A program made the position numbers and the translations under genes. A model generated the notes under the pieces. That model was not told the DNA's origin. It did not search any database and saw only the letters and a list, made by a program, of their open reading frames with translations. Below, piece by piece: positions 1-35,728 of a stretch of 35,728 nt of DNA (position 1 is its first letter; each line of letters opens with the position of its first letter). Origin of the DNA: Thermoanaerobaculum sp. (GTDB lineage: Bacteria > Acidobacteriota > Thermoanaerobaculia > Multivoradales > UBA5704); assembly GCA_021154885.1 (NCBI GenBank), contig JAJKHS010000058.1, positions 1 through 35,728 on the forward strand. Direction: 5' to 3'.

Positions 1-1957
1 GAGAGGTGCCCAGGTCAGGGCGGGAGTTGTTCGCCAGCAAGGTCGTGAGCAGAGCGCCGTTATCATAGATGGACACGGTGATCGAGGTGTTGAGCCGGGT
101 CCAGTCGGCCGCCCAGCCCGACAGCGTGTCGCAGCCGGCATGCTCCAGATTCCCTACGTAGTTGGGGGGAGAAGCGCAGGTCAGCGAGGTGGGGCTCAAA
201 GCCAGGTTCGTGCTGGAGCTCTCGAACCGTACGCTGACCTGATGCGTGTTCCCATCCCGCAGGCTGAGCGGCGTGGGGATCGAGAAGCCGTGCCGCCCGT
301 TGTCCCCAAGATAGGCGCCCACGTCAGCGCGGAAGTCGTTCGTCAGGAAGGTGGTGAGCAGAGCGCCGTTATCATAGATGGACACGGTGATCGAGGTGTT
401 GAGCTGGTTCCGGTCGGCCGCCCAGCCCGACAGCGTGTCGCAGCCGGCATACTCCAGAGTCCCCACGTAGTTAACGGCCGCCGCCACCTGAATGGCGACG
501 GAAGCCGAGGGGATGCCATTGGCGACCACAGCGAGCTGGCTCGAGCCGGTTTCAATGCCGGCGGGCACGTCGAACTGAGTCGACACGATGGCACTTCCCG
601 TCGCCACCCCCATCGTACTGTGGTTGTGCGTCTTGGCATAGAAAACATGCCCCGTCGCGTTGTTGGTGATCCGGACCAGGGGGTAGTTGGTGGCGGATTG
701 CGCGTCATCGCCGTACATCGCACCTTGTGAGAGACCGTTGAGCTGCGTGCCGGAGAGGGAGTAGCCCGCGATGCCGGGAGTCACCGAAGACGGGAAGGAG
801 CTGATCGTGGGACGCCACGCGCTCTGGAAGGTCCCGCTGGCCGTATAGATTTCGACGTCACTCGAGCCATCGGTGAACAGGATCTGGCCCGTAGGCAGCA
901 CCACCATGCGCCCTTCATAGGAGGACTGGAAGGGCGCACGGGGCGGCCCAGGGACCGAAATCAGGCTCGCGCCGTCGAACTCGAAAAACTTGGCGTCCCT
1001 ATTATAAATCCCCGGGCTGGCGTCTACCAGGACGTTGCCGTTCGGCAGGAGGGCGCTGGGGCCGTCGGCAATATCCAGGCCGTTGGGGAAGGTCGGGCCG
1101 GCCGACCAGGTACCGGTGGCCGTGTCGTAAACGGCGGTATTCGAGGTCCCTCCCGTCGCGAAGACAGTTCCATTGGGACGCAGCACGGCAGGTCCGATCT
1201 CGCGCGAGTTGTTATCGTCCAGCCTCACGATCGTACTGCCGGCGCTGGACCAGGCCCCCGTGGCAGGATCGTAGAGCTCCGAGTTGGTAAGGTTCGAAGG
1301 GTTGTTCGCGTCGACCGTGAGGACCTTGCCATTGGGCAACAAGGTCCAGCCTTCCTCGACGTTGATTCCGGTCTTTCCTGTACCGGTTGGAGTCCAGGTC
1401 AAGGTCGAGAAGTTCAACAAAGCCGCCTCCGTCGTGAGCGGAAACGCCAGCATGAAGGTTCCGTCGGCGAGAACAACGCTTTGAGCATCGCCGATGTTGT
1501 TCCAACCTACTGGAGGAGAAATGGAGGTCCAGGTATTGGTGACAGGATTGTAGATCGCGCCCAGGCTCGTCAGAACCCTGGTGGAGCCGCCGTTGTATTC
1601 TCCTCCTTCCACGACGACCCTACCGTCAGAAAGCACCGCCGATGCATAGTAAATCGGAGTGTAGCCTGAGGGCATGCTGGCCAGTTGCGTCCACGTGCCG
1701 TTGATGTAGCTGCCGGTGTTGTCGGGAGTCAACCGCCACCACATACTACTCTCGTAGGCCTGCACCATCACAGTGCCATCGGTGAGCAGGAGGGCTGTGC
1801 TGGCGCTGAAAGTGGGTTGATGCGTCAACGGTGTCCAGGTTTGAGCGCCGACAAGGGCGGCGAAGGTGAAGAGCAAGCCGAGTCCGAGGGCCAGGGTACG
1901 CTTGGGGAGAGCGCGAGCGAGACTGTCGCGTCGGCGGTTTGGGCTGAAGAGAATCAT
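1..1957 (-). CDS. Secreted kelch-type beta-propeller protein, C-terminus cut by window edge
   Basis: Open from the ATG at 1957 to the window edge (652 codons seen, no stop), so the C-terminus is missing. The N-terminus is a signal peptide: a basic stretch (NRRRDSLARALPKR), a hydrophobic core (TLALGLGLLFTFAALVG) and a likely cut after VGA or AQ. Residues about 40-410 repeat kelch-like blades with motifs such as YNPVTNTWT, YDPATGAWS and YDTATGTWS. Next comes an Ig-like early-set segment (HNHSTMGVATGS, then IVSTQFDVPAG), as in galactose-oxidase-like secreted proteins. It ends in tandem units of about 103 residues beginning NYVGxLExAGCDTLSGWAAD. The start at 1957 has GAGAGG upstream and gives a normal signal peptide. 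An in-frame ATG at 2047 has a better ribosome site (AAGGAG), but the extra 30 codons have poor codon use. Probably surface or extracellular carbohydrate or adhesion-related; enzymatic activity is not shown. It reads as host DNA outside the mobile element. Confidence 0.85.
   Translation of the reverse strand, partial: MILFSPNRRRDSLARALPKRTLALGLGLLFTFAALVGAQTWTPLTHQPTFSASTALLLTDGTVMVQAYESSMWWRLTPDNTGSYINGTWTQLASMPSGYTPIYYASAVLSDGRVVVEGGEYNGGSTRVLTSLGAIYNPVTNTWTSISPPVGWNNIGDAQSVVLADGTFMLAFPLTTEAALLNFSTLTWTPTGTGKTGINVEEGWTLLPNGKVLTVDANNPSNLTNSELYDPATGAWSSAGSTIVRLDDNNSREIGPAVLRPNGTVFATGGTSNTAVYDTATGTWSAGPTFPNGLDIADGPSALLPNGNVLVDASPGIYNRDAKFFEFDGASLISVPGPPRAPFQSSYEGRMVVLPTGQILFTDGSSDVEIYTASGTFQSAWRPTISSFPSSVTPGIAGYSLSGTQLNGLSQGAMYGDDAQSATNYPLVRITNNATGHVFYAKTHNHSTMGVATGSAIVSTQFDVPAGIETGSSQLAVVANGIPSASVAIQVAAAVNYVGTLEYAGCDTLSGWAADRNQLNTSITVSIYDNGALLTTFLTNDFRADVGAYLGDNGRHGFSIPTPLSLRDGNTHQVSVRFESSSTNLALSPTSLTCASPPNYVGNLEHAGCDTLSGWAADWTRLNTSITVSIYDNGALLTTLLANNSRPDLGTS
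37..448 (-). repeat. Tandem 309-bp repeat within the kelch-type gene
   Basis: Two copies of a 103-codon unit lie in tandem with a 309-bp period. For example, 45-94 and 354-403 are identical over about 50 bases. The encoded unit contains AGCDTLSGWAAD and then TSITVSIYDNGALLTT. The first copy continues toward the window edge, so more units may follow outside. Confidence 0.85.
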
Positions 1958-2047
1958 TGATGTTACCTCTCTAGCAAGGCCGGCAGACGGTCCGGAGCTA
2001 CGGCCCGTGAGGTACCGAAGAGACGTCGATCGAATCTGTCTGTACAT

Positions 2048-2433
2048 GGATTTCTCCTTTGCCATGATGGTCCGATGAGACATGGTGAAACACCACTCTT
2101 GAGAACCCCTCGAAGACGCCAGGAGTCGCGCGGAAGAGACTCCAGGTGTCGACGAGCTTCAGGGCCAGAGATCGATCTCGGTCTATGCCAGCATAGCATA
2201 CTCGCGGACCTTGTCAAGGCCTGGTTCGATTCCTGTCGCGGGAGGACGTCGCGGACGGTGTCGCCGAGGCTCGCAAACCCCTCGGGGGCTTTCGTTCGAG
2301 ACTCACCAAACCCATTTCACCGAGGTAAGACGTTGGTGGGAGAAGTTGGGTCCGACAAAGGTCACGAGTATGCTATTTCGGCATTCTGTCCGGGAACCTT
2401 TGCTCAAACCTGAATAGCGAAAGAGGAGAGCTC
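2048..2433. other. Intergenic region, no gene supported
   Basis: Between the kelch-type gene and the relic at 2434 I see only the minus-strand promoter. Open frames here have mixed codon use and no ribosome-binding sites. Confidence 0.5.
2190..2217 (-). promoter_or_regulatory. Putative sigma-70 promoter for the kelch-type gene
   Basis: On the minus strand a perfect -35 TTGACA (2217-2212) is followed after 16 bases by TATGCT (2195-2190). The predicted start near 2183 leaves a long leader of about 225 bases to the ATG at 1957, or 135 to the alternative ATG at 2047. Confidence 0.5.
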
Positions 2434-2526
2434 ATGAAACACTCCGCTTCGACTGATCCTGCTTCTTACAGCCCTGGTGGCCAGCGGCGCCACCACCAAG
2501 CTCGCGCATGCGGTTCCGTCCGGCTA
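2434..2526 (+). pseudogene. Frameshifted signal-peptide relic near the element's left edge
   Basis: A good ribosome site (AGAGGAG) precedes ATGAAACACTCC. In the +1 frame a few bases later the DNA reads RLILLLTALVASGATTKLAHA, a plausible hydrophobic signal-peptide core, ending PSG and a TAA. The ATG frame itself gives an unconvincing 34-residue peptide. The simplest reading is the decayed 5' end of a small secreted-protein gene carrying one frameshift. It lies directly beside the integrase 3' end, so it could mark DNA interrupted by integration. It may also be chance. Confidence 0.3.
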
Positions 2527-2558
2527 AGTTGTTAATTCCTACTCACTGGCGGTCCAGC

Positions 2559-3560
2559 CTAGAACTTCACCCGCTCGATCTCATCGGGCTCCACCAGCTC
2601 GCGCCGCCGGTCGTAGAGCTGGGTGGTGCGGGTCGAGGCGTGGCCGGCGATCGAGGCGGCGCGCTCCAGGGTGCCGCCGTTGAGCAGGTAGTTGGTGATG
2701 CCGGTGGCCCGGCAGGAGTGGCAGCCGACGTCGGTGCCCAGGCCGGCCGTCTCGGCGCGCTGCTTCACTGCACGTAGCGCCGAGCGCGAGGAGAGGGCCT
2801 TTCCTGTGAGCTGACCCGTCCGGCCGGCGAAGGACTGGAAGAGCGGCGCCTCCGGCGCCGCGCCGAGGCCGGAGGCCTCCAGGTAGGCGTCCAGGGCCTC
2901 GGCCGCCCGGCTGTGGACGGGCACACGCCGGTGCTGGCCGCCCTTCTCGCGCAGGGCCAGGTAGGCGCGGCGGCGCTGGTGCTCATAGTCGCGGACCTTG
3001 AGGCCAACGACGGCGCTCACCCGAGAAAAGCTGTAGAGCATCACCGAGAGGAGAGCCCGATCGCGCAGGTCGACCAGGGCGTGGCCGGCGATGGAGTCGA
3101 GGAGCTGCCGAGGCTCGTCCTCTTGGAGGACGGGGGTCTTGCCCGTGCGGATGACGAGCCGCGGGCCGCGCACGGCGTCGGCCGGGTTGTGGGGCAGCAC
3201 CTGGCCGACGACCAGGTAGTCGAAGAGCATGCGTAGCGCGGCAAGGTGTTGCTTGACCGAGGCGGCGGCGAGCTTCGCCGCGAGCTCCTCGACGTAGGAG
3301 GCGACGAGGAAGGGCTCGAGCTGCTCAAGTGCGAGTCCTCGCACCTCACACCAGGCGAGGAACCGCCCCACGGCCCGGGCGTACGCGCCCCGGGTGTGGG
3401 AGTTGCGGATCTCGGAGGTGAAGAACTCGACAAATCTCCTTCGAGCCCGCTCGCCGGCGCGGTCGATGACGGCGGGGAGGTGGAGGACGGTGCCGGCGAT
3501 TCCTGGAGAGTCGCCGGACCTCCGGACGAGAGCCGTGGCCGCAGCGGGATCAGGTTCCAT
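2559..3560 (-). CDS. Tyrosine recombinase (site-specific integrase)
   Basis: A 333-residue XerC/D-like phage-type integrase that would cut and join DNA at the element's attachment sites. The N-terminal SAM-like core-binding domain spans about residues 36-125 (RRFVEFFTSEIRNSHTRGAY, then VKQHLAALRMLFDYLV). The catalytic domain follows, with every active-site residue visible: R180 in SFSRVSAVVGLK, K206 in LREKGGQH, H281 and R284 in CHSCRATGITNYL, H307 in SIAGHAS and the nucleophile Y316 in TTQLYDRR. Full family length, so probably active. The frame is open further upstream; I chose ATG 3560 because the next in-frame ATG (3596) falls inside a 28-bp palindrome that looks like its operator. It is divergent from the peptide island at 3782, and a decayed copy of its N-terminal half occurs at 7467-7650. 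As the leftmost mobile-element gene it probably marks the left end of the integrated element. Confidence 0.93.
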   Translation of the reverse strand: MEPDPAAATALVRRSGDSPGIAGTVLHLPAVIDRAGERARRRFVEFFTSEIRNSHTRGAYARAVGRFLAWCEVRGLALEQLEPFLVASYVEELAAKLAAASVKQHLAALRMLFDYLVVGQVLPHNPADAVRGPRLVIRTGKTPVLQEDEPRQLLDSIAGHALVDLRDRALLSVMLYSFSRVSAVVGLKVRDYEHQRRRAYLALREKGGQHRRVPVHSRAAEALDAYLEASGLGAAPEAPLFQSFAGRTGQLTGKALSSRSALRAVKQRAETAGLGTDVGCHSCRATGITNYLLNGGTLERAASIAGHASTRTTQLYDRRRELVEPDEIERVKF

Positions 3561-3587
3561 GGTGGTGGAGTCTACCGCCTCTCTTTT

Positions 3588-3615
3588 GCGTCGCATAACG
3601 TCTTTTATGCGACGC
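3588..3615. promoter_or_regulatory. Perfect 11-bp inverted repeat upstream of the integrase
   Basis: GCGTCGCATAA (3588-3598) and its exact complement TTATGCGACGC (3605-3615) are separated by six bases. The repeat is centred about 40 bases before the integrase ATG. Its position and symmetry fit an operator for an excision/integration regulator or an integrase auto-regulatory site; an arm-type binding site is also possible. No regulator gene sits beside it. Confidence 0.55.
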
Positions 3616-3691
3616 GAGTGGAGCGGGGCGAAAGGGGGGTAGCGGGGCGCGGCGTGCTCTTTGTCCCGCTTCTGATTGCGCGTGCACCCTT

Positions 3692-3701
3692 TACTATAGT
3701 A
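3692..3701 (+). promoter_or_regulatory. Possible -10 / palindrome upstream of the peptide island
   Basis: TACTATAGTA is a 10-bp palindrome containing a TATAGT -10-like box (3695-3700), about 80 bases before the peptide ATG. No convincing -35 is present at the normal distance, so an activator or another sigma factor may be needed. It resembles, but differs from, the TACATATGTA operator used elsewhere in the element. Confidence 0.35.
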
Positions 3702-3781
3702 GGACCTGCGCGACCGGTGAAGTGCAGATGCATGGAGCACCGCAGTCGCTCAGGAGAGTAAACGAGAGGAGGTGAAAACGA

Positions 3782-3907
3782 ATGAGAAGACTCATGATTA
3801 GGGAAGTTGAGACGGTGAAGACGACCGCGGCTTCTTATTGCTGTGGTTGTCCTGGTATGCCGCCTTGTATCCCGTGGGACCCCGACGCTTGCCCGGTGGG
3901 CCACTAG
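3782..3907 (+). CDS. Cysteine-rich 41-residue peptide, candidate RiPP precursor
   Basis: A short gene preceded by one of the best ribosome-binding sites in the window (AGGAGGTG, seven bases before the ATG). It encodes a basic, leader-like N-terminus (MRRLMIREVETVKTTAA) and then a distinct tail, SYCCGCPGMPPCIPW followed by DPDACPVGH. The tail has five cysteines (20, 21, 23, 29, 37), four or more prolines, a tryptophan and no lysine. No family is recognised. A hairpin and then a PqqD-M50 protease gene follow, on the same strand and close by. Leader, compositionally different core, peptide-binding/protease partner and strong translation together are the usual signs of a precursor peptide matured after translation. 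The five cysteines could be disulphides, thioether or metal ligands; no modifying enzyme (radical SAM, LanM, YcaO) is visible here. Too short for ordinary gene finders and easily missed. Confidence 0.7.
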   Translation: MRRLMIREVETVKTTAASYCCGCPGMPPCIPWDPDACPVGH

Positions 3908-3916
3908 CAGCCGATT

Positions 3917-3950
3917 GGCGTGCCGCCGCCGCTCCATGCGGCGGTACGCC
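3917..3950 (+). terminator. Hairpin between the peptide gene and the protease gene
   Basis: Arms of 13 bases (GGCGTGCCGCCGC and GCGGCGGTACGCC, one G-A mismatch) enclose an eight-base loop. It starts ten bases after the peptide stop and has no T-run. Such stem-loops commonly follow small precursor genes, where they act as partial terminators or RNA stabilisers so that far more precursor than processing enzyme is made. Here that role is inferred from position only. Confidence 0.6.
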
Positions 3951-3993
3951 GCTCGTTGCGTTCACTAAGGAGACCTCTTGCGAGAGAAGGGTT

Positions 3994-5235
3994 ATGACAT
4001 CGATTCCATCGTTCGCAGAAGATAGCTATGTCGAGGTCGTTCCCTTCAGCCGTCAGGACGAGGGCGAGGAGGTGGTCGTCGGGCGGACCGATGTCGGCAC
4101 CTTCCTTGCCCTGCCGCGGGAAGCCGTCGAGGTCCTTGACGATTTGGCCGCGGGGTGCACCGTAGGAGAAGCCCGTGACCTCTACCACCAGCGCCACGGC
4201 GAGATCCCGGACCTGAAGGATTTCCTCGGGACGATGCAGGAAAAGGGTTTTGTGGCCGTAGCTGGGAACCTTGTCGCTGCCACCCCAACCGCTGCCGCTC
4301 CTCGCAAGTACCACTTCGAGAACCTGCCCGAATGGATCCCCCGCCTCTTCTTCGGCAGGCCCGCTCTCTGCATTTATGGGCTGTGGATCGCCCTCGGCAC
4401 CTGGATCGCCATGCGGCGGCCGGACCTCGTTCCCGGGCGCGGTGCGCTCTATTTCCAGCATTTCCACACCCTGAAGATCCTGGCGGTGGTCGGTCTGAGC
4501 TGCGTCACCCTGTTCGTCCATGAGATGTCCCACCTATTGGCGGCCCGCGCCGCTGGGGTCAAGTCACGCCTGGGAATCGGGCACCGTCTGTGGATCCTGG
4601 TCGCAGAGACCGACATGACCGACATCTGGACGGTGCCGAGGAGCAAGCGGTTCCTGCCGATCCTGGCCGGTCCGCTCACCGATCTGGTGACTACCTCGCT
4701 CCTACTGTGCGCTCTCGATGCTGCGGACTACGGATGGATCCACCTTCCGCCGCTCGCCCGGGAGATGACCCGGGCGGTGCTCTTCTCCTACGTGCTCCAG
4801 ATCTCCTGGCAGTTCTTCTTCTTCGTCCGTACGGACTTCTACTTCGCCGTCGCGACTTTCTTCAACTGCAAGAACCTGCTGGCAGACACCGAGCAATTCC
4901 TGAAGAACCAACTGGCGCGGGTGCTCTCGTCGGTGCGGCCGGTAGACCAGAGCCATATCCCTGCGGCGGAGCGCCGGGTGATCCGGGCCTACTCGGCGGT
5001 CTGGCTGTTGGGGCGGGCGGGCGCCCTCTTCCTGCTGTTCACGGTGACTCTCCCCTTGACGGTTGCCTACCTCGAAAAGGTCGGCGGCACTCTGCGTCAC
5101 GGCTTCGGCGCGGACGGCCTCGCCTATCTCGACGCCTTGATGATGACGGTCCTCTCCATGTCTCTCTTCGGAGTGGGGATGGGACTCTGGATAAGGAGCT
5201 TGATCCGGCAATGGAAACCGCGAGCCTTAGCGTAG
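3994..5235 (+). CDS. Membrane M50-family metalloprotease with N-terminal PqqD-like domain
   Basis: A 413-residue protein of the 'putative peptide zinc metalloprotease' type. Residues about 15-90 look like a PqqD/RRE-type peptide-binding fold (VVVGRTDVGTFLALPREAVEVL, then LHQRHG-like and FLGTMQEKGF segments). From about 122 several hydrophobic segments follow. The zinc site HEMSH is at residues 176-180 inside a membrane helix, LAGPLTD is at about 224-230, and VRTDFYF near 278-284 supplies a likely third ligand, D281. This pattern is that of site-2-protease-like enzymes in peptide-maturation clusters; the probable role is cutting or exporting the neighbouring cysteine-rich peptide at the inner membrane. 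ATG 3994 was chosen because it has AAGGG just upstream and because the longer open frame would run through the hairpin. The 3' end overlaps the next gene by 25 bases, implying coupled translation. Confidence 0.85.
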   Translation: MTSIPSFAEDSYVEVVPFSRQDEGEEVVVGRTDVGTFLALPREAVEVLDDLAAGCTVGEARDLYHQRHGEIPDLKDFLGTMQEKGFVAVAGNLVAATPTAAAPRKYHFENLPEWIPRLFFGRPALCIYGLWIALGTWIAMRRPDLVPGRGALYFQHFHTLKILAVVGLSCVTLFVHEMSHLLAARAAGVKSRLGIGHRLWILVAETDMTDIWTVPRSKRFLPILAGPLTDLVTTSLLLCALDAADYGWIHLPPLAREMTRAVLFSYVLQISWQFFFFVRTDFYFAVATFFNCKNLLADTEQFLKNQLARVLSSVRPVDQSHIPAAERRVIRAYSAVWLLGRAGALFLLFTVTLPLTVAYLEKVGGTLRHGFGADGLAYLDALMMTVLSMSLFGVGMGLWIRSLIRQWKPRALA

Positions 5236-7214
5236 CCTCGTCACCCCAGACGCCCTTCTGGACATCCCTCTGGATGAAGGACCTCCGGGGGGCCGGAGCG
5301 GTCCGCGTCCTCGAAGCCGCGGCGGGGGCGAGCCGCAGGCGCCGGCTGGAGGAGGCCGCAGTGGCAGCACGGCAGGAGGGCGCCCGCGTCTTCCTGCTCG
5401 ACGTCGGCTTCGCGGACGGTGGTCCGTGGGCGGGGCTACGCGACCTCTTCAGCGAGCTCCTGCCCGAGCTCCGGGCGCTCCGTCCCGACCTCCTGGCCCT
5501 GCATGGGGCGGAGCTGGGCTATGTCCTGCCCACCCTCAAGAGCGAGCTCGACCGCCCGCAGACCCTGACCGACCTCGCGCCGCCGGAGGAGAAGGTGCGC
5601 AACTATCCGGCGGACCGGGCTTATCGGGTAGTGCACGGCTTGGTCGACCTGCTCGCCGACCTCAAGGGGAGCCTTGAAGCCGAACGGAGCTGGTCTATCG
5701 TCGGCGACAATTTCGACGACGTCAGCCACATCGGACGGCGATTCTTCCAAGAGCTCATGCGCCGCAAGGGGGAGGAGATGCGGACGAGTCTCTTGTTGGC
5801 TGTGGCCCCTGGAACGGCGGTTGAAGCGTCTTGGTTCCCCAACGGGCTGGAGAAGACCCCCCTCGACCTTCCAAGCGACGAGGAGAAGGTGGACCGCGAG
5901 ACCCTGCGTGCCCGCGCCCTCGAGCTCGAGGCCCTGGTGGATCAGAACGTCGACTTGATCGAAGTCCACATCGCTAAGATCCTCCGCTGTTTTCGCCTCG
6001 CTGGCGAGCCACAAAAGGTCTTCCGGTGGCAGTGCCGGGCTCTGGAGGTCTACAACTCGCTCGGTTTCTATGAAGACGCTCTGGAATATGGGCGCGAAGC
6101 CTGGCGGCTCTGCGGCGAGTACCGTGTCGAGCGCCAGGACCTGCGGTGGGCCCTTTTCGTGAAGCTCTTCATGTCGATCGTGGGGTTGCAACGCGGCGCC
6201 GAGGCCGAGCAGCTCGTCGAGACCAGCGGCATCCTGGAAGAGCCCATGTCCTTGGAGCGAAGGGCGCAGCTCCTCTACCTGGTCTCGATGCTCTACACCC
6301 GCTATCTGCCGGAGCGTGACCTGGTGAAGGGAGAGGACTATCTCGAGCGGGCCCTTGCCGATCTCGAGCAAGCCCGTCCCGAAATGCCGGAAGCGGAGTA
6401 TCACTTTTATCGGGTGTTCAATCGCAACGGCCTTGCCCTCGTGCGCCATCTCCAGGGGCGCTACCAGGAGGCGATCGACCTCTGCCGGGAGGGGTTCGAG
6501 CGGCTTGAGTGTCACCTCCAAGGAGAGAAGCACAAACTCCATCGCTCCGTGCTCCTCTACAACATCGCCCAGGTCTACGGGGTCATCGGCTCGCTGGCGG
6601 ACTCGGTCGCCTACTATTCGGCCGCCATCGAGATGGACCCGGCCTATTCCGAGTATTACAACGACCGCGGCTCTCTCTATCTCAAAATGGGCAGGCTGGC
6701 CGAGGCGAGGGCCGACTACCTGCGGGCCATCGAGCTGAGCCCCCCGTACCCGGAGGTCTGGACGAATCTGGGGCAGTGCCACCGGCTGGCGGAGGAGTGG
6801 GATGAGGCGCTGCGCGCCTACTCCGTTGCGATCGATCTGCAGCCGCAGAGCCCGGTCGCCCTGTTCGGTCGCGGACAGGTGCTGGAGGCCCTCGGCCGCG
6901 AGGCGGAGGCGCTGACGGACTACGACCGGGCGCTCGAGTTGCGGCCGGACCGCTGGGACACCCTGGGCTGCCGCGCGGTGCTCCTCTACCAGAAGGGCGA
7001 GTCGGAGCGCTCGCTCGCCGACCTCGACCGCGCGGTCGAGCTCGCGCCCGACAAGATCGACTTGCGCTTCAACCGATCCGTGGTGTTGGCCGATCTCGAC
7101 CGGGCCGGCGATGCGCTCGCGGACCTGGACACCTGCTTGCGATTGGCCACGACGGCGGAGGAGCGCGCCGACTTCGAGAGCCGCGTCACCGAGTTGCGGG
7201 CTTCGGTGGCGTAG
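5211..7214 (+). CDS. TPR-repeat protein with degenerate STAND/AAA-like N-terminus
   Basis: A 667-residue soluble protein. It starts at ATG 5211 (AAGGAG 13 bases upstream), inside the end of the M50 gene. The first ~200 residues resemble the ATPase domain of LuxR/AfsR-type STAND proteins: LEEAAVAARQEGARVFLLDV, PWAGLRDLFSELLPEL, and a Walker-B-like SWSIVGDNFDDVSH. At the P-loop position, however, the sequence reads AAAGASRRRRLEEAA, without GKS/T, so nucleotide binding is doubtful. The middle (about 210-440) is helical. The last ~225 residues form about six canonical TPRs (for example AIEMDPAYSEYYNDRGSLYL and ALELRPDRWDTLGCRAVLL), a protein- or peptide-binding surface. Its place at the end of the peptide-protease operon suggests a scaffold, immunity or peptide-sensing role. 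I know of no characterised equivalent. Confidence 0.85.
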   Translation: METASLSVASSPQTPFWTSLWMKDLRGAGAVRVLEAAAGASRRRRLEEAAVAARQEGARVFLLDVGFADGGPWAGLRDLFSELLPELRALRPDLLALHGAELGYVLPTLKSELDRPQTLTDLAPPEEKVRNYPADRAYRVVHGLVDLLADLKGSLEAERSWSIVGDNFDDVSHIGRRFFQELMRRKGEEMRTSLLLAVAPGTAVEASWFPNGLEKTPLDLPSDEEKVDRETLRARALELEALVDQNVDLIEVHIAKILRCFRLAGEPQKVFRWQCRALEVYNSLGFYEDALEYGREAWRLCGEYRVERQDLRWALFVKLFMSIVGLQRGAEAEQLVETSGILEEPMSLERRAQLLYLVSMLYTRYLPERDLVKGEDYLERALADLEQARPEMPEAEYHFYRVFNRNGLALVRHLQGRYQEAIDLCREGFERLECHLQGEKHKLHRSVLLYNIAQVYGVIGSLADSVAYYSAAIEMDPAYSEYYNDRGSLYLKMGRLAEARADYLRAIELSPPYPEVWTNLGQCHRLAEEWDEALRAYSVAIDLQPQSPVALFGRGQVLEALGREAEALTDYDRALELRPDRWDTLGCRAVLLYQKGESERSLADLDRAVELAPDKIDLRFNRSVVLADLDRAGDALADLDTCLRLATTAEERADFESRVTELRASVA

Positions 7215-7231
7215 GCAACCGCCGGGGTCCC

Positions 7232-7254
7232 GGCCGGCCTGCGCTCAGCCGGCC
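7232..7254 (+). terminator. Weak GC hairpin after the TPR gene
   Basis: GGCCGGC (7232-7238) pairs with GCCGGCC (7248-7254) across a nine-base loop, 18 bases after the TPR gene stop. There is no T-run, so it could at best be a weak or factor-assisted terminator. Confidence 0.3.
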
Positions 7255-7358
7255 ATGGAGGGGCGGATGTCGCGGCCAGTGCGTGGTCCGCGATGCGCTC
7301 CATGTTGCGCGAGATGAGAAGGAGGTGGAGCGCCGGAGCGCCGGCTCAGCAAGTGGCT

Positions 7359-7410
7359 GGATCTACCAGGCCTCCCGGCCGCAGTGGCCGCCACATCCGG
7401 GCGGTGCTGG
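7359..7410. repeat. Direct repeat, copy 1 (second copy 7972-8022)
   Basis: A ~52-bp sequence beginning GGATCTACCA and ending GGGCGGTGCTGG recurs at 7972-8022 with a few substitutions and one single-base indel. On the minus strand both copies contain a frame ending in HCGREAW and a stop, which may be the relic of a duplicated gene's 3' end. Confidence 0.65.
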
Positions 7411-7466
7411 ACGAGAGAGGGGGCGTGAGGGGCGGGGGCCGCGAGGACATCGCGATGGAGTCGAGG

Positions 7467-7650
7467 AGGAAGGGCAGCTCGCCGAGCGCGAGGCCTCGCG
7501 CCTCATACCATGCGAGGAACCGCCCCACGGCCTGGGCGTACGCGGCCCGGGTGCGGGGGTTGCGGATCTCGGCGGTGAAGAACTCGACAAAACGGCGGTG
7601 GGCTCGCTCGCCGGCGCGGTCGATGACGGCGGGGAGGTGGAGGACGGGGC
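7467..7650 (-). pseudogene. Decayed integrase fragment, second copy of the N-terminal half
   Basis: This stretch encodes VLHLPAVIDRAGERAHRRFV and goes on through EIRNPRTRAAYAQAVGRFLAW and EARGLAL, matching residues about 25-85 of the intact integrase at 2559-3560 in order and strand. I estimate close to 87% identity in DNA. Similarity stops abruptly at both ends: there is no catalytic domain, and the frame runs into unrelated sequence. It is therefore a truncated remnant. The two copies lie in direct orientation on either side of the peptide-protease-TPR island, which suggests that duplication or successive insertion of related elements brought the island in. Confidence 0.8.
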
Positions 7651-7961
7651 AGGTCCGGCGAGCAGGACTGGGCCGCCTGGCCTCTGGGCGAGAGCGACGG
7701 CCGAGAACGAACGGCGTTCGCTTCCAGGAAGGAGCCGAACGCCTCCTTAGGCTCCCCATCTTCTGTTGCGGATTAAGCTGGGCAAAGCCCGACGGCGACT
7801 CCGGCCTATTCGTTTCCGGAAATGTATCGCCTTGAGCCGACCCGGCTCACGACTTTAGAGGAGGAGAGGAGGAAGAGCGACGAGTTCGGGAGAAGCTCGC
7901 GGAATGTGCCATCGGCTTCTGGGACGGGGCGGCAGCGCCGGCCGCGCACCTTCGCCGACGC

Positions 7962-8168
7962 TCAAAGGGTTGGATCTACCACGCCTCCCGGCCGCAGTGC
8001 CGGCACATCCGGGCGGTGTTGGGCGACGGGGGACGGCTTGAGCCGGGCCGGCGGCGAGGATGTCGCCCCGGGCGATGTCCTGGCGCCGAGCTGGGCCGCG
8101 GCGCCGCTTGTCGCTTGGGTGCGGCCCACCGCGATCCGCGGCTCCTGAAGCAATTGCTTGTAGAGCAT
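7962..8168 (-). CDS. Possible 68-residue small protein, unknown
   Basis: It is supported mainly by a strong ribosome site (GGGAGG, seven bases before ATG 8168). The product begins MLYKQLLQEPRIAVGRTQ and becomes proline/alanine/serine-rich; no family is recognised. Near its 3' end it runs through the 52-bp repeat, where a neighbouring frame would instead end CRHCGREAW, so the gene may be frameshifted and non-functional. It sits in a remnant-rich region beside the decayed integrase. Could be a real small gene, a decayed one, or chance. Confidence 0.3.
   Translation of the reverse strand: MLYKQLLQEPRIAVGRTQATSGAAAQLGARTSPGATSSPPARLKPSPVAQHRPDVPALRPGGVVDPTL
7972..8022. repeat. Direct repeat, copy 2 (first copy 7359-7410)
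   Basis: Second copy of the ~52-bp unit, same orientation, 613 bp away. On the minus strand it encodes TARMCRHCGREAW followed by a stop in one frame. Confidence 0.65.
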
Positions 8169-8262
8169 GTTGTTTCCTCCCTTGAAAGCGAGCGCCGTTC
8201 GCCTTGGGCGGAAGCGGCGCAGACCCCGCACTCCCGCGGCGCGCGCAGCCATCTCGCAGACT

Positions 8263-8280
8263 GGCGAACGAGCGTTCGCC
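8263..8280. repeat. Dispersed palindrome GGCGAACG-NN-CGTTCGCC (intergenic copy)
   Basis: Same arms with a two-base spacer, in the remnant region. Less perfect relatives lie near 7705 and 8190. Confidence 0.6.
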
Positions 8281-8328
8281 CTGCGGCGCCGAAGACCGGG
8301 TCGACCTGGCCGGCGCCCACCAAGTCCT

Positions 8329-8514
8329 CTAGACTTGCAGCGCGGTGGGTAGCCGCTGGCGGCGTCGTGACGGAGGGCAAGGGCTTGGGGCGGACGGCCG
8401 CAGGCTCAGGCTGACATGTGCGGCGTAGAGGATGCGGCGCGCCCACTTCCAGGAAGTGGCCGTACTCAAGCCTAGCGCGGTCGCGGCGCGGTTGATCGAG
8501 CGGTTGGCGCGCAC
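8329..8514 (-). pseudogene. Possible transposase or helix-turn-helix remnant
   Basis: A 61-codon frame from GTG encodes NRSINRAATALGLSTATSWK and then WARRIL, which has the shape of the helix-turn-helix segment near the start of some transposases. No catalytic part follows and there is a stop on both sides. Read as a remnant with low confidence. Confidence 0.25.
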
Positions 8515-8615
8515 AGCGTGCGCCCGTCATCCTCCTCCTCTACTCTATCGAGGGAGCTTGCGACTGGTCCGACGCACCCTTTTCCTGGCATCGCGTATCG
8601 GCTTCCGAACGTCTA

Positions 8616-8849
8616 TTGCCTTCCTCGACCGACCCCGGCGAACGGTCGCTGCTACAGATCACCCTCGTCGAGGCCGAAACGGGGCTGATCAAGGTGCTCC
8701 GCGCGCTTAGCCTCGGACCGGCACAAACCGCCTCTCTTTACGAGGCGATTCGCCGCCAGGCGACACTGCCGACCGAGCCCGCAGAGTTTGACCGTATTCA
8801 GAGGACTTGGCAGCCCCGTGATCTCGCCCTGCAGGGCGAACAAGGGTGA
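8616..8849 (+). CDS. Small hypothetical protein, 77 residues
   Basis: The likely start is TTG 8616 or slightly different; no clear ribosome site is seen. The product contains a helical, protein-like stretch (LLQITLVEAETGLIKVLRAL, then LYEAIRRQATLP and FDRIQRTWQPRDL) with consistent codon use. No family is recognised. Its stop overlaps GTG 8846, which opens the frame of the next gene, so the two are probably cotranscribed and perhaps translationally coupled. Confidence 0.5.
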   Translation: MPSSTDPGERSLLQITLVEAETGLIKVLRALSLGPAQTASLYEAIRRQATLPTEPAEFDRIQRTWQPRDLALQGEQG

Positions 8850-8902
8850 GCCATTCATCCGACCCGCACTCACCCTTGTCCGCACGGACCCTAGCTGCTG
8901 CG

Positions 8903-9124
8903 ATGCCCTTATCGATCGACCTCACCGGCTGTCGCTTCGGTCGCCTTCTCGTCCTTAAGCGAGCGGGCACTGTGCACTATGGACGCGACATGCCTGCCTG
9001 GCACTGTCGCTGCGATTGCGGTGAGGAGGTCCTGGTGCCGCAGGAGCGTCTTGCTCATCGCCCCGACATCCGTCCACCCCGCGCGTTGGACTCATGCTCG
9101 GCCTGCCGCGCCCGCACGAGGTAA
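8903..9124 (+). CDS. Small zinc-ribbon protein (phage/AP2-HNH-associated type)
   Basis: From ATG 8903 the 73-residue product opens PLSIDLTGCRFGRLLVLKRA, followed by WHCRCDCGEEVLVPQERL and a closing SCSACRAR. The DLTGxRFGRLxVL plus CxCxCG plus late CxxC pattern is the one often found N-terminal to phage HNH/AP2 DNA-binding proteins; here it stands alone and would bind one zinc ion. A role in DNA binding is likely by family resemblance, the target unknown. The frame can also start at GTG 8846, which overlaps the previous stop and adds 19 residues without family similarity. Confidence 0.65.
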   Translation: MPLSIDLTGCRFGRLLVLKRAGTVHYGRDMPAWHCRCDCGEEVLVPQERLAHRPDIRPPRALDSCSACRARTR

Positions 9125-9423
9125 GGTGGACTTAGTCGAATAGGCTTCTCCTTGTCGCAAGCGCTGGAACGGCCAGCGCTAGAGTGGGGTCGCCGACGCA
9201 GTTCTGGGCAAGGGAATCAATCCTCGCTGCTCGGGCAGGCGCGCCGGTCCTTGGTTCGCAACTCGTTTCTCGTCGGGAGTGAAGCCCGTGGCGAAACCCC
9301 TCGTCTATGGTCCGGGTAAGGTGAGAATCGCCGGCCGCGCGTTCTCGCCGAAACCGCGCTGCGCACCGACAGCCCGGAAGCGCTCGTCACTCACGAGCGT
9401 GACTGATGTCCAAAAAGCGGGAG
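9125..9423. other. Intergenic, nothing recognised
   Basis: No gene with codon or motif support. An open plus-strand frame starting at 9279 overlaps the better-supported zinc-ribbon gene on the other strand and is discounted. Confidence 0.45.
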
Positions 9424-9612
9424 TCAAGAATCCGGTGGAGCGAAGCGGACTCTTAACCACTCGGGAAGCCGAATGACCCAAGCGCGGCAATTCGGGTTCG
9501 GGCATCGCCAGGGAAGGAAATAGAAGCGCCACAGACGGCCGTATCCGACCACCCAGCAGGAGGGGCACCGCCAGGGTTTTTCGGAGTCGGCGATAGAAAC
9601 CACGGCTAGCAC
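9424..9612 (-). CDS. Small zinc-ribbon protein, 62 residues
   Basis: GTG 9612 overlaps the stop of the upstream gene by seven bases, a layout typical of coupled translation. The product has two cysteine pairs, WRCPSCWVVGYGRLWRFYF and then WRCPNPNCRAWVIRLPEWL, forming a single zinc ribbon, and is rich in tryptophan and arginine. It has no recognised family; such mini-ribbons in mobile elements are often nucleic-acid or protein binders. Its last codons resemble a tRNA D-arm by chance (see rejected items). Confidence 0.55.
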   Translation of the reverse strand: MLAVVSIADSEKPWRCPSCWVVGYGRLWRFYFLPWRCPNPNCRAWVIRLPEWLRVRFAPPDS

Positions 9613-9896
9613 ACCTCGTCAGGCTGAAGCCGCAGGAGGAGCTGGTGCTTGTCCTCCTCTAAAGCCGCGAGCCGAGTCGGCTCAAACGCCTCCCGGTACC
9701 GGGCCAGGAGGCTGGCGGCCTGCTCAATCATCTCCAGGAGTTCCTGGCGCGCCAGGACGAGGGGGTCCGGCACGACCGCAAAGCCGGGTTCGCGAACGTG
9801 GTAGAGGTTCCGGATGCGGACCCGGGCGCCGGACTCATCTTCGGCAGTGGTGAGGATCTGGTCGCCTCCCTTCAAGGTTGCGAGGTAGCGGGGCAT
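9606..9896 (-). CDS. Hypothetical protein, 96 residues
   Basis: ATG 9896 is preceded by GGAGA at good distance; a second in-frame ATG at 9908 has no such site. The product begins PRYLATLKGGDQILTTAEDE, with a small beta-rich N-terminal half (ARVRIRNLYHV) and an amphipathic helical C-terminal half (LARQELLEMIEQAASLLARY, then LAALEEDKHQLLLRLQP) that could form a coiled coil. No family is recognised. First gene of a two-gene operon with the zinc-ribbon protein. Confidence 0.6.
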   Translation of the reverse strand: MPRYLATLKGGDQILTTAEDESGARVRIRNLYHVREPGFAVVPDPLVLARQELLEMIEQAASLLARYREAFEPTRLAALEEDKHQLLLRLQPDEVC

Positions 9897-10036
9897 CGGG
9901 GTCTCCATGGAGAGGATTCGGTGGCGGGGGAGTCTAACACCACCTCCCTCCGGTGTCGCCAGTCTATGGGCGGAGCTCCGAGGCGACGCCCGGCGAGGCG
10001 GTTAGGGGCTTGGGGCGAACCGGAAAGGAGCCGGGG

Positions 10037-10165
10037 ATGAGCGATTCAGGGTCAGGGCACGAGCGGAGAGAGCAGCGGCCGAGAGGAGGGCGGGTGGCGC
10101 CGGCCGGAAACCTCCTGAAACGAATTAAGCCGGTGCGGCTCGAAGCTCGGCAAGGGCAGGCTTAA
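10037..10165 (+). CDS. Possible 42-residue basic peptide
   Basis: AAAGGAG lies six bases before ATG 10037. The peptide is strongly basic (ERREQRPRGGRV, LLKRIKPVRLEARQGQA) and matches nothing I know. It stands alone in a stretch with no other gene, so the good ribosome site is the only support. Confidence 0.25.
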   Translation: MSDSGSGHERREQRPRGGRVAPAGNLLKRIKPVRLEARQGQA

Positions 10166-10852
10166 GAAAGAGTCGCCAAGTGCAGACCGGGCAAATGGTG
10201 CCGAACGGGCCCCCAGCTCGAACGTGAGTTACGAGTTCCGCACGCGCGGAAGGGAGCGAGGGTGCGATCAGCATAAGCCATCATGTCGTGTTCAGTGGGA
10301 TGAGAAGTGATTATCCCGAGGATGATAATAGCGGCGCCGGCGGGATGGCAAGGTCGTGCCTCGCGCCCGAGGATGCCCACAAACGCCGCCAGGGCGCTCG
10401 CCCTGCTTCCGCGGCTTGCTCCAAGAGCGCGCTTCTCAGCCGCTCCAAGCTTGCGGGCACCGGCAGAGAGCGCCACCTCCAACTCGACGATGGCATCCAA
10501 GCCGGCTCCTGTCCTGGTGGGAGGTGACGACCCGGGGCGGAGGAGGTGGCGCGAGCGCCGCCGGCACGGCCGGAGCAAAAACTGGGGCTGTTTGCGCCGC
10601 CGCCGGCGCCAGGGTGGAGGACGTCCTCGTCTCGCCGGTGGCGGCGGCGCCGGGGGGGGGGGCGGGCTCGGAAGCCCACGGCGGGGCGGCTGCTCCGAAC
10701 GGCGCCGAGAGGTGGCCCTTGACCCTCGCCCGCAGTCCTTCGCGGCAGGCCCGGTCCGGTAAGGTCCTGAGGATGCTCCTGGAGGTCCTCGCCCGGGCGG
10801 GTGCCCGGGGGCTCGGCCCCGGGGGGCGGGAGCACCCCCCGGGCAAGCGGAT
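10166..10852 (-). other. Ambiguous region after ardC: overlapping long frames, possible broken gene
   Basis: Two minus-strand frames look partly coding. One (10846 to about 10520) is alanine/proline-rich after RTLPDRACREGLRARVKGHL. Downstream, either a frame with VPASLERLRSALLEQAAEAG (ending 10311) or one with DAIVELEVALSAGARKLG (ending 10162) takes over. No single frame is convincing throughout, and an 11-G run (10652-10662) sits in the middle, a likely slippage or sequencing-error site. It may be a proline-rich linker gene broken by a frameshift, or simply GC-driven open frames. Confidence 0.35.
10818..10843 (-). terminator. GC hairpin directly after ardC
   Basis: CCCGGGGGG (10818-10826) and CCCCCCGGG (10835-10843) form a perfect nine-base stem, ten bases after the ardC stop. 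No T-run follows. It may slow or stop transcription of the ardC operon, or stabilise its mRNA end. Confidence 0.4.
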
Positions 10853-11785
10853 TTAAGGCTCGGCGGGCAGGTGTGCGGCCTGGAGAGCCTCGGCGGTGTC
10901 AAGCACCAGGGAGACGGCGGCGATGACGCGCTCCAAGAAGAGATCAATCGTGGCGAGGGGATCGCTCTGAGTGGAGGCGCAGACCTCATTGATGTAGCTC
11001 CAAGAGCGCCCTAGGTCACTCTCCTGGTGCTCGCCGACACACTCCAGGAGAACGGAAGCGCCAAATTGGGCGACCACCTCCTGGTCCAGGTGCTGGCCTG
11101 GGAGGAGGGGGTTGCGTTGGTGGTCGGCGGCATGGATCAGCTCGTGGGCCCAGGTGCTCAGGTTGCGAACGCCAAGGCCGATGGCCGCTCGATCAGGCGA
11201 GAAGAAGCCCGCTTTGCCAGTGCCGTCCGGAGGATAGGCGGAGAGGGTGAGGCCCCAAGCGCGGGCAACCTCGGCGAACGGCAGGGCGGCGAGAAACGCG
11301 GCGTCGGCGGCGGCCTCGGGATCGTCAGCAAGCGGTGCGCCCTCGGTCTGCTCATAGCCAAAAACGGGGATGCCAACGACGCCCACCATGACGCGGTCCT
11401 CCTCCTCAGGGTCGCCGGGACGGTGGCGGTTGGGAACCATCCTGGGGCCGAGAATGTAAAAGGCTTTTTGGCCCTGCCGAACGTGCCGGCCAACCTGCTT
11501 CCACTGGCGGAAACCACGGGCATCACCGTACCCGTGCAGAGCGGCCAGCAAGCGATTGCGCCAGCTCCAGAGGGCGGAAGGTACATTGGATCGGCGCCGG
11601 ATGAACAAGAGTGACAAGGCGGCGGGAATACGGCCCTCGCGGAAAGCATCCAAGATGGCGGCGGCGACGGCCTGTACTCTGTCGGTCTTGGCTTCGGGGT
11701 GGTCCAAGGAGGGGCTTGGCCCCTCCTGAGGACGCAAAGAGGTGGAGAGCGGGGAGGAGGAGGCGGGGTTCGAAGCGTTGAGCAT
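10853..11785 (-). CDS. ardC: ArdC-like antirestriction protein (ssDNA-binding plus zincin domain)
   Basis: A 310-residue protein with the two ArdC parts. Residues about 65-150 carry the N-terminal ssDNA-binding signature (LWSWRNRLLAALHGYGDARG, then FRQWKQVGRHVRQGQKAF and ILGPRMV). Residues about 160-300 form the zincin-like metallopeptidase domain, with STWAHELIHAADH giving the HExxH motif at 214-218. Family members bind single-stranded DNA and shield incoming plasmid DNA from type I restriction during conjugation, so it should act in the recipient soon after transfer. The start is fixed by AAGGAG six bases before ATG 11785. The first ~35 residues are serine/proline-rich and not conserved. 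It stands after the partition/surface-protein genes, separated by 350 bp, and probably has its own promoter. Confidence 0.85.
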   Translation of the reverse strand: MLNASNPASSSPLSTSLRPQEGPSPSLDHPEAKTDRVQAVAAAILDAFREGRIPAALSLLFIRRRSNVPSALWSWRNRLLAALHGYGDARGFRQWKQVGRHVRQGQKAFYILGPRMVPNRHRPGDPEEEDRVMVGVVGIPVFGYEQTEGAPLADDPEAAADAAFLAALPFAEVARAWGLTLSAYPPDGTGKAGFFSPDRAAIGLGVRNLSTWAHELIHAADHQRNPLLPGQHLDQEVVAQFGASVLLECVGEHQESDLGRSWSYINEVCASTQSDPLATIDLFLERVIAAVSLVLDTAEALQAAHLPAEP

Positions 11786-12139
11786 GGTTTTCTCCTTAAA
11801 AAAACCTTTTTTTCTCTCCCGCCTGCAAAGACTGGGAGGAGCGAAGCGACCCCGGCCGCAAGAACCCCCGCCGTCCAGGCTCGGCCGCAGGCCGACCCCG
11901 CAGGGGTGTGCCTTGACGGCGGGGGTGGGCGGCCGATCATGGGAATCAAAGAGGCGGGAAAGAAAAAAGAAGGGCGGGAGGGGGGGTCAAGGGCGAAGCC
12001 CGGCCCGGAGGCGTAGCCGGAGGATGGGTCAGGGGGTGCGTGAGGGATCGAACAGGAATCCCCGCAGCGCAGCGAGGAGATGAAAGGGAGAGCCCGGCCC
12101 CCCGGCCGAGGGGGGACACGCCCAAGAAAGGGCGCAGTT
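11786..12139. other. Intergenic region upstream of ardC
   Basis: No gene supported. Near the ardC start the minus strand has A/T runs (AGAAAAAAAGG, then TTTTTTTAAGGAG) unusual for this GC-rich DNA, plausibly part of the ardC promoter/leader. A six-base C/G stem (CCCCCC-GGCCGA-GGGGGG, around 12098-12115) may be the end of the upstream transcript. Confidence 0.4.
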
Positions 12140-12676
12140 TTAGAGAAGGGAGGGGGGAGAAAGCGGCAGCGTCGAGCAACGAGAAAAAGAAGCGAGAAAG
12201 AAAGTGAGATAGGTGGTGAAATCCGCAGCGAGCTCTTCAAGGTGAGCGAGAGGCAGCGAGGTCTGCGAGGAGGAAAGGACGTGGGCGAAGAGGTGAAGCT
12301 TGCGGCGGGCCGCGTGGAGATGAACGAGCGGCGGGGTCGATGGCCAGAGCGGGTCCTTGTCGGCATGGGTGGCAACGAGGGTCGCCATGAGCTCGACGAG
12401 GACAGCCAGATCGAAGGAGGGGTCGCGGCCGGGCGCGAGGTCCTGAAGCGCGTGAATCAGGTGGAGGGGCATGCAGAGAGCGAGGCGGCGAATCGAAGCG
12501 GGAGGCGTCGACGACAGCCCCTTAAGCACCTGATTGGATTCGATGGCGAGCGCGGGCAAGAGTTGTAGGGCGAGCTCGACGTGGTAGCGATAGGACCTTG
12601 CAGGCAGGGGTGGGGCGGTCCGGAGGTCCGCGGTGAAAGCCTCCAAGGCTTGAGTGATGGCTGGCAGGACGGGCAT
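12140..12676 (-). CDS. Hypothetical protein, 178 residues
   Basis: From ATG 12676 (GAGGGGG nine bases upstream) the product is mostly helical and leucine/alanine-rich: ITQALEAFTADLRTAPPLP, then YHVELALQLLPALAIESNQV and LVELMATLVATHADKDP. No signal peptide, clear membrane span or known domain is seen. It begins 77 bases after the DUF11 gene stop and probably belongs to the same operon. A longer frame begins inside the DUF11 gene but is less likely. Function unknown. Confidence 0.6.
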   Translation of the reverse strand: MPVLPAITQALEAFTADLRTAPPLPARSYRYHVELALQLLPALAIESNQVLKGLSSTPPASIRRLALCMPLHLIHALQDLAPGRDPSFDLAVLVELMATLVATHADKDPLWPSTPPLVHLHAARRKLHLFAHVLSSSQTSLPLAHLEELAADFTTYLTFFLASFSRCSTLPLSPPSLL

Positions 12677-12752
12677 GAGGAGGACCCCCTCAGAGAAGAG
12701 AAGCCGGCAGAGCCCGCGCTGCTTACAAGGAGCGAGGGCTCTGCCGGCAGAT

Positions 12753-15419
12753 TCAATCTTCGAGGGAGGGGGCAGGGTGACGGCGGGAGCGGGCAAGAGT
12801 GGCCAGCGCGGTGATCGCGAGCAGGACGGCGAGACCGACCAAGGAAAAAGAGCCGAGGGTGGGGATGTCTTGGATGGAGGAGGCGATCACCTCGACCGTG
12901 GCCTCCGCGTGGTCATCCTCGGTGGGGACGTCGTTGCCGGGGGTGGAATCGACGTCGTCGGGGGAGGCCGCGGAGAGGTCCGCGACGACGGTATAGGAGC
13001 CGGCGGCGAGGGCCCCTTGCGTCCAGGAGAAAGCGACGTCGGAATGGGGAGCGAGCGTGTCGAGGGAGCACTCAAGCCCATTGCCGGCGATCGGCCGGCA
13101 TCGGGGGTCGAGCGAGGAGGGAGACGTGCCGAAGGGGGGCAGAGTGATGGTGGCGGTAAGGCGAGTGGCCGCGACATCAGAGGCGTTGGACATGGTGAGG
13201 GTGAAGGTGAAGGGATCGGGAGAGGCAAGAGACTTGACCGCGGGGTCGGCCTTGAGAGTGAGGGAGATGTCCGTCAGTTGAGCCGGAGGCTTGCTGACGA
13301 TCGTCGAGCAGTTGTTGCCTTGGGGATCGGCGTCACCGGGTGACTGGCGGGCACAAGCCGTGTTGGAGACCTGGAGCCCGGGGGGAAGCGAGTTGGCGAG
13401 CGAGACGGCGAATGTCTTGGTGATCAGGGCATTGGCGGCGACGGTGCCGAGCGGGAGCGAGCAGTGGGATCCGGGTGAGCCGTCAGGGGTGCAGCTCCAG
13501 CCGGCAGAGCTGGCCGCGGCGTCGAAGGTGGAGGAGGCCGGGACGACCTCGTCGAGCGCCACCGCGGTGGCAGCGCGGTTGCCGGAGTTGGTGAGGGAGA
13601 GGGTGTAGGTGAGCAAGGCACCCGGGGCGAGAGTACCGGAGGTGAGCGTCTTGGTGAGCGCGAGGTCGGGGTTGCCGGTTGGGGGGGTGGAGATCGTGGA
13701 GCAGTTGTTGGCAGCGGGGTCCGAGGGAAACTCGTCGTTGGCGCAGGCAGTGTTGTCAAGGGAGGTGACGCCTGGCGGCAGCGGGGTGACGACGCGGACG
13801 GCGAAGAGGCGATTGACGGTAGAGCCCGCGGGAAGGGAGCCGATGGGCAGGGTGCAGGCGGAGCCGGCGGCGGGAGAGGAGCAGGTCCAGCCGGGCGAGC
13901 TGGCGGTGGGCTCCCAGGAGGTGGCAGCGGGGACGGTCTCGGTCAAGACGGCGTTGGCGGCGCCTCGATTTCCGAGGTTCGACAGAGCGAGGTTGTAGAC
14001 GAGGACACCCCCCGGAGCGCCGGTGCCGGACATCAGGGTCTTGGCGAGAGAAACGTCGGGGGTCCCGCCAGGCGGCGTCGAGACGGACCCGCAGTTGTTG
14101 GCGTTGGGATCGGAAGGGGGAAGACCGGTCAAACAGGCGGTGTTGGCGATCGGCGCTGGATTCGGGGGAAGGGGATTGGCAACCGTCACGGCAAAGGCAT
14201 AGACGGCCGTGGCGTTGCCGGAGAGAGGTGGGGCAGAGAGGGTGCAATTCGAGCCGGCACAGGCCCAGCCGGGAGACGAGGACGCGGCAGCGAACGCGGT
14301 ATTAGGGGGGAGGGTCTCGGCGATCGAGAAGGCGAGACTCGCGCGAGCTCCGAGGTTCGAGACCTGAAGCCGGTAGACCAGGGTGGAGCCGGGATCGCCG
14401 TTGCCGCTCTGGACGGATTTGGCAAGAGAGAGATCGGGGTTCGAGCCGCCCGCCGGCGTCGACACCGACCCGCAGTTGTTGGAGGCGTCCTCCCCGGGGG
14501 TCGTCGTTGCGCTGCAGGCGGTATTGACAATCGGTGCGGGGCTGTTGGGAAAACTGGAAGCGACGAGGACGGCAAAGGTGGTGGTGTCGGTGGCGAGAGC
14601 GGGAAGGGTGCCGAGGGATCGGGTGCAGGTGGATCCTGCCGAGCCGTCGGGCGAGCAACTCCAGCCGGGCGAGGAGCCGGCGGGGTTGAAGGACGTGAGG
14701 TTGGGCACGGTCTCGGTGAGGGTGACGCCGGCGGCGTCGGTGTTGCTGTTGTTGAGGGTGGAGATAGTGTAGAGGAGAGTGGCCCCCGGGGAGCCATCGC
14801 CGGAGGTGAGGGTCTTGGTGGTGCGAAGGTCGGGCGGAGGGGGACAGGGTTGCGGAGCGGGAAAGTCCGAGGCCGTCGCGGTGAGGTCCTTGACGGTGGG
14901 CGAATCCTGGTGCGCCCCGCCGTCGACGAGGATGGGGCCGGCGGTGGTGCTGAGATAACGGCCCGCCAGGTGCAGGGTGATGGCATAGGAGTGGTTGGCA
15001 GGGTTGCCCGTAGCACTGGGATCGCAGGTGTAGGCGACGACGGCTTGGCCGTCGGCGGGATTGAGCCCGGAAAGGATGGTGGTGGAACAGACCGGGTTGG
15101 TGAACACCGGGTCGACCACGACGTTGGGAGCCTTATACGACCAGCGCACGGGTGTGTTGATCGGAATGGTGATGGTTCCCGAGTCGGGGCCCGTGGAGTT
15201 GTCCTCGGAGAGGACGGCGACGAGGTGAACGAGCTCGGCACAGTCGATCACGCCATTGCCGTTGGCGTCGTCGAAGGATTCGTAATGGAGGGTAAAAGTG
15301 AGAACGGCGCGTGAGGGCGAAACGAGGAGGACTGCGAGGAGGAGAAAGGCGAACGCCGTTCGCCTTAGCCGGGACGCTGCTACATATGTAGAACCTACAG
15401 ATGTAAAAATGCTAGACAT
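12753..15419 (-). CDS. DUF11-repeat surface protein with IPTL-CTERM sorting tail
   Basis: An 888-residue secreted protein. It starts at ATG 15419 (AAGGAG nine bases upstream), with a signal peptide (RLRRTAFAFLLLAVLLV, cut near PSRA). The N-terminal ~180 residues form a unique domain (YESFDDANGNGVIDCAELVH resembles a dockerin-like or EF-hand loop). About five DUF11 beta-sandwich units follow, each opening with a DLxLxKTLxSG motif and carrying SSPGWxC and CGSVSTP or CSTISTP, a disulphide-rich stalk architecture. The C-terminus IPTLGSFSLVGLAVLLAITA followed by RSRR is an IPTL-CTERM signal, normally recognised by an exosortase (XrtH type) that anchors the protein outside. It lies 46 bases after parB in the transfer-element operon, so the element probably displays it on its host: an adhesin for mating pairs or an exclusion factor are options. 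A TACATATGTA palindrome lies inside codons 10-13. Confidence 0.88.
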   Translation of the reverse strand: MSSIFTSVGSTYVAASRLRRTAFAFLLLAVLLVSPSRAVLTFTLHYESFDDANGNGVIDCAELVHLVAVLSEDNSTGPDSGTITIPINTPVRWSYKAPNVVVDPVFTNPVCSTTILSGLNPADGQAVVAYTCDPSATGNPANHSYAITLHLAGRYLSTTAGPILVDGGAHQDSPTVKDLTATASDFPAPQPCPPPPDLRTTKTLTSGDGSPGATLLYTISTLNNSNTDAAGVTLTETVPNLTSFNPAGSSPGWSCSPDGSAGSTCTRSLGTLPALATDTTTFAVLVASSFPNSPAPIVNTACSATTTPGEDASNNCGSVSTPAGGSNPDLSLAKSVQSGNGDPGSTLVYRLQVSNLGARASLAFSIAETLPPNTAFAAASSSPGWACAGSNCTLSAPPLSGNATAVYAFAVTVANPLPPNPAPIANTACLTGLPPSDPNANNCGSVSTPPGGTPDVSLAKTLMSGTGAPGGVLVYNLALSNLGNRGAANAVLTETVPAATSWEPTASSPGWTCSSPAAGSACTLPIGSLPAGSTVNRLFAVRVVTPLPPGVTSLDNTACANDEFPSDPAANNCSTISTPPTGNPDLALTKTLTSGTLAPGALLTYTLSLTNSGNRAATAVALDEVVPASSTFDAAASSAGWSCTPDGSPGSHCSLPLGTVAANALITKTFAVSLANSLPPGLQVSNTACARQSPGDADPQGNNCSTIVSKPPAQLTDISLTLKADPAVKSLASPDPFTFTLTMSNASDVAATRLTATITLPPFGTSPSSLDPRCRPIAGNGLECSLDTLAPHSDVAFSWTQGALAAGSYTVVADLSAASPDDVDSTPGNDVPTEDDHAEATVEVIASSIQDIPTLGSFSLVGLAVLLAITALATLARSRRHPAPSLED
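15348..15364. repeat. Dispersed palindrome GGCGAACG-N-CGTTCGCC (DUF11 gene copy)
   Basis: Exact 17-base copy inside the signal-peptide codons of the DUF11 gene, where it is read RRTAFA. Its flanks extend the symmetry by two more bases on each side. Confidence 0.8.
15381..15405. promoter_or_regulatory. Two TACATATGTA-like palindromes inside the DUF11 gene start
   Basis: TACATATGTA (15381-15390) and TACAGATGTA (15396-15405, one mismatch) lie side by side within codons 5-13 of the DUF11 gene. If the operator regulator binds here it would act as a roadblock to transcription coming from parB, or control an internal promoter. Confidence 0.6.
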
Positions 15420-15465
15420 GCTGAAGATCTCCTTAAGTTCGAAGGGTTCGGTGAGGAGCCGTGTT

Positions 15466-16353
15466 TTAGGCCTGGCGCTCGGGAGCGAGACGCGCAAGCA
15501 GATCGGTGACAGCTTGGACGAGAGAGGCGTCGTCGAGCTCGCCGGCGGCCTCTTCGTGGTGGAGGAGGAGGGCCTCAAGGTGCCGGCGGGGCAGAATCAG
15601 GGTAAGAACGGGCGAGGGGCCGGGCGTGGGAGCCGGGGGAGGGATAGCGGCAGGATGAGTCCTCGCCTGGGTAGCACGCTGGCGGAGTCGCTCGGCGGTC
15701 TGACGGGACACGGGTAGCTGAGCGGCCGCGGCACGAGCCAAGAGCGGCTCCCGCTCCTCCTTGGGCACGGAGCGAAGCGCGAGCGCGGTCTCGAGGTCGG
15801 GAACCAGCCCAGCCTTGGCAGCGGCGAGGATGTCAGCGGGGAGCTTCTTGACCGCAAAATACTTGGACATTACCGCATCGGTAAGCCCGAACTTTTGGGC
15901 CACTTCGCGTTGGCTGAGGCCGGCCTCGGCAGCGATGCGCTGAAAGGCGTCTGCTTTCTCAAGAAACGTGAGGTCGACCCGGAAAAGGTTCTCGGTGAGA
16001 GCGAGGACTTGGCGGTCGACCGGGCTGAGATCAGGGGAGATGATGGCCGGGATTTCGGACAAGCCGGCCTCACGCGCGGCGCGCAGGCGGCGCTCGCCTG
16101 CGATGAGCGTCCATCGCTCGCCAGAGGGTTGGACGTGGATGGGGACGGCAACGGTACGGGTGGCCCTGATGTTGGAGACGAGCTCCTGGAACTGGGGATC
16201 GGCGAGGGCCGCGGCGAGGTCTTGGGCGAACGTCTGGCGGGGCTGATCCGGATCGGGATCGATGTCGGCGATGGGGAGCAGCCGAAAGGGGGATTGGGGG
16301 TCATGGAAACCCCCGAGAGAGGCGGCGAGCTGCTGCATGCTAGAGGTCGCCAT
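15466..16353 (-). CDS. parB: ParB-family partition protein
   Basis: A 295-residue ParB/Spo0J-like protein that would bind centromere sites and work with the adjacent ParA to segregate or stabilise the element. The N-terminal ParB domain is at about residues 25-125, with LIAGERRLRAAREAGLSEIP (the GERR-like nucleotide-binding motif), then ALTENLFRVDLTFLEKADAF. A helix-turn-helix follows (LSQREVAQKFGLTDAVMSKY) and then an alanine/proline-rich linker and helical C-terminus. ATG 16353 overlaps the parA end by 14 bases; ATG 16338 is an alternative. Its binding site is not known, but palindromes at 28434-28538 or the dispersed GGCGAACG-N-CGTTCGCC are candidates. Confidence 0.9.
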   Translation of the reverse strand: MATSSMQQLAASLGGFHDPQSPFRLLPIADIDPDPDQPRQTFAQDLAAALADPQFQELVSNIRATRTVAVPIHVQPSGERWTLIAGERRLRAAREAGLSEIPAIISPDLSPVDRQVLALTENLFRVDLTFLEKADAFQRIAAEAGLSQREVAQKFGLTDAVMSKYFAVKKLPADILAAAKAGLVPDLETALALRSVPKEEREPLLARAAAAQLPVSRQTAERLRQRATQARTHPAAIPPPAPTPGPSPVLTLILPRRHLEALLLHHEEAAGELDDASLVQAVTDLLARLAPERQA

Positions 16354-17131
16354 AGACCGCCTCACAGAAAGCAAGCCACTCAGCCCGGACGGGGCGGGGG
16401 CTCCTGCCATAGGCCCAAACGGGTTTACGGCGGCCGATCGCTTCGGCGACGGGCACGCGCTCGGAAAGGAGTGGCCGGAGAAGGAGGGAGGGCGAATCGG
16501 CTGCGAGTTGTTCTTCGAGCTGCTGGACGATGAGGTTCTGGTACTTTGAACGGATTTTGAAGCGGTTGATCGCCGCCCTGTAAACGAGACCGGAATTCTC
16601 GCGCTTAGCGAGACGGATGCTTTTCAAGAGAGCGGCAAGTCCCGAGACAGAGAACTCATCAGCCTCCATCGGGACGACAACGAGGTCGGCCCAGAAGAGA
16701 GGGGCGAGCTGTCGACTGCTGACGCTGGGAGCGGTGTCGACGAAGATGACATCGAAGGGTAGGGACCGGACGACGGCGGCAGTGGCGCGGATGTTGGGGA
16801 GGGCGAGACTTTGCTCGACGGCGTCGAGATGTTGATGGCCGTGAAGCAGTTGAAGGCGGGGGGTAATCGCCGTCATGGCGGCGAGTGGGGAGGGGGAAGG
16901 GGTGGGGGAGGAGGGGTCAGGAAAAAGGCTGGCGGAGCCTCCTTGCTGGTTGAGGAGGGCAAAGTCACCGGTCAAAGCCAACGTCAGGTTGCCTTGGGGG
17001 TCCAGGTCGATGGCGAGAACGGTGCGCTCCTCGCGCAACGCATAGTGGATGAGGTGGTAGGCGATGGTCGTCTTACCGACGCCGCCTTTCTGATTGAGCA
17101 TGGCGATGACCTTAGTTTGAGTTGAGGTCAT
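16340..17131 (-). CDS. parA: ParA-family partition ATPase
   Basis: A 263-residue Walker-type ATPase. KVIAMLNQKGGVGKTTIAYH at residues 7-26 holds the deviant Walker A (KGGVGKTT). LAIDLDPQGNLTLAL is motif A', and FDVIFVDTAPSVSSRQL is Walker B. Its length fits the small ParA (type Ib-like) group without an N-terminal DNA-binding domain. It would drive ATP-dependent positioning of the element DNA with ParB. Its ATG overlaps the trbI stop as ATGA, so partition is expressed as the tail of the type IV secretion operon, which ties element stability to transfer expression. Confidence 0.93.
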   Translation of the reverse strand: MTSTQTKVIAMLNQKGGVGKTTIAYHLIHYALREERTVLAIDLDPQGNLTLALTGDFALLNQQGGSASLFPDPSSPTPSPSPLAAMTAITPRLQLLHGHQHLDAVEQSLALPNIRATAAVVRSLPFDVIFVDTAPSVSSRQLAPLFWADLVVVPMEADEFSVSGLAALLKSIRLAKRENSGLVYRAAINRFKIRSKYQNLIVQQLEEQLAADSPSLLLRPLLSERVPVAEAIGRRKPVWAYGRSPRPVRAEWLAFCEAVYGDL

Positions 17132-18405
17132 CGACGGCTCCTTGCAAGGGTCATAGCCGGAAAGAGGATATCCGAAGTGACTTGGAGGGTAAAGGTCGTG
17201 CCGGCCGGAGCCGAGATGGTGGGAGGGACCTTGAGGGCACGATCGACGAGGCCGGTCGAGACGTCGCCGAGCTGCTGGCCCAGGGAGCCGGCGGCGACCT
17301 CGCGGGGGGTGGTGGGCCTGAGCCCGAGTGACTGGGTGGGGGAGTTCTGGGGTTGGCTGAGCTGAACCCCGGCGGAGATGAGGGAGAGAAGAACGGCGGA
17401 GCTGAAGAGCTTGACGGTGTGGTTGTTGACCTGGCCGGTGAGGCCGGTGGCGCCGGCGCGGTCGGCTCCGGGAAGGTCGGGCAGACGGTAATGGCGCCCG
17501 CCGGGAAGAAGAAGGTCGGTCCAGAGGACCTCGAGGCGGCTCTGTCCGAACTGGGGCGTGGCGGAGATCTCGCCGACGAGGCGGGAGGCCTGGGGTATGA
17601 GAACGGTGGTGGCGGTGGCGGTGTCGTAGACGTCACGGCGGACGAGAGCGGTGACTTGTCCTCGGAGATCGCTGTTGATGCTGGTCTCGAGGATCGCGGG
17701 GATGATGGCACCCTTGCGCAGGACGCGGACGTCGCCGGAGTCGGAAACGAGGCTCAGGGTGGCGGCGATACGGGGAGAGGTCGAGCGTCGGGGGCGATCA
17801 AGGGCAGGAGGGGTCTCAGTGCCGGGGGGCCGCGACAGCGCGAGGCTCTCAGCCAGGGCCGAGAAATCGAGAGGAGGGGAGGGGGAGGTGGTTGGGCGTT
17901 GCCGCTCTTCGCCCGCGGCGCCCGCGGCAACGGGTTCTGCGGCTTGATCCTTGTCCTTGAGGCCAGGCGGCGACAGAGAGGAGCGCAGGGATTGCACAAG
18001 GGAGTCGGCGGCAACCGGGGCTGAGGGGCGGGCAGGAGCCTCCAGGTCGCGGAAGCGCTGCAGGTCCTCGGGGGAGGGTGGGGTAAGGGAGCTGTCGTCG
18101 AGCTCAGGCCGAGGGGGTGGTACGTAGGCCGTGGGCGGGGGTGGAGGCAGGGCTTGGCTGCGGCTTTGGTTGAGGAAGGCATCGAGTTGTTGCCTCTGGG
18201 TGTCTTCGGCCTCCTGGGGCACAGGCGGCTTGGCCGCCGGGAGCGCTTGGGGCTTGGGAGTGAAATAGGCGGTTGCAAGCAGCAGGAGGCCGAGAGCGAG
18301 GAGGGCGGCCAAGCCGGCATTGCGGCTGACTCGTCGCACCGGGGGCATGGTCGGGGCCTCGACCGGGCGCGGAGAGGGTCTGGTGGCAGGAGTCTCAGGT
18401 TCCAT
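17128..18405 (-). CDS. trbI: TrbI/VirB10-like type IV secretion protein
   Basis: A 425-residue bitopic inner-membrane protein bridging to the outer membrane. It starts at ATG 18405, giving a short cytoplasmic N-terminus, one membrane helix (NAGLAALLALGLLLLATAYF) and a long proline-rich periplasmic linker (PPVPQEAEDTQRQQL, PPPPPTAYVPPP). The conserved VirB10 beta-barrel domain runs from about 240: VLRKGAIIPAILETSINSDL, LIPQASRLVGEIS and LEVLWTDLLLPGGRHYRLPD. The open frame continues upstream, but that part overlaps trbG and is not coding. Starts 11 bases after the trbG stop and ends in an ATGA overlap with parA. Confidence 0.9.
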   Translation of the reverse strand: MEPETPATRPSPRPVEAPTMPPVRRVSRNAGLAALLALGLLLLATAYFTPKPQALPAAKPPVPQEAEDTQRQQLDAFLNQSRSQALPPPPPTAYVPPPRPELDDSSLTPPSPEDLQRFRDLEAPARPSAPVAADSLVQSLRSSLSPPGLKDKDQAAEPVAAGAAGEERQRPTTSPSPPLDFSALAESLALSRPPGTETPPALDRPRRSTSPRIAATLSLVSDSGDVRVLRKGAIIPAILETSINSDLRGQVTALVRRDVYDTATATTVLIPQASRLVGEISATPQFGQSRLEVLWTDLLLPGGRHYRLPDLPGADRAGATGLTGQVNNHTVKLFSSAVLLSLISAGVQLSQPQNSPTQSLGLRPTTPREVAAGSLGQQLGDVSTGLVDRALKVPPTISAPAGTTFTLQVTSDILFPAMTLARSRR

Positions 18406-18416
18406 GGCGGTCTCTC

Positions 18417-19367
18417 TTAGTGGGCGCCGCGGTAGATGTCGATGGCGGCGTCTTTGCGGCCGTCGCGGATGAGGAGGCGAAGGTGAGGGTAGGTGCCGTC
18501 GACGAGGTAGTAAAGGCCGTCGTCGGTGGCGCGGTAGTTGAGCAACTCGGCCTGGCCTTGAGGCGAGATGGCAAGAAGGGTCGGGGCCTCGGAAGGCCTG
18601 CCGGGGCGGAACTGGATATAGGTGCGCTTGGCGTCGTCGAGGACGCGCAGGGGCATCCAGGAGAGGCGGGGGTCGCCGGCCAGGCGGTAGTCGAGGTGAA
18701 GGCTGGCCAGGGGGATGGTGGCGACCGAGCGCCGCGCCTCTAGGAGACGGTCGGTTGCGGCGCGCTCTTCGTCGAGGAGCTGGTCGGCGGGATAGCTGAA
18801 GGCGAGGCGGGTGTAGTGGAAGGCGTCCTTCTCGGTCGTCGCTTTGGGGGGGGCGACGAGGCTGACGTTGTAGGTGCGGCGGTTGGTGCCGATGAGGAGA
18901 TTGGTGCCGATACCCCACTCCGTGGGTTTGACCACCAGGTGAATGGCATCCGGGTCGCCGGCGCTGAAGCGCTCGAACAGCCAGCGCTCGCTGTCGCCTA
19001 CCGCGTAGCCCTTGACGATCTCTCCTGGCTGGAGCTCGATGTCGCAGGCTCGAAGCGGGGCGCAGTTGAGGATCGGTTGTGTCGAGCCGAAGGGGACCCG
19101 CAAGACACTCGCGTCGTAGAAGACGCGCGGCGCGGGGGCGGAGCTGGGAACAGGCCGGGATGGGGGGGGCGGGGCCGGCGCGGGCTCGGCGAGGCCCGCA
19201 GGGGCCGGGGAGTCCGCGGCCGGGGTCGGGTCGACGACGGGCGGCGTGCGGTCCGCCTGGGCCTTGAGCTCGTCGAGGAGCAGGGAGGGGTTCGGGGTGG
19301 GCTGCGGCCAAGCGCGCAGAGGCAGAAAGACGAGGGCAATCAGAAGGCGAAGAACGGTTCGTCTCAT
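18417..19367 (-). CDS. trbG: TrbG/VirB9-like type IV secretion protein
   Basis: A 316-residue periplasmic/outer-membrane-complex subunit. ATG 19367 with AAGGAG five bases upstream gives a signal peptide (MRRTVLRLLIALVFLPLRAW). A proline-rich segment follows, then the VirB9 beta-sandwich domains: LRACDIELQPGEIVKGYAVG, WLFERFSAGDPDAIHLVVKP and TNLLIGTNRRTYNVSLVA. The C-terminal domain (LDYRLAGDPRLSWMPLRVLD, then TYIQFRPGRP) contacts the VirB7/VirB10 outer ring. Follows trbF by 22 bases in the trb operon. Confidence 0.9.
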   Translation of the reverse strand: MRRTVLRLLIALVFLPLRAWPQPTPNPSLLLDELKAQADRTPPVVDPTPAADSPAPAGLAEPAPAPPPPSRPVPSSAPAPRVFYDASVLRVPFGSTQPILNCAPLRACDIELQPGEIVKGYAVGDSERWLFERFSAGDPDAIHLVVKPTEWGIGTNLLIGTNRRTYNVSLVAPPKATTEKDAFHYTRLAFSYPADQLLDEERAATDRLLEARRSVATIPLASLHLDYRLAGDPRLSWMPLRVLDDAKRTYIQFRPGRPSEAPTLLAISPQGQAELLNYRATDDGLYYLVDGTYPHLRLLIRDGRKDAAIDIYRGAH

Positions 19368-19389
19368 AGCGTCTCCTTGGGGTAAAGGA

Positions 19390-20037
19390 TCAGGGATTGG
19401 TGAGAATCCTTGACCAGTCGATGGTCGTGACGAGAATGCCTGTGGGGTTGCGGGCGATTTGGTCAAGCTCGCGCGGGGTGGTGTGAGTTGTGGTTAAGAC
19501 GGCGCGCCACTCGCTGGGCGTGGTCGTGGCTCCCGCGCCGATCGGGCGCTTGGTCTCGGTCCATTGAACTTGCCAGAGAGAAGGGCCGAGCTTCAAAACG
19601 GAGTTGACTTGGACACTCACGGAATAGTCCTTGGCGATCTTGAAGGGGTTGGCTTCGGTGAGATGGGCGCTGACGCGGGCGCGAGCCTCGCCGGTGAGGA
19701 AGGCGTAGGCCTCTAGAGCGGCTTGAGTCTGCGCGCCAGGGTCGGTGTAGACGCTCCTGACGTTCTGGACGAGCTTGGACAGGCTGGTGCGGTAGACGGC
19801 GAGGCTCGGTTCGGCGAGCTCGCCGGCCAGACCGAGGGGATAGGCCTGGCCAAGCTTGTCGACCTGGACGAGGTAAGGGACGTATTTCGAGCGGGCGCCG
19901 AAGTAAACGACGGCGGCGGTGAGCAGCAGGTTGAGGGTAAGCAGGAGGAGAGAGGTAAGCCGCCAGTTGCGGGCAGCCGTTGAGAGACGGCCGAGCCGGT
20001 TGTCCCACTCGTCTCTGGCGAACTGGAAATCGCTCAC
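19390..20037 (-). CDS. trbF: TrbF/VirB8-like type IV secretion protein
   Basis: A 215-residue inner-membrane protein with a short cytoplasmic N-terminus (SDFQFARDEWDNRLGRLS), one membrane helix (LTSLLLLTLNLLLTAAVVYF) and a VirB8-fold periplasmic domain (YVPYLVQVDKLGQAYPLG; VNSVLKLGPSLWQVQWTET; PTGILVTTIDWSRIL). GTG 20037, just after the trbL stop, is preferred; the longer frame to 20148 would overlap trbL by over 100 bases. It would nucleate assembly of the channel and contact TrbI, TrbG and TrbL. Confidence 0.9.
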   Translation of the reverse strand: MSDFQFARDEWDNRLGRLSTAARNWRLTSLLLLTLNLLLTAAVVYFGARSKYVPYLVQVDKLGQAYPLGLAGELAEPSLAVYRTSLSKLVQNVRSVYTDPGAQTQAALEAYAFLTGEARARVSAHLTEANPFKIAKDYSVSVQVNSVLKLGPSLWQVQWTETKRPIGAGATTTPSEWRAVLTTTHTTPRELDQIARNPTGILVTTIDWSRILTNP

Positions 20038-20041
20038 GGGT

Positions 20042-20854
20042 TCAGTTGTCTCCGACAGTCGGGGTAAGGCCAAAGCGGATTGACGGGGGAACGACGGCGT
20101 GGGCGATCTTCCCTGGAATGGTCCAGATGAGAATGACAAGGGAGACAAGACTCATGGCAAACACCAGGAGATCAGGGGGAGTCATGAGAGAGTCGCCGAC
20201 CTGGATGCTCCACGCGGTGGCAAGGTTCAAGATCGTGCCGGCGAGCAGATACATGGTGAAGAGCTTGACGGCGGTGCGAAAGACGTAGCCAAGAGCGCCC
20301 TCGGCGAGGGCGTGGGTCCAGCGAGTGGCCGCGAAGGGTAAGAGAAAAACGATGGCGCCAATAGCAATCAGGCTTTCGGTGAGGACCAGGGTCATGGCGC
20401 CGGCGATGAGGGCAAAGGCGACGATGGTGAAGGTGATGGTGAAAAACGCGATGGTGCGGGAGATCGGGTCAACCAAGAGGCCGGAGCCCAGCATTTTGGC
20501 GGTGAGGCGTAGGCCGGAGGCAGCGCCGGCGCGAAGGAAGGCGCTGGGGGCGAGGGCGGTGATGCCGACGGCGTTGCCGCCGGCGCGTTGGAAGGACGCG
20601 ATGATGAAGGGAAGAAGGGCCGAGGAGTAGCGGATGAGCCAGAAACAGAACGCGAGGTAAACGAGCTTACGGATCAAAAGCTCCGGCAGGTGGGTGATGG
20701 ACTGGTTGGAGCTGAGCTGATAGCGGATGGCAGTCCAGACCAGCTCCAACCCGGCGAGGAGCAGGAACAGAGCCTGGGCATAGGGCACCAGGATCGCCTG
20801 CCATGTTTGGGAGGCGTTGGTGAACTGGGTGAGAAGATCGGTGAGGAGGTTCAT
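20042..20854 (-). CDS. trbL: TrbL/VirB6-like polytopic membrane protein
   Basis: A 270-residue inner-membrane channel component with six or so hydrophobic segments (YAQALFLLLAGLELVWTAI; IRKLVYLAFCFWLIRYSSAL; TIAFFTITFTIVAFALIAGA; ESLIAIGAIVFLLPFA; LFTMYLLAGTILNLATA; LLVFAMSLVSLVILIWTI). It is shorter than IncP TrbL, lacking the long C-terminal tail. Its ATG overlaps the trbJ stop (ATGA) and GTG of trbF follows five bases after its own stop. Confidence 0.9.
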   Translation of the reverse strand: MNLLTDLLTQFTNASQTWQAILVPYAQALFLLLAGLELVWTAIRYQLSSNQSITHLPELLIRKLVYLAFCFWLIRYSSALLPFIIASFQRAGGNAVGITALAPSAFLRAGAASGLRLTAKMLGSGLLVDPISRTIAFFTITFTIVAFALIAGAMTLVLTESLIAIGAIVFLLPFAATRWTHALAEGALGYVFRTAVKLFTMYLLAGTILNLATAWSIQVGDSLMTPPDLLVFAMSLVSLVILIWTIPGKIAHAVVPPSIRFGLTPTVGDN

Positions 20855-21663
20855 GGCAGGCTTGGGAGGAGGTAGCCGGTGGGGAGGCCGGTAAAGCGGT
20901 CGCGCGCGTCGGGCAGGGGACTGGGCAGGGGAGCGCTCAACAGCCAGGCCTCGCGCGCGGCGGTGCCCGACTCTTCGCGCTGAGTCTGCTGCGACAGGAA
21001 GAGGGCAAAGGAGTTGGCAGTAAGAGAGGTCGTCATCACGAGCTTGGTGAGCTCGTAGCCGGCCGCCAGGTGGTACATGTTGGCGACCTCGAGCTGAGTC
21101 TGCGGGGAATCGCTGTTGCGGGCGCGTTCTGCAAGCTGCGCGAGTACGACCTGGCTGTGGGTCTGATTCTCAGAGAGACGGTTCAGAGCTTTGAGATGAG
21201 CGCCCATGGTGCGCCGGATCCGCTCCTGTCGGGCTTTCTCCTCGGCGACCCACTGCTGGGGAGGCACGAGTCCGGGAAACGATTCGGCCCAGCGACGATA
21301 GATGTCAACAGTGAGATAGCCAAGGCTGTCAAGCTGGTTGAAAAGGGAGTCGATCTGGCCCATGGCGCCGTTGAGGGTTGTGAAGTCGCCGTCTCGGCCC
21401 CAGGACTTGAGCGCCTTGACCTGGAGCACGATCTGCTGAGCCTGGTTGTAGATCATCTGCACGCGTTGGTATTGGGCATATTCGATCTTGGCATGGGCCC
21501 AGAGATCACTGGCATATTGCCAGACCCACTTGAGAAACTGCAGGGCATATTCGATGTAGTCCCACACGGGAATAGTGGCATGGGCTGAGGTGGGGGCTCC
21601 CACCAGCATGGTGAGAAGGATGAGGAGCACGACGAGGAATCGAGTAGCAACGCTGGGGTTCAT
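20851..21663 (-). CDS. trbJ: TrbJ/VirB5-like minor pilus protein
   Basis: A 270-residue secreted protein. A clear signal peptide (RFLVVLLILLTMLVG, cut near TSAHA) leads into an almost all-helical body, as in VirB5/TrbJ: IEYAQYQRVQMIYNQAQQIV, LNGAMGQIDSLFNQLDSLGY and AHLKALNRLSENQTHSQVVL. Family members sit at the pilus tip and, in IncP, TrbJ takes part in mating and phage reception. It overlaps the trbE stop by one base. Confidence 0.88.
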   Translation of the reverse strand: MNPSVATRFLVVLLILLTMLVGAPTSAHATIPVWDYIEYALQFLKWVWQYASDLWAHAKIEYAQYQRVQMIYNQAQQIVLQVKALKSWGRDGDFTTLNGAMGQIDSLFNQLDSLGYLTVDIYRRWAESFPGLVPPQQWVAEEKARQERIRRTMGAHLKALNRLSENQTHSQVVLAQLAERARNSDSPQTQLEVANMYHLAAGYELTKLVMTTSLTANSFALFLSQQTQREESGTAAREAWLLSAPLPSPLPDARDRFTGLPTGYLLPSLP

Positions 21664-24101
21664 TACGAGAGCCTCCTTTCAAAAGAGGGAGAGAGGGCAT
21701 GGCGAAGGGATTCTGCTGCGGCCGGAAGGTTGCGATGGAGGAGCCATTCGACGGGCCACGTGCGGCCGTAACGCTCGACGAGCTGCCTGACGGTGGCGAC
21801 GTCTTCAGGGGACGAAACGCCGACGAAAGCCAGCGCGACAGGACCTAAGACGAGGTCGATGAGGCGCGAGTTGCTCTCGGTGTGCACAAAATACTGGCGC
21901 TTCGGAACGGCTTGGGCGATGGTGTCGATCTGGGTGGGCATCAGGCCCAGCTCTTCGTAGAACTGCCGGGAGACCTCGGCGGCCGAGGGGTTGGGCAAAA
22001 GAATCTTGGTCGGACAGGATTCGTAGAGAATCGAGCGAAGGGGCGAACCGGCGATTTCGGCGAGACTCTGGGTGACGAAGACAACCGCGCAGTTGAGTTT
22101 CCTCAAGTCTCTGAGCCACCCTTGGATCTGGGTCGCGAAGCGGCTGTTGGCAAGATACTTCCAGGCCTCTTCAAACACGATGAGAGTGGGGCGGCCGTCA
22201 AGGCTGCGCTCAATCATCCGGAAGAGGTGGATGAGAACGGGCGAAACGACCGGGTCGCCGTAGTCAAGGAGAGATTGGGTTTCAAAAGTCGTGATGGGGG
22301 CCGATGCGAAGTGGAATTCAGGGCCGTCGAAAAGAGCGCCGTAGGGACCGCGTTCAAGATAGGGAGCAAGAGCGCGGCGCAGGTCCAGGTCTTGGAGCTT
22401 GAAGGTGAAATCCGTCAAGGTTCGGGCCGGGCCCTGGGCCAGTTGGGCAATGGCGTTGGCGAGGTGGAAACGATGGTCGGGATTAAGGGGAAAATTCTGG
22501 ACCGTCAAGAGGTTGTCGAGCCAGTCGAAAGCGATGGCTCGCTCAGTGTCGGTATCGATGTGGGCGAGGGGGCGCAGCGAAAGAGGCTCACCTTGGGGGG
22601 GTATGAGATCGTAGTGGGCTCCGCCGACCGCATGGGTGAGGGCGAAGCTTGAGTACCGCTTGTCGAAGACGAAGACAGCAGCGCGGGGATAACGCAGGAA
22701 GGAAACGGCGAGGGTGTCAACCAGAGCGCTTTTCCCGGCTCCTGTGGGGCCGATGACGAGAGTGTGCCCCACGTCTGAGACGTGAAGGTTGAAGCGAAAC
22801 GGATCGCCCCCCGCGGTGGCAGCCCACAGGAGGGCGGGGCTGTCAGCGGGAAGGAACGGATTGGGGCTGTGCTGCGATCCGGTGTAGACGGAGGTTAAGG
22901 GGGCGAGGTGGACAAGGTTGCGAGTTGAGACCTGAGGGCGGCGAACGTTGGGCCAGGCGTGGCCGGGAAGGGAACCGTGAAACGCCGCCAGGGCATTGAT
23001 GGTCTCGGGTTGAGACGGAAGGCCAGCCGAGCGCAGCTCGCGAAGCAAGGAGGTCTCGGCGGAGCGATCCTGCGGTGGATGATGAAGTATGAGGGTTGGT
23101 GTGTAGTAGCCGAAAGCAAGATCACCGGAGCGCAGGGAATTGAGTGCTGCGTCCGCGTCGCGCGCCATCTCGACGGCAAAGGTGTTGACCCAGCCAGTGG
23201 AATCCGCCCTGTCGGTAGAGCCAAAGATGCGACCGAGGACGGTGCCAAGGGAAAATCTCTGCTGGTGCCACTTGCGGCGGGTCGATTCGAGCTGGCCGGA
23301 GGCAACGGCGGGGTCACAGGCAATGAAACGGGCATTGAAGCGGAAGGTATGGGGCAGAGAGGTGAGGTTGCGCAGGAGAGCCGGGGACGTGGCGAGGGGA
23401 AAGCCGCTTGGAGATAAAACGGTAATCCGTTGGCCCAGGATCTGCGGCTCATTGCCGCCCACGAGGTCATAGGCGCCGAGGGTGTAGTCAAGGTAAGGGA
23501 ACCCGGAGGGAACGGCGACAGGCTCATCGCGCCCGGTGAGACAGCGATGAAGGTGCGTGAGCAGCTCGGCGCTGCCAAGCCGGACGGGGGAGATGGGCTT
23601 AAGGGCTGTGGTGAGGGCGTCAAGGCGCTTGTCAAAGACGTCGAGGTCCTCGGTAAGGCTCGACCTCTTCGCACGCTCGGTGGCGGTGAGCCAGCTCACG
23701 GCCTGGGAGGCGAATTCGGAAGGGGGGAGATAGGTCAGGAGGAGGACGAACATGGAATGGTAGTTATGGGTGGTGAGAAAAGTCTCGCGGCGTTCAGCCT
23801 CGATGAGACGCGAGACAGGGTCGGAAAAGCAGTTGTCGGCGGGATACGAGGGCGCCCGGCCTCGGAGAAGGTCGAACTGGATCATCCAGCCCGAACCTAG
23901 GGATTTGAGGGCGGCGTTGACGTGCTCGCAAAGGGCGGCAACGGTTTCCGGCGGCGTGGAGTCGAGGTCAGGACCGAGATAGCTCCACCCGGCGAGGAGG
24001 CTGTGGTCCTTCTGGAGCACGACGCCGGGGGCGACGAGAAAAGCCCAGTTGAGCAGATCCGGAAGCGCGTTGCGGCGCCGATCGCGTTCGGGGAGAAACA
24101 T
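21663..24101 (-). CDS. trbE: TrbE/VirB4-like transfer ATPase
   Basis: An 812-residue cytoplasmic/inner-membrane ATPase, full length for the family. The N-terminal CagE/TrbE/VirB domain holds PETVAALCEHVNAALKSLGS and FIACDPAVASGQLESTRRKW. The C-terminal ATPase domain has Walker A GPTGAGKSAL at 451-460 and Walker B-like PTLIVFEEAWKYL, and later RQYFVHTESNSRLIDLVLGP. It powers pilus biogenesis and substrate transfer at the base of the channel. It begins 16 bases after the trbD stop. Confidence 0.95.
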   Translation of the reverse strand: MFLPERDRRRNALPDLLNWAFLVAPGVVLQKDHSLLAGWSYLGPDLDSTPPETVAALCEHVNAALKSLGSGWMIQFDLLRGRAPSYPADNCFSDPVSRLIEAERRETFLTTHNYHSMFVLLLTYLPPSEFASQAVSWLTATERAKRSSLTEDLDVFDKRLDALTTALKPISPVRLGSAELLTHLHRCLTGRDEPVAVPSGFPYLDYTLGAYDLVGGNEPQILGQRITVLSPSGFPLATSPALLRNLTSLPHTFRFNARFIACDPAVASGQLESTRRKWHQQRFSLGTVLGRIFGSTDRADSTGWVNTFAVEMARDADAALNSLRSGDLAFGYYTPTLILHHPPQDRSAETSLLRELRSAGLPSQPETINALAAFHGSLPGHAWPNVRRPQVSTRNLVHLAPLTSVYTGSQHSPNPFLPADSPALLWAATAGGDPFRFNLHVSDVGHTLVIGPTGAGKSALVDTLAVSFLRYPRAAVFVFDKRYSSFALTHAVGGAHYDLIPPQGEPLSLRPLAHIDTDTERAIAFDWLDNLLTVQNFPLNPDHRFHLANAIAQLAQGPARTLTDFTFKLQDLDLRRALAPYLERGPYGALFDGPEFHFASAPITTFETQSLLDYGDPVVSPVLIHLFRMIERSLDGRPTLIVFEEAWKYLANSRFATQIQGWLRDLRKLNCAVVFVTQSLAEIAGSPLRSILYESCPTKILLPNPSAAEVSRQFYEELGLMPTQIDTIAQAVPKRQYFVHTESNSRLIDLVLGPVALAFVGVSSPEDVATVRQLVERYGRTWPVEWLLHRNLPAAAESLRHALSPSFERRLS

Positions 24102-24116
24102 CGGAGGTCCTAGCGA

Positions 24117-24431
24117 TTAGGTGGGCCAGGGTCGGGGAAGAAGGGGGCGCGAGCCGAGCGCGGCCCGGGCGGGGTAGAAAGGCTGGTACTTGAGCTGGGC
24201 GAAAAAGACCCGGGAAAGCTGAGGGTCGTAAGCCGCGGCCTTGCGCAGCACGGGGTGAACCACAAGGACGATCAGAGCAGCGAGCGTGAGAGTGGCAAGA
24301 CGGGGTCCTCCCACGGAAACCAGCCAGAGGACGAGAGAGAGCTCACCGGAGACGAGATAACGCTCGGCTCCGCCCATAAGGAGGGGCCGAGCGAGGGAGC
24401 TGTGAAGCGGTGCGGCGTCGTCCCGGGCCAT
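24117..24431 (-). CDS. trbD: TrbD/VirB3-like inner-membrane protein
   Basis: A 104-residue small membrane protein with the VirB3 pattern: a short N-terminus with PLHSSLARPLLMGGAERYL, two adjacent hydrophobic segments (LVSGELSLVLWLVSV; LATLTLAALIVLVVHPVLR), then a cytoplasmic tail containing FFAQLKYQPFYPARAAL. It associates with TrbE at the inner membrane. It is directly adjacent to the trbC stop with no gap. Confidence 0.88.
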   Translation of the reverse strand: MARDDAAPLHSSLARPLLMGGAERYLVSGELSLVLWLVSVGGPRLATLTLAALIVLVVHPVLRKAAAYDPQLSRVFFAQLKYQPFYPARAALGSRPLLPRPWPT

Positions 24432-24743
24432 CTAGAGAAGCGCTCCGGTAATGCCGAAGAGGCTCAGAAAGTTGACGGCAAACAGGGCAATGCATGCTCC
24501 GACCACCACCTTCGAGATGAATTTCCAACCTTGGCTGTGATCACTGGTCATGTAGACGATCCCGGCGACCACGGCCATGATCCCGGTAACGGTGCGAGCC
24601 GTACCGCTCGTGAGGCCGTTGAGCAATGCGGTCAAGCCGGTGTCCCACGGCATAGTGCCGCCACCGGTCGCGGCGAGCGCGGCGGCGGGCAACAGAAGGA
24701 AAGCGAGGAGAAAGAAAGCGAAGAGAAGATGACGTCTGATCAT
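24432..24743 (-). CDS. trbC: TrbC/VirB2-like major pilin
   Basis: A 103-residue prepilin. The signal peptide (RRHLLFAFFLLAFLLLPAA) is cut near ALA, then comes a mature pilin with two hydrophobic helices (TARTVTGIMAVVAGIVYMTS and FISKVVVGACIALFAVNFLS). ATG 24743 overlaps the trbB stop as ATGA; a longer open frame upstream is only the shadow of trbB. In P-type systems TrbC is trimmed and head-to-tail cyclised by TraF, which is present here at 27821-28384. Confidence 0.9.
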   Translation of the reverse strand: MIRRHLLFAFFLLAFLLLPAAALAATGGGTMPWDTGLTALLNGLTSGTARTVTGIMAVVAGIVYMTSDHSQGWKFISKVVVGACIALFAVNFLSLFGITGALL

Positions 24744-25744
24744 GAGGAAGCCTCCGGAAAAAGACGGCGGGTTAAAGGGCGGCCAGCGGCGAATCCTTCG
24801 ACCGCGAGAATCTCTTCGACACAACGGTCCTGAGAGCTCTGGCCTCGCAGGTGGACAAGCAGGTGGATGACGCGGGCGATGGTCGACATCTGCGACGGAA
24901 CGCCGGACTCTCCGATCAAGGAGTCGAGGCGTTCGAGCGCTTCGCTTGAGGAGTTGGCGTGGATCGTCGCGAGACTGCCTGGGTGGCCGGTCATCGACGA
25001 CTTCAAGAAGTCGAGGGCCTCGGCGCCCCGCATCTCGCCGACGATGATCCGGGTAGGAAGCAGACGAAGCGTGATCCGCAACAGGTGGCGAAGGGTAATT
25101 TCCGGGGTGGTATAAAGGGGCACCACGTTGCGAAACGAAAGGCTGAGCTCCGGGGTGTCTTCGAGGGTGACGACGCGATCGTTGGGGCACAGGCGCGCGG
25201 CTTCCTCCAGAAGCATATTGATGAAGGTCGTCTTGCCGGTACCGGTGCCGCCGGAGACGAGCATGTTAAGGCGCCAAGCAAGGGCCGCACGGAGAAGCTC
25301 AGGAGGCGAGAGGGGCAGCGTCGCGGTTGGGGCCTGAGAGGATGGGCGAACGGCGTTCGCCTTGGCCGGGTCGAACGCGCCGCCGGCCAGATAGTCGGCA
25401 AGCGTGAGGATCTTCGCCGGGGGGCGGCGCAGGCTGAAGGCCGGGGCGGTGACGAGCGGCGGGATGAGGCCCTGAACGCGCCAACCGTTGGCGAGTCGCC
25501 CGGAAACGCTTGGCTGGCTCTCGGTGATAACGGTGCCGAAACCGGCCGCGATCGTGGAGAGCAAGGCGCAGGCTTGGGCCGCAGGGAAAGCCTGGAGGAT
25601 GAGGAGTGGGGTCGCAGAGGAATGGCGGGAGGCGAAGACGGTGCCGTTGGGATTGAGGCTGATCTCGAAGTAGTCGGACTCTTCGAAGGCCTCGCGCAGC
25701 TCGCGCCCGAGCTCGCGTTGAAAAGCGGTTGTCCAGCGGTCCAC
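24740..25744 (-). CDS. trbB: TrbB/VirB11-like traffic ATPase
   Basis: A 334-residue hexameric secretion ATPase. The N-terminal domain (ESDYFEISLNPNGTVFASR) matches TrbB. Walker A GGTGTGKTT is at 165-173, followed by an Asp-box-like VVTLEDTPELSL, Walker B-like RIIVGEMRGAEALDFL and the His-box TGHPGSLATIHANS. It would switch the channel between pilus building and DNA transfer. The start is GTG 25744, three bases or so after the predicted transcription start of the operator-controlled promoter (25754-25782), with no ribosome site upstream, so translation may be leaderless. First gene of the operon trbB-C-D-E-J-L-F-G-I-parA-parB. Confidence 0.93.
   Translation of the reverse strand: MDRWTTAFQRELGRELREAFEESDYFEISLNPNGTVFASRHSSATPLLILQAFPAAQACALLSTIAAGFGTVITESQPSVSGRLANGWRVQGLIPPLVTAPAFSLRRPPAKILTLADYLAGGAFDPAKANAVRPSSQAPTATLPLSPPELLRAALAWRLNMLVSGGTGTGKTTFINMLLEEAARLCPNDRVVTLEDTPELSLSFRNVVPLYTTPEITLRHLLRITLRLLPTRIIVGEMRGAEALDFLKSSMTGHPGSLATIHANSSSEALERLDSLIGESGVPSQMSTIARVIHLLVHLRGQSSQDRCVEEILAVEGFAAGRPLTRRLFPEASS
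25345..25361. repeat. Dispersed palindrome GGCGAACG-N-CGTTCGCC (trbB copy)
   Basis: Exact copy inside trbB, read in a different frame (KANAVR) in a weakly conserved linker. Confidence 0.8.
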
Positions 25745-25750
25745 TGAGAA

Positions 25751-25782
25751 CAGATTCTACATATGTAGAATCTGGCTGTCAA
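25751..25782 (-). promoter_or_regulatory. Promoter and 24-bp perfect palindrome upstream of trbB
   Basis: On the minus strand TTGACA (25782-25777), a 17-base spacer and TAGAAT (25759-25754) make a near-consensus promoter. A perfect 24-bp palindrome, centre ATTCTACATATGTAGAAT, occupies 25751-25774 and so overlaps the spacer and -10. A bound repressor would block the promoter. The -35 overlaps the traG stop codon. It is the most symmetrical member of the element's shared operator set. Confidence 0.85.
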
Positions 25783-27824
25783 GAACGCCGGAGAGGCCTA
25801 GGCGGCCGCTCGGGCCGGGATGACAATTCTCTGGGGAGGGGCGGGGGAGGGGGCGGGGCGGCGACGAGGCCGACCCAGTCGTGGCGCTCTGGGGCGAGGA
25901 GAGGGGAGGGCTGAAACGGAGGAGGTGGAATCCGGGTGCGGTCGACGAGCGGAGGATGCTCGTAGTAGCGCAGCTTGAGCGCCAGGATGGGCCGTTGGGC
26001 GGGCGCGAAGAGGATGCAGTGGTCCTTGGGAAAGCGCAGAACTTCGGCCGGGTCGAGCAGTGGGCGCTGCGAATCGTTGGGAGCGGTGGTCTCAGACCCG
26101 GAGCGGGGTCCTGGGCTGTGGGTCTCGGAATAGCGGTTGGAGTGCACGGTGAAGCTGCCGAGCATCTTCGAGACGTATTCAGCCGTCTCCGGTCGATTGG
26201 GAGTAAAGGCAACGCGGTGATCGCAGTTGGAGACGATCGACTCGTTGGGTCCGTAGGCGGCTCGGATCTGCGCCAGGTCCTGGGCGATGACGACGGCACG
26301 GATGCCGTAGCCGGCGAGAAAGGCGAGAGCGTGCTCGAAGAAAGGGAGCATGCCCAGGGAGGGAAACTCATCGAGCATGAGCAGCAGGTTGGATGCGCCG
26401 GAGGAGGGAAGCTCCTCAGTGAGACGGCGAAGGATCTGGTTGAGCATGAGGCGAACGAGGGGTCTCGCCCGGGTCAGATCGGACGGGCGAATGGCGAGAA
26501 AAAGCGAGGTCTTCGCGGTGAGGAGATCGCGGACCCGAAAATCAGAGCGCGAAGTGATGCGGGCAATCACAGGGTCGGCGTAGAGCGACAAGAACGAGCG
26601 GGCGGTTGAAACGACTCCGGATTGCTCGTTGGCGCTCTTGTTGAGCAGGGCCTGGGCTCCATGCGCGACGACGGGGTGAGGCTCCTGGCCGAGGTGTGGC
26701 GTCGCCATGATGCGGCGCAGCGTAGTCTCCAAGGGGACCCCGGGAATGGAGAGCAGCTCGCTGCAACGAGCCAGGGTCTTCGTCTCCTCGGCATAGAGAA
26801 CATGCAAGAGAAGACAAACGAGCAGCTCGGCTGAAGTCTTCTCCCAGTGGTCGCGCTGACGATTGCTGCCGTCCGGATCGACCAGCATGTCGGCAATGTT
26901 CTGAACGTCACGGACCTCGAAAGGTCCCTTGCGAACCTCGTAGAGCGGATTGAATTGGGCCGAGGACAAGCTGGTGGGATCGATGCAGAATACGGTCTGC
27001 CCAAGAACGTCCCGGCGATAGCCGGCCGTGTTGGTGAAATTCTCGCCCTTGATGTCGAGCACCAGCGTGGGGCCGTCCCACAAGAGGAGGTCGGGCGTGA
27101 TGATGCCGACGCCTTTGCCCGAGCGGGTGGGCGCAAGAACCAGGACGTGAGTGGGTTCGCGGGTCAGCAGCGAGGCGGGGGGATGGCGTGGCCGGGACCA
27201 GAGGCCCAAGAAAAGATGGCGCCCAGGGGGCAGCTCGACGACCGGCCGAGGGTCGAGTAAGCCGCTTGATTCGAGCTCGAGCTCATCCGCCCAGCGGGCC
27301 GAGCCGTGAGTATCAGCCAGAGCGGAGTAGGTGGCCGCCAAGCGCGAGCGCAGAGCGGCAAAGACGATCACGCTGGCGATACCGCAAAGAGCCAGGGCGA
27401 CGAAGACGACGCGGCGCGCCGGAGCGAGAGAGGGAATCGAGCGCAAACGGACGAGCCAGTCGAAGAGGTACCAAGGAGGATAAAAGCGGTCGTGACGGGA
27501 GTAGTAGAAGCAAAGCCCGGCGAAGGGAATGAGAATGTAGAAAAGCCTCCGGCGAGAGGGAGCTTGTCGAGACGCGTAGGCGGAGCGACAAGCGAGGGCG
27601 AGAAGGAGCCCGGAGAGGAGAAGGCTGGTAAGGGGAGAGAGGAAGGGTGGACGGAGAAAATAGCCGTCACCAAGGGCGGGGTGGAAGTGAACGGAGGCGG
27701 CGAACCATTGAGCGACGATAGACGAGCCGCTGAAGAAAAGATACAGAGGGTAAAAAAGACTCTCCTTGCGTAGCGCCCGGACCTCCTGATGAGAGGCGGG
27801 CAACCGGTAAAGCTCTGGCGTCAT
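25779..27824 (-). CDS. traG: TraG/VirD4-type coupling protein
   Basis: A 681-residue hexameric ATPase that links the relaxosome to the Trb channel. The N-terminal hydrophobic segments (SLFYPLYLFFSGSSIVAQWF; LTSLLLSGLLLALACR; VVFVALALCGIASVIVFAAL) anchor it in the inner membrane. Walker A APTRSGKG is at 231-238, followed by TLVLDIKGENF, and Walker B is in NLLLMLDEFPSLG. Conserved VirD4 stretches include IVSNCDHRVAFTPNRPETAE. ATG 27824 overlaps the traF stop (ATGA); the frame extends further upstream inside traF and is discounted. A histidine/proline-rich tail closes the protein. Confidence 0.95.
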   Translation of the reverse strand: MTPELYRLPASHQEVRALRKESLFYPLYLFFSGSSIVAQWFAASVHFHPALGDGYFLRPPFLSPLTSLLLSGLLLALACRSAYASRQAPSRRRLFYILIPFAGLCFYYSRHDRFYPPWYLFDWLVRLRSIPSLAPARRVVFVALALCGIASVIVFAALRSRLAATYSALADTHGSARWADELELESSGLLDPRPVVELPPGRHLFLGLWSRPRHPPASLLTREPTHVLVLAPTRSGKGVGIITPDLLLWDGPTLVLDIKGENFTNTAGYRRDVLGQTVFCIDPTSLSSAQFNPLYEVRKGPFEVRDVQNIADMLVDPDGSNRQRDHWEKTSAELLVCLLLHVLYAEETKTLARCSELLSIPGVPLETTLRRIMATPHLGQEPHPVVAHGAQALLNKSANEQSGVVSTARSFLSLYADPVIARITSRSDFRVRDLLTAKTSLFLAIRPSDLTRARPLVRLMLNQILRRLTEELPSSGASNLLLMLDEFPSLGMLPFFEHALAFLAGYGIRAVVIAQDLAQIRAAYGPNESIVSNCDHRVAFTPNRPETAEYVSKMLGSFTVHSNRYSETHSPGPRSGSETTAPNDSQRPLLDPAEVLRFPKDHCILFAPAQRPILALKLRYYEHPPLVDRTRIPPPPFQPSPLLAPERHDWVGLVAAPPPPPPLPRELSSRPERPPRPLRRS

Positions 27825-28384
27825 GGAAAAATCCAGAGCGGGGCTAGCCGGTCCCTGATAGCGGACAACGGAATGGCGCCCCAGTAGCGCGAGTCCCAAC
27901 TCCGGCGGGCTGAGGCGTAGAGCCAGACCTCCCCGGGGTTGACCTGGTGAATGCCAAAGGGCTGATGGAGGAGAGGCCGACCGGCGCTGTCGCGCGGCAG
28001 GGGGGCGGTGGCGGGCAAGAGGTGGCCGTTGAGGCGAAAGCCGCCGGACCCGAAAACAAGGGTCGTGCCGGGCAGGGCCAGGATGCGCTTGGCAAGAGGC
28101 GTGACGCCGCCCGGGCAGGACCCGGGCGGCGCGTACTGGCGGGCAAGGGCGATGCGGGTTAAAGCTACAGGCGGGCAGGCGCTGACGAAGGCGCCCGGTC
28201 GGAGAGGGGTGTCAACCACGCGGTAAAGACCCACCGGCAAAGAGGCGCTGGTGTTGAAACGAAGCGGGACGAGGCGCAAAAGGCGATCGGCGGGGAAGAG
28301 GCCGCAATCGAGAATCAGCAGCGCAGAGACAGCCGCGAGAGTGGCGGCCTGGCGCCAGGCGAAGCGATCGGGAATGCGGAGCAC
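27821..28384 (-). CDS. traF: TraF-type S26 peptidase (pilin maturation)
   Basis: A 187-residue S26-family serine peptidase related to leader peptidase. One N-terminal membrane anchor (AATLAAVSALLILDCGLF) is followed by the Ser box NTSASLPVGLYRV (catalytic serine within SASLP), the Lys box AKRILALPGTT and the late SRYWGAIPLSAI box. In IncP-type systems TraF trims and cyclises TrbC. The start codon is GTG 28384, exactly where transcription from the promoter at 28391-28418 should begin, so the mRNA may be leaderless. It forms an operon with traG. Confidence 0.9.
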   Translation of the reverse strand: MLRIPDRFAWRQAATLAAVSALLILDCGLFPADRLLRLVPLRFNTSASLPVGLYRVVDTPLRPGAFVSACPPVALTRIALARQYAPPGSCPGGVTPLAKRILALPGTTLVFGSGGFRLNGHLLPATAPLPRDSAGRPLLHQPFGIHQVNPGEVWLYASARRSWDSRYWGAIPLSAIRDRLAPLWIFP

Positions 28385-28390
28385 CCGAGG

Positions 28391-28418
28391 ATTCTACACA
28401 TGTAAAACTCTACGTCAA
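28391..28418 (-). promoter_or_regulatory. Promoter and operator-like site upstream of traF
   Basis: TTGACG (28418-28413), a 16-base spacer and TAGAAT (28396-28391) on the minus strand. The spacer ends in TTTTACATGTG, a one-mismatch version of the TACATATGTA operator (TACACATGTA on the plus strand, 28395-28404). Confidence 0.75.
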
Positions 28419-28433
28419 GGCTCCCGGCAAGAG

Positions 28434-28447
28434 TTGCTCATGAGCAA
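28434..28447. repeat. Palindrome TTGCTCATGAGCAA, copy 1
   Basis: First of three exact 14-bp palindromes between traF and the relaxase gene. Start-to-start spacing to copy 2 is 47 bp. Upstream of the traF promoter, so it could be an activator or ParB-type site. Confidence 0.85.
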
Positions 28448-28480
28448 ACCGGGAAGAGCGGGCGCCCCGAGAGGGGAAAC

Positions 28481-28494
28481 TTGCTCATGAGCAA
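28481..28494. repeat. Palindrome TTGCTCATGAGCAA, copy 2
   Basis: Second exact copy; 40 bp start-to-start to copy 3. Confidence 0.85.
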
Positions 28495-28516
28495 CTTCGC
28501 GGGGCAACGGGGCCGG

Positions 28517-28538
28517 CAACTTGCTCATGAGCAAGTTG
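28517..28538. repeat. Palindrome TTGCTCATGAGCAA, copy 3 extended to 22 bp
   Basis: Third copy, here extended by CAAC/GTTG flanks to a 22-bp perfect palindrome. It ends 12 bases before the relaxase stop codon. The trio could be a centromere-like (parS) cluster, a regulator array or a relaxase-operon terminator; none has a T-run. Confidence 0.85.
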
Positions 28539-28549
28539 CGCGGTCGCTC

Positions 28550-30439
28550 TCAAGCCAGGATGGCGCGGGCGGCGGCTTTAGTGAGGGTCCAGCCGAGCGA
28601 TGCGAGGCGGACAGGTAAGGCGGGCACGCCGAGTGCTTTGGCGGTGATGCGCGCCGCGCTGCTCGCGGGATTGGCCAGAAGACCGCGCGTGACCAAATAG
28701 GTGCGGCTGGCGCTCTCAAGGCCGCCACCCACGGGGCTCAGGCCGTTCTGACCAAGAATTTTGCCGGCCGGCTGGGTGAGTTGAAGCGCAGCCGCGGCGG
28801 CGGGGTTGTGGTGAGCGGCGCGCAGCATGGTCACCGCGCGGGCCGCGACCTGGGCGGTATGGACAAGCGGCTGTTCGGAGGAGCGGACCAGGGCCTGTGT
28901 GGCGTGGGCAGGGTGAACGCCAAGGCGAACGGCGTTCGCCATCCAGGCGGCCGGATCCACGCCGGGACTCGGCGAATCTCCGGCGACGGACGTCTGGCGA
29001 GCCAGTGCGCGCACCAGGGGCGCCCCTAGATTGCGCACCCACCACTCGCGAGCGGCGAGCAGGGTGTGCAGGCGCTCCGGAGCCCGCTCGGCGGCGTCTT
29101 TGAGCGCCTGGCTGCCGTGGGCGCGCGCGAGGAGTAGCTGGTCCGCTGGCCGGAGCGCGATGATCCGTTCCGCAAGTTGGTGGCCCTGAAGGGCGGGAGA
29201 GGGTGAGGGCCGCAGGGGGGCGAGACGCGAGTCGAGCTCGGCGAGCTGCTGGTGAGCAAGCCCCAGGGAGCGCTCCGCGCCTAGCAGTCCGGCGCGGGCG
29301 TTAAGGTACGCGGTCCCGGCCCGCGGGAGCTCGGCCTGCGCTCGGGCCGCGTGCTCGGCCTCGGAGCCGAGCGAAAGGCGGGTACCGCCGATCTGGAGGG
29401 CTCGGCCGCGGGGCGTTCCGAGCGCCTGAGGGTTCACGGCGGCGGAGCCGCCGGCGTCGAGGTGGTCGAGGTAGCGGCGCGCGGCCAGAGAGGGATCGCG
29501 GAAGGCCTCGGCGGCGATGCGGGCGACACTGTCGCGGGCCTGAGCGAGCCGCGAAACAGCGTCTTCGCGAGCGTGGACGGCAAGGGCATGTCGGGCGCGA
29601 GCTTGGGTTAATGCCTCGAGCTGGTGAGCCGTCTCGGCGGCCTGGCGCTGCTCGCGAAGCGCGCGATCGACGGCCGCGAGTTGGGCGGGGGGCTCCTGGT
29701 AGGGTCCAAGACGAGACTCCAGGCTACGCAGGGAGGCGGATCGGTCGACCGCCGAAGCTTTGACTTGTTGGTGATCGTCAGTGACAACCAAGCCCTGTCC
29801 TTTGCGCTCAAGGACAAGCCCGTGCTCGGCGAGGCGATCGTGAAGCTCACTCCAGGAGCGGGCCTCGGCAAAAGCAGGGCGAATTGTCGCGCGGGCGTAG
29901 TCGATAAGTGGCGGCTCGCCGGTGCGCTCGAATTGCTTGAGGGCGCCAGCAGGAAGGGCGTCAGGATTGCGCTCTTGGGAAACCGCGCGCAAGCCAAGGG
30001 CCTGCTCTTGGGCGCGCATGACCTCCTGGACACGGGGTACATCCTGCCAACGGTCCCAAGCCTTGGCAGTCACCGGGTGGACGCGATTGACGACGATGTG
30101 GATGTGCTGGTGGTCTTTGTCGTTGTGAGCGACGATCAAGGCCTGATGGTCGCTGAGGCCAAGCCTGAAGAGCGCGTTGTCGGCAACCGTCTCCCATTGG
30201 GCGCGCGTGAGCGACTCATCCGGATGAATTGAAATGCTGAGATGATAGACCGGTTGATCCGTACGACCGAGCTCGGCAGTCGCGCGCATAATGTATGCAG
30301 CCTCATGGGGACTATCGACGGCAAGGTTACGGGTCGAAGTCCAGGCGACGCGGGCGGGGTTGGGCTGATCGCGATCACCGGTGAACAGGTAGCGGGTAAG
30401 CCCGCCGAAGCCGCTGCCGTTGGTGATGTTGGCAATCAT
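28550..30439 (-). CDS. MOBP-type relaxase
   Basis: A 629-residue relaxase that nicks oriT and stays bound to the transferred strand. The N-terminal relaxase domain shows MIANITNGSGFGGLTRYLF with a candidate catalytic Y17, then VYHLSISIHPDESLT (motif II-like), and the metal-binding motif III DKDHQHIHIVVNRVHP (H110, H112, H114, N118). From about 200 it is alanine-rich and helical with coiled-coil-like stretches, lacking a recognisable helicase or primase. The ATG overlaps the mobC stop as ATGA. Motifs and partner MobC place it with MOBP relaxases of IncP/Tn4371-like transfer systems. It contains one copy of the GGCGAACG-N-CGTTCGCC palindrome (28924-28940). Confidence 0.93.
   Translation of the reverse strand: MIANITNGSGFGGLTRYLFTGDRDQPNPARVAWTSTRNLAVDSPHEAAYIMRATAELGRTDQPVYHLSISIHPDESLTRAQWETVADNALFRLGLSDHQALIVAHNDKDHQHIHIVVNRVHPVTAKAWDRWQDVPRVQEVMRAQEQALGLRAVSQERNPDALPAGALKQFERTGEPPLIDYARATIRPAFAEARSWSELHDRLAEHGLVLERKGQGLVVTDDHQQVKASAVDRSASLRSLESRLGPYQEPPAQLAAVDRALREQRQAAETAHQLEALTQARARHALAVHAREDAVSRLAQARDSVARIAAEAFRDPSLAARRYLDHLDAGGSAAVNPQALGTPRGRALQIGGTRLSLGSEAEHAARAQAELPRAGTAYLNARAGLLGAERSLGLAHQQLAELDSRLAPLRPSPSPALQGHQLAERIIALRPADQLLLARAHGSQALKDAAERAPERLHTLLAAREWWVRNLGAPLVRALARQTSVAGDSPSPGVDPAAWMANAVRLGVHPAHATQALVRSSEQPLVHTAQVAARAVTMLRAAHHNPAAAAALQLTQPAGKILGQNGLSPVGGGLESASRTYLVTRGLLANPASSAARITAKALGVPALPVRLASLGWTLTKAAARAILA
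28924..28940. repeat. Dispersed palindrome GGCGAACG-N-CGTTCGCC (relaxase copy)
   Basis: Exact copy in the variable C-terminal half of the relaxase, read ANAVRL. Confidence 0.8.
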
Positions 30440-30771
30440 GGCTCGCTTAAGAGATTCGAGAGCTGTTGTCGAAGCTCGGCAAGGAGCTGGGACAGCTCGG
30501 TCGCGGCCGGCATCTGGCCGGTTCTGAGGGAAATTTTCAGCATGGTGTTGAGGTTGACGCCGAGCCTGTTAAGCGCTACCACCGCGTGGTTGTTGACCCG
30601 ACGCCCCAGGGGCGCGCCAAGGGCCGCCATCCGCTGGAAGCGAGACGGCGAGAACCCCGCGGCCGTGGCGCGATCGACGACAAGCTGCCATTCGTCGGGA
30701 GAGAAGCGACAGGAGTGGACCTCCCTGTGTGGAGGCTTGGCGTTCCGCTCGGCAGGTTCGTCGTCAGCCAT
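30436..30771 (-). CDS. mobC: MobC-like relaxosome accessory protein
   Basis: A 111-residue protein of the MobC/TraJ-like ribbon-helix-helix group: REVHSCRFSPDEWQLVVDRA (N-terminal ribbon and helix), FSPSRFQRMAALGAPLGRRV, then NNHAVVALNRLGVNLNTMLK, the family's typical conserved segment. It would bind oriT and help the relaxase open the DNA. ATG 30771 has GGGAGA seven bases upstream. The mRNA leader is about 100 bases and contains a long stem-loop (30812-30866). Confidence 0.88.
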   Translation of the reverse strand: MADDEPAERNAKPPHREVHSCRFSPDEWQLVVDRATAAGFSPSRFQRMAALGAPLGRRVNNHAVVALNRLGVNLNTMLKISLRTGQMPAATELSQLLAELRQQLSNLLSEP

Positions 30772-30811
30772 CGGTATTTCTCCCGCTTGAGCACCGCAGG
30801 TGCGAATGCGG

Positions 30812-30866
30812 GCAAGCTGCTATGTATGGAGCGGCGAAGCCGCGTAATACATAGCACTAGCTTGCT
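30812..30866 (-). promoter_or_regulatory. Long inverted repeat with nested hairpin, mobC leader / oriT region
   Basis: GCTATGTAT (near 30819-30827) pairs with ATACATAGC (30847-30855), and the outer GCAAGCT/AGCTTGC arms pair with a small bulge. Between them lies GCGGC-GAA-GCCGC. The structure lies between the mobC promoter and the mobC ATG. It may be the oriT inverted repeat bound by MobC and relaxase, an mRNA leader switch, or both. Confidence 0.65.
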
Positions 30867-30876
30867 CCTCTGAACC

Positions 30877-30906
30877 ATTCTACATATGTCGGAGCCACAG
30901 AGTCAA
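30877..30906 (-). promoter_or_regulatory. Promoter and operator upstream of mobC
   Basis: TTGACT (30906-30901), an 18-base spacer and TAGAAT (30882-30877) on the minus strand. The spacer ends in GACATATG, so the shared ACATATGTAGAAT operator core is intact. Confidence 0.75.
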
Positions 30907-30973
30907 CTCACTGGCATCCAAACGACACGACGCCCGAAGTCTCCAAGCACATTAAACGCCAGAGAAACGTTGG

Positions 30974-31092
30974 GGAACCTCTTCGGTTCCCCAAACCCCT
31001 CCCGTTCTGGGCGGGCATCTCAGGGTCCTCGCGGCCGGGTTGCTCCTTCTTCGCACCGCCGACCGACAGGCGCCGCCCTCAAGCTCCTCAGC
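30974..31092. repeat. Long inverted repeat, left copy (partner 35608-35728)
   Basis: About 119 bp that recur in opposite orientation at the right window edge with close to 90% identity. It opens with a perfect hairpin (GGGGAACC-TCTTC-GGTTCCCC, 30972-30992), then CAAACCCCTCCCGTTC and later ACAGGCGCCGCCCTCAA. It is non-coding. Confidence 0.85.
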
Positions 31093-31269
31093 AATGGGCA
31101 GCGGAGGACCTTGATGCTGGGCCGCCGGCGGGTGGGGGGTGTGTCAACAGGATCACCCGAAATTCTCCCCGTTCAGGACGCTAAAAATCCCCCCCCTCAG
31201 GAGAGGGCCGGGGCGGAGCAAGAAGTTGGGTGAGGAGAGAGGGCGGCCGAGGCCACCCTCAACTCAAAG
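31093..31269. promoter_or_regulatory. oriT: Probable oriT core region with MOBP-like nick-site candidate
   Basis: The gene-free stretch between mobC and the secreted-protein gene is where MOBP systems place oriT. On the minus strand, at 31153-31148, GTGATCCTGTTGACAC contains ATCCTG, the core of known MOBP nick sites (cut after the G). Location plus core is suggestive but a six-base motif is weak evidence alone. Confidence 0.4.
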
Positions 31270-31281
31270 TAAAAAAGCCGG

Positions 31282-32154
31282 TCAAGGATTGACGCAAGAA
31301 GGAGGCGGCTGGGGAGCAGCCGCGAGCCACGCGGTGAGAGCCGCGCTGAGCCCAGCGCATGAGGAGTCGCCGGTGCTCTCCGGGCTGGGCATGGTGTTGA
31401 GCCAGTGGCGGGAGGCCTCCAGCCAGGCGGCGCAGGGGTCGGCCGGGGGAGGGGGAGTCGTCGAGGAGCAGAGCGGAAGGATGGCAGCGCAGAGCGCGGT
31501 GGTGGTGGCGTTGGGCTGGGCCAGATAGTTGGTGTCAAGAAAGTCGGTCGGGGTGAAGCGGTAGCCGAAGGGAAGATTGAACCTGGCGACGACGGCGGAG
31601 CGGCACGGCTCGGAGTTGAGGTCGGGAGTGAGCTCGCCGCCGCACCTGGATCCTTGGACGTGGCGATAGACCTTGACGGTGAAGGCTCGCAGCGGAGCGC
31701 GGGCGAAGTCGGAGGGCTTGACGGAGAAGTGCGCCTCCCAGGGGCATTGTGCCGAGGGGCCGCAGCGGAAGGGGACCTCCGCCGAGCCCACCTTGTTGCC
31801 CGACTTAAGGAGATCGATCGAGATGTCCCCCTCGGCGGGCGCAGCATTCGGATTGGTCGCCAAGCCGGCGGCGATATAGAAGCCGTCCGGGCCGACGGAG
31901 ACGCTGCCGGAGCCCGCGAGGGTCATCCCGTAGCGGGCGTCGTAGCCGTTGGCGCGGATCGGCGTGTCGGGATAGAACACCCCGTGAGCCAGGTAGTCGA
32001 GGCGGCGGTCAAAAGAGTTGACCCAGACCGTGGCGGTGAAGCCCCCGGCGAAGAGAGCGCGGCCCAGGTCGGGGAAGGCCTGGGCGTGAAGGTCCATGGC
32101 GGAGAGGGCGAGGAAGAGGGCGCCGGCGAGCGATCGGCGAAGCGCTTGGGGCAT
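31282..32154 (-). CDS. Secreted cysteine-rich protein of unknown function
   Basis: A 290-residue protein from ATG 32154 (AAGGAG six bases upstream), with a signal peptide (RRSLAGALFLALSAMDLHA, cut before QAFPD). The body has no recognised domain. It includes FTATVWVNSFDRRLDYLAHG, a beta-rich middle (GSGSVSVGPDGFYIAAGL) and about ten cysteines in RCGPSAQCPWEAHF, SRCGGELTPDLNSEPCRSA and a helical C-terminal part (PCAAWLEASRHWLN). Repeated cysteine pairs suggest disulphides in the periplasm or outside. It sits between oriT and the ssb operon, under its own copy of the shared operator, so it is probably part of the transfer programme (pilus, mating-pair or entry-exclusion factor); this is inference. 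Confidence 0.7.
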   Translation of the reverse strand: MPQALRRSLAGALFLALSAMDLHAQAFPDLGRALFAGGFTATVWVNSFDRRLDYLAHGVFYPDTPIRANGYDARYGMTLAGSGSVSVGPDGFYIAAGLATNPNAAPAEGDISIDLLKSGNKVGSAEVPFRCGPSAQCPWEAHFSVKPSDFARAPLRAFTVKVYRHVQGSRCGGELTPDLNSEPCRSAVVARFNLPFGYRFTPTDFLDTNYLAQPNATTTALCAAILPLCSSTTPPPPADPCAAWLEASRHWLNTMPSPESTGDSSCAGLSAALTAWLAAAPQPPPSCVNP

Positions 32155-32196
32155 CGGAGTCTCCTTAGAGTTCTGTACTACGTTTGTCAAAGCCCC

Positions 32197-32213
32197 ATTC
32201 TACGACATATGTA
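32197..32213 (-). promoter_or_regulatory. Operator-like site upstream of the secreted-protein gene
   Basis: TTTTACATATGTCG followed by TAGAAT (-10 candidate, 32202-32197) on the minus strand. The palindromic ACATATGT is intact but two extra bases separate it from the -10. The -35 is poor (TTGCCT at 19 bases). Confidence 0.6.
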
Positions 32214-32255
32214 AAACCAGCAGGCAAACCGAACCGCGTTCGGGCGCCCGACAAC

Positions 32256-32627
32256 CTAGCCGGGAGAACGGCCTCGCGCCTGGCGCTCGAGGTGCTCGAT
32301 CAACGCGACAAGCGCAAGGGGCGGGAGCCGGGAGAGCAGCTCGCCGGCGGCCGGGTCGAACTGCCGAAAAACCGCCGGCAGGACGGGAATGCTCACGACA
32401 GGGACCGGCAAAACCAGGGACCCTAGGCACGACCGGATGGTCGCCTCAGGGATGGCAGGAAGGTCTCCGGCCGACTGAAGCAGGTAGCCGTAGCGCTCCG
32501 CGAGAGTCGTCAGGATGGCGGTACGCGTCCAGGGGCCGCGGGCGCCGCGGTCGTCACGCTGGAGGCGATCAGCGAGGAAGCGCTGGAGAGCTGGCGTGAG
32601 GCGAATGGTGGTGGGGGAGTCGGACAT
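32256..32627 (-). CDS. Hypothetical protein, 123 residues, possible DNA-binding N-terminus
   Basis: From ATG 32627, SDSPTTIRLTPALQRFLADR looks like a ribbon-helix-helix-type N-terminus (TTIRLTPALQRFL). A helical body follows (ILTTLAERYGYLLQSAGDLP; LSRLPPLALVALIEHLERQA). GGAGAG is eight bases upstream. It follows the terminator at 32648-32684 and so is transcribed either by read-through or from its own promoter. It is a candidate for the regulator that reads the element's palindromic operators, but nothing in the sequence proves that. Confidence 0.55.
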   Translation of the reverse strand: MSDSPTTIRLTPALQRFLADRLQRDDRGARGPWTRTAILTTLAERYGYLLQSAGDLPAIPEATIRSCLGSLVLPVPVVSIPVLPAVFRQFDPAAGELLSRLPPLALVALIEHLERQARGRSPG

Positions 32628-32647
32628 AGAGAGTCTCTCCGGAAGTT

Positions 32648-32684
32648 AAAAAAAAAGGGGGAGGCGACCGTAGGCGCCTCCCCC
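32648..32684 (-). terminator. Rho-independent terminator after the ssb operon
   Basis: On the minus strand a perfect ten-base stem (GGGGGAGGCG with CGCCTCCCCC, eight-base loop) is followed by nine T residues. It lies 14 bases downstream of the 70-residue gene, ending the ssb-parB-like operon. The clearest terminator in the window. Confidence 0.92.
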
Positions 32685-32697
32685 GCGGGTTGATACG

Positions 32698-32910
32698 TCA
32701 ACGGTCTTTTCTGGTGCCTTCGGCGATGACCTGGCGCGCGACAGTGGCGAGAGGCATCTCGAAGGAAACGGAAGATCGGCGACCTCGGCGCAACGGCCGG
32801 ACCTGGAGCACCAGGCCCGCCGCGGTGGAGATGACGGCGACGGTGGCCCTGGGGGCGCCGTCGAACGGCTCCTCGTCGAGGCCGCGGGTGGCGACGGTGA
32901 AGGCCTTCAC
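32698..32910 (-). CDS. Small protein, 70 residues, tail of the ssb operon
   Basis: ATG 32910 overlaps the stop of the large ParB-like gene (ATGA), and its stop lies 14 bases before the strong terminator, so it is a real operon member. KAFTVATRGLDEEPFDGAPR and ATVAVISTAAGLVLQVRPL suggest a small beta-rich domain. No family is recognised. Confidence 0.6.
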   Translation of the reverse strand: MKAFTVATRGLDEEPFDGAPRATVAVISTAAGLVLQVRPLRRGRRSSVSFEMPLATVARQVIAEGTRKDR

Positions 32911-34922
32911 GCCGCCTCCCCCTCGGCGGACGGCTTGGGGACGTCGGCAAAACGCGCCTGAACCTCGGAGTCCGGGAGGAACATCAGCTCGGGAGGAACC
33001 CAGGAGGAATTCCGGGTCGGGGAGTCGAGGATCCGGGCGCGGATCTCGTCAAGCCGCAGCTTCGCCAGGCTCTTGCGGCCGTCCGGCGCCACGGCCCCGC
33101 AGGCCACGGCGACCTCAACCAGGGCGGCCTTGCGGTAGCGTCGAAGCCAATCGTCGGTCAGCTCCTGGAAGGCGCCTTGGTGAAGGCCCAGAGTCCGGGC
33201 TAGGGCGAGGACGGGCGGGCGGTCCCCGAGGGCCGGCGCCCAGCCGGTGAAACTGCCGCAGTAGGGCGCCAGGAGGGCGGCAAAAAGATGAACCACCTCC
33301 CCGTCAGTGAGCCGGACGAGGGCCTCCCAGAGTTCGATCTCACGGTCTTGGCGACGAGGAGTGCCGTCAGCGTCGTCGTCGTAGAGGCGGCTGGCGCCGG
33401 GAAACTGGGTCTCGGCGGTGAGGGTGCCGAGAGGCAGGAGCTGGGAGAAAGTCGCGTAGACCTCGGCCACTGCGGGCGTGCTGCTGCGGTCGTTGGCCGC
33501 GGGGGGCTCGGCGCGCAAACCGCAGGCGGTGCGCCGGCCGAGAAGAGCGAGGCAGGCCAAGCGCAGCGCATGCACCGGCTGCTGAGTCAAAGCCGCTTGC
33601 AGGGCTTGGCTCTTCAGGCGATGGGCGTCGATGAGGTGGGAGGTGGTCAAGACGGGGCCGGCGGAGTCCTCGCCGGGGGTGGAAGTCTCGTCGTCCTCCG
33701 GCGGGTCTTCGGCCGCGTCGAGGTCCTGCCCCTCGATCTCCTCCTCCTCGTCGTAAGGCCGGGACGTAAGGGCCGCCCGTCCCGAGGAGGTGGGGACGCC
33801 GGCGGCTCGTCCGCCGCTCGTCGACTTGACGAGTTGCGGCCGCGGCGGCTCGATCCTCTCGAAGCCCTCAAAGACTTGCACCCGCAGGTCGGGTAACACC
33901 AGCACCACGGCGCCGGCCTCCGCGCTCGTCGACCGACGGAACTTCGTCGAGTTGAGCCATTCGGCGTTTCGCTCGACGGCCACCCAGGGGTGGCGGCCCT
34001 GCAAGTCGGCGACGAGCTGGTCAATCGCGGCCTCCTGGAGGCTCAGGAAAAGCTCGCGATCGGCAAAGAACTGCTCTCGCAGGTCCGAAGTCTCCTCGCC
34101 GATGACGTCTCCAGGGTAGGAGGAGAGAGGAAAGATCGCGACGGCGAGGGACGGAAGCTCGTCCTGGCGGGAGTCCGCAATATCGCCGGGTTGAAGATCG
34201 CCTTCGTATTCGAGGATCTGCTCGAGAAACTCGTTCTGCTCCTCAGGAGAGCAGGGCAGCAACTCGCGGGCATGCGCGACGGTGATGCGGTCCTCCCTCC
34301 ACGCCTGCTTGACGGCGGCGGTGAGGCGTTCGGCGAAAGCAACCCGCGTCTGAACCCATCGCGGCGTGCGGCCGATACTGCGCGCGACGGCGTCGGTAAC
34401 GCCTTCACCGCGGCGGGGCCTCCTGCCATCCTTGCGGAGGACTTTCAGCAAGGCTTCGCCCTCGTCGAGGGGGTGCTGTTCCTTGCGCGCCAAGTTCTCG
34501 GCGAGAGCGACGACGACGAGCTGTTCGTCGTCGAGCTCCTGGACCTGGATGGGGACGAGGAAGTCCGCGGGGAGCGTCCCGCGTAGGATCAACCTTTCGA
34601 GGGCACGATAACGCCGGCCGCCGGCGGCCACCTCGTACTCGCCTGGAGAAGCCAAGGGCCGGCAGACGAGGTTCTGCAGAAGCCCGCCGCTTGCCTCGAT
34701 GCTGCCGGCAAGCTCCTCGATTTCCGCTTCCGGAAACATCGTGCGAGGGTTGAGGGAGGTAAGGCGAAGCGCCGTAAACGGGACCGAGATGACAGGCAAA
34801 AGCGTCTTTGGCGCCGGAGCGGCGGCCGGTTCCGCCGGCTTCTTGCGGGAGCGGGTGGTGGCCGCGGCCGGCGCCGCGGCGGCTTGTGGCTTGGGCTGGT
34901 TTTTGGTAGCCTTGGTCGGCAT
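32907..34922 (-). CDS. Large ParB/Srx-domain protein, 671 residues
   Basis: A second, much larger ParB-domain protein. After a lysine/alanine-rich N-terminus (KKPAEPAAAPAPKT), the ParB/Srx N-domain covers about 45-160: LPVISVPFTALRLTSLNPRT, YEVAAGGRRYRALERLILRG (GGRR nucleotide-binding motif) and VVVALAENLARKEQHPLDEG. A helix-turn-helix follows (GVTDAVARSIGRTPRWVQTR). The remaining ~450 residues are unique to this class and include an acidic linker (YDEEEEIEGQDLDAAEDPPE). ATG 34922 has AAAGGA seven bases upstream. Proteins of this size and plan occur near ssb in conjugative plasmids and islands and may act on DNA as ParB-like CTPases or nucleases; which is not decidable here. Overlaps the following gene by four bases. 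Confidence 0.85.
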   Translation of the reverse strand: MPTKATKNQPKPQAAAAPAAATTRSRKKPAEPAAAPAPKTLLPVISVPFTALRLTSLNPRTMFPEAEIEELAGSIEASGGLLQNLVCRPLASPGEYEVAAGGRRYRALERLILRGTLPADFLVPIQVQELDDEQLVVVALAENLARKEQHPLDEGEALLKVLRKDGRRPRRGEGVTDAVARSIGRTPRWVQTRVAFAERLTAAVKQAWREDRITVAHARELLPCSPEEQNEFLEQILEYEGDLQPGDIADSRQDELPSLAVAIFPLSSYPGDVIGEETSDLREQFFADRELFLSLQEAAIDQLVADLQGRHPWVAVERNAEWLNSTKFRRSTSAEAGAVVLVLPDLRVQVFEGFERIEPPRPQLVKSTSGGRAAGVPTSSGRAALTSRPYDEEEEIEGQDLDAAEDPPEDDETSTPGEDSAGPVLTTSHLIDAHRLKSQALQAALTQQPVHALRLACLALLGRRTACGLRAEPPAANDRSSTPAVAEVYATFSQLLPLGTLTAETQFPGASRLYDDDADGTPRRQDREIELWEALVRLTDGEVVHLFAALLAPYCGSFTGWAPALGDRPPVLALARTLGLHQGAFQELTDDWLRRYRKAALVEVAVACGAVAPDGRKSLAKLRLDEIRARILDSPTRNSSWVPPELMFLPDSEVQARFADVPKPSAEGEAA

Positions 34923-34997
34923 CACAGATTCCTTTCTTGTTGTGTGTGGGTGAAAAGGGAGCGCCGAGGGCCATCGGCGCTCCCTCTGCTTCGCTTC

Positions 34998-35423
34998 TTA
35001 CCGGTGGAACGGCTCGTCCTCAAGGTCCTGCTGGCCGGGGAAGTCCCCGGGCTCGGCGGTGTAGAAGAAGGCTTCGTCCTCGCCGGCGCCGCCCTGCTGC
35101 TCATCCTGCTGCGCCGCCGGGTCCTTGAGAACCACGAAGGATGCGCATACGATCTCGGGGAACTTGATCGTCCGGCCGTCCCGGTCGACCTTGTTGTAGC
35201 GCAACCGGCCGATGCACTGGACGAGCGAGCCCTTGGCGGCGCGGCCAAGGCGGTCCAGGTCGAAGACGATCACCCGGTGCCAGTCGGTCTCCTCGTAGTC
35301 CTGGCCGTCCTTCATGTATCGCGTGTTGGTGGCGAGGGACACGACGGCGCGCGTCCGCTTCTCGTTGAGCTCGATTGAGCCGACATGTCCTAGCAACCTG
35401 CACTCGTTGTTCCAAGATCCCAT
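34998..35423 (-). CDS. ssb: Single-stranded DNA-binding protein
   Basis: A 141-residue OB-fold SSB. GSWNNECRLLGHVGSIELNE, then VVSLATNTRYMKDGQDYEET, DWHRVIVFDLDRLGRAAKGS, LVQCIGRLRYNKVDRDGRTI and VCASFVVLKD follow the SSB pattern throughout. The linker is glutamine-rich. The acidic tip reads DLEDEPFHR, so two residues (HR) follow the usual terminal Pro-Phe, which in other SSBs docks partner proteins. ATG 35423 has GAGGTG seven bases upstream; the longer frame has no support. It would coat the transferred strand and serve element replication. Confidence 0.9.
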   Translation of the reverse strand: MGSWNNECRLLGHVGSIELNEKRTRAVVSLATNTRYMKDGQDYEETDWHRVIVFDLDRLGRAAKGSLVQCIGRLRYNKVDRDGRTIKFPEIVCASFVVLKDPAAQQDEQQGGAGEDEAFFYTAEPGDFPGQQDLEDEPFHR

Positions 35424-35473
35424 GGCTTTCACCTCATCAGGGGGCCGGAGGGTCAATCCCTCTCGACCAGAGA

Positions 35474-35503
35474 AAGATACTACATATGTAGGATCAATGT
35501 CAA
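35474..35503 (-). promoter_or_regulatory. Promoter and operator upstream of ssb
   Basis: TTGACA (35503-35498), an 18-base spacer and TATCTT (35479-35474) on the minus strand. The exact palindrome TACATATGTA (35481-35490) fills the spacer. Confidence 0.75.
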
Positions 35504-35607
35504 GTGTTTCAAGGGAAAAGAGTTAGTAGTTTTTCGGCAGGTGGCGGTCGTACAGGGGTGTGGCTCGGCCTCAAGCGCCGTCAACTTCTTACCCTACCCG
35601 GACGATA

Positions 35608-35728
35608 GCCGAGGGGTTTGAGGGCGGCGCCTGTGGGTTGGGCGGTGCCAAAGGAGAGCTTTCCGGCCGCGAGGACCGCTGAGATGCCCGCCTGGAACGG
35701 GAGGGGTTTGGGGAACCGAAGAGGTTCC
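35608..35728. repeat. Long inverted repeat, right copy (partner 30974-31092)
   Basis: Reverse-complement copy of 30974-31092, close to 90% identical by eye, with small indels. It reaches the window edge in the middle of the GGGGAACC hairpin and probably continues outside. It lies upstream of the ssb promoter and holds no gene. Confidence 0.85.

Follow-up and report, generated by a model that had tools for sequence, protein, structure and literature searches.

Fusions of an RRE to a site-2 protease are already known from daptides, which are defined by an ELExMEAP leader motif together with a C-terminal Thr, and whose pathway protease carries its RRE N-terminal to the intramembrane enzyme, with short precursors adjoining (PMC10036551). 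Also described are the M50 enzymes EpeP/YydH/LiaK, which mature a short peptide in epipeptide systems and are thought to aid export of the peptide matured, as well as the membrane M50 enzymes TglG and TmoG of pearlin pathways, which act on a scaffold peptide (PMC10885120). In TMcin, the leader is taken off by an S2P-clan protease that depends on an escort protein of its own (PMC13252029).

Here we describe a set of three genes, encoding a tiny peptide, a predicted leader-binding membrane protease and a repeat-protein partner, that sits on a conjugative-type DNA element. At positions 3782-7214 of the window (the whole stretch of 35,728 nucleotides that was analysed) lie the genes for a precursor of 41 aa, for a site-2 protease (M50) fused to an RRE and for a TPR protein; the features in and around this module are as follows:

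2559..3740, minus strand: XerC/D-like integrase adjoining the module (PF00589, E 3.2e-19)
3767..3775, plus strand: strong Shine-Dalgarno site of the precursor gene, AGGAGGTGA, read from the sequence
3782..3907, plus strand: precursor peptide gene, 41 aa, 5 Cys (open reading frame; held-out leader profile; homologous frames upstream of relatives)
3782..3832, plus strand: leader, MRRLMIREVETVKTTAA, aligning with MKKfxIRexETlKTTaA of relatives
3833..3904, plus strand: core of 24 aa starting SYCC (Tyr-Cys pair common to clade-A cores; leader/core border inferred)
3916..3951, plus strand: hairpin with a 14-bp stem, 3916-3929/3938-3951 (z -3.6)
3994..5235, plus strand: RRE-site-2 protease (M50) fusion, 413 aa (PF02163, motifs, AF2 model)
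4024..4269, plus strand: RRE/PqqD-like domain, residues 11-92, leader-binding by predicted fold (AF2 model)
4519..4533, plus strand: HExxH zinc site HEMSH, residues 176-180 (H176, E177 and H180 invariant in 26 rows)
4828..4842, plus strand: distal motif RTDFY, residues 279-283 (T280, D281 and Y283 invariant in 26 rows)
5211..7214, plus strand: TPR partner protein, 667 aa (25-nt overlap with the M50 gene; TPR_1 E 1.8e-34)
5298..5900, plus strand: degenerate AAA_16/STAND-like N-terminal domain of the TPR protein, without Walker A (AAA_16 matches in relatives)
7454..7786, minus strand: integrase remnant on the other flank of the module (55% against residues 37-149 of the integrase at 2559..3740)

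A 197-nt direct repeat (83% identical) is further evidence for the integrase remnant, and only the M50 and TPR genes lie between the two integrase stretches besides the precursor. Rfam and tRNA scans of the window gave no matches, and a PADLOC scan gave only three weak ones, all within the TPR region.

Like the daptide protease, the window enzyme has its predicted RRE ahead of a site-2 protease and a short precursor beside it; unlike daptides, the window peptide, which ends in His, has neither the ELExMEAP motif nor a C-terminal Thr (PMC10036551). The module operon also differs from daptides in having no decarboxylase, aminotransferase, methyltransferase or MpaB-like genes, and MpaB/C/D/M-like genes were found neither between the integrase stretches nor among the ten other window proteins scanned. 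The daptide family NF041824 matched 5 of the 30 members of alignment A3 (best E 1.2e-9), and the window M50 protein did not match it. The module shares with epipeptides (YydF/LiaK type) an M50 enzyme accompanying a short peptide, but no radical SAM epimerase lies between the integrase stretches; NF058609 (EpeP/YydH/LiaK) matched 3/30 M50 rows weakly, and two of these, scanned singly, scored 18.8 and 18.9 bits where the cut-off is 225. Pearlins require PEARL ligases, and the module operon has no PEARL ligase gene. TglG and TmoG further differ from the module in cutting a modified amino acid from the scaffold C-terminus (PMC10885120), and TMcin differs in its precursor with a transmembrane helix, its DUF3267-family protease, its escort, which is a membrane protein, and its DsbA-like and ABC partners (PMC13252029). 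The best fold match of the M50 N-terminal domain is the lasso-peptide B1 RRE (TbiB1, 5v1v, solved with leader), but the operon lacks the B2 protease and C cyclase of lasso peptides. Membership in daptides, epipeptides or lasso peptides was rejected because their defining genes or motifs are missing from the operon. We found no description of the module in the open-licence PMC literature consulted, a limited scope in which absence is not proof. The RRE-S2P fusion is thus known; what looks new and undescribed is the minimal precursor-M50-TPR set without a recognisable chemistry enzyme.

The sequence-only reading had pointed to a 41-residue peptide with five cysteines behind a strong ribosome site, and both are present. 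When 13,561 six-frame fragments were searched with a profile of 11 leaders from which the window peptide had been held out, this peptide was recovered at E 8.2e-7. No family matched it in NCBIfam or Pfam at E up to 1, nor did any NCBIfam family match the peptides of seven relatives at E up to 5, and the BLAST matches that the window peptide gave in the first loci retrieved were due to chance (E 0.29 or worse). In 18 copies from Nostoc and Aphanothece, 24 codon columns vary and 17 of them do so only synonymously, which shows that the Nostoc-group precursor copies are under purifying selection; the pair L057/L059, where dN about equals dS because the cores differ, runs counter to this. The held-out profile and purifying selection rule out a chance open reading frame. 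Two outcomes were to refute the proposal, namely peptide codons without purifying selection and M50 homologues without an upstream peptide frame. Neither was met: leader-bearing frames precede the M50 gene in 14/14 clade-A relatives (the copy in L055 being cut by the contig end) and in all three of clade C (L060, L061 and L094).

What the family conserves is its leader together with a Tyr-x(0-4)-Cys pair; the set of five cysteines is not kept. All 12 clade-A cores listed have a Tyr with a later Cys, and seven of these 12 have a single Cys, which rules out both the five cysteines and the suggested CCxC...C pattern as a family trait; cores with one Cys also make it unlikely that the product generally relies on disulfides alone. 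Core sequences differ strongly from species to species, and precursors occur in tandem arrays, with five copies ahead of one M50 gene in L051. With a conserved leader and a variable core in a ribosomal precursor beside a processing enzyme, the module meets one of the general criteria for a RiPP system, and a second, a leader-binding RRE, by predicted fold alone.

Each of the 14 clade-A relatives found has its genes in the order precursor-M50-TPR; they belong to the Cyanobacteriota, Myxococcota, Acidobacteriota and one MAG named Bacillota. The proposed RiPP-like minimal gene set thus recurs across phyla and is therefore no accident of the window, although its RRE-S2P fusion was, as noted, known before. 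Upstream leader-bearing frames occur in all 15 of the closest loci (L047-L061), and a profile search found them in a further genome of the phylum of L047 (L092, two copies). The TPR gene lies directly 3' of the M50 gene in 14/14 clade-A loci and 6/6 clade-B tree rows, and also beside the M50 fragment L078, where no precursor was recognised. No TPR gene was seen in clade C, so the TPR protein is not indispensable for such a protease. A ThiF protein takes the place of the TPR gene in clade D, and an AlkZ-like DNA glycosylase does so in one subgroup. Leader style varies from group to group; L062 and L011 gave only weak precursor candidates, and a regex search found no precursor in 7 of 18 ThiF-type loci. 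In the M50 tree the architecture label changes three times, the minimum possible for four groups. We saw neither a chemistry enzyme nor an exporter that the loci have in common. In L048, a BTAD-AAA_16 regulator lies downstream. Of 396 same-phylum genomes, 47 others matched the M50 profile with E at most 0.001, none of them better than 1.3e-20, and 8 others matched the window M50 protein alone. Since these profile searches scored only the best 4 or 7 candidates per genome, absences in them are not absolute.

The window M50 protein reached 27.5 bits against the PF02163 cut-off of 27.2 in Pfam. Its zinc motif is intact, and D281 of the distal motif is, by inference from the sequence, a putative third zinc ligand. 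The AF2 model (pLDDT 87) matches site-2 proteases in its body (RseP, Z 10.4; SpoIVFB, Z 10.0), indicating that a HExxH site and a distal Asp lie in a predicted transmembrane S2P fold, as required of a site-2 protease. Residues 11-92 are modelled as a small sheet with three helices, resembling an RRE. Pfam did not see this part at E up to 1; in structure comparison, its closest matches were lasso B1 proteins whose structures include the leader (Z 10.6, 10.3 and 10.3), with 82 residues superposing on the TbiB1-leader complex at 2.7 A. With the M50 model as query, no Foldseek match reached E 0.001; TbiB1 came out at E 0.16 with prob 1.00. The earlier suggestions of an M50 membrane protease and a PqqD-like leader-binding part thus hold up, the latter being supported by a predicted fold, without binding data.

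The TPR protein overlaps the M50 gene as anticipated. Its suggested ATPase-like N-terminus survives only in degenerate form: AAA_16 matched 2 of the 11 N-domain rows (best E 1.4e-5) and not the window row at E up to 5, and Walker A (GxxxxGK[ST]) occurs in 0/11 rows of alignment A8 and 0/19 rows of A6, so a functional ATPase was rejected. Numerous polar positions of the N-domain are invariant (E, R, N, D, H). All 7 of 7 module genomes gave a single match to this domain, located beside this M50, and the 395 other same-phylum genomes gave none, with only the best few candidates per genome scored. A PDB sequence search with it gave a best E of 0.22. The TPR model resembles numerous TPR proteins in fold, RapI (Z 18.5) and the Rap protein of phage Phi3T (Z 18.1) being two of them; the Foldseek/VIA rows for this model cover the solenoid and barely probe the N-domain, on whose fold relatives no statement can therefore be made. 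No HTH family matched the protein.

We consider the module, with a probability of roughly 0.6, to be a compact RiPP-like system in which an RRE-guided, S2P-matured peptide has the TPR protein as its dedicated escort, although binding, cleavage, modification, export and activity remain undemonstrated, and we have no evidence that the peptide is made, cut or exported. The ribosome would make the short precursor in excess, as may be inferred from the strong ribosome site and the hairpin ahead of the downstream genes. That hairpin, previously called a stoichiometry-type element, does fold (-39.7 kcal/mol for 3905-3984, equalled in 0/200 shuffles), and the corresponding gap has z -2.6 or lower in 9 of the 12 relatives folded, a clear hairpin being missing in the other three; its control over the ratio of precursor to downstream genes is probable, but inferred only. 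The leader motif IRxxETxKTT may then dock on the RRE at the protease N-terminus, and the zinc enzyme would cut at or near the KTTAA border, freeing the Tyr/Cys-containing core at the membrane. In the cytosol, the TPR protein, a presumed pseudo-ATPase with a TPR solenoid, might hold or escort the precursor. If the core is modified, the conserved Tyr-Cys pair is the obvious candidate site; no modification has been shown. We lean slightly against the bolder proposal of a new RiPP class in which an RRE-S2P fusion and a pseudo-AAA-TPR protein suffice for maturation, with the TPR protein acting as a Tyr-Cys maturase or a new type of escort and the RRE-S2P part as a portable core that takes ThiF, AlkZ-like or TPR partners.

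The hairpin directly 3' of the short frame, and the position of the frame immediately ahead of the M50 gene, would also suit a regulatory uORF that attenuates translation of a protease with other membrane substrates. We regard this as very improbable and rejected a mere attenuator, because a protein product is indicated by up to five tandem precursor copies, by selection at the amino-acid level, by a leader common to several phyla and by the RRE fold of the protease. M50 enzymes process pheromones in other systems, and the protease here could likewise release a small pheromone with the TPR protein as its receptor, as in Rap/RRNPP proteins, so that the module senses density or self. The Rap-like solenoid matches, the resemblance of the N-domain to STAND regulators and the regulator 3' of the module in L048 are consistent with such signalling. 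It nevertheless appears unlikely, as the Z-scores are unspecific among TPR proteins, we saw neither a DNA-binding nor a phosphatase part in the TPR protein, cores are highly variable between species, and tandem precursors suit production better.

Maturation could also be the work of the TPR protein, with an N-domain that either is a divergent enzyme for the Tyr-Cys pair or recruits a house-keeping enzyme. The TPR gene is the sole other gene common to all clade-A loci, and the invariant polar residues of the N-domain and the constancy of the Tyr-Cys pair, even in the seven single-Cys cores, fit this possibility. We think it quite unlikely, however, given an AAA_16-related domain without Walker A or any recognised catalytic signature, and clade-C loci that show no TPR gene.

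RiPP mining usually begins with a modifying enzyme, and modules without one are therefore easily missed. The leader motif, the RRE-protease and the dedicated TPR partner define a searchable family, whose precursors are small and easily synthesised. The AlkZ-like subgroup offers a speculative hint that some products might act on DNA. The fate of the conserved Tyr-Cys pair is one testable question that the family raises, and another is whether an RRE-guided intramembrane protease and a TPR escort alone can mature and release a peptide.

The window's candidate module comprises three plus-strand genes situated between an integrase gene and an integrase remnant.

Features of the module and its flanks
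2559-3740, minus strand: integrase gene, upstream flank
3782-3907, plus strand: precursor frame, 41 aa, from sequence
3994-5235, plus strand: M50 protease, 413 aa, from sequence and domain match
5211-7214, plus strand: TPR protein, 667 aa, overlapping the M50 gene by 25 nt
7454-7786, minus strand: integrase remnant, downstream flank

One possibility is that the module moved as a whole; another is that it split a duplicated integrase. In our best reading, to which we assign a probability of about 0.62, the precursor would be produced in excess, its leader would be bound by the leader-binding domain (RRE) of the M50 protein, the core would be set free by the intramembrane protease, and the TPR protein would serve as a dedicated escort.

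The precursor is real. A pattern scan of species genomes, derived from a three-row alignment, gave 32 loci, and all 15 of the best (L047-L061) had, upstream of the M50 gene, a short frame with the leader M/L-K-K-x-x-I/V-R-x-x-E-T/S-L/V-K/R-T-T/S (the L055 copy is truncated by the contig end); the sequence-only reading had expected such upstream frames of M50 homologues, though Cys-rich ones. Searched against 13,561 six-frame fragments, a profile of 11 leaders, excluding the window, recovered the window peptide at E 8.2e-7. Behind it, at E 0.73 and 1.4, came frames that themselves resemble precursors, from clades B and D of the M50 relatives, and chance matches started at E 3.5. Tandem precursor copies occur in Nostoc genomes, with five ahead of one M50 gene in L051, and profile searching turned up another genome (G591, locus L092) in which a pair of precursors precedes M50 and TPR, in the order of other clade-A loci, the clade of the window. 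Plasmid tblastn returned 25 records (24 Actinomycetota, one Priestia), all below 60% identity, and no NCBIfam or Pfam entry was found for the family. Purifying selection on the peptide codons, also proposed as a check, was evident in the Nostoc group: 17 of 24 variable codon columns (29 columns in all) were synonymous-only among 18 Nostoc and Aphanothece copies. Of ten pairs compared, five had dN/dS of 0.04-0.09 and another three had saturated, non-computable dS, but L057/L059 gave dN 0.20 against dS 0.21, because their cores differ. Two replacements were the sole differences between the L060 and L061 precursors.

The strong ribosome site (AGGAGGTGA) and following hairpin described for the peptide were both present, the latter with a 14-bp stem between frame and M50 gene (z -3.6; none of 200 shuffled sequences matched its stability). 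Folding of the same gap in 12 relatives gave z -2.6 or lower in nine (L051 over its first 119 nt only), while L058 (-0.5), L059 (-1.3) and L064 (-1.4) were not clearly different from their own shuffles. The putative core, its start inferred from where sequence conservation ends, has Tyr then Cys, with 0-4 residues between, in 12 of 12 listed clade-A cores (the window's among them, 11 being distinct; the list omits L052 and L054-L056, which have the Nostoc core in common). Seven of these contain a single Cys; the window's five cysteines are therefore not a family trait, and Cys-richness fails as a family mark. Clade B returns to Cys-rich cores, with CNNYCYGMCCC in L064 and L066.

The AF2 model of the M50 protein (26 rows, pLDDT 87, pTM 0.82) placed a small sheet and three helices at residues 11-92. 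The top Foldseek matches were TbiB1 with leader (prob 1.00; target-based TM 0.71) and, with prob 0.87, a site-2 protease; these came at E 0.16-0.42, and no hit reached 0.001. VIA-align matched TbiB1 (Z 10.6, 82 residues, 2.7 A), two more lasso B1 structures, one of them again TbiB1 (both Z 10.3), RseP (Z 10.4) and SpoIVFB (Z 10.0), although mostly helical models may reach such values through a common arrangement. The suggested PqqD-like leader-binding part is thus supported by the fold of a predicted model, with binding not shown; by sequence, TbiB1 matched positions 22-87 of a 30-row M50 profile at E 0.054, and PqqD matched one of the 30 members at 0.0049. The site-2 protease (S2P) half has support independent of fold Z in a Pfam match and a conserved zinc motif, and H176, E177, H180, T280, D281 and Y283 were invariant in 26 rows. 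Given both folds and the zinc motif, leader recognition and proteolysis appear joined in one membrane protein, binding and cleavage being inferred. Daptides have the same one-protein arrangement: their discovery set out from RREs that form the N-terminal part of an intramembrane site-2 protease (PMC10036551). We consider the precursor-RRE-S2P pairing very probable.

The role of the TPR protein is far less certain, and we only tentatively favor an escort over a receptor or maturase. Its model is confident (pLDDT 90), with a solenoid at about residues 235-667 resembling OGT, LGN and Rap, a shape common to many proteins. The N-terminus (about 30-230), previously called ATPase-like, is related to AAA_16, which matches two of the 11 rows at E 1.4e-5 at best, but none of its rows has a Walker A (0 of 11 and 0 of 19). 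Its profile matched one of 396 same-phylum genomes, the window's own, once (with at most 7 candidates of each genome scored), and once in each of six further module genomes, adjoining the M50 gene; it looks like a dedicated part. Escort of the precursor is inferred by analogy with TmcE of TMcin (PMC13252029).

A tree of 33 M50 proteins required three label changes for four groups, the minimum possible; agreement is not wholly independent, since gene order, the style of the leader and likeness had already been used to sort the loci.

Clades of the M50 tree
Clade A: precursor-M50-TPR, 13 rows, window included, support 94/90
Clade B: actinobacterial precursor-M50-TPR, 6 rows, support 99/97
Clade C: short core of SCSVVVA kind, 3 rows, support 100/97
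Clade D: ThiF-M50, 11 rows, in two places as drawn

Clear precursors occur in four of seven clade-B loci (L063-L066); L062 and L011 have weak candidates only, and none was found in L078, whose fragmentary M50 match was left out of the tree. In two of the three clade-C loci, an AlkZ-like DNA glycosylase gene takes the position that the TPR gene has in clade A: directly after RRE-M50 in L060 (Saccharothrix; PF06224, E 5.7e-54; ORF 8313-9569, domain from about 8532) and, as read from translation, downstream of 8347 in L061 (Streptomyces). In L094, TPR does not match the gene after M50. Among 18 ThiF-type loci (L012, L067-L074 and others), a short frame fitting the pattern precedes the E1-like ThiF and RRE-M50 pair in 11, for instance the 19-aa MEIKVKKVESVKATQNPAT or sequences close to it; the regex used found none in seven. 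A BTAD regulator lies near the pair in L012, L015 and L016. These frames seem to form another peptide family not yet described, in which the C-terminus is perhaps activated.

Occurrences of clade A are few and scattered: 1 of 396 genomes of the window's phylum (best other M50 match, E 1.3e-20) and, at E up to 1e-20 in the phylum sample of L047, 2 of 386 genomes counting that of L047, where a single match of ThiF type also appeared. The window encodes ParA, ParB, TrbI, TrbL, TrbE/VirB4-type (TrbE/TraG-type) and type IV coupling proteins (15466-27899, minus strand, and 32907-34925), and so appears to come from a conjugative plasmid or integrative element; horizontal spread fits this setting and distribution. 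Beside the par genes lies a 941-aa protein with four DUF11 stretches (12753-15578, minus strand). Direct repeats occur at the contig start (163 nt, 1-163 and 310-472, 91% identical, their starts 309 nt apart) and, in integrase sequence, either side of the module (197 nt, 3300-3496 and 7457-7653, 83% identical).

A MacB/FtsX-like permease and FMN reductase after the TPR gene in L058 (Bryobacteraceae MAG, 5190-8313) and a flavin reductase directly after it in L062 (Streptomyces, 4675-5265) were not common to the remaining loci inspected. Both RRE-S2P fusions and M50 proteases that act on leaders have precedents; the literature searched yielded no case of this precursor family paired with a pseudo-AAA-TPR protein in the absence of a chemistry gene common to the loci. 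AlkZ-like DNA glycosylases can be self-resistance genes for DNA-damaging products, and this neighbor makes the peptide of that clade-C subgroup worth attention. If the core proves to be modified, the family would possibly represent a new class.
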